From an uncultured Pelagibacteraceae bacterium (GTDB lineage: Bacteria > Pseudomonadota > Alphaproteobacteria > Pelagibacterales > Pelagibacteraceae), in contig CACGWC010000001.1 of NCBI GenBank assembly GCA_902576785.1, positions 62,001 to 126,000 on the forward strand: 64,000 bases of DNA. The letters are read 5' to 3'. The notes below the pieces were generated by a model. The model worked only from the letters and a program-made list of their open reading frames with translations. It was not told the origin of the DNA and searched no databases. The translations under genes were made by a program, and so were the position numbers. Positions 1-64,000 of the stretch are shown here, piece after piece (the stretch's first letter is position 1; the number at the start of each line of letters is the position of its first letter).

Positions 1-50
1 TTTTTATGTTTAAATTGTTTAAGAGTTTATATAATCATAAAGATATTTAT

Positions 51-1058
51 ATGAGAAAAATTGCTCTGATTACAGGTATAACTGGTCAAGATGGTGCGTA
101 TCTTGCAAAATTTTTAAAAGAAAAAAATTATAAAGTAATTGGTACTTACACAGGAATTAAGCCAAATCTATTTAGATTAAAAAAATTAAATATATCAAAA
201 AAAATAATTTTAATTAAAATGAATATAAATAATTCAAGCCAAATTTCAAAAATATTGGAGAGATATAAAATTAATGAAATATATAATTTAGCTTCTCAAT
301 CATATGTAGATAAATCTTTTAAAAATCCAATAAATACAAATAAAGTTAATGCGCTTGGCCCTTTGTATCTTTTGGAAGCAATAAAAAAAAGAGATAAAAC
401 AATAAAATTTTACCAAGCATCCTCATCTGAAATGTTTGGAAATAGTAAAAATGTTTTTCAATCAGAAAAAACAAAATTTGAACCACAGAGTCCTTACGCA
501 ATTAGTAAATTATTTGCACATTATATGACTCGTCATTACAGAGAAACTTACAATATATTTGCTGTTTCTGGAATATTATTTAATCATGAATCACCTTTAA
601 GAGATAAAAACTTTGTATCCTCTAAAATCATAAAGGGATTAATTAATTTCAAAAAGAACAAAGGTAAAGCAATAGAACTAGGAAATATAAATATTAAAAG
701 AGACTGGGGATATTCAAAAGAGTACGTAGTACAGATGTGGAAAATGCTTCAAACTAAAAAACCAGATGACTATGTTATAGCTACTGGGAAAAGCCACTCT
801 TTAAAACAGATGATTAATATTTCAATAAATTATTTGAATATAAAAGCCAAATGGACAGGTAAGGGTTTAAATTTAAAGTTGGTCAATATTTCTGACAATA
901 AAACAATCATAAGAATAAATAAAAAATATTTTAGACCAAATGATATAAATTCTACTAAAGGAAATATTAGTAAAGCAAAAAAAATATTAAATTGGAAGCC
1001 TAGAACAAGCTTTAAAAATCTTATTAAAATTTTAATTAATGACAAAATTAAAGAATAA
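51..1058 (+). CDS. GDP-mannose 4,6-dehydratase-like SDR enzyme (divergent copy)
   Basis: This is an extended-SDR nucleotide-sugar dehydratase of the Gmd type, about 335 aa. The N-terminus carries the NAD(P)-binding motif TGITGQDG (residues 8-15). The middle has the QASSSEMFG segment and the catalytic Tyr/Lys motif SPYAISK. The C-terminus has the KYFRP and LNWKPR signatures of Gmd. An ATG at 6 is in frame, but the Rossmann strand starts immediately after the ATG at 51, which I prefer. It is clearly diverged from the canonical gmd at 9571-10623: the loop after the first strand is shorter and the NADP-binding KRKSSSFN-type stretch is missing. Its product may therefore differ from GDP-4-keto-6-deoxymannose, and the substrate is unproven. 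It is followed 60 bp later by a membrane protein on the same strand. Confidence 0.75.
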   Translation: MRKIALITGITGQDGAYLAKFLKEKNYKVIGTYTGIKPNLFRLKKLNISKKIILIKMNINNSSQISKILERYKINEIYNLASQSYVDKSFKNPINTNKVNALGPLYLLEAIKKRDKTIKFYQASSSEMFGNSKNVFQSEKTKFEPQSPYAISKLFAHYMTRHYRETYNIFAVSGILFNHESPLRDKNFVSSKIIKGLINFKKNKGKAIELGNINIKRDWGYSKEYVVQMWKMLQTKKPDDYVIATGKSHSLKQMINISINYLNIKAKWTGKGLNLKLVNISDNKTIIRINKKYFRPNDINSTKGNISKAKKILNWKPRTSFKNLIKILINDKIKE

Positions 1059-1118
1059 ATTAATTTTAATTTTCTTAAAATATTATTTATATTTATTTGC
1101 GGTTAATTAATATAAAAA

Positions 1119-2783
1119 ATGTTAGAAGTTATTATTGCTTGTTTTATAAGTATTTTTGTAATTACATCCTATGGCAAATTCTTTATATCATTAACATTTT
1201 CAAATAATTATCAATCTAATTTAGATATTTCTGAAAAAGGTCTAATTGGTATAATTGTCATATCCTTCCTTGGACTTTTAATAAATTTTGTACTTCCTTT
1301 AAATGAAATTTTGTCCAGTACACTATTTATAATCGGAATAATTTTGGGAATTAAATATAGAATTTATTTGAACAAAGAATATTTAATAATTACGAGTTTA
1401 ATTAGTTTTGTTTTAATAATATATTCAAATGTTAATCGTCCTGATGCAGGATTATACCATCTTCCCATCACCAGTATTTTAAATGAAAGCAAAATAATAA
1501 TTGGTTTAACAAATATTCATTTCAGATTTGGACACGGATCTTTAATTCAATATTTATCTGCACTTCATAATACATTTTTATTTAATATATCTTTTTTAAC
1601 AATCCCACTTGCTACTATTTTTTCTATATATATTTTTTTCTTATATAAAAAAATTGTTTTCTTTTTTAAAGATAAAAATACTACATTAAGTCTTCTGTAC
1701 TTAATTTTTTTTGTCATAAGTATTTATGCTTTTAATAGATACAGTGCATACGGTAACGACGCATCAGCACATATATTTTATTTTTATTTTTATTTAAAAT
1801 TATTAGAAATTTTTTTAAAGCAAAATTTGACTACCGATAAATTTTTTTTTCTATTTTTTATTGCAATATTTCTTTCAACTTTAAAAGTATTCATGATAAT
1901 ATCAATTATTCCTTTAATTTATTTATTTTTGAAAATAAAGAGTAAGATTACGATTTTTAAAAATTTCAAGTTCTATTTATTTTCATCTTTATTCGTAATG
2001 TTTTTAATAAAGTCTATATTAATAAGCGGTTGTGTTTTTTTTCCAATAAAAAATTCTTGTTTGGATTCACTTAAAATCTTCAATGAAGCAAAAACTATCG
2101 AGACAGCGCGCGTTAGTGAAGCTTGGGCAAAAGGTTGGCCAGATAAAAAAGATTCTATTAGTTCCTTCAAAAAGTTTAACAAAGACTTTAATTGGTTTTT
2201 AACCTGGAAAAATAATCATTTACTATATATTTATGAAAAATTGTTACCAATACTATTGTTTGTATTAATTACTTATTTTTACGTACTAACTAAAACAAAA
2301 GTAGGAAATAAAAATTATTTAAAAATGAAAAGAAACACAAAATTTAACAATTTATTTCTTTTTTTATTTACAGGTTTTACTATTGTTTTATGGTTTTTTA
2401 AATTTCCACTTTATAGATTTGGTTTTTCATTTTTAATAACTTTTATAGTTTTGGTATTTTTGATATCAATTAAGAATAAGTTAAATTACATCTCTGTTGA
2501 CAAATTAAAAAATTTTTTTATTGTTCTCGTTATCATCTCTTTAAGTGGATTAACGTTAAAAAATATTAATAGAATATCATATGACAAAAAAGTAAATCAG
2601 GTTTGGCCAAATATTGAGCCAAAGGAAAAATTTTCAAAAGTTTTTTTGAATAATAAAGGATTTTATTATTTTAGTAGAGGTAAGCAATGCATGTACAGTA
2701 AATCACCTTGCACTTATTATAAGACTGAAAAACTGAGATTTAAAAAAGTTTTTGGTTATAGTGTTTATTGGGAAGAAGAGTAA
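1119..2783 (+). CDS. Multi-pass membrane protein, GT-C-like (LIC_10190-type)
   Basis: A 554-aa polytopic membrane protein with roughly ten or more hydrophobic helices. The motif RPDAGLYHLP (about residue 107) sits after the early helices, where GT-C glycosyltransferases have an acidic catalytic loop. A periplasmic-type loop holds SGCVFFPIKNSC, and there is a Cys pair near the C-terminus (QCMYSKSPC). It has the same length and motifs as the product of 5794-7458, and a weaker likeness to that of 29003-30898. I infer a membrane sugar- or polymer-modifying enzyme in surface polysaccharide synthesis. No catalytic assignment is certain. It converges on the next minus-strand gene with only 2 bp between them. 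Confidence 0.5.
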   Translation: MLEVIIACFISIFVITSYGKFFISLTFSNNYQSNLDISEKGLIGIIVISFLGLLINFVLPLNEILSSTLFIIGIILGIKYRIYLNKEYLIITSLISFVLIIYSNVNRPDAGLYHLPITSILNESKIIIGLTNIHFRFGHGSLIQYLSALHNTFLFNISFLTIPLATIFSIYIFFLYKKIVFFFKDKNTTLSLLYLIFFVISIYAFNRYSAYGNDASAHIFYFYFYLKLLEIFLKQNLTTDKFFFLFFIAIFLSTLKVFMIISIIPLIYLFLKIKSKITIFKNFKFYLFSSLFVMFLIKSILISGCVFFPIKNSCLDSLKIFNEAKTIETARVSEAWAKGWPDKKDSISSFKKFNKDFNWFLTWKNNHLLYIYEKLLPILLFVLITYFYVLTKTKVGNKNYLKMKRNTKFNNLFLFLFTGFTIVLWFFKFPLYRFGFSFLITFIVLVFLISIKNKLNYISVDKLKNFFIVLVIISLSGLTLKNINRISYDKKVNQVWPNIEPKEKFSKVFLNNKGFYYFSRGKQCMYSKSPCTYYKTEKLRFKKVFGYSVYWEEE

Positions 2784-2785
2784 GT

Positions 2786-3478
2786 TTAATCAAAAAATCT
2801 GTACCATATAATACAATAAATTGCTCTAAAAGCATCTTTTATTGTTATCTTTTTTCCATCTGAATATGATCTGCCTTTATAGCTAATGGGGACTTCGTAA
2901 AAAATAAATTTTTTTTTTGCAAGTTTCATTGTTATTTCAGGTTCGATTCCAAAAGATTTTTCTCGAAGAGTTATATCTCTTAGGCATTCCTTCTTAAAGA
3001 CCTTGTAACCAGTTTCCATATCAGTCATGTTTAGGTTTGTAAAAATATTGGTAGCTGTAGTTAATAATTTATTTGCAACAAAATGCCAAAAATAATGAAG
3101 CCTTACATATTTGCCTCCTAAAAATCTAGATCCATAAACAACTTGTGCATCACTTTCTATAAATGGTTTAAGCAAATTATGATAATCATTTGGATCATAT
3201 TCTAGATCAGCATCTTGAATGAGTATTATATCTCCTTGTGCTATTCTGAAACCAGTTCTAAGTGCAGAGCCTTTGCCCATATTTTCTGAATGACGCTCGG
3301 ATTTTAAATTTTCATTATTTTTTTTCAATTTATTGATTATTTCAGGAGTTCTGTCATTTGAGCAGTCATCAATAATTATTATTTCTTTGTCAAATTCATC
3401 AAATTTAATAACCTTGTTAAAAATCTTTTCCAATGTTTCCTCTTCGTTATAACAAGGAATAACTATTGATAGTTTCAT
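2786..3478 (-). CDS. GT2 glycosyltransferase, dolichyl/polyprenyl-phosphate-sugar synthase-like
   Basis: A 230-aa GT-A fold enzyme. It begins with KLSIVIPCYNEEETL, followed by IIIDDCSNDRT (UDP-binding) and the DADLEYDP metal-binding Asp triad at about residues 93-97. GKGSALRTGF matches the polyprenyl-phosphate mannose/glucose synthase branch (DPM1/GtrB-like). It has no C-terminal membrane helices, so it resembles the soluble DPM1 form. The expected role is making polyprenyl-phosphate-linked sugar for the GT-C-like membrane enzymes nearby. It is the last gene of a minus-strand operon that starts near 14470, 13 bp after the ligase gene. Confidence 0.75.
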   Translation of the reverse strand: MKLSIVIPCYNEEETLEKIFNKVIKFDEFDKEIIIIDDCSNDRTPEIINKLKKNNENLKSERHSENMGKGSALRTGFRIAQGDIILIQDADLEYDPNDYHNLLKPFIESDAQVVYGSRFLGGKYVRLHYFWHFVANKLLTTATNIFTNLNMTDMETGYKVFKKECLRDITLREKSFGIEPEITMKLAKKKFIFYEVPISYKGRSYSDGKKITIKDAFRAIYCIIWYRFFD

Positions 3479-3491
3479 AAACTAATTATAT

Positions 3492-5039
3492 TTATTTATT
3501 TTCATTTTTTTTGTCTATAAAAAAGTATAAGAGTAATCCTAACTGTAAACTAAAGGACATAATAAACCAGTTATTAAAGAAATTTCCAAATGTTGTCATT
3601 GGGAAAAGTAACAAAAAAAAGTAGGTCAGAATACATAATTTTGTGTTGTTATATAATAATTGTTTATAAAATATTTTTACAAATAGATGTTTAATAAAAA
3701 GATAAATTATGAAAAGGAAAATCCCAAATATATAGAGAGTGCCAATCAAACCAGTTTCAGACATCAGTTGTAAGTATAATTGGTGAGGGTGAGTTGTGCA
3801 TCCATTTCTATAAAAGTAACTTTTTTCAGGAATACCAAAATCTGTTAAGTCTAAAGTAAATATTTGGTGTCCACTATTAATTAAATTTCCTGTAGCAACA
3901 TTAACTAAATTTATTTTTCCTTCTTTGTTTGAAAAAAATTTATAATTTTTATTTTTAAAGCGATATTTTAATAATAAATCATTATTTTCAATTACGTCTC
4001 CAACTTTAAAAAATGTTTCAATTATTTCAACATTTATGAATTTTTTATGAATATCTAAATATTGTATATTGTTATTTTTAAATGATTTTTTCGAACTGTA
4101 AGTCACAAACTTTGGCTGTGAACAAAAATATTTAAATGATTTTGGACCTTGTCCAAAAATTTTATTTTCTTTAAATCCGTTAAAGGCTGTATTCCAGCTT
4201 AATTTATAATACTTAAATCTGTCAAAAAAACTACGTAAATCAAATTTTTCGCTAAATGATATTTGAGATTTAGTTTGAATGATATACCTATCATACAATG
4301 TTGAGTTTATTTTAAATGATGCAGATAATATAATTGCTGCAGATAAAATAATTATAAATTTACTTAAGAATTTTATATCTAGTAGAATAAATATTACTAT
4401 TAATCCAATGATAGTTAAAAATAATGCAGATCTTTCTCCGGTTAGGACAATTAATACAAAAGATAATAAAATGAATGGGATAATTATTAAATCATTAAAT
4501 TTGTTTCTTAAATAAAAATACAAAGCGATAATAATAAAAAAATACCTAGAAATAAAACTGCCCAATACAAGCTTATCTTCAAAAAAACTTGAAATTCTAT
4601 CGCTCCTATACTTTGGGTATCCGAATAAATTTTTATCATAGGCAAATTGATAAAAACCATCAATAATTAAAATTATAAACATAATAATTAATGAGTAGAA
4701 AATCAGATAGATAAATTTAGAGTTTTTATTTAAAAAATAATAAATTGCTAAAATAAACAAAATAAATCTAAAATAAAAAATATTTTTTAAAAATATTTGA
4801 TCTTTATATTCTGAAAATAATGATAGTGAAGTAACATAGAAAACAAAAATTGAAATTATATAAATTAATTTATTATTTAAAAAGTGGTAATCTTTTTTAA
4901 TAATAATAGTAGTTAAAAAAAAAATATTTATAATTAATATAAAAATTTCTGGTACAAGTGGGCCAGATACCAATGCAATCGGAAAAAGTGCTATTAAAAT
5001 CTCAGGTATAAAATTTTTTTTTGATAATAATTTAATCAT
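3492..5039 (-). CDS. O-antigen ligase/polymerase family protein with inserted barrel-sandwich-like domain
   Basis: A 515-aa polytopic membrane protein of the O-antigen ligase/Wzy family (WaaL-like). The family signature GQGPKSFKYFC (296-306) and THPHQLYLQLMSETGLIG (416-433) bracket the large periplasmic loop. That loop is enlarged by about 75-90 residues (about 325-400) that read like half of a biotinyl/lipoyl or HlyD-type hybrid barrel: FFKVGDVIENNDLLL, then NKEGKINLVNVATGNLINSG. Cys306 and Cys414 flank the insertion and could form a disulfide. Family knowledge predicts transfer or polymerisation of undecaprenyl-PP-linked glycan on the periplasmic face. The role of the insert is unknown. The start overlaps the upstream GT2 gene by 4 bp. 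Confidence 0.75.
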   Translation of the reverse strand: MIKLLSKKNFIPEILIALFPIALVSGPLVPEIFILIINIFFLTTIIIKKDYHFLNNKLIYIISIFVFYVTSLSLFSEYKDQIFLKNIFYFRFILFILAIYYFLNKNSKFIYLIFYSLIIMFIILIIDGFYQFAYDKNLFGYPKYRSDRISSFFEDKLVLGSFISRYFFIIIALYFYLRNKFNDLIIIPFILLSFVLIVLTGERSALFLTIIGLIVIFILLDIKFLSKFIIILSAAIILSASFKINSTLYDRYIIQTKSQISFSEKFDLRSFFDRFKYYKLSWNTAFNGFKENKIFGQGPKSFKYFCSQPKFVTYSSKKSFKNNNIQYLDIHKKFINVEIIETFFKVGDVIENNDLLLKYRFKNKNYKFFSNKEGKINLVNVATGNLINSGHQIFTLDLTDFGIPEKSYFYRNGCTTHPHQLYLQLMSETGLIGTLYIFGIFLFIIYLFIKHLFVKIFYKQLLYNNTKLCILTYFFLLLFPMTTFGNFFNNWFIMSFSLQLGLLLYFFIDKKNENK

Positions 5040-5797
5040 TTTTTTGGTCTATTAATAAATTGCATTATTCTGTTACATATTTTGTAAAGTATGAAATGAA
5101 TCAATTTTACTGGTTTATTATAGATTCTTAAAATTTTCAAAATAGTTAAATTCTGTTTAATAATGTTTGAAAGGCTTTTATTTGAAGAGCCGCCATAACG
5201 CATTTTTACAAACGTTTTATCTAAATATAAAGATGTACATTCATGTATCTCTAGCATTCTAAACATAAACTCGAAGTCTGATGAATTTCCTAAATCTTGC
5301 CTATATTTTCCAAACTTTTCATGAATTTTTTTTTTAATTATGAATGTTGGATGAGGCGGGCTCCAACCTTTATAAAATAGTCCCTTTTTAAAGTTTTGTG
5401 ATTTCCAAAACCTTAATGGAGAATTAATATCATTTTGTTTAACATAAATTAAGTTTCCATAAATAATATCAGGATTAAATTTTTTAAAATTATTTACTAA
5501 AATACTCAATATATCAATATTATCATAATAATCATCAGAATGTAGTATGGAAATTATGTCACCTGTTGAATTTTCAATTCCTTTATTAATTGCATCAAAA
5601 ATTCCTAAATCTTTTTCTGATATAATTTTAATTTTTTTATTTTTTTTATTTTTTACAAGCTCTAAAGTTTTATCAGCTGAAATGTTATCAATTATAATTT
5701 GCTCCCAATTGTTATAATCTTGTCTCAAGATAGATTCTATATTTGTTAATATAGTATCTTCACTATTATACGTTGGTGTAATAATACTTATTTTCAA
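5036..5797 (-). CDS. GT2 glycosyltransferase (WcaE-like)
   Basis: A 253-aa GT-A family enzyme: KISIITPTYNSEDTI at the N-terminus, QIIIDNISADKTLE, EKDLGIFDAINKGIE and the metal-binding LHSDDYYD at about residues 87-94. The IFDAINKGI signature is typical of the WcaE-like GT2 subgroup found in colanic acid and O-antigen clusters. It has no membrane segments and should act on the cytoplasmic face on lipid-linked acceptors. It overlaps both neighbours by 4 bp (ATGA-type junctions), so translation is probably coupled. Donor and acceptor are unknown. Confidence 0.8.
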   Translation of the reverse strand: MKISIITPTYNSEDTILTNIESILRQDYNNWEQIIIDNISADKTLELVKNKKNKKIKIISEKDLGIFDAINKGIENSTGDIISILHSDDYYDNIDILSILVNNFKKFNPDIIYGNLIYVKQNDINSPLRFWKSQNFKKGLFYKGWSPPHPTFIIKKKIHEKFGKYRQDLGNSSDFEFMFRMLEIHECTSLYLDKTFVKMRYGGSSNKSLSNIIKQNLTILKILRIYNKPVKLIHFILYKICNRIMQFINRPKK

Positions 5798-7458
5798 TTT
5801 GTTTTTTTATCTTTGGTGCTTATAAATAAATAATTTTTACGCTTTTCAATAAAATAATGTTTTTTTGGTTTATTAATACAAATTCCTCTGAAATCTGCAC
5901 ATTGCCAATTCAAGCTTTGGTAAATTTTAAAATTATTTACTTCAATTAATTTAATAATTTGAGAATAATCAAAATTTTTTCCAAAAGGCTTGATTAAATC
6001 TAAGAACTTAAAATTGTTTAAGTTTTTATTTACTAAAATTATAGAAAGTATAATCAAGCTGCTAGCTATATACTTAGAAAAAGGTATTTTAAAAAGATTT
6101 ATTTCTATTAACATCATAGCCAAAAGAGCACATGGAAAAAAGAGCAATATTCCCCAACCAAACCTTATCTCGGGTGCCTGAAACCATATATAAAAGTTGA
6201 TTATATAAAAAATTACAGTGATTATTAAAAAGAATTTCGTTTTTGAATTAAATTGATTTTTAGATATTAATTTTATTAAAAATATTAAAAAAAAGGATAA
6301 AATAAATATAGATATTGTTATATTTAAAAAAGCATCGTTGACGAAGTAATCTTTAAACCATGGTAAAATCCAATCGTAGCTATAAATTGTGTAATCAAAT
6401 TCCGTATACCTTGACCTTAATGTAGTATCTCTCGCAAAACTTTTGGTTTGATTGAGATAAAATAAAACTTGATTATCACTTAGGGACCAGGAAAAATTAA
6501 CACAAGTAGACTTGATGGGAAATAAAAAACATGAACTTAATATTAAATTTCTCAAAGACCAAAAAACAAATAAAAAAAAACTGAAAATAGAAATTTTATT
6601 AAAAAATAACATTATGTTTAACTGTTTATGGTAATAAGAAGCAATTAAAGGATATATCAGTGCTCCAATATATGTCAGTTTTAGCATAGGACAAATTACA
6701 GAGGATATTACTAATAAATAAAAGTAATCTTTATTTTTTGTTTCAATATATCGTATAAAAATGAAACTCGCTGCTATAAAAAAAACCATACCTACAGTAT
6801 CAACCTCGGGATTTCCTAAATGGTTAAAGATTATTCCATTTTTATATGGATGGATAATGCTAAAGAAAAATAGAAAAGACGTACATAAAAATAATGTTAA
6901 ATGACTCAATTCTTTACTAGATTTAATTTTAATACTTTCAGCAAAAATAAATGAAAAAGGAATGTAAGCTATTACATAAATTGAGTTAAAATCTTTATAT
7001 TGCAAGCTCAAACCTGCTAGAAGTATATGCCAGATAGAATTTAATGCGTAATGCCAATCCAAAATAGCAAGTCCAAAAGTTATTTTATAATTATGTATCC
7101 AATTAATTGTTTGAATATGATAAACTGGCGAGTCTACGTTATTTGAATTATAATAAGTAAATACAGAAAAAATTAGAAGAAAAAAGGAAAAGTAAACATA
7201 ATCGATTGCAATTTTTTTTTTAAAAAATCCATAAAGAAATAAAATTAATCCAAGAAATGCCAAAGGTACTTTAACTACGGATATAGGGATAAAATAATTT
7301 GCTAAAATTAAAATTAAAGTTATAAAAAATATTCCATATATAAAATCTAAATTATAAATTTTTACATTTTTATTTTCACTAATTATTAATTTGAAAATAA
7401 AAGAGTAACCAATTATTATTGCTGTGATAATAAGATTAATTAAGAATGTTATAAGCAT
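5794..7458 (-). CDS. Multi-pass membrane protein, GT-C-like (LIC_10190-type)
   Basis: A 554-aa polytopic membrane protein paralogous to that of 1119-2783. It shares the early loop NVDSPVYHIQ (compare RPDAGLYHLP), the cysteine motif SSCFLFPIKSTC, and a C-terminal Cys pair (QCADFRGIC). About ten or more transmembrane helices precede a short hydrophilic tail. I infer a periplasm-facing glycosyltransferase or polymer-processing enzyme of the surface polysaccharide pathway. The family is uncharacterised as far as I know. It abuts the upstream gene, sharing one base at 7458. Confidence 0.5.
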   Translation of the reverse strand: MLITFLINLIITAIIIGYSFIFKLIISENKNVKIYNLDFIYGIFFITLILILANYFIPISVVKVPLAFLGLILFLYGFFKKKIAIDYVYFSFFLLIFSVFTYYNSNNVDSPVYHIQTINWIHNYKITFGLAILDWHYALNSIWHILLAGLSLQYKDFNSIYVIAYIPFSFIFAESIKIKSSKELSHLTLFLCTSFLFFFSIIHPYKNGIIFNHLGNPEVDTVGMVFFIAASFIFIRYIETKNKDYFYLLVISSVICPMLKLTYIGALIYPLIASYYHKQLNIMLFFNKISIFSFFLFVFWSLRNLILSSCFLFPIKSTCVNFSWSLSDNQVLFYLNQTKSFARDTTLRSRYTEFDYTIYSYDWILPWFKDYFVNDAFLNITISIFILSFFLIFLIKLISKNQFNSKTKFFLIITVIFYIINFYIWFQAPEIRFGWGILLFFPCALLAMMLIEINLFKIPFSKYIASSLIILSIILVNKNLNNFKFLDLIKPFGKNFDYSQIIKLIEVNNFKIYQSLNWQCADFRGICINKPKKHYFIEKRKNYLFISTKDKKTN

Positions 7459-8639
7459 TAGTCGCGTTTAAGTGGCTGTCCTTTAAGAATTTTTTTATCC
7501 CTAGCAGTATTGCCTTGAACCCAACATTTAATATTCTCTCTACTATCTAAATACTTCATTAAAAATCCATTTTCAAACTTGATATCAATTTTAGCACTTA
7601 TTGCATTTTTAGGTGCACATAACTCTGGTTGTTTATATTTAATAGTCAATGGATTGATAAAAATAAACCATGAAATGAAATTTAATAAACATACTCCATA
7701 TATAATTTTTTTATTTTTAGAACTAAAAATAAAATATAAAATAACTATTAAGAATAATTGCAAATAAGAAAATTCACCTGGTATCCATAGAAAAATAATT
7801 AGGTTAGAAATTGCTAGTAGCATTAATACTTTAAAATTATTTATAATTAAAATATTTTTTAAATTTTTAATTAAGAAAAATAAAATTAAAAAAGACGATA
7901 GATAACCAAGAGAAATATAAGTTTTGAAAATAAATCTAGAAATCAAACCAAAAATTCCTTGATCCATAGGTCTGGCAGCCGTTAACCAAGATAGGTCAAA
8001 TTTATTTTCAAACCAAATTGGAACATAAAACATTCCTCCAAAAACAAAGGTACTAAGAAAAATGTTTAATCGACGATTAATTGAAATTTTGTCTTCAAAT
8101 TCATAAAAAAAAATTATTATTGCTACAAAGAGAACATAATTTATTCTAACACCTATAGATATGGCAAAAAATAAGATGGCTAATTCAAAAATTTTTTTAT
8201 TAAAAAAAAATATACCTAAGGATAAAAAAAATAAAGCCCAGGAATAATCAACTGGTTCTAAATTGTCAAAAAATAATATTGGATTGGTAAGACAAAGAAA
8301 TAAAAATAAGTAAATTTCTTTAGATATTTTTAACGTGTTAAATGAAAAATAAAATAAAACTAATCCAAGTATTAGAAACAAATATGTAAAAAGATTTGCA
8401 ACAAAACTTCCAAAATAAACTGACAAAAAACCTATTCCAATTTCAGCCACTGGATTACCTGTAAATCTTGAGGAAACAAATCTGCCATCATATAACGTGG
8501 TTTCGAAGGCATAGATCATTGGTAACGTATCTTCATCAGACCCATAACCTCCAATAAAACAAAGATATATCCCAACTGAAAATATTAAAAAAAATGAAAA
8601 TATTATAATTAGATTTTCATTTCTAAGAAATAATCCCAT
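7458..8639 (-). CDS. Multi-pass membrane protein, probable GT-C-type transferase
   Basis: A 393-aa membrane protein with about ten predicted helices and a C-terminal hydrophilic tail of some 60 residues. After the first helix it has GGYGSDEDTLPM, an acidic first-loop motif of the kind used by GT-C and glucosyltransferase-type membrane enzymes. The tail contains two Cys (LCAPKN and IKCWVQ). I do not recognise a specific family. The surrounding operon suggests addition of a side sugar to the polysaccharide from a polyprenyl-phosphate donor. Confidence 0.45.
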   Translation of the reverse strand: MGLFLRNENLIIIFSFFLIFSVGIYLCFIGGYGSDEDTLPMIYAFETTLYDGRFVSSRFTGNPVAEIGIGFLSVYFGSFVANLFTYLFLILGLVLFYFSFNTLKISKEIYLFLFLCLTNPILFFDNLEPVDYSWALFFLSLGIFFFNKKIFELAILFFAISIGVRINYVLFVAIIIFFYEFEDKISINRRLNIFLSTFVFGGMFYVPIWFENKFDLSWLTAARPMDQGIFGLISRFIFKTYISLGYLSSFLILFFLIKNLKNILIINNFKVLMLLAISNLIIFLWIPGEFSYLQLFLIVILYFIFSSKNKKIIYGVCLLNFISWFIFINPLTIKYKQPELCAPKNAISAKIDIKFENGFLMKYLDSRENIKCWVQGNTARDKKILKGQPLKRD

Positions 8640-8642
8640 AAT

Positions 8643-9590
8643 TTAATTTCTTAATTGTTTATAATTTTTTTCTAAATCTAAATAAGTTTTAAAAATTGCT
8701 TCTTCTAATTTTACTTTTGGCGACCATCCATATTGTTTAGCAAGTTTTGTATCTAACACTTTACTTTTCATACCATCCAAATTTGAATTGTTATCAAAAA
8801 CTATTGTCATTTTTTTATTTACAATTTTTAAAATAATTTTAACAAATTGTTTGATTGTTTTCTCTTTTGAAGTTCCTATATTTATTAAAGAATGTTTAAC
8901 TTTTTTATTCATAAAGTATAAAACCGCATCTGCCAAATCATCCACATATATGACTTCTCGTTTAGCTTTTCCGGTGCCCCACAATTTAATTTTAAATTTT
9001 TTATTTTTTTCAGCTAAATAAATTTTACGTAATATTGCTGGTATAAAATGTGAATTTTCTAGGTCATAATTATCATTGGGACCAAAAGTATTTGTTGGCA
9101 TTAAACATAAATAGTTAGTTTTGTATTGATTATTATAACTCTCACACATTTTAATTCCTGCAATTTTAGCTATTGCATAAGGCTCATTTGTTTTTTCTAG
9201 TTTTCCTGTTAATAGATAATCTTCTTTAATTGGTCTCTTACAATTTACTGGATAAACACAACTAGAGCCTAAAAATATTAAATTTTTGATCTTATTTAAA
9301 TAGCTCCCATGTATAAGATTGTTTTGGATTGTTAAATTTTCTCTAATAAAATCTGCTCTAAATAAGTTGTTTGCTTTTATTCCACCTACTTTCGCTGCAG
9401 CTATAATAACAATTTTAGGTTTATTTTTTTTTAAAAAATTTATTACTTTATTTTGATCCAAAAGGTCTAATTTTTTTTTACTTTGAGTTATAATATTTGT
9501 GTATCCTCTTTTTTTTAATAATCTATATATTGCTGAGCCAACTAAGCCGTTATGGCCAGCTAAAAATATTTTATCTTTTTTTTTTATCAT
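8643..9590 (-). CDS. fcl: GDP-L-fucose synthase
   Basis: A 315-aa extended SDR (GDP-4-keto-6-deoxymannose 3,5-epimerase/4-reductase). Diagnostic segments are [11 protein letters not shown] (NADP binding), [18 protein letters not shown], the catalytic [34 protein letters not shown] and GTSKEKTI. Length and order match Fcl/WcaG closely. It overlaps the 3' end of gmd by 20 bp, so the two are co-translated: Gmd makes GDP-4-keto-6-deoxy-D-mannose and Fcl converts it to GDP-L-fucose. Mannose-1-phosphate genes (manB, manC) are not in this window. Confidence 0.93.
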
Positions 9591-10623
9591 ATTGAGAAAT
9601 TACTTTAAAATCTTCATCTACCATTTCATCAATCAATTGCTTAATATTTACTCTTGGTTTCCATTTTAATTCTTTTTTTGCCTTAGTTGCATCTCCAATC
9701 AAAGTATTTACTTCTGATGGACGAAAGTATTTTTTACTACATTCAATTATTATTTTTCCATCTTTAGTAAAACATTTTTGATTTATACCCTTTCCTGTCC
9801 AAAAATATTTAATTTTTAATTTTTTTAAAACATAATTTATAAATTCCTTCACACTATATTGTTTACCTGTAGCTATAACGTAATCTTTGGGTTGTTTTTG
9901 CTGCATAATTAACCATTGTGCTTCGACAAAGTCTTTTGCATGTCCCCAATCTCTTTTGGAGTCCAAGTTTCCTAAAATAAGTTTTTTTTGTAATCCCAAT
10001 TTTATTTTACATAATCCTAGAGTAATTTTTCTTGTAACAAATGTTTCCCCTCTTCTAGGACTTTCATGATTAAACAAAATTCCATTACATGCAAAAATAT
10101 TATACGACTCTCTATAATTTTTAGTTATCCAATGCGCATAGACTTTAGAAACTGCATAAGGACTTTTAGGGTAGAATGGTGTATTTTCATTTTGCGGGAT
10201 TTCTTGAACTTCACCAAACATCTCTGAAGTACCAGCTTGGTAGAATTTTGTTTTTTTGTCTAAATTAAAAAACCTAATTGCATCTAGTATTCTTAAAGTA
10301 CCTATTGCATCTACATTAGAGGTATATTCTGGAATTTGAAATGATACTGCAACATGAGATTGAGCAGCTAAATTATAAATTTCATTTGGTTTAATTTTAC
10401 TTATAATTTTAAAAATTGAATTTGTATCTGATATATCTCCATAGTGTAAAAAAAAGTTTTTAGATTTTTTATTTTCATAAATATGATCGATCCTCTCTGT
10501 ATTAAAGGATGAGGACTTTCTTTTTACTCCATGAACAATGTAATTTTTTTTCAAAAGAAACTCAGATAGATATGATCCATCTTGTCCTGTAACCCCAAAT
10601 ATCAAAGCAATTTTCTTTTTCAT
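9571..10623 (-). CDS. gmd: GDP-mannose 4,6-dehydratase
   Basis: A 350-aa canonical Gmd: [15 protein letters not shown] at the N-terminus, [14 protein letters not shown] (NADP-binding loop), [22 protein letters not shown] (active-site Thr/Ser-Glu), [12 protein letters not shown] (Tyr/Lys), [33 protein letters not shown], and the C-terminal [11 protein letters not shown] and LKWKPR. It catalyses GDP-mannose to GDP-4-keto-6-deoxymannose in the cytoplasm and is paired with fcl for GDP-L-fucose. It is the canonical member of the two gmd-like genes here. A 46-bp spacer separates it from the membrane protein upstream. Confidence 0.95.
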
Positions 10624-10669
10624 ATATTTTTTTTATATTAAAATAGACTTGTTTTCTCAAAGAAAATAA

Positions 10670-12169
10670 TCAATTTTTGATAAATTTATTCATAAACATA
10701 TACATAATAATCAAGGTTAATATGATCGACCCAAATAAAAGATAACTCTGCTTTGGTAGATAACCAAAATGTATATACCTAAATGCAATAATTTGACCAA
10801 TTAAACTAGCAAAAATCAAATTTGAGTTTGAAATCTTGTATGAAATTATTTCAATTAAACTACCAATGGCCACTAACACTAACATTCCAATAAATAAAAA
10901 AATAAAAGAACCTGTAAAAAATAAAAAAGATATTACACCAGTAAGTGTATTTCCTTTTACATTTACATATGGGTTTTTCTCATTATAAGATTTAACGTCT
11001 TCTAAAAAAAAAGTTTTCTCGTAAAATGTTGGATAATTTTTTTTTGGTTTCTCGTTTAAAGCTAGAACAAATAAGTTTTTACTCAACATATCTTTGTTTT
11101 GCGAAACAACAAGTGTTGAATCAATACCAACCCATCTATTTATTATAAGATAAAAAACCTCATTATTTAAGTCTACAAAGTTAAGTTTTTTTGATTTAAT
11201 TTCAGCTAAGTATTCTTGATCTATATTTTCTAATAATAGTTTTTCCCCAGTTTCTTTTTTAGTTTCAATAGCTGATTTTCCAACATAAAAGTAATTTGTT
11301 CTAATTGTATTTACCATCATCACTGATAAGTAAAAAAAAATAATAGTTATGAATATATAGATATAAAAATTCTCTTTTTTCATTATTTTCTCAGTTTTTT
11401 TGTTGTATTTATAAATACCATATAGAAGAGCAGAAGAATTAAATATCATTCCTCTACTAATCATAGACAGCGAGCTTAAGAAAACTTCTAATAGTGAAAT
11501 GAAAATAGTTAAATTAAATATTTTTTTGAAATAATTATATTCTAGAAATATTAATACAGTAGAAATACTGGTTAATCCAAAAAGCAAAAGCCATTTTATA
11601 GTTCCAGAAAAAAAGAAGTTAATTTCATTAATTGGCAATAAACCTTTTTGATAAATCTGAAAATAAGCATTAATTATTGAAACAGTCAAAACTAACGCTA
11701 AAAATAAAAAAATAATATGTTTTCTGTATTTAACAAAAAAATTATTTTGATTTTTAATTAAGTTTATTTTATCAGGATAGTAAAAAAATCTTTCTCTTAT
11801 ATGTCCAAATAAAATTAAAGGAATTATGCCTATGATAGATATTATTAAACCATAATCAAAATTATTTGAAGAGTAATCAAAATTGCCAACCCCTTCCCTG
11901 AAAACTCCATCAGTAAAAGATATGATCATTGTAAATTTGAACCAATACCCTAAAAAAAGAAGTAATGAAAAAAAAGTTTCGAAAAATATGGCTTTTTTTC
12001 TAAAGGCAAAACTAATCAAATATAAGTTTGTAATAGTAAATAATAAATATAAAAATTTATTACCAGTATAATTGTAGGCGCCAAATATAGAGGTAAGAAA
12101 AAAAACTATATAAATTGTATTTCTAATAACTTTTAAAAGTTTGCTTTTTTTTTTTAATAAATATGACAT
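10670..12169 (-). CDS. Polytopic membrane protein, probable oligosaccharide repeat-unit polymerase (Wzy-like)
   Basis: A 499-aa integral membrane protein with about a dozen hydrophobic helices and one large hydrophilic loop (about residues 295-390), the topology usual for O-antigen polymerases. SLSMISRGMIFNSSALLYG, in the middle of the helix array, recalls the Ser-Arg motif of EpsG/Wzy-type proteins. It is conservative only at family level, as Wzy proteins are very divergent. It lies directly after the GT4-Wzx fusion gene and before gmd, and polymerase next to flippase is the classic arrangement. The predicted role is polymerising undecaprenyl-PP-linked repeat units in the periplasm. Confidence 0.55.
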   Translation of the reverse strand: MSYLLKKKSKLLKVIRNTIYIVFFLTSIFGAYNYTGNKFLYLLFTITNLYLISFAFRKKAIFFETFFSLLLFLGYWFKFTMIISFTDGVFREGVGNFDYSSNNFDYGLIISIIGIIPLILFGHIRERFFYYPDKINLIKNQNNFFVKYRKHIIFLFLALVLTVSIINAYFQIYQKGLLPINEINFFFSGTIKWLLLFGLTSISTVLIFLEYNYFKKIFNLTIFISLLEVFLSSLSMISRGMIFNSSALLYGIYKYNKKTEKIMKKENFYIYIFITIIFFYLSVMMVNTIRTNYFYVGKSAIETKKETGEKLLLENIDQEYLAEIKSKKLNFVDLNNEVFYLIINRWVGIDSTLVVSQNKDMLSKNLFVLALNEKPKKNYPTFYEKTFFLEDVKSYNEKNPYVNVKGNTLTGVISFLFFTGSFIFLFIGMLVLVAIGSLIEIISYKISNSNLIFASLIGQIIAFRYIHFGYLPKQSYLLFGSIILTLIIMYMFMNKFIKN

Positions 12170-12181
12170 TTTGAATAACTT

Positions 12182-14470
12182 TTATGCTCTACTATAAATC
12201 ATAAATGCAAAAGCAGATGCAACAAAAAATGCGAATGAGGTGGCAAATATTCCACCAGTAAAATATAATATTGGTACAAATAAAGTTATAGATAATCCAT
12301 AAACTATATCAGTCAAAAAAAGTCCTTCTCTTTCTGAAATACCCTCTTGGATCAATTTATGTCTTCTAAACATTGCAAAACTCATAAAATATGAACCCAT
12401 CAATGATATAGTTGTTACAAACATAAAAAAATTACTACTTAGAAAATTGAAAGAATTCGAGTTATACAAAACATAAATTTGATAAGATGAATAAATAAAT
12501 AAAATAGCAATTAAAACAAAAAATAATTTTGAAATATCTATTAAATATTTGTTTAGCTCAATTTTTTTTTTAACAAATGTTGGTCCAATTACAGAATTAA
12601 ATAATGTTCCTGGAAATGAACCAATTGAAAAGCAAGCATAAAAAATTCCAGCTATACTTCTCTCAAAAAAAGTAAAAATTAGTAATCTCCATATGAAACT
12701 ACTAGAGATTATTGATAGAGATGAAGCAAAGGCTATAGTAGTAATATTTTTTTTAATTGTAGAAATGATGCTTATAAAATTTTTTGGGGACACTAAATCA
12801 CTTATAATAAAAATTGTTAAAAACCCTATATAGAAGTAAATTACAAATTGAGACCAATCTATCCCATAAACATTTATAATTAATATCATCGTCAATAAGA
12901 ACATTAAGTTAATAAAAAAGATAAAATAGAAAAATTTAGTATTATTTTTAATTTCAAATCTGACAAGTTTCATTTCAAATATCCATTGAAATAAAATTAA
13001 CAAAGATAATGAAATCAATAGACTCGATTTCATTGAAGATAAAAAATGATTAAAAGCAAAATATGCAGTAAAAAATAAAATTCCAGAAAATATAAATCTA
13101 TAAATTAAAGTATCTTTTGCGATTTTTTCATCATTTTCAGCAATTGCAATACTTCTCATGTTACTTGAAAATATCTGGGTCAATGATAGCCAAAAACTTG
13201 ACGCCAAACCAACTTCTCCAGCAACAGAAAATTTTTTGAAAAGAACTAAAATTATTACAAACAAGGAAGCAAACATCAAATTGAAAGTATAAACTCCGGA
13301 AATAATAAGGAAATTAAGATTTATTTTATCTATAAAATTTTTTTCAATATTAAGTTTTTGTTCATTTTGTTTACTTAAAATTGGAATTTGCATAGATGAA
13401 TAAAAATTTTTATATGTTTCCTTAGAATTATATTTTGAATATAAATTTCTAAAATTTTTGATAATTTGATCATTTTTTTTTAACCTTTTATCTAAAGACC
13501 AATTTGAAATTTCTTTTATTTTTTTACTTATTTCATCTTTGGTTAATTTTGTTTGTATGGCTGTTTGATTTAGTTCACTTAATTCAATTTTTTCACTAGT
13601 TATTGTTGGCAACCCATAATATGAGGATTCTAATATTGATAAGCTTAAAACTTCTGATTTTGAAATTAGTATATTAACCCAAGAATCAGACATTATTTTT
13701 TGTCTTTCCTCTCCAAATACTGGATCATATATTTTTATATTTTTGTAATTGTTAGCTAAATTTAAAATTTTTTGTCTATAATTCTCATCATCTTTAATTC
13801 CATATATTTTAAGGGTCCACTCATTTCCTAAATTCGCTTTAATAAAAGAATTTATTAATATCTCCAGATTTTTATGCGGATGAATTCTACCAAAATATAT
13901 TATTTGTTTTTTCTTTTGATTGTTTATTTGTTCTGATAAATTGAAAGGTATAGGATTAGGAATTTTGAAAATTTTATTCTTAATAAAAAATTTTTTTATT
14001 GCGTCAGTTTCTTGGTTTGTTATTGAAATGAAAGAAATATTATAATTTATTAAATATTTTAAAGTATATAGAGTTATCAATTTAAAAAAATATTTTAAAC
14101 TTCCTGCGCTTTTTAGTGCTTCATCTAAAAGCATTCCATGAGGATGGATAACAATTTTTTTTTCGTGAAATAGGCTACCATAAATAATAGAGAATAATTG
14201 TATAGGAGCCCAGATTCCGTGAACATGGATTACATCGTTCTTATTAAATTCTTTTTTTAAATTATTGGCCCTAAAAATAAAATCTATCCACGAGTTAAGT
14301 TTGAAGTTTTGTACTCTGCTCTTTTCAAATAAAGTTTCATCTATTTTTGAACTTACTATCTTAACTTTATAGCTTTCAGATTTATCAAATAACTTACTGA
14401 TATATTCAATTAACGAGGAAATACTGTAATTTTTTTTTGAGAATTCGTTGGTTATATGTAAAATTTTCAT
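12182..14470 (-). CDS. GT4 glycosyltransferase fused to a Wzx-type polysaccharide flippase
   Basis: A 762-aa two-domain protein. Residues 1 to about 360 form a GT-B glycosyltransferase of family 4: HVHGIWAPIQ (about 82-91), HPHGMLLDEA (109-118), YFGRIHPHKNLE (192-203) and an EX7E motif, Glu273 to Glu281, followed by YYGLPTITS. After a linker (about 360-385), roughly 12 hydrophobic helices fill the remaining 375 residues and resemble MVF/MATE-fold O-unit flippases (Wzx), slightly short for the family. No stop or frame change lies between the parts. It is the first gene of the minus-strand operon. The fusion suggests that the final sugar transfer on the cytoplasmic face is coupled to flipping. 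The flippase assignment rests on topology and context. Confidence 0.75.
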   Translation of the reverse strand: MKILHITNEFSKKNYSISSLIEYISKLFDKSESYKVKIVSSKIDETLFEKSRVQNFKLNSWIDFIFRANNLKKEFNKNDVIHVHGIWAPIQLFSIIYGSLFHEKKIVIHPHGMLLDEALKSAGSLKYFFKLITLYTLKYLINYNISFISITNQETDAIKKFFIKNKIFKIPNPIPFNLSEQINNQKKKQIIYFGRIHPHKNLEILINSFIKANLGNEWTLKIYGIKDDENYRQKILNLANNYKNIKIYDPVFGEERQKIMSDSWVNILISKSEVLSLSILESSYYGLPTITSEKIELSELNQTAIQTKLTKDEISKKIKEISNWSLDKRLKKNDQIIKNFRNLYSKYNSKETYKNFYSSMQIPILSKQNEQKLNIEKNFIDKINLNFLIISGVYTFNLMFASLFVIILVLFKKFSVAGEVGLASSFWLSLTQIFSSNMRSIAIAENDEKIAKDTLIYRFIFSGILFFTAYFAFNHFLSSMKSSLLISLSLLILFQWIFEMKLVRFEIKNNTKFFYFIFFINLMFLLTMILIINVYGIDWSQFVIYFYIGFLTIFIISDLVSPKNFISIISTIKKNITTIAFASSLSIISSSFIWRLLIFTFFERSIAGIFYACFSIGSFPGTLFNSVIGPTFVKKKIELNKYLIDISKLFFVLIAILFIYSSYQIYVLYNSNSFNFLSSNFFMFVTTISLMGSYFMSFAMFRRHKLIQEGISEREGLFLTDIVYGLSITLFVPILYFTGGIFATSFAFFVASAFAFMIYSRA

Positions 14471-14510
14471 CTTTTAAACTAACAATTTAAATTATAAAAA
14501 GTTTCTTTCA

Positions 14511-15275
14511 ATGGATATATACAAATTTTACAACGAAATAGGTTGGAAAAAAAATAAAATCAATTCAATAGATGCACAATTATTTGAAGATTTAAGACCC
14601 TGTGCGAAAAATTATGTTTCGAAGTGTAGAAAAAAAATTAAAAAATACATTCCAAAAAAAGGAACAAATTTACTCGACTTTGCTTCTGGTCCTATTCAAT
14701 ATGATGAATATTTATCTTATTCAAAAAATTTTAATAAAAGACATTGTGTTGATTTTTCAAAGACTGCGATCAAGGAAGCAAGAAGGAAAATTAAAAAAAA
14801 AGGAAAGTATTATTGTAAAGATTTTTTAAAAATAAATTTTAAGAAGAATTTTTTTGATTGCGTAATTAGTCTTCATACAATCTATCATATAAATAAGAAG
14901 GATCAAAAAAAAACAGTTGAAAAAATGATAGATATAACAAAGAAGGGTAAGCCAATAATTATAGTTTACAGCAATCCAAATACACTGGTAAGCAAAATAA
15001 AAAATGTTCTTAAATTTAATAATAGAAATATAAAGGATAAGAAATTATTGTACTTTTATTGCCACCCATTAAACTGGTGGAAGCAATTCAATGATAAGGC
15101 TAGTGTAGAAGTTTTTATATGGAGGTCTTTTTCTTCTCAACATCAGAAAATTATATTTCCTGATAATTATATAGGTAAATTAATGTTCGATTTGTTATTT
15201 TTTTTCGAAAATAAGTTTTCTAAATTTTTTTCTAAAAATTTTCAGTATCCAATTATATTATTAACAAAAAAATAA
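14511..15275 (+). CDS. Class I SAM-dependent methyltransferase
   Basis: A 254-aa protein with a Rossmann SAM-binding core: motif I LLDFASGPIQYDEYL (about residues 53-67), an acidic residue in CVDFSKTAIKEA at the end of strand 2, and FDCVISLHTIYHI after strand 4. The C-terminal 90 residues are basic and aromatic and carry no recognised domain. A methyltransferase in this setting usually methylates a sugar hydroxyl of the polysaccharide. It begins a three-gene plus-strand run, its stop and the next start overlapping as TAATG. It starts 40 bp from the divergent GT4-Wzx gene. Confidence 0.7.
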   Translation: MDIYKFYNEIGWKKNKINSIDAQLFEDLRPCAKNYVSKCRKKIKKYIPKKGTNLLDFASGPIQYDEYLSYSKNFNKRHCVDFSKTAIKEARRKIKKKGKYYCKDFLKINFKKNFFDCVISLHTIYHINKKDQKKTVEKMIDITKKGKPIIIVYSNPNTLVSKIKNVLKFNNRNIKDKKLLYFYCHPLNWWKQFNDKASVEVFIWRSFSSQHQKIIFPDNYIGKLMFDLLFFFENKFSKFFSKNFQYPIILLTKK

Positions 15276-16060
15276 TGGATCCTATTAGCTTTTCAATAAT
15301 AGTTGTTTCATTAAATACTAAGCAAGATCTCAAGATAACACTTAAATCTATTTTTAAACAAAATTTTAGAAAATATGAAATTATTATTGTAGATGGGAAA
15401 AGTGTCGACGGATCTATAGATTTAATAAAAAATTTAAAAAAAAAGAATGTAAAAAAGATAATTGAAAAGGATAAAGGAATTTATGATGCAATGAATAAAG
15501 GTTTGAAAAAAATAAAAAATAATTGGGTTATCTTTCTAAATTCTGGAGATGTATTCTACAAAAAAAATACACTAACAAATGTAAAAAAATGTATTTTAAA
15601 TAATAGAAATGCAGACATAATTATTGGAAAAAATGTATTGTCTAACAAACCTAACAGACTTACTAAATTTAAAAGAATAAGTAAAAATACATATTCAAGT
15701 TCTTTTTCTCATCAAAGTATTTATTTTAAAAAAAAAATTTTTGAATATAAAAAATATAATATTAATTATAAAATTGCTGCAGATTTTGAATTAATGAAAT
15801 ATTTGTATTATAAAAATTACAAAATTATTTACAGTAACTATGTTTTTTCATCATCTAAACCTGAGGGTATTTCTGATAAAAAAAGATTTATTGCAATAAG
15901 AGAGTTTTATAAAATAAGTAGAAAGTATGATAAAAGTTTGTTTTTAAATCTTTGGTATTATAACAATATAGTTTATATAATTATTGTTAATCTTTTAAAA
16001 TTAATTTTACCAAAAGAGATGATATTGCTCGTTCTTAAGTTAAAAAATTATATAAAATAA
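15275..16060 (+). CDS. GT2 glycosyltransferase (WcaE-like)
   Basis: A 261-aa GT-A enzyme with FSIIVVSLNTKQDLKITL, IIIVDGKSVDGSIDLI, EKDKGIYDAMNKGLK and the metal-binding NSGDVF at about residues 90-95. The DGKSVDGS plus IYDAMNKG pair is the hallmark of the WcaE-like colanic acid glycosyltransferase subgroup. It is related to the product of 5036-5797 but with a different C-terminus. It is joined to both neighbours by 1-bp TAATG overlaps, implying translational coupling with the methyltransferase and the carbamoyltransferase. Substrates are unknown. Confidence 0.82.
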   Translation: MDPISFSIIVVSLNTKQDLKITLKSIFKQNFRKYEIIIVDGKSVDGSIDLIKNLKKKNVKKIIEKDKGIYDAMNKGLKKIKNNWVIFLNSGDVFYKKNTLTNVKKCILNNRNADIIIGKNVLSNKPNRLTKFKRISKNTYSSSFSHQSIYFKKKIFEYKKYNINYKIAADFELMKYLYYKNYKIIYSNYVFSSSKPEGISDKKRFIAIREFYKISRKYDKSLFLNLWYYNNIVYIIIVNLLKLILPKEMILLVLKLKNYIK

Positions 16061-17802
16061 TGTATATTTTAGGTTTAAATGCATATCACGGCGACTGTTC
16101 AGCATGTTTGTTTAAAGATGGAAATATAGTTGCTGCGATTGAAGAAGAAAGACTAACCAGGGTAAAACATGCTGCAGGTTTCCCAATAAATTCGATAAAA
16201 TTTTGTTTAAACAAAGAAAATATAAGCTTAAAAAATATTAATTATGTTGCTGTTAATAGAAATCCAAATCTAAGATTATTTAGTAAATTACTTTACGCAT
16301 TAAAAAATATTTTAAAAATTAGAAAATTTAATAACCGGTTAAAAAATTTAAAAAAAATTAATAGTCTTGATAAAGAATTTGAAAATTATTTTGGGGAGAA
16401 ATTAAATAACAAAGTAATACTTATAGACCACCATTTGGCTCACGCATCAAGCTCAGTAACAATGTCAAAGTTTGATGAATGTAACTATATAACTCTTGAT
16501 GGATTTGGCGACTTTGTAAGCACAACAATTGGCTCATACAAAAATGGACAGTTAAAGAAATTTAAAGAAGTGCAATTTCCTCACTCAATGGGTTTATTTT
16601 ATACTGCTATAACTCAATATCTTGGGTTTAAGAAGTATGGAGATGAATATAAGGTAATGGGTTTATCATCTTATGGAAAACCAATTTATAAAGATAAAAT
16701 TTATGAATTAATTAATTATGATAAAAAAAATCTTTTCAAATTAAATTTAAACTATTTTAAGCACCATAACGATGGTATTGAGATGAGTTGGCTTGAAGGT
16801 GAACCAAAAATCAGCAATATTTATAGCAACAGAATATTTAAATTGCTTGGAGAAGAAAGAAAAATCAATGAAAAAATAAATGAGTTTCATATGAATATTG
16901 CTTCCTCTACACAAATTGTTTTTGAGGAAATAGCTATAAAAATAATGAATAAGCTTTATGAAACAAATCCCTGTGAAAATATTTCTCTATCAGGAGGGTG
17001 TGCGATGAACTCAGTTATGAATGGTAAAATTAGAGAACAAACCAAATATAAAAATGTGTATATCAATCACTCTCCTGGAGATTCTGGTGGCTGTATCGGG
17101 GCCGCAACAGAGGCGATTAGAAAATTAAAAAAAAACTCAAAAATAGTAGTTAGTGATGATCCTTATTTAGGATCGAGTTACTCCATTGAAGCGATAGAAA
17201 AAATTATTTCAGATTTTAAAAAGATTTTTGATGAAAAAAATATTTTTGTAAAATTAATAAATGATAAAAATCAACTATTTAAAGATATCGCTAAAAGTCT
17301 AGTAGATAAAAATGTTATTGGACTATTCCAGGGAGCTATGGAATTTGGTGCGAGAGCTTTGGGAAATAGATCAATAATTGCTGATCCTAGGAACTCTGAA
17401 ATTAAAGGGTTATTGAATGAAAAAATAAAAAATAGAGAAAAATTTAGACCTTTTGCACCTTCAATTCTTGAGGAGCATGTTTCTGAATGGTTTGATATAG
17501 ATGATAACGTAAATTTTATGTCTAAAGTTTATAAGATAAATGAAAATAAAAAAAGTATTGTGCCTGGAGTAGTTCATATAGATGGAACTTGTAGACTCCA
17601 AACAGTGTCAAAAAATTACAATGAGAATTATTATAAAATAATTACAGAATTTAAAGAATTAACAGAAGTCCCTATGATTTTAAATACTTCTTTTAATGAA
17701 AATGAACCAATAGTTAGTTCTCCAAATGAAGCCATAGATTGTTTTCTGAGAACTAAGATGGATAAATTATATATAGAAAATTATTTAATTTATCGAAGCT
17801 AA
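16060..17802 (+). CDS. Carbamoyltransferase, NodU/CmcH family
   Basis: A 580-aa enzyme matching the usual 550-600 aa length. The N-terminal actin/HSP70-like domain has LGLNAYHGDCSACL, AAIEEERLTRVKH and the metal-binding DHHLAHASSS (His124, His125 and His128). LSGGCAMNSVMNGK and NHSPGDSGGCIGAA follow. The C-terminal YrdC-like half has QGAMEFGARALGNRSI, REKFRPFAPS and LNTSFNENEPIV. It transfers carbamoyl from carbamoyl phosphate, via carbamoyl-AMP, to a hydroxyl, here most likely a sugar of the surface glycan as with NodU on Nod factors. It is the last gene of the three-gene run and overlaps the convergent wecA-like gene by 18 bp. Confidence 0.9.
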   Translation: MYILGLNAYHGDCSACLFKDGNIVAAIEEERLTRVKHAAGFPINSIKFCLNKENISLKNINYVAVNRNPNLRLFSKLLYALKNILKIRKFNNRLKNLKKINSLDKEFENYFGEKLNNKVILIDHHLAHASSSVTMSKFDECNYITLDGFGDFVSTTIGSYKNGQLKKFKEVQFPHSMGLFYTAITQYLGFKKYGDEYKVMGLSSYGKPIYKDKIYELINYDKKNLFKLNLNYFKHHNDGIEMSWLEGEPKISNIYSNRIFKLLGEERKINEKINEFHMNIASSTQIVFEEIAIKIMNKLYETNPCENISLSGGCAMNSVMNGKIREQTKYKNVYINHSPGDSGGCIGAATEAIRKLKKNSKIVVSDDPYLGSSYSIEAIEKIISDFKKIFDEKNIFVKLINDKNQLFKDIAKSLVDKNVIGLFQGAMEFGARALGNRSIIADPRNSEIKGLLNEKIKNREKFRPFAPSILEEHVSEWFDIDDNVNFMSKVYKINENKKSIVPGVVHIDGTCRLQTVSKNYNENYYKIITEFKELTEVPMILNTSFNENEPIVSSPNEAIDCFLRTKMDKLYIENYLIYRS

Positions 17803-18789
17803 TTTTTTCTTTAAAAATGAAACGAGAAAAAAATATATAAACAATTGTAGTATTATAAATAGCAGTGTTTGGGAAATTAAAATTCCAATCAGAAATGGAA
17901 AAATTATTAATGAATTTAATATAAAAAAAGTTTTCTTTTCTCCATAAATATCAATCAGATAATGATGAAGATGATTTCTATCAGGTTTAAATGGAGATTT
18001 TTTATAAATAAAAATTCTTTCAAAAAATAATCGCATTAAATCAATACCTGGTATCATCATTAGAATCACTATTTCCTCGACATATCTAATATTACCAATA
18101 TTATAAATTTTAATTGATAATCCACCCAATATAAATGCTAAAAGATAACTTCCGCCATCTCCAAGGAAAGATTTGGATTTAAAATTTAGAACAGAAAAAA
18201 AAATTAATGAGATTAATATTACAAAAATAAATACACTTAATTGAGATTTTAAAAATAAATACGAAAAAAAAATAATTGAATAACTTGATGCTTGGAGGTT
18301 ATAACCATCAAACATATTAAAGGCATTTATAAATAATAAAAAACATATTAAAGTCCAAGGAATAGAAAACATATTTAATTTAAATGTTCCATAAATAAAT
18401 CTTACTTCGTCAATTACGAAACTATTATCAAAAAATAAAAGTGATGAAATAATTGTTAAAATTAAGATAAATTTAAGATTAGCATTAAGAATAAATTTAT
18501 CATCAATTATCCCTAAAAAAAAAAATAAAGAACAAGCAAGATAAAAAAAATATATTTTAAAATTATTTTCAAATATTGTTACATCATAATTATTAATTAA
18601 TATAAAAATAAAAAAAAAACTTAGATTTGAAAATATTATTATACCTCCTGTTATGGGAACTTTATTTTTATGATATTTTCTAACATTATCAGGATCATCG
18701 AATAAATTAAGATAATTTGCTATGGAATTGTTATAATAGAAAATTAATAAATTTATTAGTAAGAGAAAAAATAAGTTGATGAAAATCAT
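17785..18789 (-). CDS. Undecaprenyl-phosphate sugar-1-phosphate transferase (WecA/MraY family)
   Basis: A 334-aa polyprenyl-phosphate N-acetylhexosamine-1-phosphate transferase with about ten helices. Signature segments in order: HKNKVPITGGIIIF, GIIDDKF (catalytic Asp pair), NAFNMFDGYN, SFLGDGGSYLLAF and a C-terminal PDRNHLHHYLID (the HLHH motif typical of WecA/TagO/WbpL). It starts glycan assembly by transferring sugar-1-P from a UDP-sugar to undecaprenyl phosphate at the cytoplasmic membrane. The DGYN form, where MraY has DGLDG, supports a WecA/WbpL-type rather than a peptidoglycan enzyme. It overlaps 11 bp head-to-head with the next plus-strand gene and 18 bp tail-to-tail with the carbamoyltransferase gene. 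Confidence 0.85.
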   Translation of the reverse strand: MIFINLFFLLLINLLIFYYNNSIANYLNLFDDPDNVRKYHKNKVPITGGIIIFSNLSFFFIFILINNYDVTIFENNFKIYFFYLACSLFFFLGIIDDKFILNANLKFILILTIISSLLFFDNSFVIDEVRFIYGTFKLNMFSIPWTLICFLLFINAFNMFDGYNLQASSYSIIFFSYLFLKSQLSVFIFVILISLIFFSVLNFKSKSFLGDGGSYLLAFILGGLSIKIYNIGNIRYVEEIVILMMIPGIDLMRLFFERIFIYKKSPFKPDRNHLHHYLIDIYGEKKTFFILNSLIIFPFLIGILISQTLLFIILQLFIYFFLVSFLKKKLASIN

Positions 18790-20077
18790 TTTTAATAAAT
18801 TAAAAGATTTAAATAATATAGAATTTTATTTATTCTGTATTTTATTCATTTTTTTTACTATAAAAATATTTATTTTAAACGTGCATTATATAGAGCACGA
18901 TGAATTAGTAAATTTAACTTCTTATTACTATAAAGAAACTATTTTTCTAAAAAACTTCCCTAATAATCATTTTTTTATATCCTTTTTTGGGATTATAGCT
19001 GATTATTTATTTGGAACTAAATTAGTATTATTTAAATTTATTAATTTTCTAACTCTACCTTTAATTTTTTATTTTTTATACATATCTTTCGGTAAAAGAA
19101 TTTTTATATATATATTATTTTCAGTTTATTTATTTTCTGATTTATTAGTGGTCTATTCATTTTTGTTAAGAGGCTATTATATTTCATCATTACTATTCTG
19201 TATAATTTTTTATTTATTCATTGAAAATTATAGAAATGAAAAAAAAAAAATATTAAATTTGAGAGTTATTTATTTAATTTGTGCTCTTCAAATTATTAAT
19301 AATATCTCTAGTTTATATTTAGTTGTTCCAATTTTGCTTGCAATTTTATTAAATGAAAAAAAATTTAATTTAAAGGAAAAAATTTACAATTTTTTATTGT
19401 TTTTTTTCATTCCTTTTGCAGTCCTTAATTCAATGCAAATAATCTTAACAGGTTTTTATCTAAATGATTATCATGAATCTCAAACTTCAATAAATTTATT
19501 ATTAATTAATAATTTTTTTAAAATATACTTGTCTGGATTTAATACTATATATTTTGGTAACTACACTTCAAATTCTTTATATGCAAATTTGAGTGCTTTT
19601 ATATTACAAATAAAAGAGGGTTCTGCTATTTTTTTAATATTTTTATTTTCTTTTGCACTAATGATTTTTAATTTTTTAAAAAAAAAAAATAATATTTTTG
19701 ATTACATTATATTATATTTTTTAATATTTTTTATATTAATTAATAAATTTCCACCTGAAAGAATTTATATTGGAATAATTTATTTTTTTGTTTTTTATTT
19801 ATTTTTAAATTTTAAAAAAATTATAATAAAATCTAAATTATTAATTTACTTAATATTAGGTATTTCCTTACTTCAGATAATTTTAGATCAAAATATTTAT
19901 AGGGAAATCAAAACACTCAAATATGAACAGCAAAAACTTCAATCTGAATTAGATTGTAAATTGGATAATAAAAAACTTTTAGAAATTGAAAAACATCTTT
20001 ATTATTACCTGTTCTTGGAGAAATGTAACAAAAAAAGAAATTTAAAAGAATTTTTAATATTTTACAGAAAAAATTAA
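18779..20077 (+). CDS. Polytopic membrane glycosyltransferase-like protein (GT-C, ArnT/PMT-like)
   Basis: A 432-aa membrane protein with about 11 helices. The acidic first-loop motif VHYIEHDELVNLTSYY, directly after helix 1, followed by FPNNHFFISFF, resembles the catalytic Asp-Glu loop of ArnT/GT39/GT83-type lipid-linked-sugar transferases. A short hydrophilic C-terminal tail contains two Cys (LDCKLD and EKCNKK). I chose the ATG at 18779 over an in-frame TTG at 18776. The head of the gene overlaps the head of the divergent wecA-like gene. The expected role is adding a sugar from a polyprenyl-phosphate donor at the periplasmic face. Confidence 0.55.
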   Translation: MKIIFNKLKDLNNIEFYLFCILFIFFTIKIFILNVHYIEHDELVNLTSYYYKETIFLKNFPNNHFFISFFGIIADYLFGTKLVLFKFINFLTLPLIFYFLYISFGKRIFIYILFSVYLFSDLLVVYSFLLRGYYISSLLFCIIFYLFIENYRNEKKKILNLRVIYLICALQIINNISSLYLVVPILLAILLNEKKFNLKEKIYNFLLFFFIPFAVLNSMQIILTGFYLNDYHESQTSINLLLINNFFKIYLSGFNTIYFGNYTSNSLYANLSAFILQIKEGSAIFLIFLFSFALMIFNFLKKKNNIFDYIILYFLIFFILINKFPPERIYIGIIYFFVFYLFLNFKKIIIKSKLLIYLILGISLLQIILDQNIYREIKTLKYEQQKLQSELDCKLDNKKLLEIEKHLYYYLFLEKCNKKRNLKEFLIFYRKN

Positions 20078-20078
20078 T

Positions 20079-21509
20079 TTACTTAAATCTATCTCTGAGA
20101 ATAATGAATATTAAAATAATTACAAATCCTGAATTAAAGTAACCAACACCTCTAATCAAGCTTGATGTAAAAATTGTAAAAAAAAATAACTTTTCATCTA
20201 TTGGTACATTTGAGTTTGCTAAATATTTAATCAAAAAAAATAAAATCAAGATTGAAAAAAAACCAATTTCTACCAGTAACTTAAATAATGTACTGGAGGC
20301 ATCTGACTTATTTAAATTAACTAAATGAATGTAATTTTCATATGATTTGAATATTAATAATTCTTTTAAATAATAATTATGTGCAAAGTGATAATTATTT
20401 ATTCCCCATCCAAATGGTTTATCAATTAAGGACTTTTTTGTAATTTCGTATGATTTTAACAATATCGCTGCACTTGCAGAATTAATATTATAGCCGTTAT
20501 TTGCAATTTCTTTATCATTATTAATTTTGTGCTTTGGGGTATCATTTTTTAGTAATTTAATATTAATTATTTTTGATAGATTATTTATTTTGTTAAACAC
20601 AAAATCTAGTTTTTTTTTACACGTATTATCATATAAAAGATTTACAACGATCAATCCAATTACTATTAGGTATAATTGTAATTTTTTTTTTGAGAACTTA
20701 TTAAAGTTGAATACATATACTGCGCAGAAACTTATTAAAATGCTTACAAATAAAGTAGTAGAACTTTTATTATAAAATATAAATATAAAAAAAATTATAA
20801 TAGATTTTAAGTAAACACTTCTTGTTTCATAGAATCTTGAGATCAAATACAAGATTATACCTGATGCAATTATTGATAAGTGTGAGTTTTCTTTAAAAAT
20901 AAATTCCTTAATACCAATTTTAAAGGTGTTAATTCCCACTGTAACGTTCACGTATCCTTTCGGAGCCTTTGTGGCTAACTCTGGTCCGTAAACAAATTCT
21001 GTTACAAAATTATAAGAATTTACTTCATTTATTCCTGAAAAAAATTTGATTGGAATTCCACCACATCTATCACACCATTGATCAAAGCTATCTTTATAGA
21101 TATTTGTCGGATCAGGGATTAATATTTCGCCATTAATTAATAAAGAGATAAAAAAAAATAAAAAGAAAAAAAAGATTAGAAAATCGATATTTTTAAGAAT
21201 ATGTCCGTAAAAAATTACAATGATGAATGTAAAAAAAAAAATTAATATTGAGAATATTGTCTTTATATTCAACAAATCTAAATTTAAAAATAGTACTATT
21301 AAAAATGGGATTAAAAAAATTGTTGATAATATAATTTTAGATTTTTCTTTTTTAAAATTATTTAAAATTTGAAAAACTATAGGTACCATTAAAATTAAAT
21401 ATAAAAATCTTAATTGAAAAAAGTAAAAATCTAAACTCCATAAAAACAAAGATATTGAAAATAAAAAAGAAATTATAAATGGGTTTATAAATTTATTAGT
21501 CTTTTCCAT
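20079..21509 (-). CDS. O-antigen polymerase/ligase family membrane protein
   Basis: A 476-aa polytopic membrane protein with about 11-12 helices. A large periplasmic-type loop runs from about residue 310 to 420. Its features ITKKSLIDKPFGWGINNYHF, AHNYYL, and SDASSTLFKLLVEIGFFSIL match the Wzy_C/O-antigen ligase pattern (P-x-G-x-G-x-x-N-Y, then a His and a late E-x-G-F). It lacks the inserted domain seen in the protein of 3492-5039. Whether it polymerises (Wzy) or ligates (WaaL) cannot be told from sequence. It overlaps the upstream amidotransferase gene by 14 bp. Confidence 0.65.
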   Translation of the reverse strand: MEKTNKFINPFIISFLFSISLFLWSLDFYFFQLRFLYLILMVPIVFQILNNFKKEKSKIILSTIFLIPFLIVLFLNLDLLNIKTIFSILIFFFTFIIVIFYGHILKNIDFLIFFFFLFFFISLLINGEILIPDPTNIYKDSFDQWCDRCGGIPIKFFSGINEVNSYNFVTEFVYGPELATKAPKGYVNVTVGINTFKIGIKEFIFKENSHLSIIASGIILYLISRFYETRSVYLKSIIIFFIFIFYNKSSTTLFVSILISFCAVYVFNFNKFSKKKLQLYLIVIGLIVVNLLYDNTCKKKLDFVFNKINNLSKIINIKLLKNDTPKHKINNDKEIANNGYNINSASAAILLKSYEITKKSLIDKPFGWGINNYHFAHNYYLKELLIFKSYENYIHLVNLNKSDASSTLFKLLVEIGFFSILILFFLIKYLANSNVPIDEKLFFFTIFTSSLIRGVGYFNSGFVIILIFIILRDRFK

Positions 21510-22665
21510 AATATCTTAAATATAGAAGTTTCGGTATAAACCCTAATTGATATAAAAATTTAGCAAATACACCAAAATTTTTAAAGTAACTATAATAGGT
21601 ATGATAATTTCTAAAATTTTTATTTTCCATTTGCATAATCAATTTAAATTCTTTGTCACTAATATCTAATTTATCTAAAATGTAATCCTTTAAATATTTT
21701 TCATCATCAACTTTAGGTTTTTTTTCAAGAACTTTTAAAGCATCTATCTTTTTAATTTTTCCAGATCTTACCATGGCTGATAAGCCAGTCCTTCTTCTAT
21801 CAATGCTAAATTTATTTGGAAGATAATAAGATACAACAAATTTAGTAAGCAAAGATTCATGGTGATGTCCTCCATAATAAGTCCAACCCAATTCATCAGT
21901 AAGTATTTTTTGGACTTCATCATGATTATATTCAACATAATTTAAAGGCAAAATTGTTTTGATTCCTCCTAATATATTAAATTTAATTAGGTCAAATAAA
22001 GTGAAATTGTCAAATTTATCTAAATTATTTTTACCGTTTTTTTTGTTTATCGATTTAACATATAATCCATCCATGTATGTCCAATCTAAAGGCTCGACCC
22101 CTTCAGTTCTAAATGAGTGGCCATTAAATACATATTTAATTTTTTCTTTATAAGCAATTTCATACATAGTTTTGAATATTCCAATATCTGTTGGTGTATC
22201 AGGATCTGAAACACCTGCTAAAAAAAAAGATCTGGTAATTTTTTTAAATGTTTCCCAATCAGCAACTTTTGTCTCTAGATCAACATTTAACTTACTACAA
22301 ACATTTAATATGTTGCTTGTAGATGTTTCGGTATCAAATCCATTATCGTAATGAACAGCCAAAGGATTTAAATTTAAAATTTTTTTAACTATATAAAGAA
22401 GGTAAGAACTATCTCTTCCTCCACTTATGCCTACAATACAATCATATTTGCTTTTTTTACGATCATTTTTAATTTTTTTTGCTATAGATTTTAGTTTATC
22501 CAATGATGAGTGATCGAGTGGAAACTCTTTTTCTAATTCACTATGAATTTTACAGTATTGGCATATTCCATCTTTATCAAATTTAATATTTTGAATTGAT
22601 GTGTCAGAAACACAATTTTTACAGATTTTATTAATTTTGCTCACGCTTAAACTTAATAAAACCAA
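21496..22665 (-). CDS. N-acetyl sugar amidotransferase (WbpG/PseA-like)
   Basis: A 389-aa PP-loop ATP pyrophosphatase. An N-terminal zinc-type pair, CKNC and CQYC, is followed by the PP-loop VGISGGRDSSYLL, AVHYDNGFDTETS and NGHSFRTEGVEP, a layout typical of the TIGR03573/WbpG family. With the HisH/HisF-like pair just upstream it should convert an acetamido group of a nucleotide sugar to acetamidino, using ammonia from glutamine. No ATG precedes the first motif. TTG at 22665 has an AGGAG at 22678-22682 (12-bp spacer), and GTG at 22644 is the alternative. The start overlaps the upstream membrane protein gene. Confidence 0.85.
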   Translation of the reverse strand: MVLLSLSVSKINKICKNCVSDTSIQNIKFDKDGICQYCKIHSELEKEFPLDHSSLDKLKSIAKKIKNDRKKSKYDCIVGISGGRDSSYLLYIVKKILNLNPLAVHYDNGFDTETSTSNILNVCSKLNVDLETKVADWETFKKITRSFFLAGVSDPDTPTDIGIFKTMYEIAYKEKIKYVFNGHSFRTEGVEPLDWTYMDGLYVKSINKKNGKNNLDKFDNFTLFDLIKFNILGGIKTILPLNYVEYNHDEVQKILTDELGWTYYGGHHHESLLTKFVVSYYLPNKFSIDRRRTGLSAMVRSGKIKKIDALKVLEKKPKVDDEKYLKDYILDKLDISDKEFKLIMQMENKNFRNYHTYYSYFKNFGVFAKFLYQLGFIPKLLYLRYYGKD

Positions 22666-23596
22666 TAAGATATATTACTCCTAAAGGGAAATAAATTACA
22701 AACATAGATAACCTAAATATATTAGATAAAAATAAAATTTCACTTATTTTCAAGTCAAAATTATAATTACTAGCATATAAGAAAGCTTCACTTATTCCAA
22801 TCGCGTATGGTGTAAAAGTAAAGATAAAAGAAAAATCTGTAAAAGTTGATGCAATTATTGACAGCAAAATTAAATCATCTTTATTTAAAATAATGTAACC
22901 AACATAAAAAATAGCAGATAAAATAAAAAATTGTATTACGTAAAATATTGAAACTTTTTTAAGTGAGTTAATTATATCAGAATTCTCTTTGTTAGATAAA
23001 AAAAGATAAATATTTTTAATAAATTTTATTTTATTTATATTTATTATTTTATTTAGAGTATCAAATATTTTTTTATAAAAATAAAGAGTAAATGTCATAA
23101 CAAAACTTACAAGAAATAATAATATTTTTATTTCTTTAACTAAGCTTAAATCTTTATTAAATAAATCAATAAAAAAAATTCCCAAAAATCCAAATGTAGA
23201 AAATACAGTTAACTCGATATATATAAATAAAATACTAATTATTAAAAAATCGACAACTTTTATATCTAGAAATTTTTTTAAATAATAAGCCCTAAACCCC
23301 AATCCTGAAAATTGAATAAATGTATTAAAAAAATATGTAGCACATATCACAAAAAAGCATTTAGATATTTTAAGTTTTTTTTTGAAATGATTTATTAGCA
23401 CTACTAATATGAACGATTCGGTTATTAAATATATTAAACAAAATAAACATATGAGTAATAAATATTCTTTTTTAATATTATATAAAAAAGAGAAGTCAGA
23501 TTTATTTGATTCATAATAATTAAATATTAAGTAAATAAAAGTTACAATTGCTATATAAGGAAATAGTATTTTAAATCTGTGAAATAATTTACTCAT
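22631..23596 (-). CDS. UPF0104/LPG-synthase-TM-like integral membrane protein
   Basis: A roughly 321-aa membrane protein with about eight helices. Helices 3-4 include FFNTFIQFSGLGFRAYYLKK and a later segment reads FTFTPYAIGISEAFLY. These resemble the G-x-G-x-R and P-x-x-x-G-x-x-E landmarks of the lysylphosphatidylglycerol synthase TM (UPF0104, AglD/YbhN) superfamily, whose members transfer or flip lipid-linked groups. ATG at 23596 gives an 8-bp overlap with the hisF-like gene and is preferred over ATG at 23617 (29-bp overlap). It is embedded within the acetamidino gene set, between the hisF-like and wbpG-like genes. Its task there is unknown. Confidence 0.6.
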   Translation of the reverse strand: MSKLFHRFKILFPYIAIVTFIYLIFNYYESNKSDFSFLYNIKKEYLLLICLFCLIYLITESFILVVLINHFKKKLKISKCFFVICATYFFNTFIQFSGLGFRAYYLKKFLDIKVVDFLIISILFIYIELTVFSTFGFLGIFFIDLFNKDLSLVKEIKILLFLVSFVMTFTLYFYKKIFDTLNKIININKIKFIKNIYLFLSNKENSDIINSLKKVSIFYVIQFFILSAIFYVGYIILNKDDLILLSIIASTFTDFSFIFTFTPYAIGISEAFLYASNYNFDLKISEILFLSNIFRLSMFVIYFPLGVIYLIGFIKFKREQN

Positions 23597-24356
23597 ATTT
23601 CTTAAAAATTTTATCAATTTGCTCAGATGTTGGATAGTTTATTAGTACAGCTTTTCTATCACCAAAAAAAACAAAGCTTGATCCTACGGCACATGAAGAA
23701 ATGCAAGTATTTTTTAATAAATCATCAATAGTATTCAAATTTCCAGCGCCTCCATTTGCAATTAAAGGAACCTCAATAATGTTTTGAATTTTTTTATATA
23801 ATTCTAGATCATATCCTTTTCTTTTACCCTCATTGTCTATACTTGTTAGGATAATTTCTCCAGCACCAGCATTTTGTACATCCTTAATAAAAGTTTCTAA
23901 ATATATATTTGATTTTTTTTGATTATTTTCATGATAAATAATGTAATCGTTATTTATTTTTCTAACATCTATACTTACAACGACGCTTTGTGATCCAAAC
24001 TTTTTTGCGATACTTTCTATTATTTTATAGTCATCATGCAATTTGGAATTAATTGATATTTTTTCAACTCCTTCGCCAATAAACATATCGACCTGTTCAG
24101 CCTTAGTAAATCCACCTCCAACACATAAAGGTATAAAAATTTCTTTTTTAATTTTTTTTATCAGATCAAATTCTATTGTACGATTTTCTTTTCTTGCGTA
24201 AATATCTAATAGTATAATTTCATGTGCTTTTTTTTCAGAAAATATTTTTACAGCATTATAAACATCTCCTATATATTTATGATCTTTAAATGCCTCCCCC
24301 TTTAAAAGAAAATTTTTATTTGCAAGTAATAATGGAATTATTCTAATAAGTTTCAT
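23589..24356 (-). CDS. HisF-like cyclase-subunit paralogue for sugar amidotransfer
   Basis: A 255-aa (beta/alpha)8-barrel protein of the HisF family: IRIIPLLLANKNFLLKG at the N-terminus, LLDIYAR, IPLCVGGG, KISINS, VVSIDVRK, and LIANGGAGN near the C-terminus. In histidine-pathway HisF the first strand reads PCLDV with catalytic Asp11. Here that position is Leu (PLLLA), while the second catalytic Asp (SIDVRK) is kept. This substitution is typical of the polysaccharide-cluster HisF2 paralogues, which relay ammonia to WbpG and do not make imidazole glycerol phosphate. It shares one base (24356) with the hisH-like gene. Confidence 0.85.
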   Translation of the reverse strand: MKLIRIIPLLLANKNFLLKGEAFKDHKYIGDVYNAVKIFSEKKAHEIILLDIYARKENRTIEFDLIKKIKKEIFIPLCVGGGFTKAEQVDMFIGEGVEKISINSKLHDDYKIIESIAKKFGSQSVVVSIDVRKINNDYIIYHENNQKKSNIYLETFIKDVQNAGAGEIILTSIDNEGKRKGYDLELYKKIQNIIEVPLIANGGAGNLNTIDDLLKNTCISSCAVGSSFVFFGDRKAVLINYPTSEQIDKIFKKYE

Positions 24357-24961
24357 TAAGACAATTGTGAGAAATTATGAATTAAAATCTTCCCAAAATC
24401 TAAACTTTTTTCTGGATGAAATTGAATGCCATAAATATTATTTTTTTTTATTCCCGAGCAAAAATTTTTACCATATTTCGAGTTGATTATTATGTTGCTC
24501 TTATCCTCTGGATCAAAATAAAATGAATGACAAAAATAAAATCTTGAATTATTTCCAATATTTTTTAATAAATCATCTCCATTGTGATTTATTTTGTTCC
24601 ATCCGACGTGGGGTACTATTTTGGAATCTTCAATTTTAAATTTTCTGACTCTGCCTGAAATTAGATTTAACCCTGCAGTATTGCCCTCCTCGCTAAAGCT
24701 ACCTAATAATTGCATTCCAGAGCATATTCCCAAAAATAACTTTTTTTTATTGAGCACTTCATTTTTAATTACTAAATCTAATTTTTTATTTATTAATTGC
24801 TCCATACAATAAGTAAAATTTGCTACACCAGGTAATATAATTTTATCTGATTTATCTATAACTTCAGGATTATCTGTAATCTTATATGATATTTGTAACC
24901 TCTCAAGTATATTTGCAACAGATTTTGTGTTACCTCCCCCATAATCGATTAAAGCTATCAT
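24356..24961 (-). CDS. HisH-like glutamine amidotransferase for sugar amidotransfer
   Basis: A 201-aa class I glutamine amidotransferase. It has IALIDYGGGNTKSVANIL at the N-terminus, the oxyanion segment LPGVANF, nucleophile Cys80 in LGICSGMQLLG, and the His182/Glu184 pair in QFHPEKS, so the catalytic triad is complete. With no other histidine genes nearby, and with a HisF-like and a WbpG-like gene downstream, it most likely releases ammonia for acetamidino sugar formation. It is the first gene of the minus-strand run down to 20079 and starts 112 bp from the divergent aminotransferase gene. Confidence 0.88.
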   Translation of the reverse strand: MIALIDYGGGNTKSVANILERLQISYKITDNPEVIDKSDKIILPGVANFTYCMEQLINKKLDLVIKNEVLNKKKLFLGICSGMQLLGSFSEEGNTAGLNLISGRVRKFKIEDSKIVPHVGWNKINHNGDDLLKNIGNNSRFYFCHSFYFDPEDKSNIIINSKYGKNFCSGIKKNNIYGIQFHPEKSLDFGKILIHNFSQLS

Positions 24962-25073
24962 AAAAGTATTTTCATATTAGTCTCTATATAATTAAATATT
25001 AAATTTCAATAGATTGCATCTTTACTAGAAATTGTCTAACTAATATAATTACACAATTTATATATTTAATATA
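24962..25073. other. Divergent intergenic region (largest in the window)
   Basis: This 112-bp spacer separates the hisH-like (-) and DegT aminotransferase (+) gene starts. It is the longest gene-free stretch in the window apart from the right edge. It probably carries promoters for both directions. I see no repeat, hairpin or operator-like palindrome long enough to call. Confidence 0.6.
25021..25049 (+). promoter_or_regulatory. Candidate sigma-70-type promoter for the DegT aminotransferase gene
   Basis: TTTACT at 25021-25026 (4/6 match to TTGACA) and a perfect TATAAT at 25044-25049 are separated by 17 bp, about 25 bp before the ATG at 25074. Chance matches are common in DNA this AT-rich, but the exact spacing and the divergent position support it. 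Confidence 0.4.
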
Positions 25074-26162
25074 ATGAAATTTTTAGATATTGCTAAACAA
25101 GATTTAGAATTAAAAAATAAAATTTTCAAAGAAATTGATAAAGTTATAAAAACTAATGATTTCATTTTGGGTAAAAAAGTTGAAGAGTTTGAAAAAAATT
25201 TTTCTAAATATTGTGGTACTAAATTTGCGATAGGTTGTGCAAACGGCACTGACGCGCTAACCTTAGCCCTAGAAAGTCTGGGACTTCCTAAAAATTCTGA
25301 AGTAATTTTACCAGCAATGACTTGGTGCTCGACAGCTTTTGCAGTCATAAAAGCAAATTTAAAACCTGTATTGGTGGATATTGAAACAGATAAGTCAACT
25401 ATTAGCATAGAGTCATTGGAAAAAAAAATAAATAAGAAAACTAAAGCTATTATAATTGTTCATCTTTATGGTGAATGTTGTGACATCACAAACTTAAAAA
25501 AAATTATTAAAAACAAGAATATTTATTTAATAGAGGATGCTGCCCAAGCACATGGAGCTTACGATCTTATTTCAAACAAAAAAGTTGGAAATCTTGGAGA
25601 CTTAGCATGTTTTAGTTTTTACCCAGGAAAGAACATTGGGGCATATGGAGATGGGGGCATGATCACTACAAATAATCAGAAATTCTTTAATAAAATAAAA
25701 CAACTTAGAAATATGGGACAAAAACTAAAAAATGACCATAAGGTCATTGGAGTAAATAGTAGATTAGACACGATACAGGCAACTATTTTAAATGAAAAAT
25801 TAAAAAAACTAAATTATTTTAATAACAAAAGAAAATTTATCGCCAACTATTATAAGAAAAATATAAAGAATAAACTTATAATAAAACTTAAATACAGTGA
25901 TGGATGTGTATATCATCAGTATGTAATTAAAGTTTATAAATTGAAAAAATTTTTATATTATTTAACAAAATATAAAATACCTTACGGTAGGCATTACCCA
26001 AAACCTATTCATAAACTTACTGCTCTCAAAAAATATTTTAATAAAGAAGTTTATATAAATTCAGAGAGTCTCTCTTCTAAGTGTGTTAGTTTGCCAATAA
26101 ATCCGCTATTAAAAATTAAAGATTTAGAATACATTTGTTCTGTGATTAATAAATTTAGATAA
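25074..26162 (+). CDS. DegT/DnrJ/EryC1/StrS-family sugar aminotransferase
   Basis: A 362-aa PLP-dependent fold-type I aminotransferase: CANGTDALTLALESL (phosphate-binding start), LPAMTWCSTAFAV, HLYGECCDI, LIEDAAQAHGA (PLP-ring Asp), and the Schiff-base Lys in FSFYPGKNIGAYGDGG (about residue 189). SRLDTIQATIL follows. These features fit the WbpE/FdtB/DesV-like 3- or 4-aminotransferases of nucleotide-sugar synthesis. It sits between the acetamidino module and a Gfo/Idh oxidoreductase. In the P. aeruginosa di-N-acetyl-mannuronate pathway such an oxidoreductase and aminotransferase act together (WbpB and WbpE). Its 3' end overlaps the convergent oxidoreductase gene by 8 bp. Confidence 0.85.
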   Translation: MKFLDIAKQDLELKNKIFKEIDKVIKTNDFILGKKVEEFEKNFSKYCGTKFAIGCANGTDALTLALESLGLPKNSEVILPAMTWCSTAFAVIKANLKPVLVDIETDKSTISIESLEKKINKKTKAIIIVHLYGECCDITNLKKIIKNKNIYLIEDAAQAHGAYDLISNKKVGNLGDLACFSFYPGKNIGAYGDGGMITTNNQKFFNKIKQLRNMGQKLKNDHKVIGVNSRLDTIQATILNEKLKKLNYFNNKRKFIANYYKKNIKNKLIIKLKYSDGCVYHQYVIKVYKLKKFLYYLTKYKIPYGRHYPKPIHKLTALKKYFNKEVYINSESLSSKCVSLPINPLLKIKDLEYICSVINKFR

Positions 26163-27156
26163 TTTTTAATTTATCAATTTTTTCTAAAATCTTTACAATT
26201 TTTTGTGCGTAAGAACCATCTGTTTTTGGTTTCATATTTTTTGTTAAACAAGAAAAAAAATGTTGTAATTCATTTACCATTGGAGAAACAAATTTAATTT
26301 TTGGTCTCATAGTCCTTCCTAGATAAATATTTGCATGTGGTGAAAAAAAATTTTTATTAAATTTAGAAATTTTAGGATAGGTAGCATATTTATTATAAAT
26401 TAAAATTTTATTTTTTTTCGATAATTCATCGAATTGCAACATTCTTTTTTCACCGATAATAACTAGTTTTCTAATTTTTTCTGGATTCAGCCAACTTGAT
26501 TTAATCTCAACTTTAATTCCTGAAAAGTTTAATTTTATATATGAGATATCAAAATATTTTTTTTTTAAGAAATTATTTCCTGAAATATTTTCAATTTGAG
26601 GCAATTTATCTAGTAAATAATATGAAGTCGAAACATCATGTGATGCTAAATCCCAAATGCAGGAAGTGTCGTATCTAATTGGCCCCAAATTTGATCTTTC
26701 AAAATATAAATATTTTATTTTTCCTAAGTAATTTTTTTTTAAAAGGTTTTTAATATATTTTATATAATTATTAAAATTGTATATATATCCAACCATAAAC
26801 ACTGAATTATTTTTATCAGCTCTTAAACTTAGGTCTTTAATATGATCATACTTTAGTGTGCCTGGTTTCTCCAAAAATAAATTATGTCCTGCATTCAAAA
26901 TTTTCTTAGAAAGTTTATAATGTGTTGATGAAGGAGTAATTAGAAATACTGCATCTAACTTTAAACTAACAATTTCATCTATTTTTTTGTAATCCTTTAA
27001 ATAAGGAAATTTTTTTTTTATCGATTTTATTTGATCTTTTGAATTGTCAAAAATACTAATATCTTTAAATCCATAATCTTCTAATGTTTTAATTAGATTT
27101 GTTGACCAGTATCCACAGCCAATGACTCCAATTTTTAACTTTTTAAATTTTTTCAT
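26155..27156 (-). CDS. Gfo/Idh/MocA-family NAD(P)-dependent oxidoreductase
   Basis: A 333-aa protein with N-terminal Rossmann motif IGVIGCGYWSTNLI (about residues 9-22), LITPSSTHYKL, the catalytic-region FLEKPGTL, and WDLASHDVSTSYYLL in the substrate domain, all standard for Gfo/Idh/MocA. The likely role is oxidising or reducing a sugar-nucleotide hydroxyl/keto group (for example WbpB-like C3 oxidation) to supply the aminotransferase at 25074-26162. This is inference from adjacency. Its start is 17 bp from the divergent GT2 start, so there is almost no promoter space. Confidence 0.8.
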   Translation of the reverse strand: MKKFKKLKIGVIGCGYWSTNLIKTLEDYGFKDISIFDNSKDQIKSIKKKFPYLKDYKKIDEIVSLKLDAVFLITPSSTHYKLSKKILNAGHNLFLEKPGTLKYDHIKDLSLRADKNNSVFMVGYIYNFNNYIKYIKNLLKKNYLGKIKYLYFERSNLGPIRYDTSCIWDLASHDVSTSYYLLDKLPQIENISGNNFLKKKYFDISYIKLNFSGIKVEIKSSWLNPEKIRKLVIIGEKRMLQFDELSKKNKILIYNKYATYPKISKFNKNFFSPHANIYLGRTMRPKIKFVSPMVNELQHFFSCLTKNMKPKTDGSYAQKIVKILEKIDKLKII

Positions 27157-27173
27157 TGATGCTAAAAATAATT

Positions 27174-27893
27174 ATGAATTACTTGTGTATAGTACCTGTT
27201 TTTAATGAAGAAGAAAGATTATCAATTCTTCTTGAAGAAATCAATAAGTTTAAAGAAAAAAATGAATATATAAAATTTCTAATTATTGATAATGGGTCAA
27301 ATGATAAAAGTAATGAAATAATAAAAAAATATAATTTTAATTTAATTACAAATAAAAAAAATCATGGTGTCGGTTATGCATTAATACAGGGTTATAAATA
27401 TGCTAGAAAGAACAAAATTGATGTTCTAATTCATTTAGCGGGTAACGGTAAAATGAAACCAGATGAGATAACAAATTTTATAAAAATGATAAATCAGTAT
27501 AATTATGATTTTGTTAATGGAAGTCGATTTTTACCAAATGGAAATTATAAGACAAATCCACTTATAAGGGTTCTATTAATAAGAGTTTTAACAAAAATAA
27601 TATCTATTCTTTATAAGCGTAGAATAACAGATGCTACATGTGGTTTTAGAGCTTTCAAATGTTCTGTATTAGAAAACCTTATAAATTATGTTGATAGTCC
27701 AAAATATTATACTTACAGATATGAATATTATTCACTCGGAAAAATTTTAATGAATAAAAATATTAATTTTACTGAAGTTCCAGTTACTATGGATTATAAA
27801 AAAAAAAATTACTCAAAAATAAGACCTATTATCGATTGGTTCCCAATAATTTTTGGTTGGCTTGAAGCGCTTGTAGATGGAAAAAAGTTTTAA
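27174..27893 (+). CDS. GT2 glycosyltransferase, polyprenyl-phosphate sugar synthase-like
   Basis: A roughly 239-aa GT-A enzyme: CIVPVFNEEERLSILL, FLIIDNGSNDKSNEII, KKNHGVGYALIQGYKYA, then HLAGNGKMKPDEI where DPM1-like enzymes have their DADxQ motif. Asp is replaced by Gly-Asn here, so metal binding may differ or use neighbouring residues. NGSRFLPNG and DATCGFRAFK match the DPM1/GtrB branch. The preferred ATG at 27174 precedes the first strand directly. ATG at 27159 is possible. It overlaps the next membrane protein gene by 17 bp, a pairing typical of a polyprenyl-P-sugar synthase with a GT-C transferase. Confidence 0.72.
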   Translation: MNYLCIVPVFNEEERLSILLEEINKFKEKNEYIKFLIIDNGSNDKSNEIIKKYNFNLITNKKNHGVGYALIQGYKYARKNKIDVLIHLAGNGKMKPDEITNFIKMINQYNYDFVNGSRFLPNGNYKTNPLIRVLLIRVLTKIISILYKRRITDATCGFRAFKCSVLENLINYVDSPKYYTYRYEYYSLGKILMNKNINFTEVPVTMDYKKKNYSKIRPIIDWFPIIFGWLEALVDGKKF

Positions 27894-29001
27894 AAAATAT
27901 AATATTAATTTATATTTTATTTCATTATCATTTTTATTCATACTATTTACTACTCAAAATTTTAATTTGGAGCAAACACGTAATCTTGGAGGAAGTGATG
28001 GCTTTGACTATTATCTAATTGCAAAAGAAGCACCACAAGTAGCAAAGGGTATACAATTTATAAAATCTGAGAGATTTTTTTTTCCTTATTTTATTGGTTT
28101 AATTAGTAAATTATTTAGTATCGAAATATTTCTACTTTTTAAGTTTTTTTCTATTATTCTTTGCATAAGTCTAATCTATTTTATAAATAAAACGTTAAAA
28201 CTAATAAAGTGTTCAGAAAATAATCGATTAACTTTAATTTTATTAATAATATTTAATCCATATATACTAAGATATTATTTAGCATTACCGACACTAATTA
28301 ATGATCTTATTTTTTTAAATGCATCATTATTAATAATAATGGGACTAGTTTCTTTTAGAATATATTTATTTATCGGGATTGGAATAGGTATACTAGTTAG
28401 GCAAAATATTTTAGCTTTTATAATATCTTCATATTCGATTTTTATTTTAAGTTTTATTTTCAAAAAATTTAGTAAATTTTTAGTGAGTAAAGATATTATT
28501 TTAATATCTGGAATCACCTTAATTTTATATGCATTAAATTTTTCATATGCTAGTATGGCTGAGACAACAGTGAATGCCGATGATTTGTATTATGTAACAA
28601 TTTTTGGGTTATTTGTTACAGATTACAATTTAAAACAGTTATTAATTTTTATATTATTCCCACTTTTAACTTTTGGTCCTTTGATCTATTTGTATATTAG
28701 CAACAAATTAATCTATGAAAAATTTTTTAATTCTTTAAATTTATTTATAATTCTTACAGCCTTCATATTAATAATGCAGCCATTGCTTGGCGGCCCAGTA
28801 ATTACCGGCAAAAATTTTATAAGACTGGCCAATTATAGCTACCCAATTTTATTAATATCTTTTTCTATAATTTCAAACTTTAATATAAAAAAAAATAAAC
28901 TTTTTATAAATGTTATTTATTTTATATTTTTAATTGTATGGTCTTTCCATCCTACATACTCAATTATAAACATTTTTGAGTTTTTAAAATTTAATATTTA
29001 A
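27877..29001 (+). CDS. Polytopic membrane protein, probable GT-C-type glycosyltransferase
   Basis: A 374-aa membrane protein with about ten helices. After the first helix it has NLGGSDGFDYYLIAKEAP, an acidic loop in the place expected of a GT-C catalytic Asp, then RFFFPYFIGLIS. The N-terminal 12 residues are basic. It overlaps the GT2 gene by 17 bp and ends 2 bp from the convergent gene. The most economical reading is a membrane transferase using the polyprenyl-phosphate sugar made by its GT2 partner. No family name can be given from sequence alone. Confidence 0.5.
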   Translation: MEKSFKKYNINLYFISLSFLFILFTTQNFNLEQTRNLGGSDGFDYYLIAKEAPQVAKGIQFIKSERFFFPYFIGLISKLFSIEIFLLFKFFSIILCISLIYFINKTLKLIKCSENNRLTLILLIIFNPYILRYYLALPTLINDLIFLNASLLIIMGLVSFRIYLFIGIGIGILVRQNILAFIISSYSIFILSFIFKKFSKFLVSKDIILISGITLILYALNFSYASMAETTVNADDLYYVTIFGLFVTDYNLKQLLIFILFPLLTFGPLIYLYISNKLIYEKFFNSLNLFIILTAFILIMQPLLGGPVITGKNFIRLANYSYPILLISFSIISNFNIKKNKLFINVIYFIFLIVWSFHPTYSIINIFEFLKFNI

Positions 29002-29002
29002 G

Positions 29003-30898
29003 TTATTTTAAATAATTTATATTTTCATCAATAATACAATTAGGTATTTTTTGATATTTGAATTCGTATATTTCAACATCATAATATTGACTAGATTCCA
29101 AGAAGGGATTTCTGACTGCAAGACGATCCAATTTTGTAGCATGTGAAACTTTTTTACCTAAACAATTTTTGTAAATTGAAAAAATATCTGTTTCTTTAGA
29201 ATTCAAAATATATTTTGGTTTAAGTCTCTTGATTTCATTTATATAAATTTTAGCTTTTGGATTTTTATAATCTACAAAATATAAATGTTCAGGAGGAACA
29301 GATATGTTATTTAAAAAACCAATTGATCTTTTTGAAGAAATTATTGGACCTTTATAATTGAATTTCTCAAATTCATTTTTAGCCCATTTAAATACTAAGT
29401 ATCCATTTGCATGTTTCGATAAAACGCTATCTCTATATTCTGATGAAAAATTCCCTGGAAAAAGAGTAATTATTCCATAAAATAATATAGATATTGTAGC
29501 AAAACTCTGTAGAAAAAAAATTGTTTTAAAATAGATATTGATACTAAATTTTTTATAAAAAATAGATGTAAATAATATTAGCCATATATATGGCTCCAAA
29601 AAAAATCTTGCAGAAAATTGACCAAAAAAGTGGGTTATTAAAAAAAATGATACAATTAGAGTTAAAATAAAAAAGTTAATATTTTTCCAATTAAAAAATA
29701 AGATATAAACTATAAGAGAGCCAAGTCCCAACGTTTGGGTAATTTCTTTAAAGTTTTGAGGAAAAAAAATCCACAAGAAGTTTCCCTTATTAAGACTCGT
29801 CAAATATAATTTAAAATAATCTAGACCATATAAATTTGTGCTAAAAGGACTAAAGAATAATTCGTAGAAATTACCTCCAAAGTTAAAGTATTTCCATATT
29901 ATTGGGGGTAATATTACAACTAAATAAATTGAAAATTGAATTAGAATAGTTTTAAAAGTTAAATTTCTTTTATAGCCTAAATAAATAATCAATAATGATA
30001 ATAAAAAAGATCCAAGTAAAAAAGAGAATTTGACTGTAATATTTAAATATAAAATTAAGGATGCAAAAATAACAATTTTTAAATGATTAGATTTTGAACT
30101 AGTTTTTAAATTATTTAACTCTGAACATATTATCGTAAATACAAATCCAGATGCACAAATGTTAAATAACTGAGGTTTTAATGAAGTTGTAAAAAAGATT
30201 AATACAGGAGAGCAGAGTATTAAAATTAAATATATTTTTTTTAATCTAAATTTTTTAAAAATACCAATAAAGGATAATAATCCTGAAGCCTGTAGAAGAG
30301 ATCCAAATTGTTCTGAGCCAGCTAATAATCCTATTGATATAAATATTTCACCCGCTCCAGAAAGTCGTGTTGAGTGAAAGTTTGTTAAGTAATTTGGAAA
30401 ACTACCATAATTAATAATATGTTTTGCAGTATATAAATGATAATCTAGAGAATCGGCATTTGTTACAGGGGACAAGCTGATAATTAAATAAGAAACTAAT
30501 AATAAAGATATGATTATTAGTTCTAGATAATTTAAAATTTTATTTTGTCTGAAAATTTTAATAAAAGTTATTAAATTATTTTTTTTTAATACATGAATAT
30601 TTATGATTTTTTTAAATATGAAAAAAATTCCTAATAAATATAAAACGGATGTTATAACTCTTAAAAGATAGATAGAACCATCAAAATAAAGTAACAACGG
30701 ATAAAAAATTGATAATATAATAAAGTAAGAAATTAATATATTTTGAAAATTTGCAGCTGAATATTTTTCTACTACAAAATTAAATTTTGTAATTTTTAAT
30801 ATAAAGTAGCCTAAGTAATGTAGACCAAGAATAAGAACTATTGCATTTAAACAACTAATTAATGGTAAATCTAAATATGAATGGTATAAATAATTCAT
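29003..30898 (-). CDS. Large multi-pass membrane protein, GT-C-like (LIC_10190-type)
   Basis: A 631-aa membrane protein with about 12-14 helices and a C-terminal hydrophilic domain of some 120 residues (about 510-631). The loop motif SPVTNADSLDYHLYTAKHI, followed by NFHSTRLSGAGE, parallels NVDSPVYHIQ and RPDAGLYHLP in the two 554-aa paralogues at 5794 and 1119. It does not share their CxxFPIKxxC motif. The C-terminal domain contains ISSKRSIGFLNN and SKETDIFSIY and may be an alpha/beta periplasmic domain. I infer a GT-C-like role in glycan modification. Catalysis is unproven. Confidence 0.5.
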   Translation of the reverse strand: MNYLYHSYLDLPLISCLNAIVLILGLHYLGYFILKITKFNFVVEKYSAANFQNILISYFIILSIFYPLLLYFDGSIYLLRVITSVLYLLGIFFIFKKIINIHVLKKNNLITFIKIFRQNKILNYLELIIISLLLVSYLIISLSPVTNADSLDYHLYTAKHIINYGSFPNYLTNFHSTRLSGAGEIFISIGLLAGSEQFGSLLQASGLLSFIGIFKKFRLKKIYLILILCSPVLIFFTTSLKPQLFNICASGFVFTIICSELNNLKTSSKSNHLKIVIFASLILYLNITVKFSFLLGSFLLSLLIIYLGYKRNLTFKTILIQFSIYLVVILPPIIWKYFNFGGNFYELFFSPFSTNLYGLDYFKLYLTSLNKGNFLWIFFPQNFKEITQTLGLGSLIVYILFFNWKNINFFILTLIVSFFLITHFFGQFSARFFLEPYIWLILFTSIFYKKFSINIYFKTIFFLQSFATISILFYGIITLFPGNFSSEYRDSVLSKHANGYLVFKWAKNEFEKFNYKGPIISSKRSIGFLNNISVPPEHLYFVDYKNPKAKIYINEIKRLKPKYILNSKETDIFSIYKNCLGKKVSHATKLDRLAVRNPFLESSQYYDVEIYEFKYQKIPNCIIDENINYLK

Positions 30899-30953
30899 TA
30901 AATAATATTGAATAATTATTTCTTATCCTATAAGTAAATTTAACTAATCTCTA

Positions 30954-31694
30954 ATGAAATATTTAAAAATTTTAAACCCTAATCAAGCATCAAAAAAAAC
31001 CTTAATTGATAATCAAAATTTGAATTTTTTATTAAAAAAAAGATTTAATTGGATGAAGAAGTTTATAAGAAATAAAAAAATTATCATTGAACTAGGTAGC
31101 GGAAATGGATTTATAAAAAATTTTTTAGGATCTAAAATAATTACATCTGATATTTATAAACATAAATTAATAGACATTGAAATTGATATGAATAATTTAA
31201 GAATACCAAAAAAATATAAAAAAAAAGTAGATATTTTTATATTAAACCATTCGCTTCATCATTCTAAAAACCCAATTAAACTTTTAAAAAAAATTAAAGG
31301 AATGCTTAATAAAAAAGGAATGATATTAATAAATGAACCAGAAATATCATTTATTTTCAAATTTTTTTTAAAAGTATTTAATCACGAAAGATGGGATTTA
31401 GATTTAAGAAATATAAATAAAAGAAATTTTTGGTTACAAAATAACGCAACTGGTAGAATTCTTTTCGGACAAAAAAATAAAAATAAATTTATTGATAAAA
31501 ATTTTTCAATTGTAAAAAATGAGCTGAATGAGTGCACAATTTTTTTGAATAGTGGTGGAAATTCTGTTAATTCACCCCACATCAAATTAAATGATTTTTT
31601 CCTTAATTTATTAGACAATTTTGATGATATATTAATAAATTTATTTCCTAAAATCTTTGCTCTAAATAGAAGAGTTGTTTTAAAAATTAAATAA
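30954..31694 (+). CDS. Class I SAM-dependent methyltransferase
   Basis: A 246-aa protein with motif I IIELGSGNGFIKNFLG (about residues 43-58), the acidic end of strand 2 in IITSDIYKHK, and FILNHSLHHSKNP after strand 4 (a common motif in sugar and ubiquinone-type methyltransferases). The middle has ILINEPEIS. It heads a plus-strand run reaching 40480 and is followed 3 bp later by a membrane protein. The acceptor is likely a glycan hydroxyl or carboxyl. Confidence 0.72.
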   Translation: MKYLKILNPNQASKKTLIDNQNLNFLLKKRFNWMKKFIRNKKIIIELGSGNGFIKNFLGSKIITSDIYKHKLIDIEIDMNNLRIPKKYKKKVDIFILNHSLHHSKNPIKLLKKIKGMLNKKGMILINEPEISFIFKFFLKVFNHERWDLDLRNINKRNFWLQNNATGRILFGQKNKNKFIDKNFSIVKNELNECTIFLNSGGNSVNSPHIKLNDFFLNLLDNFDDILINLFPKIFALNRRVVLKIK

Positions 31695-31697
31695 TTA

Positions 31698-33428
31698 ATG
31701 AATAGTAAAAATATCAACATAATACTTATTCTATTAATAATAATTGCTTTTATCTCAAGATTTTCAAACATCGTTTCTTTTTACTCAGAAACCGATGATC
31801 AGCTATCTATTTCTCAATTAATAAAATATGATGATCTAGATTTGTATGACTTAGCTAATGATACAATTTCACCAACTTATAATGATAAAATAAAGTCATT
31901 ATTAAGAGATTTAGAAGCAAAAAAAAACCCTTTGATAGACAAATCTCAGAAAATTCTATCGAATATTTTATTTAATTTAACACCATCAAAACATTCAACT
32001 TTCGCACCATTGCAATACCTTTTTTTTGGTTGGACTATAAATAAAGACATGAACTATAATGAATTAAAATTTTATGGAAGATTACCATCAGTAATTTTTT
32101 CATTTCTTACTATTTTTATAACTTTTAAAATTTGTAACAAATACATCTTTAAAAATAATTTTTCTCTAATACCAGTCACATTAGTTATTTTTTCTCTACC
32201 AATGATATATATTTCACAAAGGAGTTACAATTATAGCGCAGCAACATTTACAATTATTTTTCTAATATATTTCTTTTTGAGAGAAATAGATTTTAATAAT
32301 AATAAACGATTTTTGAAAGATAATAAAATTGATTTAATTTCAAATATTAAATTTTCACTCTTAGTTAGCATTCAGGTGTATTTGAGTTATATAAGTTTAA
32401 TACTTTTACCAAGTTTTTTTGCATTAAAATTAATCTCAAATTATTTCAAAGAAAAAAAATTATTAAGCTATAATAATTTTAATCTTGTTATTTCTGGAAT
32501 AATTATAACTATTCTAGCAACACCTTTGTTGCTTCATATGATTTCTTTAAATCTTCAAAGCTATGGTATGACAGAATCAACCGCCGGCAATAATTGGGAA
32601 TACGCAATTAAAAATATAGACAGTTCTTTTTTAAATTATTTAACTTTTTTTTGTAAAAATTTTTATCTATTAATTTCAAAAAATATTTCTTTTTTTTTAG
32701 ATAATATTATTGGAATTTATATCTTGCAGCCTATATTATTTATTATAGTAATTATTGGTATTTTTTCATCAATACTATCCAATGATTTTGCTTATAAAAA
32801 AATTATTTTGTTATTTCTTTTAATGTTAATAAACTGGATAATACTAGTTTTTCTCAATATTTCAGCTTTTGGACCAACTAGACATTTGTTAATTTTTACA
32901 CCAATTATTGCAATTCTTTTTACAATTGGATTTGAGGTAGTTTTTAAAAAAATTTTTAAAAAAACAGATGAGAATTATATTGTTATAGCTTCAATATTCC
33001 TATTTACTGTTTTTTTTTCATTTAATTTTTTTCATTTTTCTAAATTATACAAAGATTCTTTTAGCGAAGAAAAACTTGTTAAAATCATCGACGAAAAGGA
33101 TGTTGGATTAATAATTAATGATGGAACTTATTCAGATGTTATTTGTTTAATGAAATCAATAAAAATTAAAATATCAAGCTGTCCTATAAGATATTCCAGA
33201 CATAACAATATTTATAATTTCAATGATGATAATTTTAAAAAACTTAAAGATAATTTTAAATCGATAATGATTGTTAATTATGATTTAAATCCTGAACTAA
33301 TTAAAATGATAAAAAAATATAATTTTAAAAAAACATTTGAGATTGAGCTTATAAAATTTTATGATAATTCACCATTGATTATCTCTAAATATGTACCAAA
33401 CTATTTAAAATTATATGTTTATAAATGA
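31698..33428 (+). CDS. Polytopic membrane glycosyltransferase-like protein (PMT/ArnT-like GT-C)
   Basis: A 576-aa membrane protein with about 10-12 helices and a C-terminal soluble tail (about 450-576). The first periplasmic loop has FYSETDDQLSISQLI with an Asp-Asp pair, and helix-flanking FYGRLPSVIFSFLTIF is the R-L-P-S landmark of the PMT_2/ArnT-like superfamily. QRSYNYSAATFTI and ISAFGPTRHLLIF also fit. These support a periplasm-facing transferase using polyprenyl-phosphate sugars. It overlaps nothing and is followed by a 51-bp spacer before the aldolase gene. Confidence 0.65.
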   Translation: MNSKNINIILILLIIIAFISRFSNIVSFYSETDDQLSISQLIKYDDLDLYDLANDTISPTYNDKIKSLLRDLEAKKNPLIDKSQKILSNILFNLTPSKHSTFAPLQYLFFGWTINKDMNYNELKFYGRLPSVIFSFLTIFITFKICNKYIFKNNFSLIPVTLVIFSLPMIYISQRSYNYSAATFTIIFLIYFFLREIDFNNNKRFLKDNKIDLISNIKFSLLVSIQVYLSYISLILLPSFFALKLISNYFKEKKLLSYNNFNLVISGIIITILATPLLLHMISLNLQSYGMTESTAGNNWEYAIKNIDSSFLNYLTFFCKNFYLLISKNISFFLDNIIGIYILQPILFIIVIIGIFSSILSNDFAYKKIILLFLLMLINWIILVFLNISAFGPTRHLLIFTPIIAILFTIGFEVVFKKIFKKTDENYIVIASIFLFTVFFSFNFFHFSKLYKDSFSEEKLVKIIDEKDVGLIINDGTYSDVICLMKSIKIKISSCPIRYSRHNNIYNFNDDNFKKLKDNFKSIMIVNYDLNPELIKMIKKYNFKKTFEIELIKFYDNSPLIISKYVPNYLKLYVYK

Positions 33429-33479
33429 TTTATTTATTAGTCAAAATTAGCAATATGTGCAATAAAGCGTTTCAATAGC

Positions 33480-34214
33480 ATGAAAAAACAAAGTCAAATT
33501 GGAACTTGGTCAGTTATTGATAATTCCGACATAATTGAAATAATTGGTTTGGCTGATTATGACTTTGTTATAATAGATTTCGAACACGGTCACCATTCTT
33601 TAACAAATTTAGCCAACCATGTAAGATCATCTCATTTAAACTCAATGAAGGCTTATGCTAGACCAAGAGAAATAAATAAAAAGGAGATACTTCAATTACT
33701 AGAAGCTAATGTAGATGGAATATTTGTTCCAGATGTAAGAACAGTTGAGGATGCAAAATTGATAACAGATTCTTGCTTTTATCCGCCGATGGGAACAAGG
33801 GGGGCAAGCGGATTTACAAAATCTTCTAAATATGGAAAATTAAGTTTTTCTAACCACAAAAAAATAGCTAATAAAAAAATTTTTGTATGTATTTTAATCG
33901 AAAGTGAGGAAGGCTTAAAAAATATTAAGGATATTGTAATACAAAATAAACAAATTGATTGTGTTTATTTTGGAACATATGATTTAATGAATGAACTTCA
34001 GCTGTTCGATAAAAACAAAAAAAAATTAAATTCTTTTGAAAAAATTTTGATAAAAAAAATAAAAGAAATTAAAAGAATTAAACCATCTATGAAATTTGGA
34101 AGAGTTGTGCATGACAAAAAAGAAGTATCAAAATTTAAGAAGTACTACGATTTGATGGCATTAAAAGTTGATTGTAACTTAATATTAGATAGTTTTTTAA
34201 AAGCAAAACTTTAA
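33480..34214 (+). CDS. HpcH/HpaI-family aldolase
   Basis: A 244-aa class II pyruvate-dependent aldolase: IGTWSVID, FVIIDFEHGHHSL (catalytic His), KAYARPREINKKEI (substrate-binding Arg), NVDGIFVPDVRTVEDAK, PPMGTRGASG, CILIESEEGLKNI (metal-binding Glu), and CVYFGTYDLMNEL (metal-binding Asp). All expected catalytic positions look present. Family members cleave or form 2-keto-3-deoxy sugar acids, or 4-hydroxy-2-oxo acids, from pyruvate and an aldehyde. It is followed by two oxidoreductases, a GT2 fusion and a CMP-sugar synthetase, so I infer it makes or trims a ulosonic-acid-like sugar. Carbon catabolism is possible but less likely here. Confidence 0.85.
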   Translation: MKKQSQIGTWSVIDNSDIIEIIGLADYDFVIIDFEHGHHSLTNLANHVRSSHLNSMKAYARPREINKKEILQLLEANVDGIFVPDVRTVEDAKLITDSCFYPPMGTRGASGFTKSSKYGKLSFSNHKKIANKKIFVCILIESEEGLKNIKDIVIQNKQIDCVYFGTYDLMNELQLFDKNKKKLNSFEKILIKKIKEIKRIKPSMKFGRVVHDKKEVSKFKKYYDLMALKVDCNLILDSFLKAKL

Positions 34215-34220
34215 ATTTAA

Positions 34221-35297
34221 ATGAAAAAAATATTAATAATAGGTACTGGATTTTACTCTCTAGGATACGATGAAATATTAGGAATTTGTTATTCATCAAT
34301 TCTTCAATGGTCTAAGGAAAACAATGATAATGATATTTTAATTACCTTTTTAATCAGAAATAATACTAAAAAAAAAGTAAGACATATATTAAGTAGAAAA
34401 AGAAAAAATGAACTATTTTTTAATCATAAACTTAAAGTAAAAATTGCTATTGAAGAAAATATTAATTTTAAGGAACATTCTTCTGCTTTTTTGATTTTAC
34501 CTGAAAAGTATCACTTTTATTATTCAAAAATGCTAATTAAAAATAAGGTTCCTATTTTTGCAGTAAAGCCATTTTGTTTTTCTCTAAAAGAAAACAAAAA
34601 AATGCTGTCTTTATCAAAAAAAAACAAAACAGATATTTATATTGACTATCACAAAAGATATGATTTAGAAAATAGATTTATCGGAGATTGTATTAAAAAA
34701 GATAAATCTAATTCATATCAAATAATAATTAATTACTCTCAAAATATAAAAATGATGAAAATATTTAATAAGTGGATTAATACTTCAAATCCATTTCAAT
34801 ATCTTGGACCACATTATTTAGATTTGTTAAACATCTGGTTTAAGCCAAAAATTCTTAAAATTCAGTCGTTTTCGTCAAATTATGTTTCAAAGAAATTAAA
34901 ATTGAAAACCTCGGATTTAGTGAGTGTAAACATGAAATTAAAAAGTGGAACAAAAACAATAATTGCAAATATAAATACTAATTGGATAGAAAATATTAAT
35001 TACCCAATGAGAAGCAGGCAAAATATAGAAGTAATCTCAGAAAACCTTCATATAAACTCCGACCAAGGATATAGAGGATTGGATTTTGTAAACAAAAAAA
35101 ATATTTTTGAAATTAGAAATAATAATTTTACTTTTTATAATAACAAAACTTTAAGTGGTTATGGGTATTTATCCTTTAAAGCATTTTTGGATAAAATATA
35201 TTTTAATAAAGATAATAAATCACTAGCTAGTATTGAGCAAAATTTTTTTTGCAGCAATGTTCTGGATATTGTAAGAAAACAATTAAATGAAAATTAA
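34221..35297 (+). CDS. Gfo/Idh/MocA-like oxidoreductase (divergent)
   Basis: A 358-aa protein that opens with a Rossmann-like KKILIIGTGFYSLGYDEILG. FLILPEKYHFYYSKML and FAVKPFCFSLKENKK stand where Gfo/Idh/MocA proteins have the P-x-x-x-H and EKP segments (here VKP, so Glu is replaced by Val). Later WINTSNPFQYLGPHYLDLLNIWF corresponds to the GxHxxDL substrate-site region. Fold assignment is reasonable. The unusual glycine motif and missing Glu leave the activity uncertain. It overlaps the Ldh-family gene by 11 bp and lies 6 bp after the aldolase, so it belongs to the same pathway unit. Confidence 0.65.
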   Translation: MKKILIIGTGFYSLGYDEILGICYSSILQWSKENNDNDILITFLIRNNTKKKVRHILSRKRKNELFFNHKLKVKIAIEENINFKEHSSAFLILPEKYHFYYSKMLIKNKVPIFAVKPFCFSLKENKKMLSLSKKNKTDIYIDYHKRYDLENRFIGDCIKKDKSNSYQIIINYSQNIKMMKIFNKWINTSNPFQYLGPHYLDLLNIWFKPKILKIQSFSSNYVSKKLKLKTSDLVSVNMKLKSGTKTIIANINTNWIENINYPMRSRQNIEVISENLHINSDQGYRGLDFVNKKNIFEIRNNNFTFYNNKTLSGYGYLSFKAFLDKIYFNKDNKSLASIEQNFFCSNVLDIVRKQLNEN

Positions 35298-36282
35298 TTA
35301 TACAGAGCTAAAAAAATACTTTATTAAAGCTATGATATCAAATAAATGTCCTAAAGTAGTTGCAGATGATGTTTGTGATGCCCTCATCAATGCTAGCTTA
35401 ATGGGTATAGATTCTCATGGAATAAATTTATTTGAGACCTATATAAATAATATCAGAAATAAAAGGATCAAATCCAAAAATAAAATAAAATTTAATAAAA
35501 AAAAAACTTTTTTATTGGTTGATGGAAATAATAATTTTTCGCATTTTGTGGCTCAAAGGACTTTGGAAAAAGCATACAAAATAGCAAAAAAAAACGGTAT
35601 TTGTCTTGCAAGTGTAAGTAATGTAGATCATTACGCAGCTGCTGGAATTCATGGTTATAATTTCTTAGAAAAAAGAAAATTAAATAATTTATCCATCATG
35701 TCATTTACAAATGCCGACTCTCTTGCAACATCAACATACCCTAAAAAAAGATTTTTTGGTACTAATCCGATAAGCTACGTTTTACGGAGGAGTCAGGGCA
35801 AATATATATATATTGATATGTCAACAACACAGATAACTTTTAATAAAGTAAAAAATATAAGAAAAGCTAATTCATACTTAAGTAATAATCTAGCAAGAGA
35901 TAAATTTGGAAAAATTACAAAATATCCGTCAAAAGTTTTTTCTCTGGAGCCTATAGGTGGTTATAAAGGTTTTGTTTTAGGATTATTGGTTGAGCTGATG
36001 ACATCTGGTATAACTGGTTCAAACGTTTCAAATCAAATCCTTCCAATGTACGGTGAAGACCAAAAATCATTCAGAAAAATTTCACAATGCTTCATTCTAT
36101 TTAATTTTGATATTTTAAAGACAAATGGATTTGACAATATTTACAAACAAATGGAAAAAAATTTACCAAAAAAATACTTTAAGCTAATACCTGGTAACAA
36201 AGAAATGGATATGCTTACATATCGAAAAAAAAATGGCATACCTATTGATAATGAATATTTAAAAATAATAAAAAATTTATAA
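35287..36282 (+). CDS. Ldh-family (malate/L-lactate/ureidoglycolate-type) oxidoreductase
   Basis: A 331-aa NAD(P)-dependent enzyme of the Ldh_2/YlbC-YiaK family: ASLMGIDSHGINLFETY (catalytic His region), SNVDHYAAAGIHGY, FTNADSLATSTYPKKRFFGTNPIS (nucleotide site), YIYIDMSTTQ, and SLEPIGGYKGFVLGLLVELM. Length is close to the family norm (about 330-350). Relatives reduce 2-keto acids such as 2,3-diketogulonate. Between an aldolase and a CMP-sugar synthetase, reduction or oxidation of a keto acid intermediate is the natural suggestion. Central lactate metabolism is unlikely in this context. Confidence 0.85.
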   Translation: MKINYTELKKYFIKAMISNKCPKVVADDVCDALINASLMGIDSHGINLFETYINNIRNKRIKSKNKIKFNKKKTFLLVDGNNNFSHFVAQRTLEKAYKIAKKNGICLASVSNVDHYAAAGIHGYNFLEKRKLNNLSIMSFTNADSLATSTYPKKRFFGTNPISYVLRRSQGKYIYIDMSTTQITFNKVKNIRKANSYLSNNLARDKFGKITKYPSKVFSLEPIGGYKGFVLGLLVELMTSGITGSNVSNQILPMYGEDQKSFRKISQCFILFNFDILKTNGFDNIYKQMEKNLPKKYFKLIPGNKEMDMLTYRKKNGIPIDNEYLKIIKNL

Positions 36283-36285
36283 ATA

Positions 36286-37536
36286 ATGACTTATAAAATT
36301 TCTGTATTAATAAGATCTCGTAATGAAAGCAAGTGGATAAAAAATTGCATAAGCAGTCTTTTAAATCAAACTATCGTACCAGATGAAATTTGTGTTTTAG
36401 ATAACAAAAGTAACGATGGAACAATAGAAATAATTAAATCATTAAAAAAAGTCAAAGTTTTTAATTATAACAAAAACTATCTTCCAGGAAAAATGTTAAA
36501 TTATGGTATATCTAAAACTAAAGGTGATTATATTTTAATTATAAGTGCCCATTGTTTACCATATGACAAATTTTTTTTAGAGAAATTGATTAATCCATTA
36601 TTAAAAAATAAAAATATTTGTGCATCTTATTCAAGACAAATACCTTTTAGTTTTAGCGATCCATCAACAATAAGAGATTTAATGTTATTATATGGGTCTG
36701 AAGATAAGTTGCAAAAAAATGACCCTTTTTTCAATAATGCTAGTAGCTTGATAAGAAAATCTGCTTGGAAAAAGAATAAATTTAGTAATAAAACAACTAA
36801 TATGGAAGACCGTTTATGGGCTAATGAACAACAACAACAAAATAATTATATTTTTTATTCTTCTAAAAGTATCGTGTATCATCATCATGGATTTCATCAG
36901 GATAATAATAAAGAAAGATTAATTAATACCAGCAAAGCTATTTTGAAAAATCAGAAGAATTTTTCTCTTAAAATAGGAAGAATGAATATTAAACTAAAAG
37001 ACTTTTTGCCTGTATTTTTCTTAAAAAAAACAGATAATCAAAAACTAAAAAAATTTATAAAAAAAATAGAAAAATATAAATTTTCTAGAATTTTAGTTTT
37101 TTCTGAATACAAAATTAAAATAAAGAAAAAAAATTATATATTTTTTTTAAGAAATAAATTTGAGATTAATAAAGAATTATACCTAAGTGATGTTATTGAA
37201 ATATACAAAGAAAAAATATTAATGCACATAAAATCTTATGAGTACCTCTTAATTTTTGATGATAATTTCGAAAAACTCTCTAAAAGTTATTTAAGTTCAA
37301 CACTAAAAATAATAAATGATGAATTCCCTGACTCTATTTTTCCCGTTAAACCAACAAGGCAACCAGTTTTTTCAAAAAAAGACGGGAAAATAATAAGAAT
37401 AGATAACTATAATGTGCTAAAGAAAAATTTCTCTCCGTTGTACATTGCTCAAAGAGGTGATGGTACAGCTATACATGTATCAAACCTTTTTAAAAAAGAT
37501 AAATTTGGAGGAAAAACAAATATTAATATGGTTTAA
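36286..37536 (+). CDS. GT2 glycosyltransferase fused to a degenerate cytidylyltransferase-like domain
   Basis: A 416-aa protein. Residues 1 to about 215 are GT2: KISVLIRSRNESKWIKNC, ICVLDNKSNDGTIEII, ISAHCLPYD, and a late MEDRLWANE acidic motif. From about residue 240 to the end, the order of segments parallels CMP-sugar synthetases: SRILVFSEY, YEYLLIFDDNFE, FPDSIFPVKPTRQPVFSKK, then SPLYIAQRGDGTAI, compared with DQIFVSTD, ITLLFCNNPA and FDSCFSVANYDMF in the next gene. The nucleotide-binding Gly/Lys loop that should open a cytidylyltransferase is absent, so this half is probably non-catalytic or regulatory. It ends 1 bp before the intact cytidylyltransferase gene. Confidence 0.7.
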   Translation: MTYKISVLIRSRNESKWIKNCISSLLNQTIVPDEICVLDNKSNDGTIEIIKSLKKVKVFNYNKNYLPGKMLNYGISKTKGDYILIISAHCLPYDKFFLEKLINPLLKNKNICASYSRQIPFSFSDPSTIRDLMLLYGSEDKLQKNDPFFNNASSLIRKSAWKKNKFSNKTTNMEDRLWANEQQQQNNYIFYSSKSIVYHHHGFHQDNNKERLINTSKAILKNQKNFSLKIGRMNIKLKDFLPVFFLKKTDNQKLKKFIKKIEKYKFSRILVFSEYKIKIKKKNYIFFLRNKFEINKELYLSDVIEIYKEKILMHIKSYEYLLIFDDNFEKLSKSYLSSTLKIINDEFPDSIFPVKPTRQPVFSKKDGKIIRIDNYNVLKKNFSPLYIAQRGDGTAIHVSNLFKKDKFGGKTNINMV

Positions 37537-37537
37537 G

Positions 37538-38287
37538 ATGAATATTGGGTTAGTTATAGGAAAAAAAAATAGCGTTGGTATTCCAGGTAAGAATTTAAGA
37601 AAAATTTTAGGGAGACCGTCTGCAGAATATGCTTTTATTGCAGCAAAATACGCAAAATTAGATCAAATATTTGTTTCAACAGATTGTAATAAAATTATTC
37701 GAGTTGCAAAAAAATATAATTCAAAAATAATTAATAGACCAAGGAAACTGTGTATGCCAGATTCATTAACTGAAGATGTTTTGGTTCATGCTTATAAAGA
37801 AATTGGAAAAGTTGTAGATATAAAAAAAATTAAATCAATAACATTATTATTTTGTAATAATCCGGCAATCGATGTTTTAAAATTAAAGAAAGCTATAAAG
37901 TTTATTAATAATACTAAATATTTTGACTCATGCTTTTCAGTTGCAAATTATGATATGTTTAGTCCTATTAGAGCGCGAACACTAGATAAAAAAAAAACTA
38001 TAAAACCGTTTACAAATTTGAAAAATTTTAAATTTAAATATTCATCTATTAGAGGCAAAGGAAGAAAAGCCTATTTTTGCGATTTTTCAATTCAAGTTAT
38101 GAAAAAAATTTGTTTTGAAAAAATGAATGAGGGTAATCCACCATGCAAATGGCAAGGTAAGCGATCAAAAGCTATATTTGTAGATTATGGATTTGATGTA
38201 GATGCAGATTGGCAATTTGTAGTTATAGAGCACTGGTTAAAACAAAAAGGTTTTACTGAAAAAAAAATACCTTGGAAAAAAAAATAA
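37538..38287 (+). CDS. CMP-sugar (acylneuraminate-type) cytidylyltransferase
   Basis: A 249-aa NeuA/KdsB-like nucleotidyltransferase: GLVIGKKNSVGIPGKNLRKI (nucleotide-binding loop, Lys and Gly-Lys-Asn), DQIFVSTDCNKI, SLTEDVLVHAY, LLFCNNPAIDV in place of LLQPTSPLR, and VDYGFDVDADWQFVVIEHWL (metal-binding Asp pair near the C-terminus, as in NeuA). The ATG at 37538, just after the previous stop, begins the first strand. It activates a ulosonic acid (nonulosonate, or possibly an aldolase-derived keto-deoxy sugar acid) with CTP. It is followed 3 bp later by a broken epimerase gene. Confidence 0.85.
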   Translation: MNIGLVIGKKNSVGIPGKNLRKILGRPSAEYAFIAAKYAKLDQIFVSTDCNKIIRVAKKYNSKIINRPRKLCMPDSLTEDVLVHAYKEIGKVVDIKKIKSITLLFCNNPAIDVLKLKKAIKFINNTKYFDSCFSVANYDMFSPIRARTLDKKKTIKPFTNLKNFKFKYSSIRGKGRKAYFCDFSIQVMKKICFEKMNEGNPPCKWQGKRSKAIFVDYGFDVDADWQFVVIEHWLKQKGFTEKKIPWKKK

Positions 38288-38290
38288 ATA

Positions 38291-39270
38291 ATGATCTTAG
38301 TAACTGGATGTGCGGGTTTTATAGGATTTCATACATGCTTAAATTTACTAAAAAGAAGAAAAGATAAGGTTATAGGAATAGATAATTTAAACAACTATTA
38401 TGATGTAAATTTAAAAAAAGAAAGATTAAAAATTTTAAAAAAAAACAAAAAATTTTTTTTTAAAAATTAGACTTGGGAAATAAAAAGGAAATTCTTAATT
38501 TTATTAAAAAAAAAAATATAAAATATGTTATACATCTTGCCGCCCAAGCAGGGATAAGATATTCTTTAAAAAATCCTAAAAAATATTTTGATAGCAATAT
38601 CTTGGGATTTTTTAATCTTTTAGAGAGTTTAAAAAATAAAAAAATTGAACATTTAGTTTTTGCAAGTTCAAGTAGTGTATATGGTAATAAAAAAAAATTT
38701 CCGATTTTAGAAACAGATACAACAGATAAACCAATTCAATTTTATGCATCAACAAAAAAAACTAATGAAATTATGGCATATACATTTAGCTCATTAACTA
38801 AAATACCAGCAACTGGTTTAAGATTTTTTACTGTATATGGTCCTTGGGGAAGACCTGATATGGCTTTTTTCAAATTTGTAGAAAATATAAAAAAGAATAA
38901 AAAAATTGAAATCTACAATAAAGGTAATCATGAAAGAGATTTTTCGTATATTGATTATATAGCTGAAGGTATTGTAAATTCTTTAGAAAATTCAAATTCC
39001 ATTCATCTTCATAAAATGGGTCAAGTACCATTCGAAATATATAATCTTGGAAATGGAAAGCCAGTAAATCTGATGAAATGTGTTAAAATTATAGAAAATA
39101 TAATGAAAAAAAAGGCCAAAAAAAAATTTTTAAAAATTCAATCGGGAGATGTTGTCAAAACGTATGCTGATATAAAAAAAGCTAAAAAAGATTTAAAACT
39201 TAAAACTAATTTCTCTATTTCTAGAGGATTAAAAAATTTTATAGAATGGCATGGAAGGAACTACAAATAA
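38291..39270 (+). pseudogene. Frameshifted UDP-glucuronate 4-epimerase-like gene
   Basis: The first 59 codons from ATG 38291 read VTGCAGFIGFHTCL and IDNLNNYYDVNLKKERL, the classic start of UDP-GlcA 4-epimerases, then hit TAG at 38468-38470. The rest continues in another frame from about 38464: LDLGNKKEI, HLAAQAGIRYS, FASSSSVYG, FYASTKK (catalytic Tyr/Lys), GLRFFTVYGPWGRPDMA and ERDFSYIDYIAEGI. The break falls in T9-A5 at 38453-38466, and one extra A there would restore FFFKKLDLG. It is either a real inactivation, a phase-variable tract or a sequencing indel. If intact it would convert UDP-glucuronate to UDP-galacturonate. Confidence 0.85.
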
Positions 39271-40480
39271 AAAAAAGATATTTTGTGTAATATTAGATTT
39301 TCATAGGATCAACGCATTTAAAGATAATATTCTTTTTCATGTTGAAAATTATAAAAATTTAACCCCAAAAGATACGGAATTTTATATTGTTAATGTTTCA
39401 GGTTTAGAGTTTTTTTCAAATAAAATAGATATAAGAAATAAATTAAATAACTTAAATTATTTTGAACCAAATTCATTTATTGAATTATTTAATTTTTTTA
39501 AAGAAAGAAATGCAGTTGGTGTTGTTAAAATATTAAATAATTTAAAAAATCTTCACCTTCATATAATTTTTAAAATTTTAAAAATTAAATATATAATAGT
39601 TGGTAATATAGGATATTTCCCTGTTGAACATCAAATAATTAAAAAAAATTTAATACAGAAATTATATTCATTTATTAATGTCAAATTTCAATACTACTTA
39701 TTTAGAATTTTTTCTATTATTGGAATTGTTTCAAAAGTTGAATATTTTTTCTTTTCAAGCAAAAATTTTGAGGATAATTTTAATAGGACATTTTCAAAAA
39801 AAGTTGAAAGATTGGTTCCGTTTTTAAGTTTTTCTTTATATAAAAATTTAATAAGAGTAAACAGTCTCTACTATGATAATTTTTTGAAAGATAAAAATAT
39901 TCAAAGTAAGGAATTTATAGTTTTTTGTGATAGTGGATTTGACCATAAAGATAGAATAAATGTTGAAGGTAAAATTTCAGATGAAGATAGAGAAAAATAT
40001 TATTCAAACTTAATTGTTTTTTTTAGTAAATTAAAAAAAAAATATAATAAAAAAATAATTTACTGTTTACATCCCAAAGTTAAGTATCCTTACTCAGAAA
40101 ATTTTAATAAAATTAAAAAATTAGTTGATATTAAGAAATATGAAACCGAAAATTATATTTCCAGATCTTGCATAGTTATTTTTTTTTCGTCTTTACTTGT
40201 TAATTATGCAGTTATGCATAAAAAAAAAATAATTGTTATAAATAGTAAATATCTAGGTACTTTTTTTACCAATAGGAATAAGAATTATATTTCAAAAATA
40301 AATTTACAAGAAGTAAATATAGATAATATTCACAATATAAACTTAGATGAAGTTGATGACGGAACTGAAAAAAAAATTAATGAATATGATTTTTATATAA
40401 ATGAGCATCTAATTTCTCAAAAAAATTTTTCTAGTAATGAACAAATAAGAAATATAATAAACGATAAAATGTTTAATTAA
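39251..40480 (+). CDS. Unassigned GT-B-like surface carbohydrate protein
   Basis: A 409-aa soluble protein I do not recognise as a named family. The C-terminal half looks like a GT-B nucleotide-binding domain: FIVFCDSGFDHKDR (about residues 223-236), KKIIYCLHPKVKYPY (about 274-288), SRSCIVIFFSSLLVNYAVMHKKKIIVIN (short motif pieces about 307-334). The His-Pro segment followed by a Ser-Ser-x-x-x-Asn-Tyr loop is typical of capsule and sialyltransferase-like GT-B proteins. The N-terminal half begins with KIFCVILDFHRINAF. It overlaps the epimerase by 20 bp and is the last gene of the plus-strand run. I infer a glycosyltransferase, possibly one using the CMP-sugar made upstream. Confidence 0.45.
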   Translation: MEGTTNKKKIFCVILDFHRINAFKDNILFHVENYKNLTPKDTEFYIVNVSGLEFFSNKIDIRNKLNNLNYFEPNSFIELFNFFKERNAVGVVKILNNLKNLHLHIIFKILKIKYIIVGNIGYFPVEHQIIKKNLIQKLYSFINVKFQYYLFRIFSIIGIVSKVEYFFFSSKNFEDNFNRTFSKKVERLVPFLSFSLYKNLIRVNSLYYDNFLKDKNIQSKEFIVFCDSGFDHKDRINVEGKISDEDREKYYSNLIVFFSKLKKKYNKKIIYCLHPKVKYPYSENFNKIKKLVDIKKYETENYISRSCIVIFFSSLLVNYAVMHKKKIIVINSKYLGTFFTNRNKNYISKINLQEVNIDNIHNINLDEVDDGTEKKINEYDFYINEHLISQKNFSSNEQIRNIINDKMFN

Positions 40481-40508
40481 AATTTAAAATTATTAATGGA
40501 ATTAATCT

Positions 40509-41675
40509 CTAAATTTTATATGTATACTTTATTATATTAAAATATTCTCTAGCAAATTTTGCTCTATAAAATAAATATCTTTTTTTTAAAATCTTTAAAG
40601 ATTTGTTGGTATCTTTTTGTTTAATTACTTTTAAAATTATTTTTGATAGCTCAACGTGATTATAAGGATTAAAAAAGTACGATTTAACTGGCTTTTGTTC
40701 TCTATGTACTTTGATATCAGATAATAAAACTTTCCTGTTTAAAATTTTTGCCTCCTCAACTGAAGTGCTCCAGCCCTCAAAAAAAGATGGATTAATTAAT
40801 GCTTTTGATCTGTACATCAAATTTATAAGATTTGAATAAGGTATTTTTCCCAGGTATAAAAAAAATCTTTGTAATTTTTTTTTTTTAATTTCATACATAA
40901 TATTTTTATAAACACTTTGATCAGTTTGTGATTTTTTATCCCCAGTAAATATTATTTTAAATTTAGTGTTATTAGATTTTAATTTATTTACAGCTTTTAT
41001 TATCACTAAGTGATTTTTATGTTTCCAAAATTGATTTGGTACTAAAAAATAATTTTTGACTTTATATTTATTTAAATTTTTTTTTTTCAAATAATTAAAA
41101 TCTAAATTTGGAACAAAATTTAGCTTTTTATAATTTATTTTTTTATATGTAAACTTTTTTAAATCTTGAACTGAGCTATTACTGCTTAAGAGAACAACTG
41201 AGGAATTTTCAACAATGTTATTATAAAGATTATTTCTTCTAGTTATCTCCTTATTGCTAAAGTTCATGGGATAATTGATATGTTGAAAATCTGGTGTCCA
41301 ACATATTGTTTTACAATAATAAGATGGTTTATAGTGAGAAATAATATCTATCTTATACTTTTTTATAAAATATAAAATAATAGGATCATATTTTTTTAAA
41401 ATTCTTCCAATTATTTTCCTAAAGAGATTTAAAAAACCTGCTTCTGAAAATAATCTAGAGTCAATAATTTCAATATTCTTAAGTTTAATCTTTTTTAATT
41501 TATTACATATTTTCTTTGAAGAAATAACTTTTACTCTTACAAAATTATCATGATATTCATTAATTGCAGTAAGAAGTGATCTTAAATAATTTTTTTCTCC
41601 TTCCCAAGAACCGAGACTTTCAAAAAAAAAGGCTACAACAATTTTTTTATTTTTTTTTGAGGTTATATTTTTCAT
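40509..41675 (-). CDS. GT4 glycosyltransferase
   Basis: A 388-aa GT-B enzyme: FFFESLGSWEGEKNYL near the N-terminus, CWTPDFQHINYP, LSSNSSVQDLKKF, NYFLVPNQFWKHKNHLVI (start of the donor domain, about residue 210), FLYLGKIPYSNLINLM, and INPSFFEGWSTSVEEAKIL, the donor-binding EGxxxxxxEA motif. It has no membrane helices. The product adds a sugar to the lipid-linked glycan on the cytoplasmic side. It is the last gene of a seven-gene minus-strand run starting at 47694, 3 bp after an epimerase gene. Confidence 0.82.
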   Translation of the reverse strand: MKNITSKKNKKIVVAFFFESLGSWEGEKNYLRSLLTAINEYHDNFVRVKVISSKKICNKLKKIKLKNIEIIDSRLFSEAGFLNLFRKIIGRILKKYDPIILYFIKKYKIDIISHYKPSYYCKTICWTPDFQHINYPMNFSNKEITRRNNLYNNIVENSSVVLLSSNSSVQDLKKFTYKKINYKKLNFVPNLDFNYLKKKNLNKYKVKNYFLVPNQFWKHKNHLVIIKAVNKLKSNNTKFKIIFTGDKKSQTDQSVYKNIMYEIKKKKLQRFFLYLGKIPYSNLINLMYRSKALINPSFFEGWSTSVEEAKILNRKVLLSDIKVHREQKPVKSYFFNPYNHVELSKIILKVIKQKDTNKSLKILKKRYLFYRAKFAREYFNIIKYTYKI

Positions 41676-41678
41676 AGA

Positions 41679-42548
41679 CTATTTATAATGTTTATTAAAC
41701 CATTTAATATACTCGTTTATACCTGTTTCAATTTTTACCTTTGGAAACCAATTATATGTAAAAATTTTTTTGTTATTCGAGATTAAATTTTTAGGATCAC
41801 CTTCCCTGGTTTTAAAATTAAATTTTGGGATAATTTTTAATTTATTTTTTTTTAAAAATAAATTTACAATATATCTGTTTTTCACAGGTTTTGGGGCACC
41901 AATATCTAAGGTTACTAATTTATTTCTTTTTATATAAAGTTTTTCTATTGCCTGAATTAGATCATTAATATGTAGCCAAGATCTCTGTTCATTACCATTA
42001 CCATAAAACTCAAAACTTCTATTTATTAATTTATTACAAATATCCCAAAAAAATTGTTTCTTTAAACCTTTTCCATAAACAGAAAATAATCTCATAATTA
42101 TAAATTCAAATTTATATTTCTTTGAGTAATATTTGCATAATTTTTCAACTTTTAGTTTATTTTTTCCATATGGAGATATTGGCTTGAGTTTTCTTTTGCT
42201 ATTTCCATAAACAGCAGCTGAGGAAAAAATATAAATTAGAGGTTTTTTTTTGTTATTTATAAATTCTTTTAATAAATATTTAGTTGTTAAATAGTTTTTT
42301 TTAAAATCTAGTTTAGGATTCTTAAAAGACTCTGAGACAGAACTTGGGCCCGCACAATGAAAGATTATATCTGGATTAATATTAAACTTATTCAATTTTT
42401 TATTTTTAGGTAGATTATTTTTTTTTAAGATATCTTGGTCAAGATAAATTGTTTTATATATTTTATTTTTTTTTTTAAAATAATCATTTAAATTTTTTCC
42501 AATGAAACCTTTACTGCCAGTGATTAATATTTTTTTATTTTTTATCAT
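41679..42548 (-). CDS. NAD-dependent epimerase/dehydratase (extended SDR)
   Basis: A 289-aa extended SDR: KILITGSKGFIGKNL (NAD-binding), FHCAGPSSVSESF, IFSSAAVYGNS (active-site Ser), ISPYGKNKLKVEKL (Tyr/Lys), IMRLFSVYGKGL, NEQRSWLHINDLI and the C-terminal NWFPKVKIETGINEYIKWF. It is shorter than GalE (about 340 aa) and resembles the UDP-glucose-4-epimerase/WbpP-like or RfbD-type reductases of O-antigen clusters. The exact reaction cannot be told. It lies between a GT4 gene and an FkbM-like gene. Confidence 0.75.
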   Translation of the reverse strand: MIKNKKILITGSKGFIGKNLNDYFKKKNKIYKTIYLDQDILKKNNLPKNKKLNKFNINPDIIFHCAGPSSVSESFKNPKLDFKKNYLTTKYLLKEFINNKKKPLIYIFSSAAVYGNSKRKLKPISPYGKNKLKVEKLCKYYSKKYKFEFIIMRLFSVYGKGLKKQFFWDICNKLINRSFEFYGNGNEQRSWLHINDLIQAIEKLYIKRNKLVTLDIGAPKPVKNRYIVNLFLKKNKLKIIPKFNFKTREGDPKNLISNNKKIFTYNWFPKVKIETGINEYIKWFNKHYK

Positions 42549-42575
42549 CTACTACAATGTTCCGTAATGTTTACT

Positions 42576-43448
42576 TTAAACTTCAATAAAATCCGAAATT
42601 TCTATTTTATCGACTTCCTTTACTATTCTTCCAAGGCCATCTCTCTTTTCAGAAAATGAATTTATATGAAAACATTGTTTTGGGGTTTGAGGTTTTACAT
42701 TATTATTCTTAATTTTATCTTTTTTAACAAAAAAGGCATTGTTACCATTAGAATTTGTGCCAACTAGTTCATAACCTTTTTCTTTTCCAAGTTTACAAAG
42801 TGCACTTAATGATGCCCCGTAAACATTTTTTTTTGAATTATTATCTCTTTTAAAATTACTATTATACGGAATTGTTAGTGAGCTATGATTTCCTAACCTT
42901 GCGTTATATTCTACAATAATAATATCAGGATCTACTAAATTTATGGAATTCCATATCCAGTAATCATTTCCATCTATATCTATTGATAATATTCCAATTT
43001 TGCCTATGAAATTATTTTTTTTTAATATTTCGTTGATATTTTCTTTAGTGATAAATTCATTTATTACTTTTAGATCATGCTTCCAATAATAGTATTGATT
43101 TTTTATATGGTCTATATTTTCTAATGAAGAATCAATAATCAATCCTGACCAATTATTATTTTCCATTAAAAATCTTGTATTGGCCTCCTCATAATTTTCT
43201 ACTCCAAATTCAATGAATTTGTTACAGGATAAATTTATATTTTTTATTAAAAATTGAATTATTCCATCTTCACCAAATTGAGAAAAAACTTTAAATTCAT
43301 AATCATTTAAATTTCCAGACTTTAAAGAGTCGTTGTATTTTGAAATTTTTTTACCATTTAGTACTTTTAAATCTTTAATATTTTGCTTTATTTCATCTAA
43401 TCCTAAAAAATTTTGAATTTTTTTAGAAAATATTTTAAAGAGTCTCAT
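42576..43448 (-). CDS. FkbM-like SAM-dependent methyltransferase family protein
   Basis: A 290-aa protein. The core begins at FSQFGEDGIIQFLIK (about residue 54), then KFIEFGVENYEEANTRFL as the SAM motif I region, NWSGLIIDSS (strand 2 with acidic residue) and GILSIDIDGNDYWIWNSI (strand 4, the IDIDG landmark of FkbM-like enzymes), then DIIIVEYNARLG. The C-terminal 50 residues are basic and lack a known domain. This S-Q-x-G-E-D-G family is frequent in surface glycan clusters and is usually called methyltransferase-like. I know of no proven substrate. It is followed downstream by the epimerase. Confidence 0.6.
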   Translation of the reverse strand: MRLFKIFSKKIQNFLGLDEIKQNIKDLKVLNGKKISKYNDSLKSGNLNDYEFKVFSQFGEDGIIQFLIKNINLSCNKFIEFGVENYEEANTRFLMENNNWSGLIIDSSLENIDHIKNQYYYWKHDLKVINEFITKENINEILKKNNFIGKIGILSIDIDGNDYWIWNSINLVDPDIIIVEYNARLGNHSSLTIPYNSNFKRDNNSKKNVYGASLSALCKLGKEKGYELVGTNSNGNNAFFVKKDKIKNNNVKPQTPKQCFHINSFSEKRDGLGRIVKEVDKIEISDFIEV

Positions 43449-43482
43449 TCGTTATTCTAACATTCTAAAATAATTGTTATTA

Positions 43483-45210
43483 TTATATTTTTTCCATTTT
43501 AGAGTTTTCTACCTTGTATACTTTATCACATATTTTTAAAATCGATTTTTTGTGGGATATAATAAATATTGTTTTTTCTTTGGATAAATTTTCTACCGCA
43601 TTGATAAAGTTATTTTCGGTTTTTTCATCAAGGGCACTCGTTGCTTCATCAAATACAAATATTTCTGGATTTTTGTACAATAGCCTTGCGATTCCAATTC
43701 TCTGTCTTTGACCGCCTGATAGTTGTTTTCCATCTTCACCAACTTTCGTATTTTGTCCATCCTCTAAGGACTGAACAAATAAGTCTAATTGTGCTCCTTG
43801 GATTGACTGTAAAATTCTATTATCTGATATTTTTTCTTCGAGAAGATGAAAAGCAATATTTTTTCTTAGACTATCTGAATTTAAGAATACTTTCTGTGGT
43901 ACATAACCTATGAAAGAGTGCCAAGATTTTAAATTTAAATTAATATTTTTTCCGTCTACTAAAACTTCTCCCGAGGAAGGTTTTAATAATCCAGTTAAAA
44001 TATCAACAAATGTTGTTTTTCCAGAACCAGTCGATCCAATAATACCAATTTTTTCTTTTTTTTTAAAAACTAAATTAATGTTTGATAGTACCTTATGATC
44101 CCTTGAAGGATACGAAAAAAAAACATTTTTAAAAACAATTTCATTTTCAAACTTTAAAGAGTTATCAAAATTTATTTCTTTATCATCGTTAATTTCATAA
44201 TTTGAGTTTTGTAGCTCATTAAAAATTACATCGAATGCTGCTTTGTGGAGATTATAGTTTATAAAAGCAACTGATAATTTTGTAAAAGATGGATATGCCC
44301 TCAATAAAACCCCCATCAATATTGTTAATGAAGTAATAATTTCTACAGGTTGGTAATTTAGTTTTAAGAAAAAATACATGATAGTTATGACAATTGATAT
44401 AACTATGAATTCAATAAATAATTTTGGTAAATTATTTAGAAGTGCATAATAATAATTTGTTTTCTTCAAAAGTATCGAGTTATTTAAAAAATCTCGTTGA
44501 ATTTTGGTCTCAGCATCATTGACTTTTATTTCCTTTATACCGCCTAGTGCCTCAATAATAATTTTATAATTTAAAAATGAAAAAAATTGGCGTCTTTTAC
44601 CAATTTGGCGGATCTGATTTCTTAAAACAGTCAAAAAAAACAAAATAAGTAAAAATAAAATTGAAATTAGAAGAATAATAAATCCTGGTTGAAAAAAAAT
44701 TAATAAAGCAAAAAGACCAGATAATATAAATATATCTAAAATTATATTTAAAACCGCACTGGTAAACCCTATAGTGGCTGCATGCACCTCTGAATTAAGA
44801 TTTCTTATAAATTTTGCAGATTCATTATTTAAATGAAATAAATAATCAGAATATAAATACTTTTTAAATACTTTATTCAAAATATTTGTAAAAAAATTTG
44901 TTATAAAATTTATTTGAAAATGAGATAAAAAAACAAGAAAAGAAGTTTTTATCCCGTATATGATTAAGAAAAAAAATAAAAAATTTTTAAAATTTAAATA
45001 GTTGATAATAAACTCAAGGTTAAATTTAGATAATAATTGAAAAGTATAATTACCACTATCTAGAATAATACTTACTAATGGTATTAACAATGAAATTGAA
45101 AACATCTCAAAAAAGGTCCCTATTATTATGAAAAATATTAATAAAACAAAGTTGACTTTGTTTTTTTTGTCAAATAATGACCATACTTTTTTAAAGTTTT
45201 TTAGAAACAT
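43483..45210 (-). CDS. ABC transporter, fused permease/ATPase (PglK/MsbA-like flippase)
   Basis: A 575-aa half-transporter. Residues 1 to about 310 hold six helices, and the ATPase follows with Walker A IIGSTGSGKTT (390-400), Q-loop YVPQKVFLNSDSLRKNI, signature LSGGQRQRIGIARLLY (about 497-512), Walker B IFVFDEATSALDE (517-529) and H-loop IISHKKS. The length and the SGGQRQRI form match PglK/WlaB-type lipid-linked oligosaccharide flippases. In this glycan cluster it would flip undecaprenyl-PP-oligosaccharide independently of Wzx. It is flanked by methyltransferase genes and preceded by a 15-bp gap. Confidence 0.85.
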   Translation of the reverse strand: MFLKNFKKVWSLFDKKNKVNFVLLIFFIIIGTFFEMFSISLLIPLVSIILDSGNYTFQLLSKFNLEFIINYLNFKNFLFFFLIIYGIKTSFLVFLSHFQINFITNFFTNILNKVFKKYLYSDYLFHLNNESAKFIRNLNSEVHAATIGFTSAVLNIILDIFILSGLFALLIFFQPGFIILLISILFLLILFFLTVLRNQIRQIGKRRQFFSFLNYKIIIEALGGIKEIKVNDAETKIQRDFLNNSILLKKTNYYYALLNNLPKLFIEFIVISIVITIMYFFLKLNYQPVEIITSLTILMGVLLRAYPSFTKLSVAFINYNLHKAAFDVIFNELQNSNYEINDDKEINFDNSLKFENEIVFKNVFFSYPSRDHKVLSNINLVFKKKEKIGIIGSTGSGKTTFVDILTGLLKPSSGEVLVDGKNINLNLKSWHSFIGYVPQKVFLNSDSLRKNIAFHLLEEKISDNRILQSIQGAQLDLFVQSLEDGQNTKVGEDGKQLSGGQRQRIGIARLLYKNPEIFVFDEATSALDEKTENNFINAVENLSKEKTIFIISHKKSILKICDKVYKVENSKMEKI

Positions 45211-45225
45211 TGTTTTTAAATTTTA

Positions 45226-45912
45226 TTACTTTTTTAAAATTAACCATTTCCCTGTCGATATTTCATCTTCCCATGTAGAATCTATTATTTTTACATCTGA
45301 ATAAATTTTTTTACATAAATCTATCCACCATCTTGGGGAGTTGTTAAAATAACTCTGGTAATTATTTATCCAACCTTCATCTTTGTTGGACTTAGAGACT
45401 GGTATCATATGAAATCCCTCAAACTTTGTTACTCTTTTACTAGATTCTAAAAACTTGATTATTCCATCTTCAGTAAAATGCTCTAAAGACCCAATAGAAT
45501 AACAATAGTCAAATTCATTTTCTTTATAAGGAAGATTTGTTGCATCACAAATTTTTAATTTATTTGAATCTATGCCTCTTTCAATACATTTTGAAATTAA
45601 TAATTCTGAAATATCACAACCAAATATTTGACTCTCGTTATTTTTTTTTAAAATTTCAATAACCTTTCCAGTGCCACATGCAATATCTAAAATATTTGTT
45701 TTTTTTCCATGTAAAAGGTGTTGAATTTCAATCCATGCATTTCTTTCTCCCCACTCGTCAAGTATTTTTGCCATTTCTGGGTTGTAATAGAGATCTAATT
45801 CTTGTTTTGACGGTCTTTGAACATATTTTTTTTTATTCAGTTTCTTTTTTATCTTAATTATTGCATCTAATAAAATAGGTGGAAAAAATAATTTAATTAA
45901 TTTTTTTAACAT
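45226..45912 (-). CDS. Class I SAM-dependent methyltransferase
   Basis: A 228-aa protein with motif I ILDIACGTGKVIEIL (about residues 74-88), IFGCDISELLISKC (strand 2), LKICDATNLPYKENEFDYC and YSIGSLEHFTEDG (post-strand 4), a textbook Methyltransf_11 layout. The N-terminal 60 residues are basic and include an amphipathic segment that could touch the membrane. It follows the HlpA-like glycosyltransferase with a 1-bp gap. The target is probably a sugar of the glycan handled by that group of genes. Confidence 0.78.
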   Translation of the reverse strand: MLKKLIKLFFPPILLDAIIKIKKKLNKKKYVQRPSKQELDLYYNPEMAKILDEWGERNAWIEIQHLLHGKKTNILDIACGTGKVIEILKKNNESQIFGCDISELLISKCIERGIDSNKLKICDATNLPYKENEFDYCYSIGSLEHFTEDGIIKFLESSKRVTKFEGFHMIPVSKSNKDEGWINNYQSYFNNSPRWWIDLCKKIYSDVKIIDSTWEDEISTGKWLILKK

Positions 45913-45913
45913 T

Positions 45914-46816
45914 TTAATTAATCAAAGATTTCAAAGTATTAATTATTTTTTTTTCAAAACTTAAGTTGTAAACATTATTAAAAACATACTCGTCAGCTTT
46001 CTTATTTATTAATATTTTTTTTGGATGAATTATTGGTTTATCGATATTTGATTTTGATAAGACAGATTTAATTCCAATTTTTTTTGTATTGGTCCCTGTT
46101 TTCTTAAAACCTAGGTTTTTGACTAAATTTATTTTTGGGGTAGCTGTAAGCATTTGATTTTTCCACATAGACATTAGCATATAAAATGCCCAAGACTTTA
46201 GTTCTCCACTTTTTATATCCTTGAACATTTGTCTCCAGTACTTTCTTTCTTTTTTATTTTCACAAATTTTATCGAATTTTTTTGAATTTAGATATTTATC
46301 CCAATATTCATCATTATCATTATACATTTTCCAAGTTTCACTCCATGCAGCCCATCCCCATATGTGAGAATATTTTGAAAAATAATATGTTTCTTTTAAT
46401 TTCATTTTCTTATTTTGAAAACAATTACCTGTTATAAATTTTACCTTTTTAGATTTATTGTAATAATTTAACAAATTCTCACAAAAATAAAAAAAATCTT
46501 TAGATGGTAAACAATCATCTTCTAAAATTATAGCAGATTTTGTTTTAGAAAAAACCCATTTAAGTCCTTTGGTAAATCTTTTTTTCAAACCTAGATTTAT
46601 TTTACTAAAATTTGAATGAACTCTGCAGTTCCAATTTATATTTGAAATAATTTTTCTTACTTTTAAACAATTAATTATATCCTTTTTATTATTTTTCCTA
46701 GGACCATCCATAACCAAGAAGATCTTAATAGGTTTAATTTTTTTTATCTCTGCAAAAACTTTTTTGGTTTCACTTGGTCTATTAAAACAAAATAAAACTA
46801 CTGGTGTATTAAACAT
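45914..46816 (-). CDS. HlpA-like GT-A glycosyltransferase
   Basis: A 300-aa protein: NTPVVLFCFNRPSETKKVF, FLVMDGPRKNNKKD, LGLKKRFTKGLKWVF, and IILEDDCLPSKDFFYFCE with the Asp-Asp metal site (about residues 97-98). SHIWGWAAWSETWKMYND and GELKSWAFYMLMSMWKN follow. This is the family often annotated as hemolytic protein HlpA-like glycosyltransferase, related to GT2/GT13 proteins. The C-terminal DEYVFNNVYNLS segment recurs in the frameshifted fragment at the right edge of the window. It lies between a PhyH gene and a methyltransferase gene, with gaps of 5 bp and 1 bp. Confidence 0.75.
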   Translation of the reverse strand: MFNTPVVLFCFNRPSETKKVFAEIKKIKPIKIFLVMDGPRKNNKKDIINCLKVRKIISNINWNCRVHSNFSKINLGLKKRFTKGLKWVFSKTKSAIILEDDCLPSKDFFYFCENLLNYYNKSKKVKFITGNCFQNKKMKLKETYYFSKYSHIWGWAAWSETWKMYNDNDEYWDKYLNSKKFDKICENKKERKYWRQMFKDIKSGELKSWAFYMLMSMWKNQMLTATPKINLVKNLGFKKTGTNTKKIGIKSVLSKSNIDKPIIHPKKILINKKADEYVFNNVYNLSFEKKIINTLKSLIN

Positions 46817-46821
46817 TTATT

Positions 46822-47694
46822 TTAGAAAAATTTGTAAGGATTTTCTCTAGTATAAAAAGAAACACTATCTCTAATTTGTCCGGTAATAGCATCACCTCTT
46901 CTGTGAAATCCATGAGTGTTTGCAATTAAAAAACTATTTTTTTCACAGTCAAATTCTATTTTATTCTCTTCAAGTTTTTTTGATAAATTTTTATCAGTAA
47001 AAAAAGCTGTAAAATCTTTATCAATTGAATTTTTAATTGAATTATAATATTCCCATATTAATCTTCTTATTGACAAACGATTAGAACCTTTTAAGTAATT
47101 AAAAGGACCATTTTTTTTTTTTACATCTGTAAGATAAACCCATGCTTTGTGAGTATTATGAAAAGTGTCTACGTGCCAGTGAGAATTAGCGTCATTTTTT
47201 AATTGATCATTAGTTATAACTCTTTCCAATCTCATGTATAACATGACTTTTTTTTTTCTCTCTGCAGATTGAAAAAAATTATAAATTTTTTTATCTTTAT
47301 AGAGAGAATATAACTCTGGATATAAGATTTTATTCTCATTGTTGTCTTCAAACTCAAACAAAATGTAATTTATTGAAGAATTTTTTTCTAAGTAATTTTG
47401 TGCGTAAGTATTTCTACCTTTTTTCTCTTTCTCGATTATGTTGTTAAATTCTTCCTTAATTTTCAAAAATTTTTCTTCAGACAAAAATTTATCAATCATT
47501 AAATAACCATTTTTATAATATTTTTGCATTTTTTTTTCTGAATAAAAAAAACCTAATAAAAAATATATAAACTTAGAAAGAAGATATCTAAATATTTGTA
47601 AGCCAAAAAAATTAAGTAAAAAGGAGTTAATGGTTTTTTTTGTTGTTAGAAAATTAAAAAATTTTAATTGTTTAATTTTTATTGTAGAGAACAT
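46822..47694 (-). CDS. Phytanoyl-CoA dioxygenase (PhyH)-family Fe(II)/2-oxoglutarate oxygenase
   Basis: A 290-aa protein of the PhyH superfamily. YYKNGYLMIDKFLSEEKF (about residues 59-76) is the usual start of the fold. HWHVDTFHNTHKAWVYL holds the iron ligands His174 and Asp176. GPFNYLKGSNR and the distal NTHGFHRRGD (His261 or His264) followed by QIRDSVSFY (Arg for 2-oxoglutarate) complete the active site. The first 50 residues are hydrophobic and basic and may anchor it to the membrane. In this cluster it probably hydroxylates a sugar or acyl substituent. It is the first gene of the minus-strand run to 40509. Confidence 0.8.
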   Translation of the reverse strand: MFSTIKIKQLKFFNFLTTKKTINSFLLNFFGLQIFRYLLSKFIYFLLGFFYSEKKMQKYYKNGYLMIDKFLSEEKFLKIKEEFNNIIEKEKKGRNTYAQNYLEKNSSINYILFEFEDNNENKILYPELYSLYKDKKIYNFFQSAERKKKVMLYMRLERVITNDQLKNDANSHWHVDTFHNTHKAWVYLTDVKKKNGPFNYLKGSNRLSIRRLIWEYYNSIKNSIDKDFTAFFTDKNLSKKLEENKIEFDCEKNSFLIANTHGFHRRGDAITGQIRDSVSFYTRENPYKFF

Positions 47695-47741
47695 GACTTT
47701 ATTACAAACATTTATAAAAATAATTTATATCAAGGGATTTC

Positions 47742-47747
47742 TATAAT
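47742..47747 (+). promoter_or_regulatory. Candidate -10 box for the exonuclease gene
   Basis: TATAAT lies in the 97-bp divergent spacer between the PhyH gene (-) and the exonuclease gene (+), 44 bp before the TTG start. No convincing -35 hexamer is visible at 16-18 bp upstream, so this is weak in such AT-rich DNA. Confidence 0.25.
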
Positions 47748-47781
47748 ACAATTTATTTAATTAAAATAATTAATAACTTTT

Positions 47782-47786
47782 AGGAG
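47782..47786 (+). promoter_or_regulatory. Ribosome binding site deciding a TTG start
   Basis: AGGAG at 47782-47786 sits 5 bp before TTG at 47792. This is one of the clearest Shine-Dalgarno sequences in the window and supports initiation at TTG, since the catalytic DTE motif follows only six codons later and no in-frame ATG precedes it. Confidence 0.65.
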
Positions 47787-47791
47787 AAATA

Positions 47792-48394
47792 TTGAATATA
47801 TTTATCGTAGATACAGAATTTATATCAATAAGTAAAAACAAGTCATCTTTTAAACAACTTATTAAATTTAAAAAAATTAAATTTCCGGAAATATTTCAAT
47901 TTTCAATGATTAAAATAAGTGATTTTGATAAGTTAAAAATATTAAATAAGTATAATTTCTATATTAAAACTAAGCAAAATATACCTGATAGATTAATAAA
48001 GCTTACAAACTTAAATTTAAGTAAATACTCAAAAGCTATTTATTTTAAAGATTTTTTAAAAAGAATAAATAAAATTATAAAAAATAAATCATTAATTATA
48101 TGTAATGGCAAAGATTTAGAATTACTTAATATGAACACAAGTTTTAATAATGAAAAAAAATTGAAGAAAAATATAAATTTATTAAATTTAAGAACATTCT
48201 TAAAAAAGGAAACTGGGATATCCATTGAAACAGAAAAACTAAAAAAATATTTCCAAATTAAAAATATTAAAAATGTACATAATTCTTTGGAGGATTGTAA
48301 AATAATTTTAATTTCACTTAAAAAACTTAAAAAAAAAAAGTATTATAATCTTTATAATAAAATACAAAAAAATCTTGAAGAAATAATAATCTAG
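47792..48394 (+). CDS. DEDDh-type 3'-5' exonuclease domain protein
   Basis: A 200-aa protein that is essentially one RNase T/DnaQ-like exonuclease fold. The acidic residues are in order: Asp7 and Glu9 in IFIVDTEF, Asp108 in ICNGKDLELL, and His163 and Asp168 in VHNSLEDCKI (H-x4-D, the DEDDh form). LTNLNLSKYS matches the region after strand 3. It starts at TTG behind a strong AGGAG. It is the only nucleic-acid enzyme in the window and stands alone between opposed glycan operons. The function (RNA or DNA trimming) is unknown. Confidence 0.72.
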   Translation: MNIFIVDTEFISISKNKSSFKQLIKFKKIKFPEIFQFSMIKISDFDKLKILNKYNFYIKTKQNIPDRLIKLTNLNLSKYSKAIYFKDFLKRINKIIKNKSLIICNGKDLELLNMNTSFNNEKKLKKNINLLNLRTFLKKETGISIETEKLKKYFQIKNIKNVHNSLEDCKIILISLKKLKKKKYYNLYNKIQKNLEEIII

Positions 48395-48496
48395 CTAAGA
48401 TAATATTTTGAAATGTTTTCTAACTAATATCTTTCCTATATAATATTTAATTTTATAAACATAATAAGAATAACAAATTAAAGATTCTATATTATT
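48395..48496. other. Convergent intergenic region
   Basis: This 102-bp spacer lies between the 3' ends of the exonuclease (+) and pseB-like (-) genes. It contains only AT-rich sequence with a 5-bp AAGAT/ATCTT inverted repeat, too weak to call a terminator. It is the only convergent junction here with more than about 30 bp of room. Confidence 0.5.
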
Positions 48497-49504
48497 TTAT
48501 CTTATTAAAGCACTCTTTCTTAAAAAACTAATTATTTGTTCTTTGTTTAATTTTTCCGCTATTTCTGAATTTAAAGAATTAGCAAAATTATATGATTTTA
48601 CTTTTTTTAAATTTTTACTTTTTAAAATAATAAAATCTTTATGAATTTCTATTCTTTTTTGCTCATTTTTTGTTGCAAGTTCTTCATATAATTTTTCACC
48701 TTCTCTACGGCCTTTAATAATTATTTTTTTTTTAAACTTAAAATAATCTTTTATCGCTAAAGCTAGATCATAAATTTTTATAGAATTCATATTTTTTATA
48801 ATAAATATTTCTTTGCCATTCATAATTTGAATAGCAAGCAAAATTTTATTTACAGCATAACTTATAGTTATAAAAAATCTCGTCATATTTTTACTTGTAA
48901 CTGTTAAATTGTGATTATTTTTAATTTGGTCTAAAAATTTTGGAAGAACAGAACCACGTGATCCAATTATATTTCCAAATCTAATAACTGAAAACTTTGT
49001 TTTGTTAATTTTATTTGCATTTAGTATTAATTTTTCTGCAAGTAACTTGGTTTTGCCCATTTCGGATTTTGGGTTAACAACTTTATCTGTACTTATAAAA
49101 AGAAATTTTTTTACATTATGTTTAATTGCAGCTTTAATTAAGTTTTTTGTTCCACTTATATTGGTTTTTTTTGCTTCTCCTGGATTATATTCACAAATAG
49201 GTACATGTTTCATGGCAGCAGCATGAATGATGATATCTACCTTTTTACAAATCTCTTCACATCTTTTTGGATCTCTAATATCTCCAACAAAGTATCTGAT
49301 TTTATTTTTTTGCATGTTTATACTTAATTTTTCATTTTTCTTTGACAAGTTTTCTGAAAGTTTATAAATACCATCTTCGTCATTACTCATTGCTCTAACA
49401 ACTTTACAATTAAATTTGAGTATTTTTTCAGTAATTGCTGATCCAATTGAACCTGAAGCACCAGTAATAAGTATTGTTCGATCGTTATAAAATTTTTTAT
49501 TCAT
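48497..49504 (-). CDS. UDP-GlcNAc 4,6-dehydratase-like (PseB family)
   Basis: A 335-aa SDR of the polysaccharide biosynthesis/CapD-like family: TILITGASGSIGSAI (NADP), HAAAMKHVPICEYNP, FLFISTDKVVNPKSEMGKTK (the Thr-Asp-Lys and Met-Gly-x-x-Lys catalytic segment of PseB/FlaA1), and VIRFGNIIGSRGSVLP. The length fits the soluble inverting dehydratase PseB (about 330 aa), not the long membrane CapD. Expected first step: UDP-GlcNAc to the 4-keto-6-deoxy sugar. It is divergent, 54 bp from the pseG-pseC-pseI-like genes that would use its product. Confidence 0.8.
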   Translation of the reverse strand: MNKKFYNDRTILITGASGSIGSAITEKILKFNCKVVRAMSNDEDGIYKLSENLSKKNEKLSINMQKNKIRYFVGDIRDPKRCEEICKKVDIIIHAAAMKHVPICEYNPGEAKKTNISGTKNLIKAAIKHNVKKFLFISTDKVVNPKSEMGKTKLLAEKLILNANKINKTKFSVIRFGNIIGSRGSVLPKFLDQIKNNHNLTVTSKNMTRFFITISYAVNKILLAIQIMNGKEIFIIKNMNSIKIYDLALAIKDYFKFKKKIIIKGRREGEKLYEELATKNEQKRIEIHKDFIILKSKNLKKVKSYNFANSLNSEIAEKLNKEQIISFLRKSALIR

Positions 49505-49558
49505 AGATAAAAGATAATGAACTATTACAATAGAATATTATAAAAAACAAAAAAATTA

Positions 49559-50569
49559 ATGGAGAATGTAGTATTTAAGTTTGAGTGTGACTCAGGGAAA
49601 ATAGCTGGCACAGGTCATTTTTTTAGAATTTTAAAATTATATGAATTATTAAAAAAAAAATTTAGAAATAGATTTAATTATTATTTCTTATTCAGTGCCT
49701 ACGAAGATTCCTTCAAAATAGTAAATAGGTATATAGATAGAAAAAATATTTTATTAAAAAAAAAAAATAATGATAACTTATTTTTTTTAAAACCAAATGA
49801 CTTAATTATTAACGACACTCCAAAAAAAATTTCAAAATATTTTTTATCTTTTTGTCAAAATAAAAATTTAAAAGATATAATTTTAATAGATCACGATGAC
49901 ATAGATTATAAAAATAATTATTACATAATAAATGGAATATTTTCGCTAAAAAAAAAGTTGAAAAATAAAAAAAATATTTTTCAAGGTATAAAATATATAT
50001 TACTAGACAAAAAATATTCTAAGGTTAAAAAAAAAATATCAAATAAATTTAATTTATTAATTACTACTGGTGGCTCTGATAATAAAAATATTGTTTATAG
50101 ATTCTATAAAATTATTAAAGATTTAAAAGATATATCAATTCGAATTGTAATTGGACCTGGTTTTAGAGTTTCAAATCCAGTATTTAATTTATCAAACAAA
50201 AAAATTATTTTTATAAAAAATCAGACTAGCCTTCACTCTTATTTTCAAAATACAGACTTATCAATAACTGCTGGTGGCATTTCAATGTTTGAGTCATTGG
50301 CTAGTAATAATATTACTCTTGTTACCCAACTTTATAAAAATCAAATATATTCAATTAAAAAATTAAAGAGAATTAAAGCAATACATTTAATTGGAAAAGG
50401 AAATAAAATATTTAAAAAAAAACTTGTTCTGATAATAAAGAAATATCAAAAAATTAAAAATAACGGGAAACTTAAAAAAAATAATGATTTAAGATATATA
50501 GATGGAAAATCTATGTATAGAATTGAAAAAATTTTATTTAAAATTATAAAAAAAAAATTACATAAATGA
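49559..50569 (+). CDS. PseG-like UDP-sugar hydrolase
   Basis: A 336-aa GT-B-fold protein: a diverged GTGHFFRILKLYEL where PseG has GxGHxxR (catalytic His), LIINDTPKKIS, ILIDHDD, LLITTGGSDNKNIV and LSITAGGISMFESLA (MurG-like nucleotide site). By family, PseG cleaves UDP from the 2,4-diacetamido-trideoxyhexose before condensation with PEP. It heads a three-gene plus-strand unit, overlapping the aminotransferase gene by 4 bp (ATGA). The longer Lys-rich C-terminus is unremarkable for this genome. Confidence 0.75.
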   Translation: MENVVFKFECDSGKIAGTGHFFRILKLYELLKKKFRNRFNYYFLFSAYEDSFKIVNRYIDRKNILLKKKNNDNLFFLKPNDLIINDTPKKISKYFLSFCQNKNLKDIILIDHDDIDYKNNYYIINGIFSLKKKLKNKKNIFQGIKYILLDKKYSKVKKKISNKFNLLITTGGSDNKNIVYRFYKIIKDLKDISIRIVIGPGFRVSNPVFNLSNKKIIFIKNQTSLHSYFQNTDLSITAGGISMFESLASNNITLVTQLYKNQIYSIKKLKRIKAIHLIGKGNKIFKKKLVLIIKKYQKIKNNGKLKKNNDLRYIDGKSMYRIEKILFKIIKKKLHK

Positions 50570-51717
50570 AAAAAATTTATAAACTATCAGAGCCATATAT
50601 AGATAATAAAGAAATTAGAAATGTAGTTAAAGTTTTAAAGTCTGGATGGCTTACTTCGGGACCTTTGACTCTAAAACTAGAAGCGCAAATTAGAAAAAAA
50701 ATAAAAACAAAAAATGTAATTGCTGTAAATTCAGCTACTAGTGGTATTTTTATATGTTTAGTAGCAATGGGAGCCAAAAAGGGTGACGAGGTAATCACTC
50801 CATCAAATACATACATATCAACAATTAATACAATTTATAATTTAGGACTGAAAATTTCTTTATGTGATATTGAGCTTTCAACAGGCAATGTCAACGAAGC
50901 TGAGTTCTCAAAAAAAATTACAAAAAAAACCAAATTTTTTATACCAATCCATAATGGAGGAAATCCACTTAATTTAAATAAACTGGTCCAAATAGCAAAA
51001 AAAAATAAAATTAAAATTATTGATGATGCTGCAACTGCTTTTGGGTCAAAAATAAATAACAAATATGTTGGTTCTTTTAATGATACTGTTACAGTTTTTA
51101 GTCTCCATGCAAATAAACTAGTTACGAGTGGTGAAGGTGGTTTTATTACTACAAATAACAATAAATTAGCAAAAAAAATCAGAATATTAATAAATTCTGG
51201 CCTTGATAAAGATACTTGGAATAGAAAAAATACAAAGAACTATAGAATTTTAAATGTAGGTTTGCCAGGCTATAAGTTTAATTTTAATGATATTTTATCA
51301 AGTATAGCAATTATACAAATAAAAAAAATTGACAAAATAATTAAATACAGAAAAAAATTAAAAGATAGGTATTTAAAAAAGTTAAATTCTCTTATAACAA
51401 ATAGAATAATAGAAATTCCATCTGTAAGTAAAACTGACATAAGTGCTCTATATAATTTTCTTATCTTATTTAAAAAAATAAACGTAAGAGATAAAGTGGC
51501 TAAATTTCTTCAAAAAAAAAAAATTTACTCTACAATTCATTATACTCCTGCGCATAAACATTCGTTCTATAAAAAAAAATTAAATGGATCAAATTTGATA
51601 AATACTAATTATTTTTTTAAGAATAGTCTAAGTCTACCATTTCATAACAATTTAACTTTAAGAGACATTGATTTTATAACCTTTCAAATAAAGAAATTTT
51701 TTAATGAAAAAAAATAA
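50566..51717 (+). CDS. DegT/DnrJ-family sugar aminotransferase (PseC-like)
   Basis: A 383-aa PLP aminotransferase: YKLSEPYIDNKEI and VLKSGWLTSGPLTLKLE at the N-terminus, VNSATSGIFICLVAMG, TPSNTYISTINTI, IIDDAATAFGS, the Schiff-base Lys in VFSLHANKLVTSGEGG (about residue 186), and VGLPGYKFNFNDILSSIA. The LHANKxxTxGEGG form matches PseC/DesI-type 4-aminotransferases. Between PseG-like and PseI-like genes it should aminate C4 of the UDP-4-keto-6-deoxy sugar. It overlaps the next gene by 14 bp. Confidence 0.82.
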   Translation: MKKIYKLSEPYIDNKEIRNVVKVLKSGWLTSGPLTLKLEAQIRKKIKTKNVIAVNSATSGIFICLVAMGAKKGDEVITPSNTYISTINTIYNLGLKISLCDIELSTGNVNEAEFSKKITKKTKFFIPIHNGGNPLNLNKLVQIAKKNKIKIIDDAATAFGSKINNKYVGSFNDTVTVFSLHANKLVTSGEGGFITTNNNKLAKKIRILINSGLDKDTWNRKNTKNYRILNVGLPGYKFNFNDILSSIAIIQIKKIDKIIKYRKKLKDRYLKKLNSLITNRIIEIPSVSKTDISALYNFLILFKKINVRDKVAKFLQKKKIYSTIHYTPAHKHSFYKKKLNGSNLINTNYFFKNSLSLPFHNNLTLRDIDFITFQIKKFFNEKK

Positions 51718-52693
51718 GTGCTATATTATTGCTGAAATTGGTATAAACCATAACGGAAGTATAAAAAAAATAATTAAACTTATAAAACTAGCTAAATTGG
51801 CTGGTGCAGATGCAGTAAAATTTCAGCTATTTAAAGCTGAAACTCTCGCAGATAAAAATGATTTAAAAAAATATAAACTTTTTAGAAACAGGCCTAATCA
51901 GACATTATATGAAATGTGGAAATCAGTATCTTTAAAAAAAAAATGGTTAAAGAAAATCGAACACATAACTAAAAAAATAAAAATTGATTTAGGATTTAGT
52001 ATATTTGATCAAGAGAGCTTAAAATTAATTCAAAGTATTAAAACTGATTTTGTTAAAATTGCATCCTCAGATATAACTGATTTATTTTTACTTAATCAAA
52101 TTAAAAAAACCAAGCCAAATCATGTCATTATGTCTACTGGAATGGCTTCAAAAAATGAAATTATTTTTGCTTTTAAATTATTCAAAAAAAATATTACATT
52201 ATTGCATTGCGTTTCTCTTTACCCAACTAACTATAATGAATTAAATTTAAATAGAATGAAAAAATTACTATCAATAACAAAAAATGTTGGATTGTCAGAT
52301 CATTCTATTGGTGTAATTGGATCAATTAAAGCTATAAATTTAGGAGCGAGAATTATAGAAAAACACTTTACTTTTAGCAAAGATGCCGATGGTCCTGACC
52401 ACAAAAGTTCCGCTGACTTTAATGATTTAAAAATAATTTGTGATTTTGCAAAAGAAAATAAAAATATGGAAGGATCAGGCAAAATTGAACCATCAAAAAA
52501 AGAATTAAAAATGAGAATTTTTGCCCGAAAAAGTATGTTTGCAAAAAAAGATATACAAATTGGGGAGAGGTTCACTGAACAAAACATAACATGTAAAAGA
52601 CCGGGATATGGGATTGAAGCAAATAAATATTATAAAATTTTAGGTAAAAGAAGCAAAAAAAAATTCAAAAAGTTTGAAATAATTAAGAATTAA
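51704..52693 (+). CDS. Nonulosonic acid synthase (PseI/NeuB family)
   Basis: A 329-aa PEP-dependent condensing enzyme: YIIAEIGINHNGS (metal/PEP His region), AKLAGADAVKFQLFKAETL, FVKIASSDITDLFLL, VIMSTGMASKNEI, LLHCVSLYPTNYNELN, VGLSDHSIGVIGS, IIEKHFTFSKDADGPDHKSS, then a C-terminal SAF/antifreeze-like domain (about 270-329, FARKSMFAKKDIQIGE). All the signature motifs are intact. It condenses PEP with a free 6-deoxy-diacetamido-hexose to give pseudaminic- or legionaminic-type acid. The 3' end overlaps the convergent cytidylyltransferase-GNAT gene by 11 bp. Confidence 0.9.
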   Translation: MKKNKCYIIAEIGINHNGSIKKIIKLIKLAKLAGADAVKFQLFKAETLADKNDLKKYKLFRNRPNQTLYEMWKSVSLKKKWLKKIEHITKKIKIDLGFSIFDQESLKLIQSIKTDFVKIASSDITDLFLLNQIKKTKPNHVIMSTGMASKNEIIFAFKLFKKNITLLHCVSLYPTNYNELNLNRMKKLLSITKNVGLSDHSIGVIGSIKAINLGARIIEKHFTFSKDADGPDHKSSADFNDLKIICDFAKENKNMEGSGKIEPSKKELKMRIFARKSMFAKKDIQIGERFTEQNITCKRPGYGIEANKYYKILGKRSKKKFKKFEIIKN

Positions 52694-53804
52694 ACTTCAT
52701 AGTTAACAAGTCTTTCTTTTTTGTTTTAAAAAATTTTGATTTAATTATTTTCCATCCAAATCCCATATAAAGCTTAATAGAATTTTTGTTTGCTAACAAA
52801 AAAGCTTTTTTATCTAAATTTAAAATTTCATTCATAGATTTAGAAATTAGCATGCTTGATATACCTTTTCCTCTATATGACTTTTCAACTATAAAACTAT
52901 CTAATAATAAACACTTGATATTATTGATTTTTATGTTTTTTAGACAATTGTATCCTATAAGTTTATTTTTATTATAGAGAAGAATATGCTTATCATTAAA
53001 TTTGTAGTTCTTATAAAAAAATTTTTTTTGGGAATTTAATGAATATTTCCAATAACTTTTTTTTAATAATAAAATTTTTGTCAGTTCATTTCTTTTGATT
53101 TGTCTTGTTTTTATAACTTTAAAAGAAAAATAATTATTATATATTGTAATTTTTTTTATTTCTTTGCATAGAATATTCCATTTTGTATTTAAATTTTTTG
53201 TGTCAAGTATTCTTTTTAAAGCTAAGTAGTCCTCAATAAAATCTAGAGTACATCTTAAATGGTATTTTTTTTTTTTAAAATATCTATTTAATTTAAATTG
53301 AGCATTTTTTTTATTAAATATAGAAGTTACATGCTCATTATCAAAATTAGATTTGCTCTTGGAATTTTTCAAAAGCTTTTTATTAAAAATTTCTACTGAT
53401 ATACCATAAGGTAAATTATTTTTTTTATAATCTATATATAAATAATTTTTATTCGATTTTTTAAAATTATTTAACAACATTGAAATTAAGCTAGAGTCTA
53501 TAAAAAGATTGTCGCCAGTGATTCTTACGATTGTATCGAAATTTTTTTTTTCTAAATATTTTAGAAATCTTTTTTTTACGTTTTCCAAACTTCCTCTGAA
53601 AAAATTTAATTTATATCTTTTTAATGTATAAGATAAAAAGTCATCACTTTTATGATTTGAAGTCAAAATAGATGTAAAGTATTTTTTAGAAACGACTCTT
53701 TTATAAAGATAGACAATAGATGGAATTTTTTTTATTAACAAAAAGCACTTATTAGGAAGTCTTTTTGAAGATGATCGTACTTGCAAAAGAACTATTGCTT
53801 TCAT
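52683..53804 (-). CDS. SpsF/PseF-like cytidylyltransferase fused to GNAT acetyltransferase (PseH-like)
   Basis: A 373-aa bifunctional protein. Residues 1 to about 215 are a SpsF-family cytidylyltransferase: VLLQVRSSSKRLPNKC (R-x-x-S-x-R-L-P-x-K loop), EKKNFDTIVRITGDNLFID (the V-R-x-T-G-D site), LPYGISVEIFNK and LRCTLDFIEDYLALK. Residues about 230-373 are a GNAT domain with LLDSFIVEKSYRGKGISSML (acetyl-CoA loop R-G-K-G) and NSIKLYMGFGWKII. Together these correspond to PseF (CMP activation) and PseH (N-acetylation), usually separate genes, here one chain. It is opposite and convergent to the pseI-like gene, 12 bp downstream of a GT-B gene. Confidence 0.8.
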   Translation of the reverse strand: MKAIVLLQVRSSSKRLPNKCFLLIKKIPSIVYLYKRVVSKKYFTSILTSNHKSDDFLSYTLKRYKLNFFRGSLENVKKRFLKYLEKKNFDTIVRITGDNLFIDSSLISMLLNNFKKSNKNYLYIDYKKNNLPYGISVEIFNKKLLKNSKSKSNFDNEHVTSIFNKKNAQFKLNRYFKKKKYHLRCTLDFIEDYLALKRILDTKNLNTKWNILCKEIKKITIYNNYFSFKVIKTRQIKRNELTKILLLKKSYWKYSLNSQKKFFYKNYKFNDKHILLYNKNKLIGYNCLKNIKINNIKCLLLDSFIVEKSYRGKGISSMLISKSMNEILNLDKKAFLLANKNSIKLYMGFGWKIIKSKFFKTKKKDLLTMKFNS

Positions 53805-53816
53805 AATTAATGTTAA

Positions 53817-55403
53817 TTAGCCGTATCTTATTAATTTACATTTTTTAGATAGGTTGTTTCCATATACTCTAAATTTTTTAGAGTTCACATAATCTTTATA
53901 AACTTTAATTATCATTTTATTCCTTTTCTTTGAAAACTGTTTTAAAAAAATCTCATAAATTTTTTTTGGATAATTTGGGCCAAATTTAATTATTTTATCT
54001 TTAAACCCATCTATCAAACTGTATTCCATTAAAAATCTCATTAAATAGTAGATATGTAAATTTTTTTGTATTTTTTTTATTTTAACTAAAGGAACTTTAT
54101 CTAAATTAGTGATTATTTTTTTGTAATGTTTCATATCTCTCGGATAAATATTAAAATTAAAAAGTTTATGTGGACCAGTTTTTGATGCATTAACTACTGG
54201 TATGCCAAATAATGGATATTCATGTCCAATAGAACCATAAACAGTGAGTATAATATTTATTTTTTCCTCTATTAATTGATTATTTGTTACATCAATAGGA
54301 AGAATATTAAATTTGGGATATTTTTTTGCAAAATACTTAATATATTTATAATTAGATTTGTATTCTGATGGATGAAATTTAATATACCACTCATAATTGG
54401 TTTTATTAGTACATTTTCCTAAAAAATCTAACCATTCGTAAAAATCTGTAAATAAAAATTTTCCATACACATGGACAGCATCGTTAAATTGGTGGGCTGC
54501 AATTAAAACTTTAAATTTTTTTGTTTTAGAAAGAATTTTTTTTTTTGTTATTTTTTGGTTATAAAAATCTTTTTCTGTATATCTATCTAATAATATTTTA
54601 ATGTCTTTCTTTCCAAGAAATCTCTCATTTAAACTTTTTTTAGCATCTAACAAAAGATTTTTTTGCAAAGAAGGTTTAAAATTTTTAAAAATTTTAAAAT
54701 AATCTTCAAATCCACAGTGTTTTATTGGATATTTTTTTGATAAATATTTTGGGGTTTCAGCAATACCAACTGTATATACTGGAATATTCTTATATATTGC
54801 TATTCTAGGAACAATCCCCATAAAATAAACATGATGACTTATCAAGACTGCTTTAATTTTGTCTTTTTTAAAAAAATTCTTCCAATAGTAATAAAGTGAA
54901 ATAGCATCTTTAAGAAAGCTTTTAAATTCACTAGAATTTGCGTTAATTGTAATAGTATTCTTGCTTCTCAAAAACTCATCATAAATTAAATCTCCAAGTA
55001 ATATATTGTCTATTTTTATATCTAGAATATCTTTTTTATTTTTTATCTTTTTAATTATTCTTTCATAATCTTCTTTTTCAGCTGTGGTAAATGATATTTG
55101 TGGACTTACAAATTTTTTTACCCCAAAAGACTTATATATTTCATTTATTCCAAATGGGTTATATTGATTAAAAAAATATTTTGTTTTCTGTATAAAATTT
55201 AAAAAATATGGTTGATAAGAAACAATCTTAGCTTCATGTTTCTCAGATAATACATTGCTTAAATATGAAAACGGAATAGTTGATGGTTTATAATCATATA
55301 GTTCAACCAAAATTATATTTTTATTATTATAATCTTTTATTTTAAAATTTTTTAAGTTGTGATTTATAAATTTATATGTTTGTTTTAAGTTTTCTATAAT
55401 CAT
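53817..55403 (-). CDS. GT-B-like surface carbohydrate biosynthesis protein
   Basis: A 528-aa soluble protein of a capsule/O-antigen family with no firm name. The N-terminal half includes KAVLISHHVYFMGIVPRIAI. The C-terminal half is GT-B-like: FKVLIAAHQFNDAVH, YEWYIKFHPSEYKSN (about residues 340-354), and ILTVYGSIGHEYPLFGIPVVNA, the donor-site loop with Gly-Ser and a conserved Glu. The same order (HP-E, then YG-x-x-G-x-E-x-x-x-x-G-x-P-V) recurs in the protein of 62064-63707. It overlaps the AAC(3)-like gene by 4 bp and is the last gene of the large minus-strand operon. A role as glycosyltransferase for the acylated sugar is inferred. Confidence 0.55.
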   Translation of the reverse strand: MIIENLKQTYKFINHNLKNFKIKDYNNKNIILVELYDYKPSTIPFSYLSNVLSEKHEAKIVSYQPYFLNFIQKTKYFFNQYNPFGINEIYKSFGVKKFVSPQISFTTAEKEDYERIIKKIKNKKDILDIKIDNILLGDLIYDEFLRSKNTITINANSSEFKSFLKDAISLYYYWKNFFKKDKIKAVLISHHVYFMGIVPRIAIYKNIPVYTVGIAETPKYLSKKYPIKHCGFEDYFKIFKNFKPSLQKNLLLDAKKSLNERFLGKKDIKILLDRYTEKDFYNQKITKKKILSKTKKFKVLIAAHQFNDAVHVYGKFLFTDFYEWLDFLGKCTNKTNYEWYIKFHPSEYKSNYKYIKYFAKKYPKFNILPIDVTNNQLIEEKINIILTVYGSIGHEYPLFGIPVVNASKTGPHKLFNFNIYPRDMKHYKKIITNLDKVPLVKIKKIQKNLHIYYLMRFLMEYSLIDGFKDKIIKFGPNYPKKIYEIFLKQFSKKRNKMIIKVYKDYVNSKKFRVYGNNLSKKCKLIRYG

Positions 55404-56149
55404 TTTTTTTTAATCAAAAAATTCTTATTTTTTTTCAAACCTGAACTGACAATTTGAAAAGTTTTTTTTAATGAAATTTTACCTATAAAACCTCTTCCGA
55501 TATTAGAAACTTTATAATATTTTTTTGCTGCTAAATGAAATTTTGTAAAATCAACCATATAAGATTTATTTTTTTTAATAACAAAGATAGTGCTCTTAAC
55601 TTTTTTTTTACTTTTTCCAATATAGCCATGGAAAGTTTTATCGGTCCTATATTTTACATTTAAATTTCTTTCGAATAGATGGATAAATGTTGATGCAGAG
55701 TCCATATTTATATTACAAATTTGTCCATCGAGTTCATAAAATCTTTGAAAGAAACTGTTTTTTCCATAGGCGTTTTCAGTATAATTTTGAGATAAAAACC
55801 TTTTATTCTTTCCAATAACAACTACAGAGACATTTGGGTCACTATATAGGGCTGAAGATTTTATCTTTTTTGCATATTCAGATAAATGACCACATATTGA
55901 TTTAGAGATATTTGGGGAATATCTTTTTTTATTTGTAAAGGAATAAGTAAACGTAGGAAAAGCTAAAGTTCCATTTTTTCCTATAATTTTTAAAAGTTCG
56001 TTTATTATAATTTTACATGTTTGATAAATGTCTCTTTTATTTTTATATTGTTTTAATAGACCTAAATCACTATGTATAAATAGGTTTTCATTTTTTTTAA
56101 TTCCAATATTTTTTAAAGACTTATGAAAATTCTTTGCAGTAAATTTCAT
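55400..56149 (-). CDS. AAC(3)-fold N-acyltransferase
   Basis: A 249-aa member of the aminoglycoside 3-N-acetyltransferase (Antibiotic_NAT) fold: FIHSDLGLL (about residues 23-31), KNGTLAFPTFTYSF, ALYSDPNVSVVVIG, and a central INMDSASTFIHLFE with the conserved His, then TFHGYIG. All characteristic segments are in order. In polysaccharide clusters these enzymes acylate an amino sugar, and a stand-alone acyl carrier protein gene lies directly upstream with a 4-bp overlap. The acyl donor is therefore probably acyl-ACP and the target an amino group of a sugar. Antibiotic resistance is not implied. Confidence 0.8.
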   Translation of the reverse strand: MKFTAKNFHKSLKNIGIKKNENLFIHSDLGLLKQYKNKRDIYQTCKIIINELLKIIGKNGTLAFPTFTYSFTNKKRYSPNISKSICGHLSEYAKKIKSSALYSDPNVSVVVIGKNKRFLSQNYTENAYGKNSFFQRFYELDGQICNINMDSASTFIHLFERNLNVKYRTDKTFHGYIGKSKKKVKSTIFVIKKNKSYMVDFTKFHLAAKKYYKVSNIGRGFIGKISLKKTFQIVSSGLKKNKNFLIKKK

Positions 56150-56385
56150 TCTTGTTGCTTCTTGCTTATGATCAATGCAAGACCTTTGATTGTTCTAAAT
56201 TTTCTATTCATAAAATCTTTTTGATCAAATTTAATTTTAAATTTTTTTTCTATACTTACTACAAATTTAACAAATCCCAATGAATCTACATATCCTTTTG
56301 CCAAATAATCTATATCAATTTGTTTTGTTTTATTTAATTTTAAATATTTTAATATGAAGTTTAATTCTTTGTCTAAGTTTGACAT
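56146..56385 (-). CDS. Acyl carrier protein
   Basis: A 79-aa four-helix carrier protein. GYVDSLGFVKFVVSIEKKF contains the Asp-Ser-Leu phosphopantetheine site (Ser35), followed by FKIKFDQKDFMNRKFRTIKGLA, the usual helix 3 region. It is more basic than fatty-acid ACPs, as are most proteins here. ATG at 56385 overlaps the preceding stop as TAATG and is preferred over ATG at 56403. It is placed between an AAC(3)-type acyltransferase and a cyclase-family gene, in an operon with an AMP-forming ligase that could load it. Confidence 0.82.
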   Translation of the reverse strand: MSNLDKELNFILKYLKLNKTKQIDIDYLAKGYVDSLGFVKFVVSIEKKFKIKFDQKDFMNRKFRTIKGLALIISKKQQE

Positions 56386-57056
56386 TAAATTATTCCAATG
56401 CATCTAGCTGGAGAACCATCACTATGTTGAATGTTTAGAGGCGCACCAATAAAGTAAAATGTTTTTTTTTTAATTTTTTTTAAATTCGTAAGATATTCAA
56501 TAATTAAAACATCATTTTTTAAAAATATTTTATGATTTTCACCATCTTTATATTTAGTAAAAGAATTTTTTGGATTATCCGGTTGAGGACTATCAAAACC
56601 AACTAATTTAATACCTTTTCTTACTAACCATTTACATAATTCTGAATCGAGGTAAGGATGATCATAAAAAAAATTACTTTTGCCATAATATTTATCTGTC
56701 CAATCAAATCTAAAAATTACAATCTTTCCGTTAAAATTTTTAAATCTTTTTTTAACATCCTTTATAGATATGATTGTTTTTTTTAATTTTTTACTGAGAT
56801 CAATTAAAATGGCATTCCCGCAAAAATGGCTTATGTCGTATTGGTCAATTGTTTTACCATTTTTTATAAAATGTCTTGGCGCATCAATATGAGTCCCTAG
56901 ATGACTACCAATTTGAATTGTTGACACTTCTCTTTTGTGTGTCTTATGAGTGGCTGACTTGAATCTTTTGAATTTTGGGTGATAGTTTCTATGATAAGTC
57001 TGCATACCTTTATGAAACATTAAAGATAAATCGATAATTTTAACTTTTTTTTTCAT
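56385..57056 (-). CDS. Cyclase-family metal-dependent hydrolase (kynurenine formamidase-like fold)
   Basis: A 223-aa protein with the cyclase-family signature IQIGSHLGTHIDAPRHF (H-x-G-T-H-x-D-x-P-x-H-F, about residues 48-64), giving the His/Asp metal ligands. It also has IDQYDISHFCGNAILIDL, FDWTDKYYG, VGFDSPQPDNP and PLNIQHSDGSPARCIGII at the C-terminus. Family members hydrolyse amides, formamides or lactones (kynurenine formamidase, isatin hydrolase). Here it shares an operon with an aldolase, a ligase, an ACP and an acyltransferase, so a lactone or amide step in making the acyl group is suggested. The substrate is unknown. Confidence 0.82.
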   Translation of the reverse strand: MKKKVKIIDLSLMFHKGMQTYHRNYHPKFKRFKSATHKTHKREVSTIQIGSHLGTHIDAPRHFIKNGKTIDQYDISHFCGNAILIDLSKKLKKTIISIKDVKKRFKNFNGKIVIFRFDWTDKYYGKSNFFYDHPYLDSELCKWLVRKGIKLVGFDSPQPDNPKNSFTKYKDGENHKIFLKNDVLIIEYLTNLKKIKKKTFYFIGAPLNIQHSDGSPARCIGII

Positions 57057-57655
57057 AATAAATATTGGACAATTTCAAAAATTATTCCACCTGGCGATCT
57101 AAAGAAAAAAATTTTCATTTTTTTCCTATTCATTTCATAGTTAAAAATCTTGGATATCTCAATATTGAAATCTTTGCAACTTTTAAAAACTTTATTTATA
57201 TCACTTGATACAAAACAAAGAGATGTGTATCCGATATAATCTAAATATTCTTTGCCATTATAATTTTCATTAAGATGAAATTTGTATTTTTTTTGATCAT
57301 AAAAAGAATAAAAATTAATAATATTTTTTTTTTCATCAAGATTAAAAACCTTTCCCCAAAACACAGATTCTTGCTTGATTGAAAGCACACTTAAAAAAAA
57401 TTTATTTTTTTTAACTTTAATATTATTTGCGCTAAATTTTCTTATTCCATAATAAGTTTTTTCAATAGGAGGTAGATTTTTTTTAATTGAATAAAACCCT
57501 ATGTGATGATTTTTAATTCTCTTGTAAAGAAATAATTTTTTTTCTTTATGGTTCGGAGCGTACTCTTCATATACTTTATTATATTGAAAAAAATTTTTTT
57601 TAAAATTTTTTTTATCTTTAGTGTTGAGACTTAAATGATCAAGACCGAGTATCAT
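57053..57655 (-). CDS. VOC (glyoxalase/dioxygenase-fold) family protein
   Basis: A 200-aa protein with a repeated beta-alpha-beta-beta-beta pattern. It opens with LGLDHLSLNTKDKKNFKKNF (first metal-binding His), and the second half includes YIGYTSLCFVSSDINKVFKSC and closes with FFFRSPGGIIFEIVQYLL (metal-binding Glu, typical of VOC ends). Superfamily members include glyoxalase I, methylmalonyl-CoA epimerase and extradiol dioxygenases. It overlaps the ligase by 17 bp and the cyclase by 4 bp, so it is locked into this pathway. An isomerisation or epimerisation of the acyl precursor is a guess. Confidence 0.7.
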   Translation of the reverse strand: MILGLDHLSLNTKDKKNFKKNFFQYNKVYEEYAPNHKEKKLFLYKRIKNHHIGFYSIKKNLPPIEKTYYGIRKFSANNIKVKKNKFFLSVLSIKQESVFWGKVFNLDEKKNIINFYSFYDQKKYKFHLNENYNGKEYLDYIGYTSLCFVSSDINKVFKSCKDFNIEISKIFNYEMNRKKMKIFFFRSPGGIIFEIVQYLL

Positions 57656-59003
57656 ATCTATTTCTCAATTTATTTTTATCAATTTTACCAATTCGATTTT
57701 TTGGTAATTTACTTAAAAATATGAAGTCATTTGGTATAATTTTTTCTGATATTTTTTTTTTTAAACTTTCAATTATATGTTCTTTTAAAATTTTTTTTTT
57801 TGATTTAATAAAAGCTATTGGAATTTCCCCATATAATTTACTTTTTAATCCAACTACTGCCACTTCATTAATAAATTTAATTTTTAACAACTGATCCTCT
57901 AAATATTTTGGACTTATGTTTATTCCCTCTTTAATTATAATATCTTTTGTTCTGCCAGTTAATTTTATAAATTCTTTTTTTCTTTCAAATGTATCACCTG
58001 AATTAAAATATTCATCTTTATTCATTTCAATTTGATTTTTTTTTTTTAAATAGCCATAGAATTTAAATGGACTCGAAATTAATAAATTTTTTGATGTGTC
58101 TTTTTTAATTTTGATTCCGTCTAAAAGTTTTCCACTTCCGAACGATTTATTAATTAAATTTGTTGAAACTAATAGCATTTCACTTGAGCCATAACTTTCA
58201 AGACATTTAATATGAAATTTTTTTTTAAATTTATTTTTTAAATGATTATGAAAAGGAGCAGTTCCAACCATTATAAAATTAAGTATATTTTTAATTTTGT
58301 TCAACAAATTTTTATTCATTCTCTGCTCATAAATTATATTAATTATTGATGGGGACGCCCAAAAATAATTAATTTCATATTTAATTATATCTTCCCAAAA
58401 ATTAAAATAATTACTAATTGATGACTTGTTAAAGAGAACTATTTTGTTTCCTGCAAGCAATGGACAAATAATTGAATTTAAAAAACCTGCCATATAATAC
58501 ATTGGAAATAAATGGAGAAAATTTTTTTTTTGCTTAATGCCAATGATTTTATTAAATTTTAACGCATTATTTATTAAATTTTGAGGTGTGTGGCAAACAC
58601 CTTTGGGGAATGCAGTGGTTCCAGAAGTAAAAAAAATACAAATTTGTTTTTTCAGATTTTTCATTTCATTAGTTTTTTTTTTTAAAATAAATTTTTTGTT
58701 TTCAAATTTTAAAATTAATTTAGGCTTACAATAACTGATAATTTTTTTTTTTTCTAAATAAGTCGATTTAAAATTAATTGGTAAAAAAGAATATCCACCC
58801 TCAATACAAGCTAGGGCAGCGACGATATAAAAATAAGAGTCTTCTATTTCTACGGCAATTAAATCTTTTGAGTTAATTTTTTTTTTTTTTATTAATTCAA
58901 TTAGATTTTTTACATCGTTTATCAAACAACCATAGGTTATTTCAGCAAATTGATTTGAAATAGCAAATTCTTTTTTATATTTAACTATTCTATTTAATAT
59001 CAT
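57639..59003 (-). CDS. AMP-forming acyl ligase (ANL superfamily)
   Basis: A 454-aa adenylate-forming enzyme, short against 500-550 aa acyl-CoA synthetases. It has the A3 loop ICIFFTSGTTAFPKGVCHT (about residues 122-140), FPMYYMAGFLNSI, CLESYGSSEMLLVS (A5), YFNSGDTFERKKEFIKLTGRTKD (A7/A8 hinge), and C-terminal LPKNRIGKIDKNKLR with the catalytic Lys (A10). It activates a carboxylic acid as acyl-AMP and should load it onto CoA or, given the adjacent gene set, the ACP of 56146-56385. It lies 3 bp after the aldolase gene. Confidence 0.85.
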   Translation of the reverse strand: MILNRIVKYKKEFAISNQFAEITYGCLINDVKNLIELIKKKKINSKDLIAVEIEDSYFYIVAALACIEGGYSFLPINFKSTYLEKKKIISYCKPKLILKFENKKFILKKKTNEMKNLKKQICIFFTSGTTAFPKGVCHTPQNLINNALKFNKIIGIKQKKNFLHLFPMYYMAGFLNSIICPLLAGNKIVLFNKSSISNYFNFWEDIIKYEINYFWASPSIINIIYEQRMNKNLLNKIKNILNFIMVGTAPFHNHLKNKFKKKFHIKCLESYGSSEMLLVSTNLINKSFGSGKLLDGIKIKKDTSKNLLISSPFKFYGYLKKKNQIEMNKDEYFNSGDTFERKKEFIKLTGRTKDIIIKEGINISPKYLEDQLLKIKFINEVAVVGLKSKLYGEIPIAFIKSKKKILKEHIIESLKKKISEKIIPNDFIFLSKLPKNRIGKIDKNKLRNRYDTRS

Positions 59004-59006
59004 TAT

Positions 59007-60068
59007 CTATAATGATTGTTCGTTAATATAAAAATGATTATATATTTTTTTCCAACTTCCAGATTTATTTTTGTTTTTTAGTTTAACACTAAGTTTTTTA
59101 ACCAGATCTTCAGGAGCTTCAGATTTATTTTTTTTACTTACCTCATAGACTAATAACCTAGGATCTACTTTATATTTTTTGGAATATTTTTCAATTATTG
59201 GCAAATAACTACTATGAAATAAAGACATACCACAAACTACATCGATTGATTTAATTCCTTTAGAAGTTATAAAATTGACTAAAATTTCCTCTGATAAATC
59301 CAAAATTTTAATATAATCAACTTTACATTTAATTTTTTCTTTTTTTAAAGCGCACACTAAAAGTTCAACTGGTGTATTACCGGCACTTCTTCCATAACCT
59401 TGCAAGGATGCATCAACTATATCAAAATTTAATTTTATAGCTTTATATGCATTTGCTACAGCAAAACCCAAATTGTTATGTCCATGAAAACCAACTTTTA
59501 TTTTTTTATTAATCTCTTTAATACTATTATAATAATTTTCTAATTCTGAAGGGATCATACCTCCTGCTGAATCAACAACATAAACAATGTCTGAGCCCAT
59601 ATTATGAGCAATATTAGCAATTTTAGAAAATTTTTTTGGTAGAAAAACATATGACTTCATAAAATTTGTGCATACTTTCATATTTAATTTTTTAGCAAGA
59701 TATATATAGGGTTCTAAAAGTTTATAATTTTCTACATTTGATCCTATTCTTATAAAATTTGCTCCCATGTCTTTTAATTTTTTTACATCATCCAAACTAG
59801 CAATACCTGGAATACAAAACATGCCCCAATCAGATTTGTTCAAAGCCATGTTTGCATATTTTCCATAATTTAAATCTGTTTCTTTTGCTTTGTATTTTCT
59901 TATTCTTGAGGCTCCTAATCCCATTCCATGACCAACTTCGATAAGCTCTACTCCAGCTTTTTCTAGTTTGCTGCAAATTTCGTAAGTCTGTTTTTTTGTA
60001 AATTGAAAATTATTTAAATAACTTCCATCTCTTAAAGTACAATCTAATATTTGAGTTTTAATTTTCAT
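59007..60068 (-). CDS. 4-hydroxy-2-oxovalerate aldolase-type / HMGL-like aldolase
   Basis: A roughly 353-aa TIM-barrel enzyme of the DmpG/HMGL family: ILDCTLRDGSYLNNFQF (catalytic Arg-Asp), VELIEVGHGMGLGASRI, FIRIGSNVENY, YVVDSAGGMIPSE, VGFHGHNNLGFAVANA (His-x-His metal ligands) and QGYGRSAGNTPVELLV. No acylating aldehyde dehydrogenase partner (DmpF) is present. ATG at 60068 gives a 4-bp ATGA overlap with the methyltransferase stop and leads straight into the first strand. ATG at 60095 is less likely. It either releases pyruvate plus an aldehyde or, run in reverse, builds a 4-hydroxy-2-oxo acid for the acyl group. Confidence 0.85.
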   Translation of the reverse strand: MKIKTQILDCTLRDGSYLNNFQFTKKQTYEICSKLEKAGVELIEVGHGMGLGASRIRKYKAKETDLNYGKYANMALNKSDWGMFCIPGIASLDDVKKLKDMGANFIRIGSNVENYKLLEPYIYLAKKLNMKVCTNFMKSYVFLPKKFSKIANIAHNMGSDIVYVVDSAGGMIPSELENYYNSIKEINKKIKVGFHGHNNLGFAVANAYKAIKLNFDIVDASLQGYGRSAGNTPVELLVCALKKEKIKCKVDYIKILDLSEEILVNFITSKGIKSIDVVCGMSLFHSSYLPIIEKYSKKYKVDPRLLVYEVSKKNKSEAPEDLVKKLSVKLKNKNKSGSWKKIYNHFYINEQSL

Positions 60069-60760
60069 TTCTTTTTTGCTATTAAAATATGCCAATGATA
60101 ATCTAAACCAAACCAGTTTATATCTATTGAGCTGTGGATAAAATTTCTAAAATTTTTTTTAAAACTTTTTTCAATTTCTAATTTATTTCCAAAACATCTC
60201 ATAATTTGTCCATCTCTTACTTTAAAATAATCATCTTTAATTACTCTGTAACCATTTTTAATTTTTTTACTATTTTTATATATAAAAGAGGATTTTTTTG
60301 GTATTGATAGAATTAAAAGACCATTTTTCTTAAGAACTCTATTCATTTCCTTAACATGTTTTTTAAAATTAAAAGGATCGTTAGGATTCATGTAATAACA
60401 AGAATTCCATGATAACAAGATATCAAAATAATTTGATTTAAAATTTATTTTATCTGAAGTTCCAATATTAAAATTTTTACTTAATGATTTAAAATTTTTT
60501 TTCGCTTTATCTACTATATCTGAACTAATTTCGGTACCAAAAACATTTAATCCAAGATTTTTTAAAAACAATATGTGTCTTCCATCACCAAAACCTAAAT
60601 CTAATATTTTTTGGTTTTTTTTAAACTTAAGTTTTAATTTAGGAAATTTACCTTTAAATATTCTTATTACACCTTCTGCTGGATATGAAATTTCATTTAC
60701 TTTATTAAATAGCTTTGTCCAATTTTTTTTTGGTTCATATTTATTATTATTTTGAATCAT
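60065..60760 (-). CDS. Class I SAM-dependent methyltransferase
   Basis: A 231-aa Methyltransf_11-type enzyme: KILDLGFGDGRHILFL (motif I, about residues 53-68), NVFGTEISSDIVDKA (strand 2 acidic residue), FDILLSWNSCYYMNP (post-strand 4) and LILSIPKKSSFIYKNS. It overlaps the aldolase (4 bp) and the DUF4910 gene (4 bp), so it is translated together with them. The methyl acceptor could be the keto acid or acyl precursor, or a sugar. Context does not decide. Confidence 0.78.
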   Translation of the reverse strand: MIQNNNKYEPKKNWTKLFNKVNEISYPAEGVIRIFKGKFPKLKLKFKKNQKILDLGFGDGRHILFLKNLGLNVFGTEISSDIVDKAKKNFKSLSKNFNIGTSDKINFKSNYFDILLSWNSCYYMNPNDPFNFKKHVKEMNRVLKKNGLLILSIPKKSSFIYKNSKKIKNGYRVIKDDYFKVRDGQIMRCFGNKLEIEKSFKKNFRNFIHSSIDINWFGLDYHWHILIAKKK

Positions 60761-62067
60761 ATAACTAATTTTTTTTTCAGTAATACTTTATATATTTTTT
60801 TTGTCTGATTAAAATTCAAATTAATTATCTTTGAAATTTGTTGTAAAGATAAATTTCCGTCACTATATTGTAAAAAATCTAAATACCTCATTGAACTAAA
60901 GCTCGAACCCTTAACAGATAAATTGTTATATAAATTTCTTTTTCCCAGTTGAGGCTCACATAAATATTTTGATTTAGGCATTATTTTTTTATCTAGATTT
61001 TTAATAGCTTCTTTAGCTACTTTATAGCCTCCATATAATCCTTTTCGTGTAACTAAATTAAAGTTATCTAATGAGGTGTGATATTCTTTGTATTCACCAT
61101 ATTTTGACCTAAATATTGAGGCCATTGGTATATCAACTCCAGGTGAATTAAATTGTCTCTCATCAGAGCCCCTTTTTAAAAAACTATAAACTTTATATTT
61201 ATTAATTTTTAATTTTTTAAAAGCACTTAACAGTGACTGATCCGCAGGGTGATTACCTTTTTTAGATAACATGCAAGAATAATTTTTTTCATCCCCAATA
61301 CATGAAAGATTGTAACCTCCAACAACATTTTTTTTTAAGTCTTTTAAGTTTTTATTTATATATGCTATTGATCCTATCGTCTCTGGTATAAATAAAAATC
61401 TAATTGAATAATTAGGTTTTTTTCTGTTTTTAAAATAATTTATTAAAGCCATCGAAACTATTGGCCCAGATAATTCGTTGTTTGCCATTGAAGGATGACA
61501 TATGTAGGTAGAAACTAAGATCTCTTTTTTTGTTTTTCCTCTTATTAAATAGTCAGCATAATTCATTCTGCCATGCTTCTTAAAACTTGATTCTATTAAA
61601 ACATCAAAAACTTGATTTTTTTTATATTTTTTTTTTATTTCTAGAAATTGATAATAAGAACAACAAAATCCCCAATTTTTTTTATAATATGAAGTTATGT
61701 ATGGGATAGCATTAGGCTGATTTTTTAAAAAATGAAGTCTTTTTAATAACTCATCTTTTCTTAATTTCTTTTTAATTGGTGAAGAATAGCCTATTAGGTG
61801 AAGATTATTATTTTTAAAATCAATAATTTTTTTTCCTTCAAAATCTTTAACATAAGCGCTTTTGACATTCCATTCTGAAGGAACTTTCCAATCATAAACT
61901 TGTATATTTGATTTAAAAAATTTAATTCTAAGTTTTGGAAAAAATGATTTTATATAACTTAATGTTTTTCTTACACCTTCTCCAGTTAAACTTCTATTTA
62001 ATGGAAATAGGTAAATTTTTGCAAAATTATAAAGCTTTGCAATATTAATGTTATCCTTTTTTTTCAT
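60757..62067 (-). CDS. DUF4910 aminopeptidase-like domain protein with winged helix
   Basis: A 436-aa protein of the DUF4910/DUF2172 type found in surface glycan clusters. The N-terminus has LFPLNRSLTGEGVRKTL, then VYDWKVPSEWNVKSAYVKD. The M28-like metal region reads TYICHPSMANNELSGP (about residues 191-206), followed by FLFIPETIGSIAYIN (catalytic Glu-Thr) and LKRGSDERQFNSPGVD. The C-terminal 70 residues form a winged helix (DFLQYSDGNLSLQQISKII). Structure-level knowledge places it as a zinc peptidase-like fold; its substrate is unproven, perhaps amide-linked groups on sugars. It overlaps both neighbours by 4 bp. Confidence 0.8.
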   Translation of the reverse strand: MKKKDNINIAKLYNFAKIYLFPLNRSLTGEGVRKTLSYIKSFFPKLRIKFFKSNIQVYDWKVPSEWNVKSAYVKDFEGKKIIDFKNNNLHLIGYSSPIKKKLRKDELLKRLHFLKNQPNAIPYITSYYKKNWGFCCSYYQFLEIKKKYKKNQVFDVLIESSFKKHGRMNYADYLIRGKTKKEILVSTYICHPSMANNELSGPIVSMALINYFKNRKKPNYSIRFLFIPETIGSIAYINKNLKDLKKNVVGGYNLSCIGDEKNYSCMLSKKGNHPADQSLLSAFKKLKINKYKVYSFLKRGSDERQFNSPGVDIPMASIFRSKYGEYKEYHTSLDNFNLVTRKGLYGGYKVAKEAIKNLDKKIMPKSKYLCEPQLGKRNLYNNLSVKGSSFSSMRYLDFLQYSDGNLSLQQISKIINLNFNQTKKIYKVLLKKKLVI

Positions 62068-63707
62068 TCTTTGTTATTATCTTTAAAATAAAAATCAGTT
62101 CCATTTAATATACTATCACAAATTAAATCTAAATTTTTATCAGAATTATTTGAGAGAATATTTAAAAAATTATTTTTAATTTTAAAGGGAGGAAAATTAT
62201 AGGGAATATCTTCTAAAGAATTTAAAGCTAACATTCTTTTAAAGTAATAATGATAGGCAAATTTCTTTGCATCATTTATATTATCATCACTCATTTTATT
62301 ATGAAATGGAAGCGATTTAAGTAATTGGAAATATTCTTTTTCAGTTTTTGGCTCAATTGAAAACCCTTTATTCCTTATTACAGCTTCACCAGCAACTATT
62401 ACTGGAACTCCTCTAGCTGCGAATTCTATACCTAATTTTGTACCATATACTAATATTGCATTACAATGATTTAAAATTGAATAAGTGCTTATTGGATCAT
62501 TGGAATCAACTAAAAAAATATTATTAGGTAATTTTTTATGTTTTTTTTCTATCTCATCTTTGACTTTTTGCTTAGCTGGACGATCAGAATTCACCTCGGT
62601 TGGATGTACTCTAATTAGCAAATTTAAATCTTTTCTTTTACTAAAATAATTTATTGTCTTTAGTATCCAATCAATCATATTATGAAAAATAGTATCATCA
62701 TAATGTAATTGAGCATCCCAGATTACATTTGTTGTTAAACCAATCAATGGTTTGTTTAGATCAATTTTGTTGATTTCAAAATATTTTTTTACATCAAGTG
62801 ATATTGCATTTTTATGATATTGCCAATCTTGAGCTCCAGTAACCTTACTTTCTAAATATTTATCAATTTTTTTTTCAATATTTTGTAGATTAATTTGTTT
62901 CCAATTTAAATTATTCTCGTTAACAATGTCTTTGTTATAAACCTGGTTATGACTGAATATGAATGAATTCTTTCTAGTTCCAGTTGTCCAAGTAACGTAA
63001 TTAATTTTTTTTGATTTAGCTATTTCTGCTATTATACCTTGGGGTATATATATCCCATGATTAAGGACTATAACATCATATTTGTTTTCAGTTAACAAAT
63101 TTTCGATAGCTGTGTAAGTCAGTAAAGCACTTTCTAAAAATATCTTTAACAACTTATCTGAATTTGATCTTAAGTTTAAATCGCCTATTGCATAATATCT
63201 TAATAAGTTGGCAACAGTTTGTTCCCCAACATTTATATCATTTTTTTTGAAGTTTTTTATTTGTTCAGTATTAAGCCCTCTAATTTCATTATTTATTTTT
63301 TTAATCTCTTTTTTGCTTAAATACTTACTCAAATAATGAGTTTTTAAGCCTGTTTTTTTAAATGTTTTATTGCCTATACTAAAACAAGCATCGCATATAT
63401 TAATTTTTTTTTTTATTAAATTGTTTTCCTTTGTATTGGTATCTGTTGTCATAATACAACCATTTAAAATTTTGTCACACAGTAAAAATTCAACATCTGA
63501 ACCTTTGAGATTTAATGAGACACCTATTAATGACTCTAGTGATGTTGCTACTTTATGTCCTCCTGAAGAAGTAGCAATCAAAATTTTTTTTTTTTTTGCT
63601 TTATTAATTTTATATTCTTCTTTGCCTTTTAAAATTTTACTCCAATTTGGCATATCATCTGGAAGAGGCAAGAAATAAGTGAACAATTTTTTTAAATTAT
63701 TAATCAT
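62064..63707 (-). CDS. GT-B-like surface carbohydrate protein with Cys cluster
   Basis: A 547-aa protein. The N-terminal domain begins KKILIATSSGGHKVATSLES and carries two Cys pairs, LLCDKILNGCIMT (about residues 76-88) and INICDACFSIG (about 107-117), spaced like a small metal site. IVLNHGIYIPQGIIAEIA follows. The C-terminal half has LIGLTTNVIWDAQL, LNLLIRVHPTEVN and AILVYGTKLGIEFAARGVPVIVAGEA, a GT-B donor-site pattern shared with the product of 53817-55403. I recognise the family only as capsule/O-antigen associated. It is 7 bp downstream of the edge fragment and overlaps the DUF4910 gene by 4 bp. Confidence 0.55.
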   Translation of the reverse strand: MINNLKKLFTYFLPLPDDMPNWSKILKGKEEYKINKAKKKKILIATSSGGHKVATSLESLIGVSLNLKGSDVEFLLCDKILNGCIMTTDTNTKENNLIKKKINICDACFSIGNKTFKKTGLKTHYLSKYLSKKEIKKINNEIRGLNTEQIKNFKKNDINVGEQTVANLLRYYAIGDLNLRSNSDKLLKIFLESALLTYTAIENLLTENKYDVIVLNHGIYIPQGIIAEIAKSKKINYVTWTTGTRKNSFIFSHNQVYNKDIVNENNLNWKQINLQNIEKKIDKYLESKVTGAQDWQYHKNAISLDVKKYFEINKIDLNKPLIGLTTNVIWDAQLHYDDTIFHNMIDWILKTINYFSKRKDLNLLIRVHPTEVNSDRPAKQKVKDEIEKKHKKLPNNIFLVDSNDPISTYSILNHCNAILVYGTKLGIEFAARGVPVIVAGEAVIRNKGFSIEPKTEKEYFQLLKSLPFHNKMSDDNINDAKKFAYHYYFKRMLALNSLEDIPYNFPPFKIKNNFLNILSNNSDKNLDLICDSILNGTDFYFKDNNKE

Positions 63708-63714
63708 TGAGAAA

Positions 63715-64000
63715 TTAAAAAATTAATTTTGTAATTTTATTACTCAAACTTATATTATATACATTATCAAAAACATAATTATTAGCTGAAATATTTTTCA
63801 AAATTGTACCACGATGATTTAACTTTGATCTTAACTTCATATATTTATAAATATAGAAAAATGTACATATTTTTTGTATTTGCCACTTTTTTATTAAATC
63901 CCAAATTTCTCAAAAAATTCATTTTTGATGTTGATATTAAACTTATGGCTTTCCACTGACTAAATAAAAAGTATAAATACCAGGATTTTAACTTTCCTTT
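63715..64000 (-). pseudogene. Partial, frameshifted HlpA-like glycosyltransferase (3' end), runs off the window
   Basis: Read on the minus strand from the edge, one frame gives GKLKSWYLYFLFSQWK, NFLRNLGFNKK and NTK before a stop at 63845-63847. A second frame then supplies SANNYVFDNVYNIS and ends at TAA 63715-63717. Both parts align in order with the C-terminus of the 45914-46816 protein (GELKSWAFYMLMSMWK, KNLGFKK, NTK, ADEYVFNNVYNLS). The distance from NTK to the last motif equals the homologue within one base. So a single-base indel lies at about 63848-63872. It is either a real pseudogene or an assembly error. Confidence 0.75.

Follow-up and report, generated by a model that had tools for sequence, protein, structure and literature searches.

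Gene content and organization of the locus

The locus lies in a 64,000-nt stretch of DNA (hereinafter the window) from an uncultured Pelagibacteraceae bacterium (GCA_902576785.1, contig CACGWC010000001.1, positions 62,001–126,000). Between positions 55400 and 60760 its minus strand carries a run of seven genes coding for a methyltransferase, an HMGL-like (DmpG-like) aldolase, an AMP-forming (ANL) ligase with AMP-binding and AMP-binding_C domains, a VOC protein, a cyclase-family hydrolase (PF04199), a stand-alone acyl carrier protein (ACP; PP-binding, PF00550) and an AAC(3)-like enzyme (Antibiotic_NAT, PF02522) (Table 1). All seven reading frames stand where a first-pass annotation of this DNA had placed them, and the families that it assigned to all but the VOC protein exceed the Pfam gathering cut-offs. 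It had further described ATGA or TAATG overlaps at nearly all junctions, which holds for most of them: read directly in the sequence, ATGA joins the methyltransferase to the aldolase, the VOC to the cyclase and the ACP to the AAC(3) gene, and TAATG joins the cyclase to the ACP gene, whereas the ligase and VOC genes overlap by 17 nt and a gap of 3 nt separates the aldolase and ligase genes. The methyltransferase–aldolase junction uses an in-frame ATG at 60068, where the ORF list had an upstream TTG as the start, and the ACP likely starts at the ATG of its TAATG (56385).

The run extends past both ends of the seven genes, to a DUF4910 protein on one side and a PseF–GNAT fusion on the other. Directly read ATGA junctions also join a glycosyltransferase gene to the DUF4910 gene, the latter to the methyltransferase gene, and the AAC(3) gene to that of a 528-aa protein, which by ORF coordinates is separated from the PseF–GNAT gene by 12 nt. 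No Pfam family is matched at E 0.01 by either the 528-aa or the PseG-like protein, and scanning the window for Rfam families and tRNAs gave nothing.

Table 1. Genes of the acyl cassette and its neighbors, with window coordinates
Feature	Coordinates	Strand	Evidence
Capsule_synth-like glycosyltransferase, overlapping the DUF4910 gene	62064..63707	-	PF05159 22.6 bits (cut-off 20)
DUF4910/DUF2172/HTH_47 protein (Cj1295/3k9t family), proposed sugar N-deacylase or acyl-exchange partner	60757..62067	-	PF16254 274 bits
SAM-dependent methyltransferase	60065..60760	-	Methyltransf_11 53 bits
HMGL/DmpG-like aldolase	59007..60095	-	PF00682 117.7 bits; likely ATG start 60068
AMP-forming (ANL) acid ligase, proposed to load the ACP	57639..59003	-	PF00501 126.3, PF13193 46.7 bits
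Two-module VOC (glyoxalase/epimerase-fold) protein	57053..57655	-	Predicted fold; homologue L018
Cyclase-family (kynurenine formamidase/isatin hydrolase-like) metal-dependent hydrolase	56385..57056	-	PF04199 111.6 bits
Stand-alone ACP, DSL site	56146..56403	-	PF00550 23.9 bits (cut-off 20.8)
AAC(3)-fold (Antibiotic_NAT) acyltransferase, proposed acyl-ACP:sugar-amine N-acyltransferase	55400..56149	-	PF02522 73.3 bits (cut-off 25)
528-aa protein, probable glycosyltransferase	53817..55403	-	ATGA junction with AAC(3) gene
CMP-sugar synthetase (CTP_transf_3) + GNAT acetyltransferase fusion (PseF+PseH-like)	52683..53804	-	PF02348 75.8, PF00583 33.5 bits
NeuB/PseI-like nonulosonic acid synthase	51704..52693	+	PF03102 210.8 bits
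PseC-like DegT aminotransferase	50566..51717	+	PF01041 304.9 bits
PseG-like UDP-sugar hydrolase	49559..50569	+	TIGR03590 75.8 bits (under cut-off 153.55)
PseB-like UDP-GlcNAc 4,6-dehydratase	48497..49504	-	PF02719 307, TIGR03589 259.9 bits

The adjacent genes, overlooked in the first-pass annotation as a set, point to a general nonulosonic (sialic-acid-like) pathway, with PF03102, PF02348, PF02719 and PF01041 all over cut-off. Their products miss the NCBIfam equivalog cut-offs for PseB (259.9 versus 407.75 bits), PseC (279.5 versus 423.5), PseG (75.8 versus 153.55) and PseI (246.3 versus 340.25), and the synthase scores under those for both NeuB and PseI. As these Pse-type cut-offs are missed, we do not pin the acceptor sugar discussed below to an exact identity.

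Features of the cassette proteins

The aldolase shares its fold family and the HxH and R-D-G motifs with the DmpG/BphI 4-hydroxy-2-oxovalerate aldolases, and it passes the NCBIfam PRK08195 subfamily cut-off (261.1 versus 229 bits). However, it fails the TIGR03217 equivalog for DmpG itself (230.3 versus 286 bits), and its DmpG communication domain falls below the Pfam cut-off. Its Y26 and H294 stand where DmpG has His and Tyr, positions that we take to be the catalytic pair of the latter, and the same exchange is seen in 25/25 aligned cassette aldolases, which form a separate clade (support 100/99). Of eight DmpG-type controls, seven carry His at the first position and all eight Tyr at the second; a ninth, distant sequence (L034, 31% identity, G636), which we excluded from the 25, has His at the first position and no Tyr at the second. 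A plasmid search with the aldolase returned dmpG-type matches, at 30–32% identity among the 20 listed of 40.

The ligase has a recognizable P-loop region and keeps the C-terminal Gly-Lys in 14/14 aligned sequences. The DSL site of the ACP is intact, as first annotated, with the attachment serine kept in 13/13 aligned sequences. The source genome codes for a PPTase (one AcpS-type protein) and for two PP-binding proteins, of which the cassette ACP is the second and the other ACP is encoded separately. The AAC(3)-like enzyme belongs to the Antibiotic_NAT family, as do the AAC(3) aminoglycoside acetyltransferases and FrbF, and shares with them the fold and a conserved His (in the TFIHLFE region, 8/8 aligned); unlike them, it has an ACP as neighbor or fusion partner and lies far below the resistance cut-offs (NCBIfam AAC_3 equivalog, 35.9 versus 270 bits). 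The fold match comes from a single predicted model, that of the homologue in L021 (AAC(3)-IVa 6mn3, Z 26.4, rmsd 2.3 over 235 aligned residues; FrbF, Z 23.5), an ACP–AAC(3) fusion whose two folds were matched separately. Such natural fusions occur in four Saprospiraceae genomes (L021, L043, L044, L047), and AAC(3) is fused to DUF4910 in one further genome (L018).

The VOC protein itself has no Pfam match, while its L018 homologue exceeds the Glyoxalase (PF00903) cut-off. Its predicted structure has paired β-α-β-β-β modules in a two-module VOC fold, matching GLOD4 3zi1 at Z 14.3 and methylmalonyl-CoA epimerase at Z 11.2, in the best of five models (mean pLDDT 83.5, the rest 72.4 to 55.5). This model supports membership of the VOC superfamily, and its fold matches leave the reaction type unsettled. 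The cyclase, the only PF04199 match in the source genome sequence searched, carries HxGTHxDAPxH, agreeing with the metal motif HxGTHxDxPxH of its family; in L030 one motif His is replaced by Gln. Across the alignments, the catalytic motifs of the cassette proteins are largely kept.

The DUF4910 protein has the DUF4910+DUF2172+HTH_47 architecture and matches 3k9t_A at E 1.2e-87. Of the 3k9t zinc ligands His, Asp and His, both His are kept and Asp195 is replaced by Asn197. Its presence in 12/25 cassette-aldolase genomes and the AAC(3) fusion make it look like a probable part of the cassette system. The first-pass annotation had seen in it a peptidase-like protein trimming the product, which is unlikely, as 3k9t and its relatives are described as lacking the M28 catalytic residues (PMC4000134); together with the Asn for Asp195, this also disfavors simple deacetylation.

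Recurrence of the gene set

The gene set is conserved outside this genome: a synteny check finds it in distant bacteria and some archaea. An aldolase-only scan yielded 19 bacterial and archaeal loci, near which we found the cyclase in 14, the ligase in 13, the ACP in 12, the VOC protein in 9, AAC(3) in 7, DUF4910 in 5 and the methyltransferase in 4. Given cyclase copy number and genome size, only about 0.18 of the 19 loci would be expected to have a neighboring cyclase (37 copies among 40 matches listed, with four nearby matches on one G684 contig taken as one of three), and thus the association exceeds chance. The cyclase and ligase counts were unchanged with plain blastp using the window proteins; without L015 and L026, which seeded the query, they become 12/17 and 11/17. 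These counts include overlapping ORFs (the VOC of L014, the ACP of L016). The partner profiles contain sequences of several counted loci, making bit scores non-independent, and those for AAC(3) and ACP were built from hand-picked, mostly unfused seeds. Ten of the 19 loci span less than 20 kb, mostly limited by contig ends, and absences there carry little weight. None of eight control stretches around DmpG-type aldolases, three of them short (L035 4.9, L058 4.7 and L038 11 kb) and four drawn from the plasmid dmpG matches, matches any partner profile, nor does a cassette partner accompany five other PF04199 genes (L040, L041, L042, L045, L046).

The 25 cassette-aldolase genomes include five without the ligase, which we kept in the denominators—L017, L024, L029 and the genus relatives L033 and L055—four of which also lack the cyclase (L029 has it). 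AAC(3) is missing from the examined stretches of 11/25 genomes, and methyltransferase homologues are present in those of 11/25. The missing ligase and AAC(3), like the Gln in the L030 cyclase motif, weigh against the cassette reading proposed below, as do the hexapeptide-type proteins next to the ACP in L010/L026 and L013 and the GNAT protein in L019. As second stretches for L014, L022, L023 and L027 were chosen for their PF04199 gene (that of L023 overlaps the first), the of-25 cyclase counts for L014, L022 and L027 reflect selection, from which the 19-locus counts are free. VOC, ligase, cyclase, ACP, AAC(3) and DUF4910 all occur together in the window, L012, L018, L025, L053 and L056, and the aldolase directly adjoins the ligase in, for example, L012, L015, L016, L018, L025, L028 and L056. 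In L020, an aminotransferase gene lies between these two, which fits a 2-oxo acid as the product. A PseI-like gene is present in 13/25 genomes and a PseI- or PseB-like gene in 15/25.

Proposed acyl transfer and its relation to known systems

We propose, with a probability of roughly 0.65, that the locus is a cassette devoted to supplying an acyl group to a surface sugar, here most likely a nonulosonic acid. The first-pass interpretation is supported in part: its core, an ACP-dependent unit that makes an acyl group and places it on a sugar, stands up to its main refuting condition, as the gene set recurs far beyond this genome, and is backed by the ACP–AAC(3) fusions, the AcpS-type protein and the second, separate ACP; the enzymatic steps, ligase specificity and acyl identity are what we infer. 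The aldolase would form a 4-hydroxy-2-oxo acid from a short aldehyde and pyruvate or a related 2-oxo acid. This might be isomerized or epimerized by the VOC protein, opened from a lactone or lactam (or cleaved from an amide form) by the cyclase-family hydrolase and, in some lineages, methylated. The ligase would then load the acid on the holo-ACP, as synteny and the intact motifs suggest, and the AAC(3)-fold enzyme would move the acyl group from ACP to a sugar amino group, with which the ACP–AAC(3) fusions are consistent. DUF4910 may remove acetyl from the target amine or join in an exchange, a role supported by its AAC(3) fusion and by the published requirement for Cj1295 in Campylobacter (PMC3068675). 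The PseF–GNAT fusion could, as a counterpoint, itself acetylate the same amine.

For the acceptor, we keep the sugar amine of the earlier proposal, but in place of any amino sugar we favor a nonulosonate or its precursor, probably made by the adjacent PseB/C/G/I/F-like genes, on account of those genes and the PseI- or PseB-like genes of the 15 genomes. The same acyl machinery might instead serve another amino sugar, such as a 4- or 3-amino-dideoxyhexose, with the nonulosonate genes as mere neighbors in a surface-sugar island, where many pathways gather. In 10/25 genomes neither gene is over threshold in the examined stretches (L013, L015, L016, L017, L018, L022, L023, L026, L027, L029), and five of these (L013, L015, L016, L018, L026) have ligase and cyclase; both genes are likewise missing at 10/19 aldolase-anchored loci. 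Hexapeptide-type proteins adjoin the ACP in L026 and L013. Against this, the 15 genomes come from varied phyla, the window's CMP-sugar synthetase/GNAT gene shares the run with the cassette, and the Campylobacter precedent concerns a nonulosonate (PMC3068675); we therefore regard another acceptor as unlikely.

We deem it improbable that the aldolase acts on the nonulosonate itself, by retro-aldol cleavage or C4 epimerization, with ligase, ACP and AAC(3) handling an ordinary acid. Nonulosonates are 4-hydroxy-2-oxo acids whose C1–C4 pattern suits DmpG-type enzymes by established chemistry, and L033, L055 and L024 have a related, C-terminally extended aldolase near PseI with neither ligase nor cyclase over threshold; yet L013, L016, L018 and L026 keep aldolase, ligase, cyclase and ACP together without PseI, and the aldolase directly adjoins the ligase at loci such as L012 and L056. 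We reject a meta-cleavage-type operon (DmpG aldolase, CoA ligase, VOC dioxygenase and hydrolase) for breakdown of aromatic or sugar acids. All four families are known from catabolic routes, the PRK08195 match is in keeping with one, and the dmpG control L060 has an annotated VOC protein, though one outside the cassette VOC profile; but the 20 flanking window genes scanned contain no acetaldehyde dehydrogenase, unlike 4/4 plasmid dmpG loci, the aldolases form their own clade, and the run includes a carrier protein, AAC(3) and glycosyltransferase-like genes. The idea that a variable island brought unrelated genes together by chance, which would fit the rarity of the aldolase among relatives (3/297 family genomes at E 1e-40 and 4/349 genus genomes at E 1e-60, source included), is dismissed by the distant recurrence, the empty controls, the 14 observed versus 0.18 expected cyclases and the gene fusions.

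The C. jejuni protein Cj1295 is presumably of the DUF4910 type. It is needed for pseudaminic acid to carry 2,3-di-O-methylglyceroyl at N-5, and, like DUF4910 here, is an aminopeptidase-like protein in a nonulosonate locus (PMC3068675); Campylobacter is named among the carriers of the DUF4910-type protein (PMC4000134). There, as proposed for the cassette, the sugar carries an N-acyl group in place of acetyl, and Cj1296/7 is given as N-acetyltransferase, but the available text of PMC3068675 mentions no aldolase/VOC/cyclase front end; the two systems are likened by description rather than sequence. The Clostridium acetobutylicum cluster CA_C2187–CA_C2199 (Das 2014, PMC4000134, PDB 3k9t) groups NeuB, a sugar nucleotidyltransferase, a glyoxylase, DUF4910, aminosugar N-acetyltransferases and ACP much as the cassette does, and clusters of its type are reported to be widely conserved with some fusions; however, its available main text does not use the word aldolase, and its Table 2 has an ATP-grasp ligase and lists neither an AMP-forming ligase nor a PF04199 cyclase. 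The Aeromonas group II flagellar glycosylation island, tied to heteropolysaccharidic flagellar glycans, likewise combines Pse genes, ACP and an AMP-dependent synthetase, but differs in its 3-oxoacyl-ACP reductase, luxE and luxC, with 'aldolase' absent from the available text (PMC7874193). Thus, of the chain that was first proposed, in its complete form, as undescribed, the back end was published in 2014 (PMC4000134) and is of a known kind: DUF4910, ACP, aminosugar N-acetyltransferase, methylase and glyoxylase near NeuB. The front end of aldolase, AMP-ligase and cyclase is the only part that looks undescribed, no description having been found among the matches listed in the literature searched.

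The enzymes placing unusual N-acyl groups on sialic-acid-like sugars of Campylobacter were largely unidentified as of 2010 (PMC3068675). A compact cassette with ACP–AAC(3) and AAC(3)–DUF4910 fusions makes that question approachable with few purified proteins and points to a definite partner for DUF4910. With so small an exchangeable unit, the surface of a streamlined marine bacterium could be varied chemically, with possible consequences for recognition by phage and grazers. More tentatively, at somewhat under even odds, we posit an undescribed and widespread module, bacterial as well as archaeal. Its aldolases, a new subfamily with exchanged His/Tyr, would work with VOC and cyclase to turn a 2-oxo acid and an aldehyde into small acids of a new class; a ligase and an ACP reserved for the purpose would present the acid, and an AAC(3)–DUF4910 unit would put it in place of acetyl on nonulosonic acids. 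This front end might be interchangeable with another: in L033, of the same genus, a ketosynthase-type front end stands beside DUF4910.

The cassette and its setting in the window

All seven genes that the first-pass annotation had listed for the minus-strand cassette are present as it described, namely those for a methyltransferase, a DmpG/HMGL-like aldolase, an AMP-forming ligase, a VOC protein, a PF04199 cyclase, an acyl carrier protein (ACP) and an AAC(3) acyltransferase, and Pfam directly backs six of the seven names. The VOC protein of the window has no Pfam match of its own and is assigned by a Pfam match in a homologue and the paired VOC fold of its predicted model. The junctions are mostly ATGA or TAATG, with a 17-nt overlap between the ligase and VOC genes and 3 nt between those for the aldolase and the ligase. 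The same run also includes two proteins on the upstream side (one Capsule_synth-like, the other of the DUF4910, i.e., Cj1295/3k9t, family) and two on the downstream side. PseB-, PseG-, PseC- and PseI/NeuB-like genes adjoin it, none of which reaches its NCBIfam Pse cut-off; hence, we term the product a nonulosonic acid without a specific name. Glycosyltransferases and sugar enzymes abound in the remainder of the window (30 proteins scanned).

The genome assembly (1.196 Mb, 26 contigs, 86% complete; window GC content about 23%) holds a single PF04199 gene and a single Antibiotic_NAT gene, both within the cassette. The genome size and the low GC of the window suggest a SAR11-type organism. The aldolase is rare among relatives, being found, own genome included, in 3 of 297 genomes of the family at E 1e-40 and 4 of 349 genomes of the genus at 1e-60. 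Two PP-binding proteins are encoded, the cassette ACP and one on another contig that is presumably the housekeeping AcpP. Together with the one AcpS-type protein, this separate second protein makes it plausible that the cassette ACP is private and convertible to the holo form.

Three further loci lie in the window. The HpcH/HpaI-type aldolase, a 358-aa protein (no Pfam match at 1e-8) and the Ldh_2 dehydrogenase might constitute another small-acid module. HisF/HisH-like pairs are found in acetamidino-sugar modules, and a HisF-like protein (PF00977) here neighbors a HisH-sized ORF. The third encodes a DUF1420 protein (245 bits). Just past the right end of the window, another group of PseC-, CMP-synthetase- and PseI-like genes indicates that the genome may make more than one nonulosonate.

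Coordinates of the cassette, its neighbors and related features
Feature	Location	Coordinates	Remark
Seven-gene cassette	Window	55400-60760	Minus strand
DUF4910 protein	Window	60757-62067	Upstream in the same run
528-aa protein	Window	53817-55403	Downstream in the same run; no family
CTP_transf_3-GNAT fusion	Window	52683-53804	Downstream in the same run
HpcH/HpaI-type aldolase, 358-aa protein, Ldh_2 dehydrogenase	Window	33480-36282	Adjoining; same sugar island
HisF-like protein and 201-aa ORF	Window	23589-24961	
DUF1420 protein	Window	29003-30898	Within sugar island
PseC-, CMP-synthetase-, PseI-like set	L011, same genome	6136-9751	
Class I/II aminotransferase	L020, Lentisphaerae	11062-12249	Between aldolase and ligase
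C-terminally extended aldolase	L033, genus relative	7115-20000 (stretch)	630-638 aa; adjoining PseI
C-terminally extended aldolase	L055, genus relative	1364-13098 (stretch)	630-638 aa; adjoining PseI
Aldolase with about 340 additional C-terminal residues	L024, Uhrbacteria	9977-12016	680 aa; locus with PseI

Recurrence of the gene set and its link to nonulosonates

Scanning genome contigs with a three-sequence aldolase alignment (A1: the window and the loci L009 and L010), in which the neighbors played no part, yielded 19 loci, two of them (L015 and L026) being seed loci recovered again. They are spread over Legionellaceae, Chitinispirillaceae, Elusimicrobia, Acidobacteriota, Saprospiraceae, a deltaproteobacterium, Lentisphaerae, Uhrbacteria, Alphaproteobacteria and another proteobacterium, as well as two archaeal bins (L025, Micrarchaeota; L029, Methanocorpusculaceae). 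A wider set comprises 25 genomes with a cassette-type aldolase, with second stretches counted for four of them. The gene set recurs widely beyond its source genome: the cyclase accompanies the aldolase in 14 of the 19 stretches and 21 of the 25 genomes, the ligase in 13 and 20, the ACP in 12 and 20, the VOC protein in 9 and 15, AAC(3) in 7 and 14 (13 at ≥200 bits), DUF4910 in 5 and 12, and the methyltransferase in 4 and 11. For the 19 stretches, plain blastp with the window proteins gave identical cyclase and ligase counts, and PF04199 copy numbers and genome sizes predict only about 0.18 of the 19 stretches with a cyclase by chance. The partner profiles had no match in eight control stretches (L035-L038 from other Alphaproteobacteria, with distant HMGL aldolases, and the plasmid dmpG loci L057-L060), three of which are short and one of which (L060) carries an annotated VOC protein outside the cassette VOC profile.

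In a Legionellaceae bin (L012), PseB, PseC, a CMP-sugar synthetase, a protein with a weak PseG match and a GNAT domain, and PseI are followed consecutively by DUF4910, aldolase, ligase, VOC, cyclase, ACP and AAC(3). The sole other match among 321 genomes of that class (L056) retains the window's order from aldolase to AAC(3), with DUF4910 next, and in the Micrarchaeota locus DUF4910 and PseB-like genes accompany a cassette that is almost complete. Of two relatives in the same genus, one has all six partners (L053) and the other most of them (L054). PseI-like genes occur in 6 of the 19 stretches, PseB-like genes in 5 and either one in 9; in the wider set, 13 genomes have a PseI-like synthase and 15 a PseI- or PseB-like gene. 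The proposal of an ACP-dependent cassette that N-acylates a surface amino sugar is supported in part, and is sharpened to a conserved, predicted acylation cassette that is often nonulosonate-linked, with DUF4910 as a probable core part. We give this reading, in which acyl-making, loading and transfer are all predicted from sequence, a probability of roughly 0.65. That the acceptor is instead some other amino sugar appears unlikely, albeit 10 of the 25 genomes have neither PseI- nor PseB-like genes in the stretches read.

Active sites and the aldolase clade

All 13 aligned ACP sequences have the attachment serine, all 8 of AAC(3) the histidine and all 14 of the ligase the C-terminal Gly-Lys, with a recognizable P-loop that is altered in L026 and, at one residue, in L019. 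The cyclase metal motif is intact in the window protein and in all but one of 14 others, L030 having a glutamine in place of one histidine. The cassette aldolase retains R-D-G and H-G-H. However, all 25 cassette versions have a tyrosine at the DmpG-type histidine position and a histidine at the DmpG-type tyrosine position, whereas the controls show histidine at the first (7/8) and tyrosine at the second (8/8); the exchange is also seen in PDB alignments. Such a swapped acid/base pair may still permit aldol chemistry. In the tree, whose bootstrap was not fully settled and in which L034 forms a long branch, a branch supported at 100/99 separates the 25 from nine DmpG/control sequences. The additional C-terminal residues of the Uhrbacteria aldolase have no Pfam match.

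A predicted two-part acylation route and DUF4910

We posit a two-part machine whose front end would make and activate a small acid and whose back end would move it to a sugar amine. The acid would be produced by the aldolase, VOC protein and cyclase, sometimes with the methyltransferase (and in L020 also the aminotransferase, a hint that the product is an amino acid in some versions), and activated by the ligase and ACP; AAC(3) and DUF4910 would then pass the acyl group on. Its parts look exchangeable: hexapeptide-type proteins (L010/L026, L013) or a GNAT (L019) adjoin the ACP in fetched stretches where AAC(3) was not found. One 13-kb stretch of the genus relative L033 sets a ketosynthase III, a short-chain dehydrogenase, a methyltransferase, PseI, the C-terminally extended aldolase and an ACP-sized PP-binding protein slightly under the cut-off beside DUF4910 and an AAC(3)-like protein, with ligase and cyclase absent from it, which suggests that different acyl-making front ends may feed one kind of back end.

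Gene fusions are found in metagenome assemblies. ACP and AAC(3) form a single protein in four Saprospiraceae genomes (L021, L043, L044, L047), a four-fold repetition that argues against assembly error, though the four, all being Saprospiraceae, perhaps go back to a single event. At a single locus (L018), AAC(3) is fused to DUF4910, tying the latter to the acyltransferase. DUF4910 is likely a core part of the system.

The back end and the nonulosonate link are prior art. According to PMC3068675, Campylobacter jejuni Cj1295 is needed for a 2,3-di-O-methylglyceroyl derivative of pseudaminic acid (at N-5, as assigned in work cited there) and is proposed to cleave the acetamido group, making room for the new acyl. 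By our arithmetic, the 74 that separates the reported ions (317 and 391) corresponds to acetyl being replaced by dimethylglyceroyl. Das et al. (PMC4000134) determined the 3k9t structure, reported that the M28 catalytic residues are lost and, from gene neighborhoods with NeuB, ACP, aminosugar N-acetyltransferases and glyoxylase, proposed that the protein serves the synthesis of modified sugars and is not a peptidase. For the aldolase-ligase-VOC-cyclase front end, we found no description among the matches listed, a weak negative; the main texts of PMC4000134, PMC7874193 and PMC13317340 do not contain the word "aldolase". The zinc-ligand position of DUF4910 is an aspartate in L016 and L025 and an asparagine in L012, L015, L018 and the window, where it counts against a plain deacetylase.
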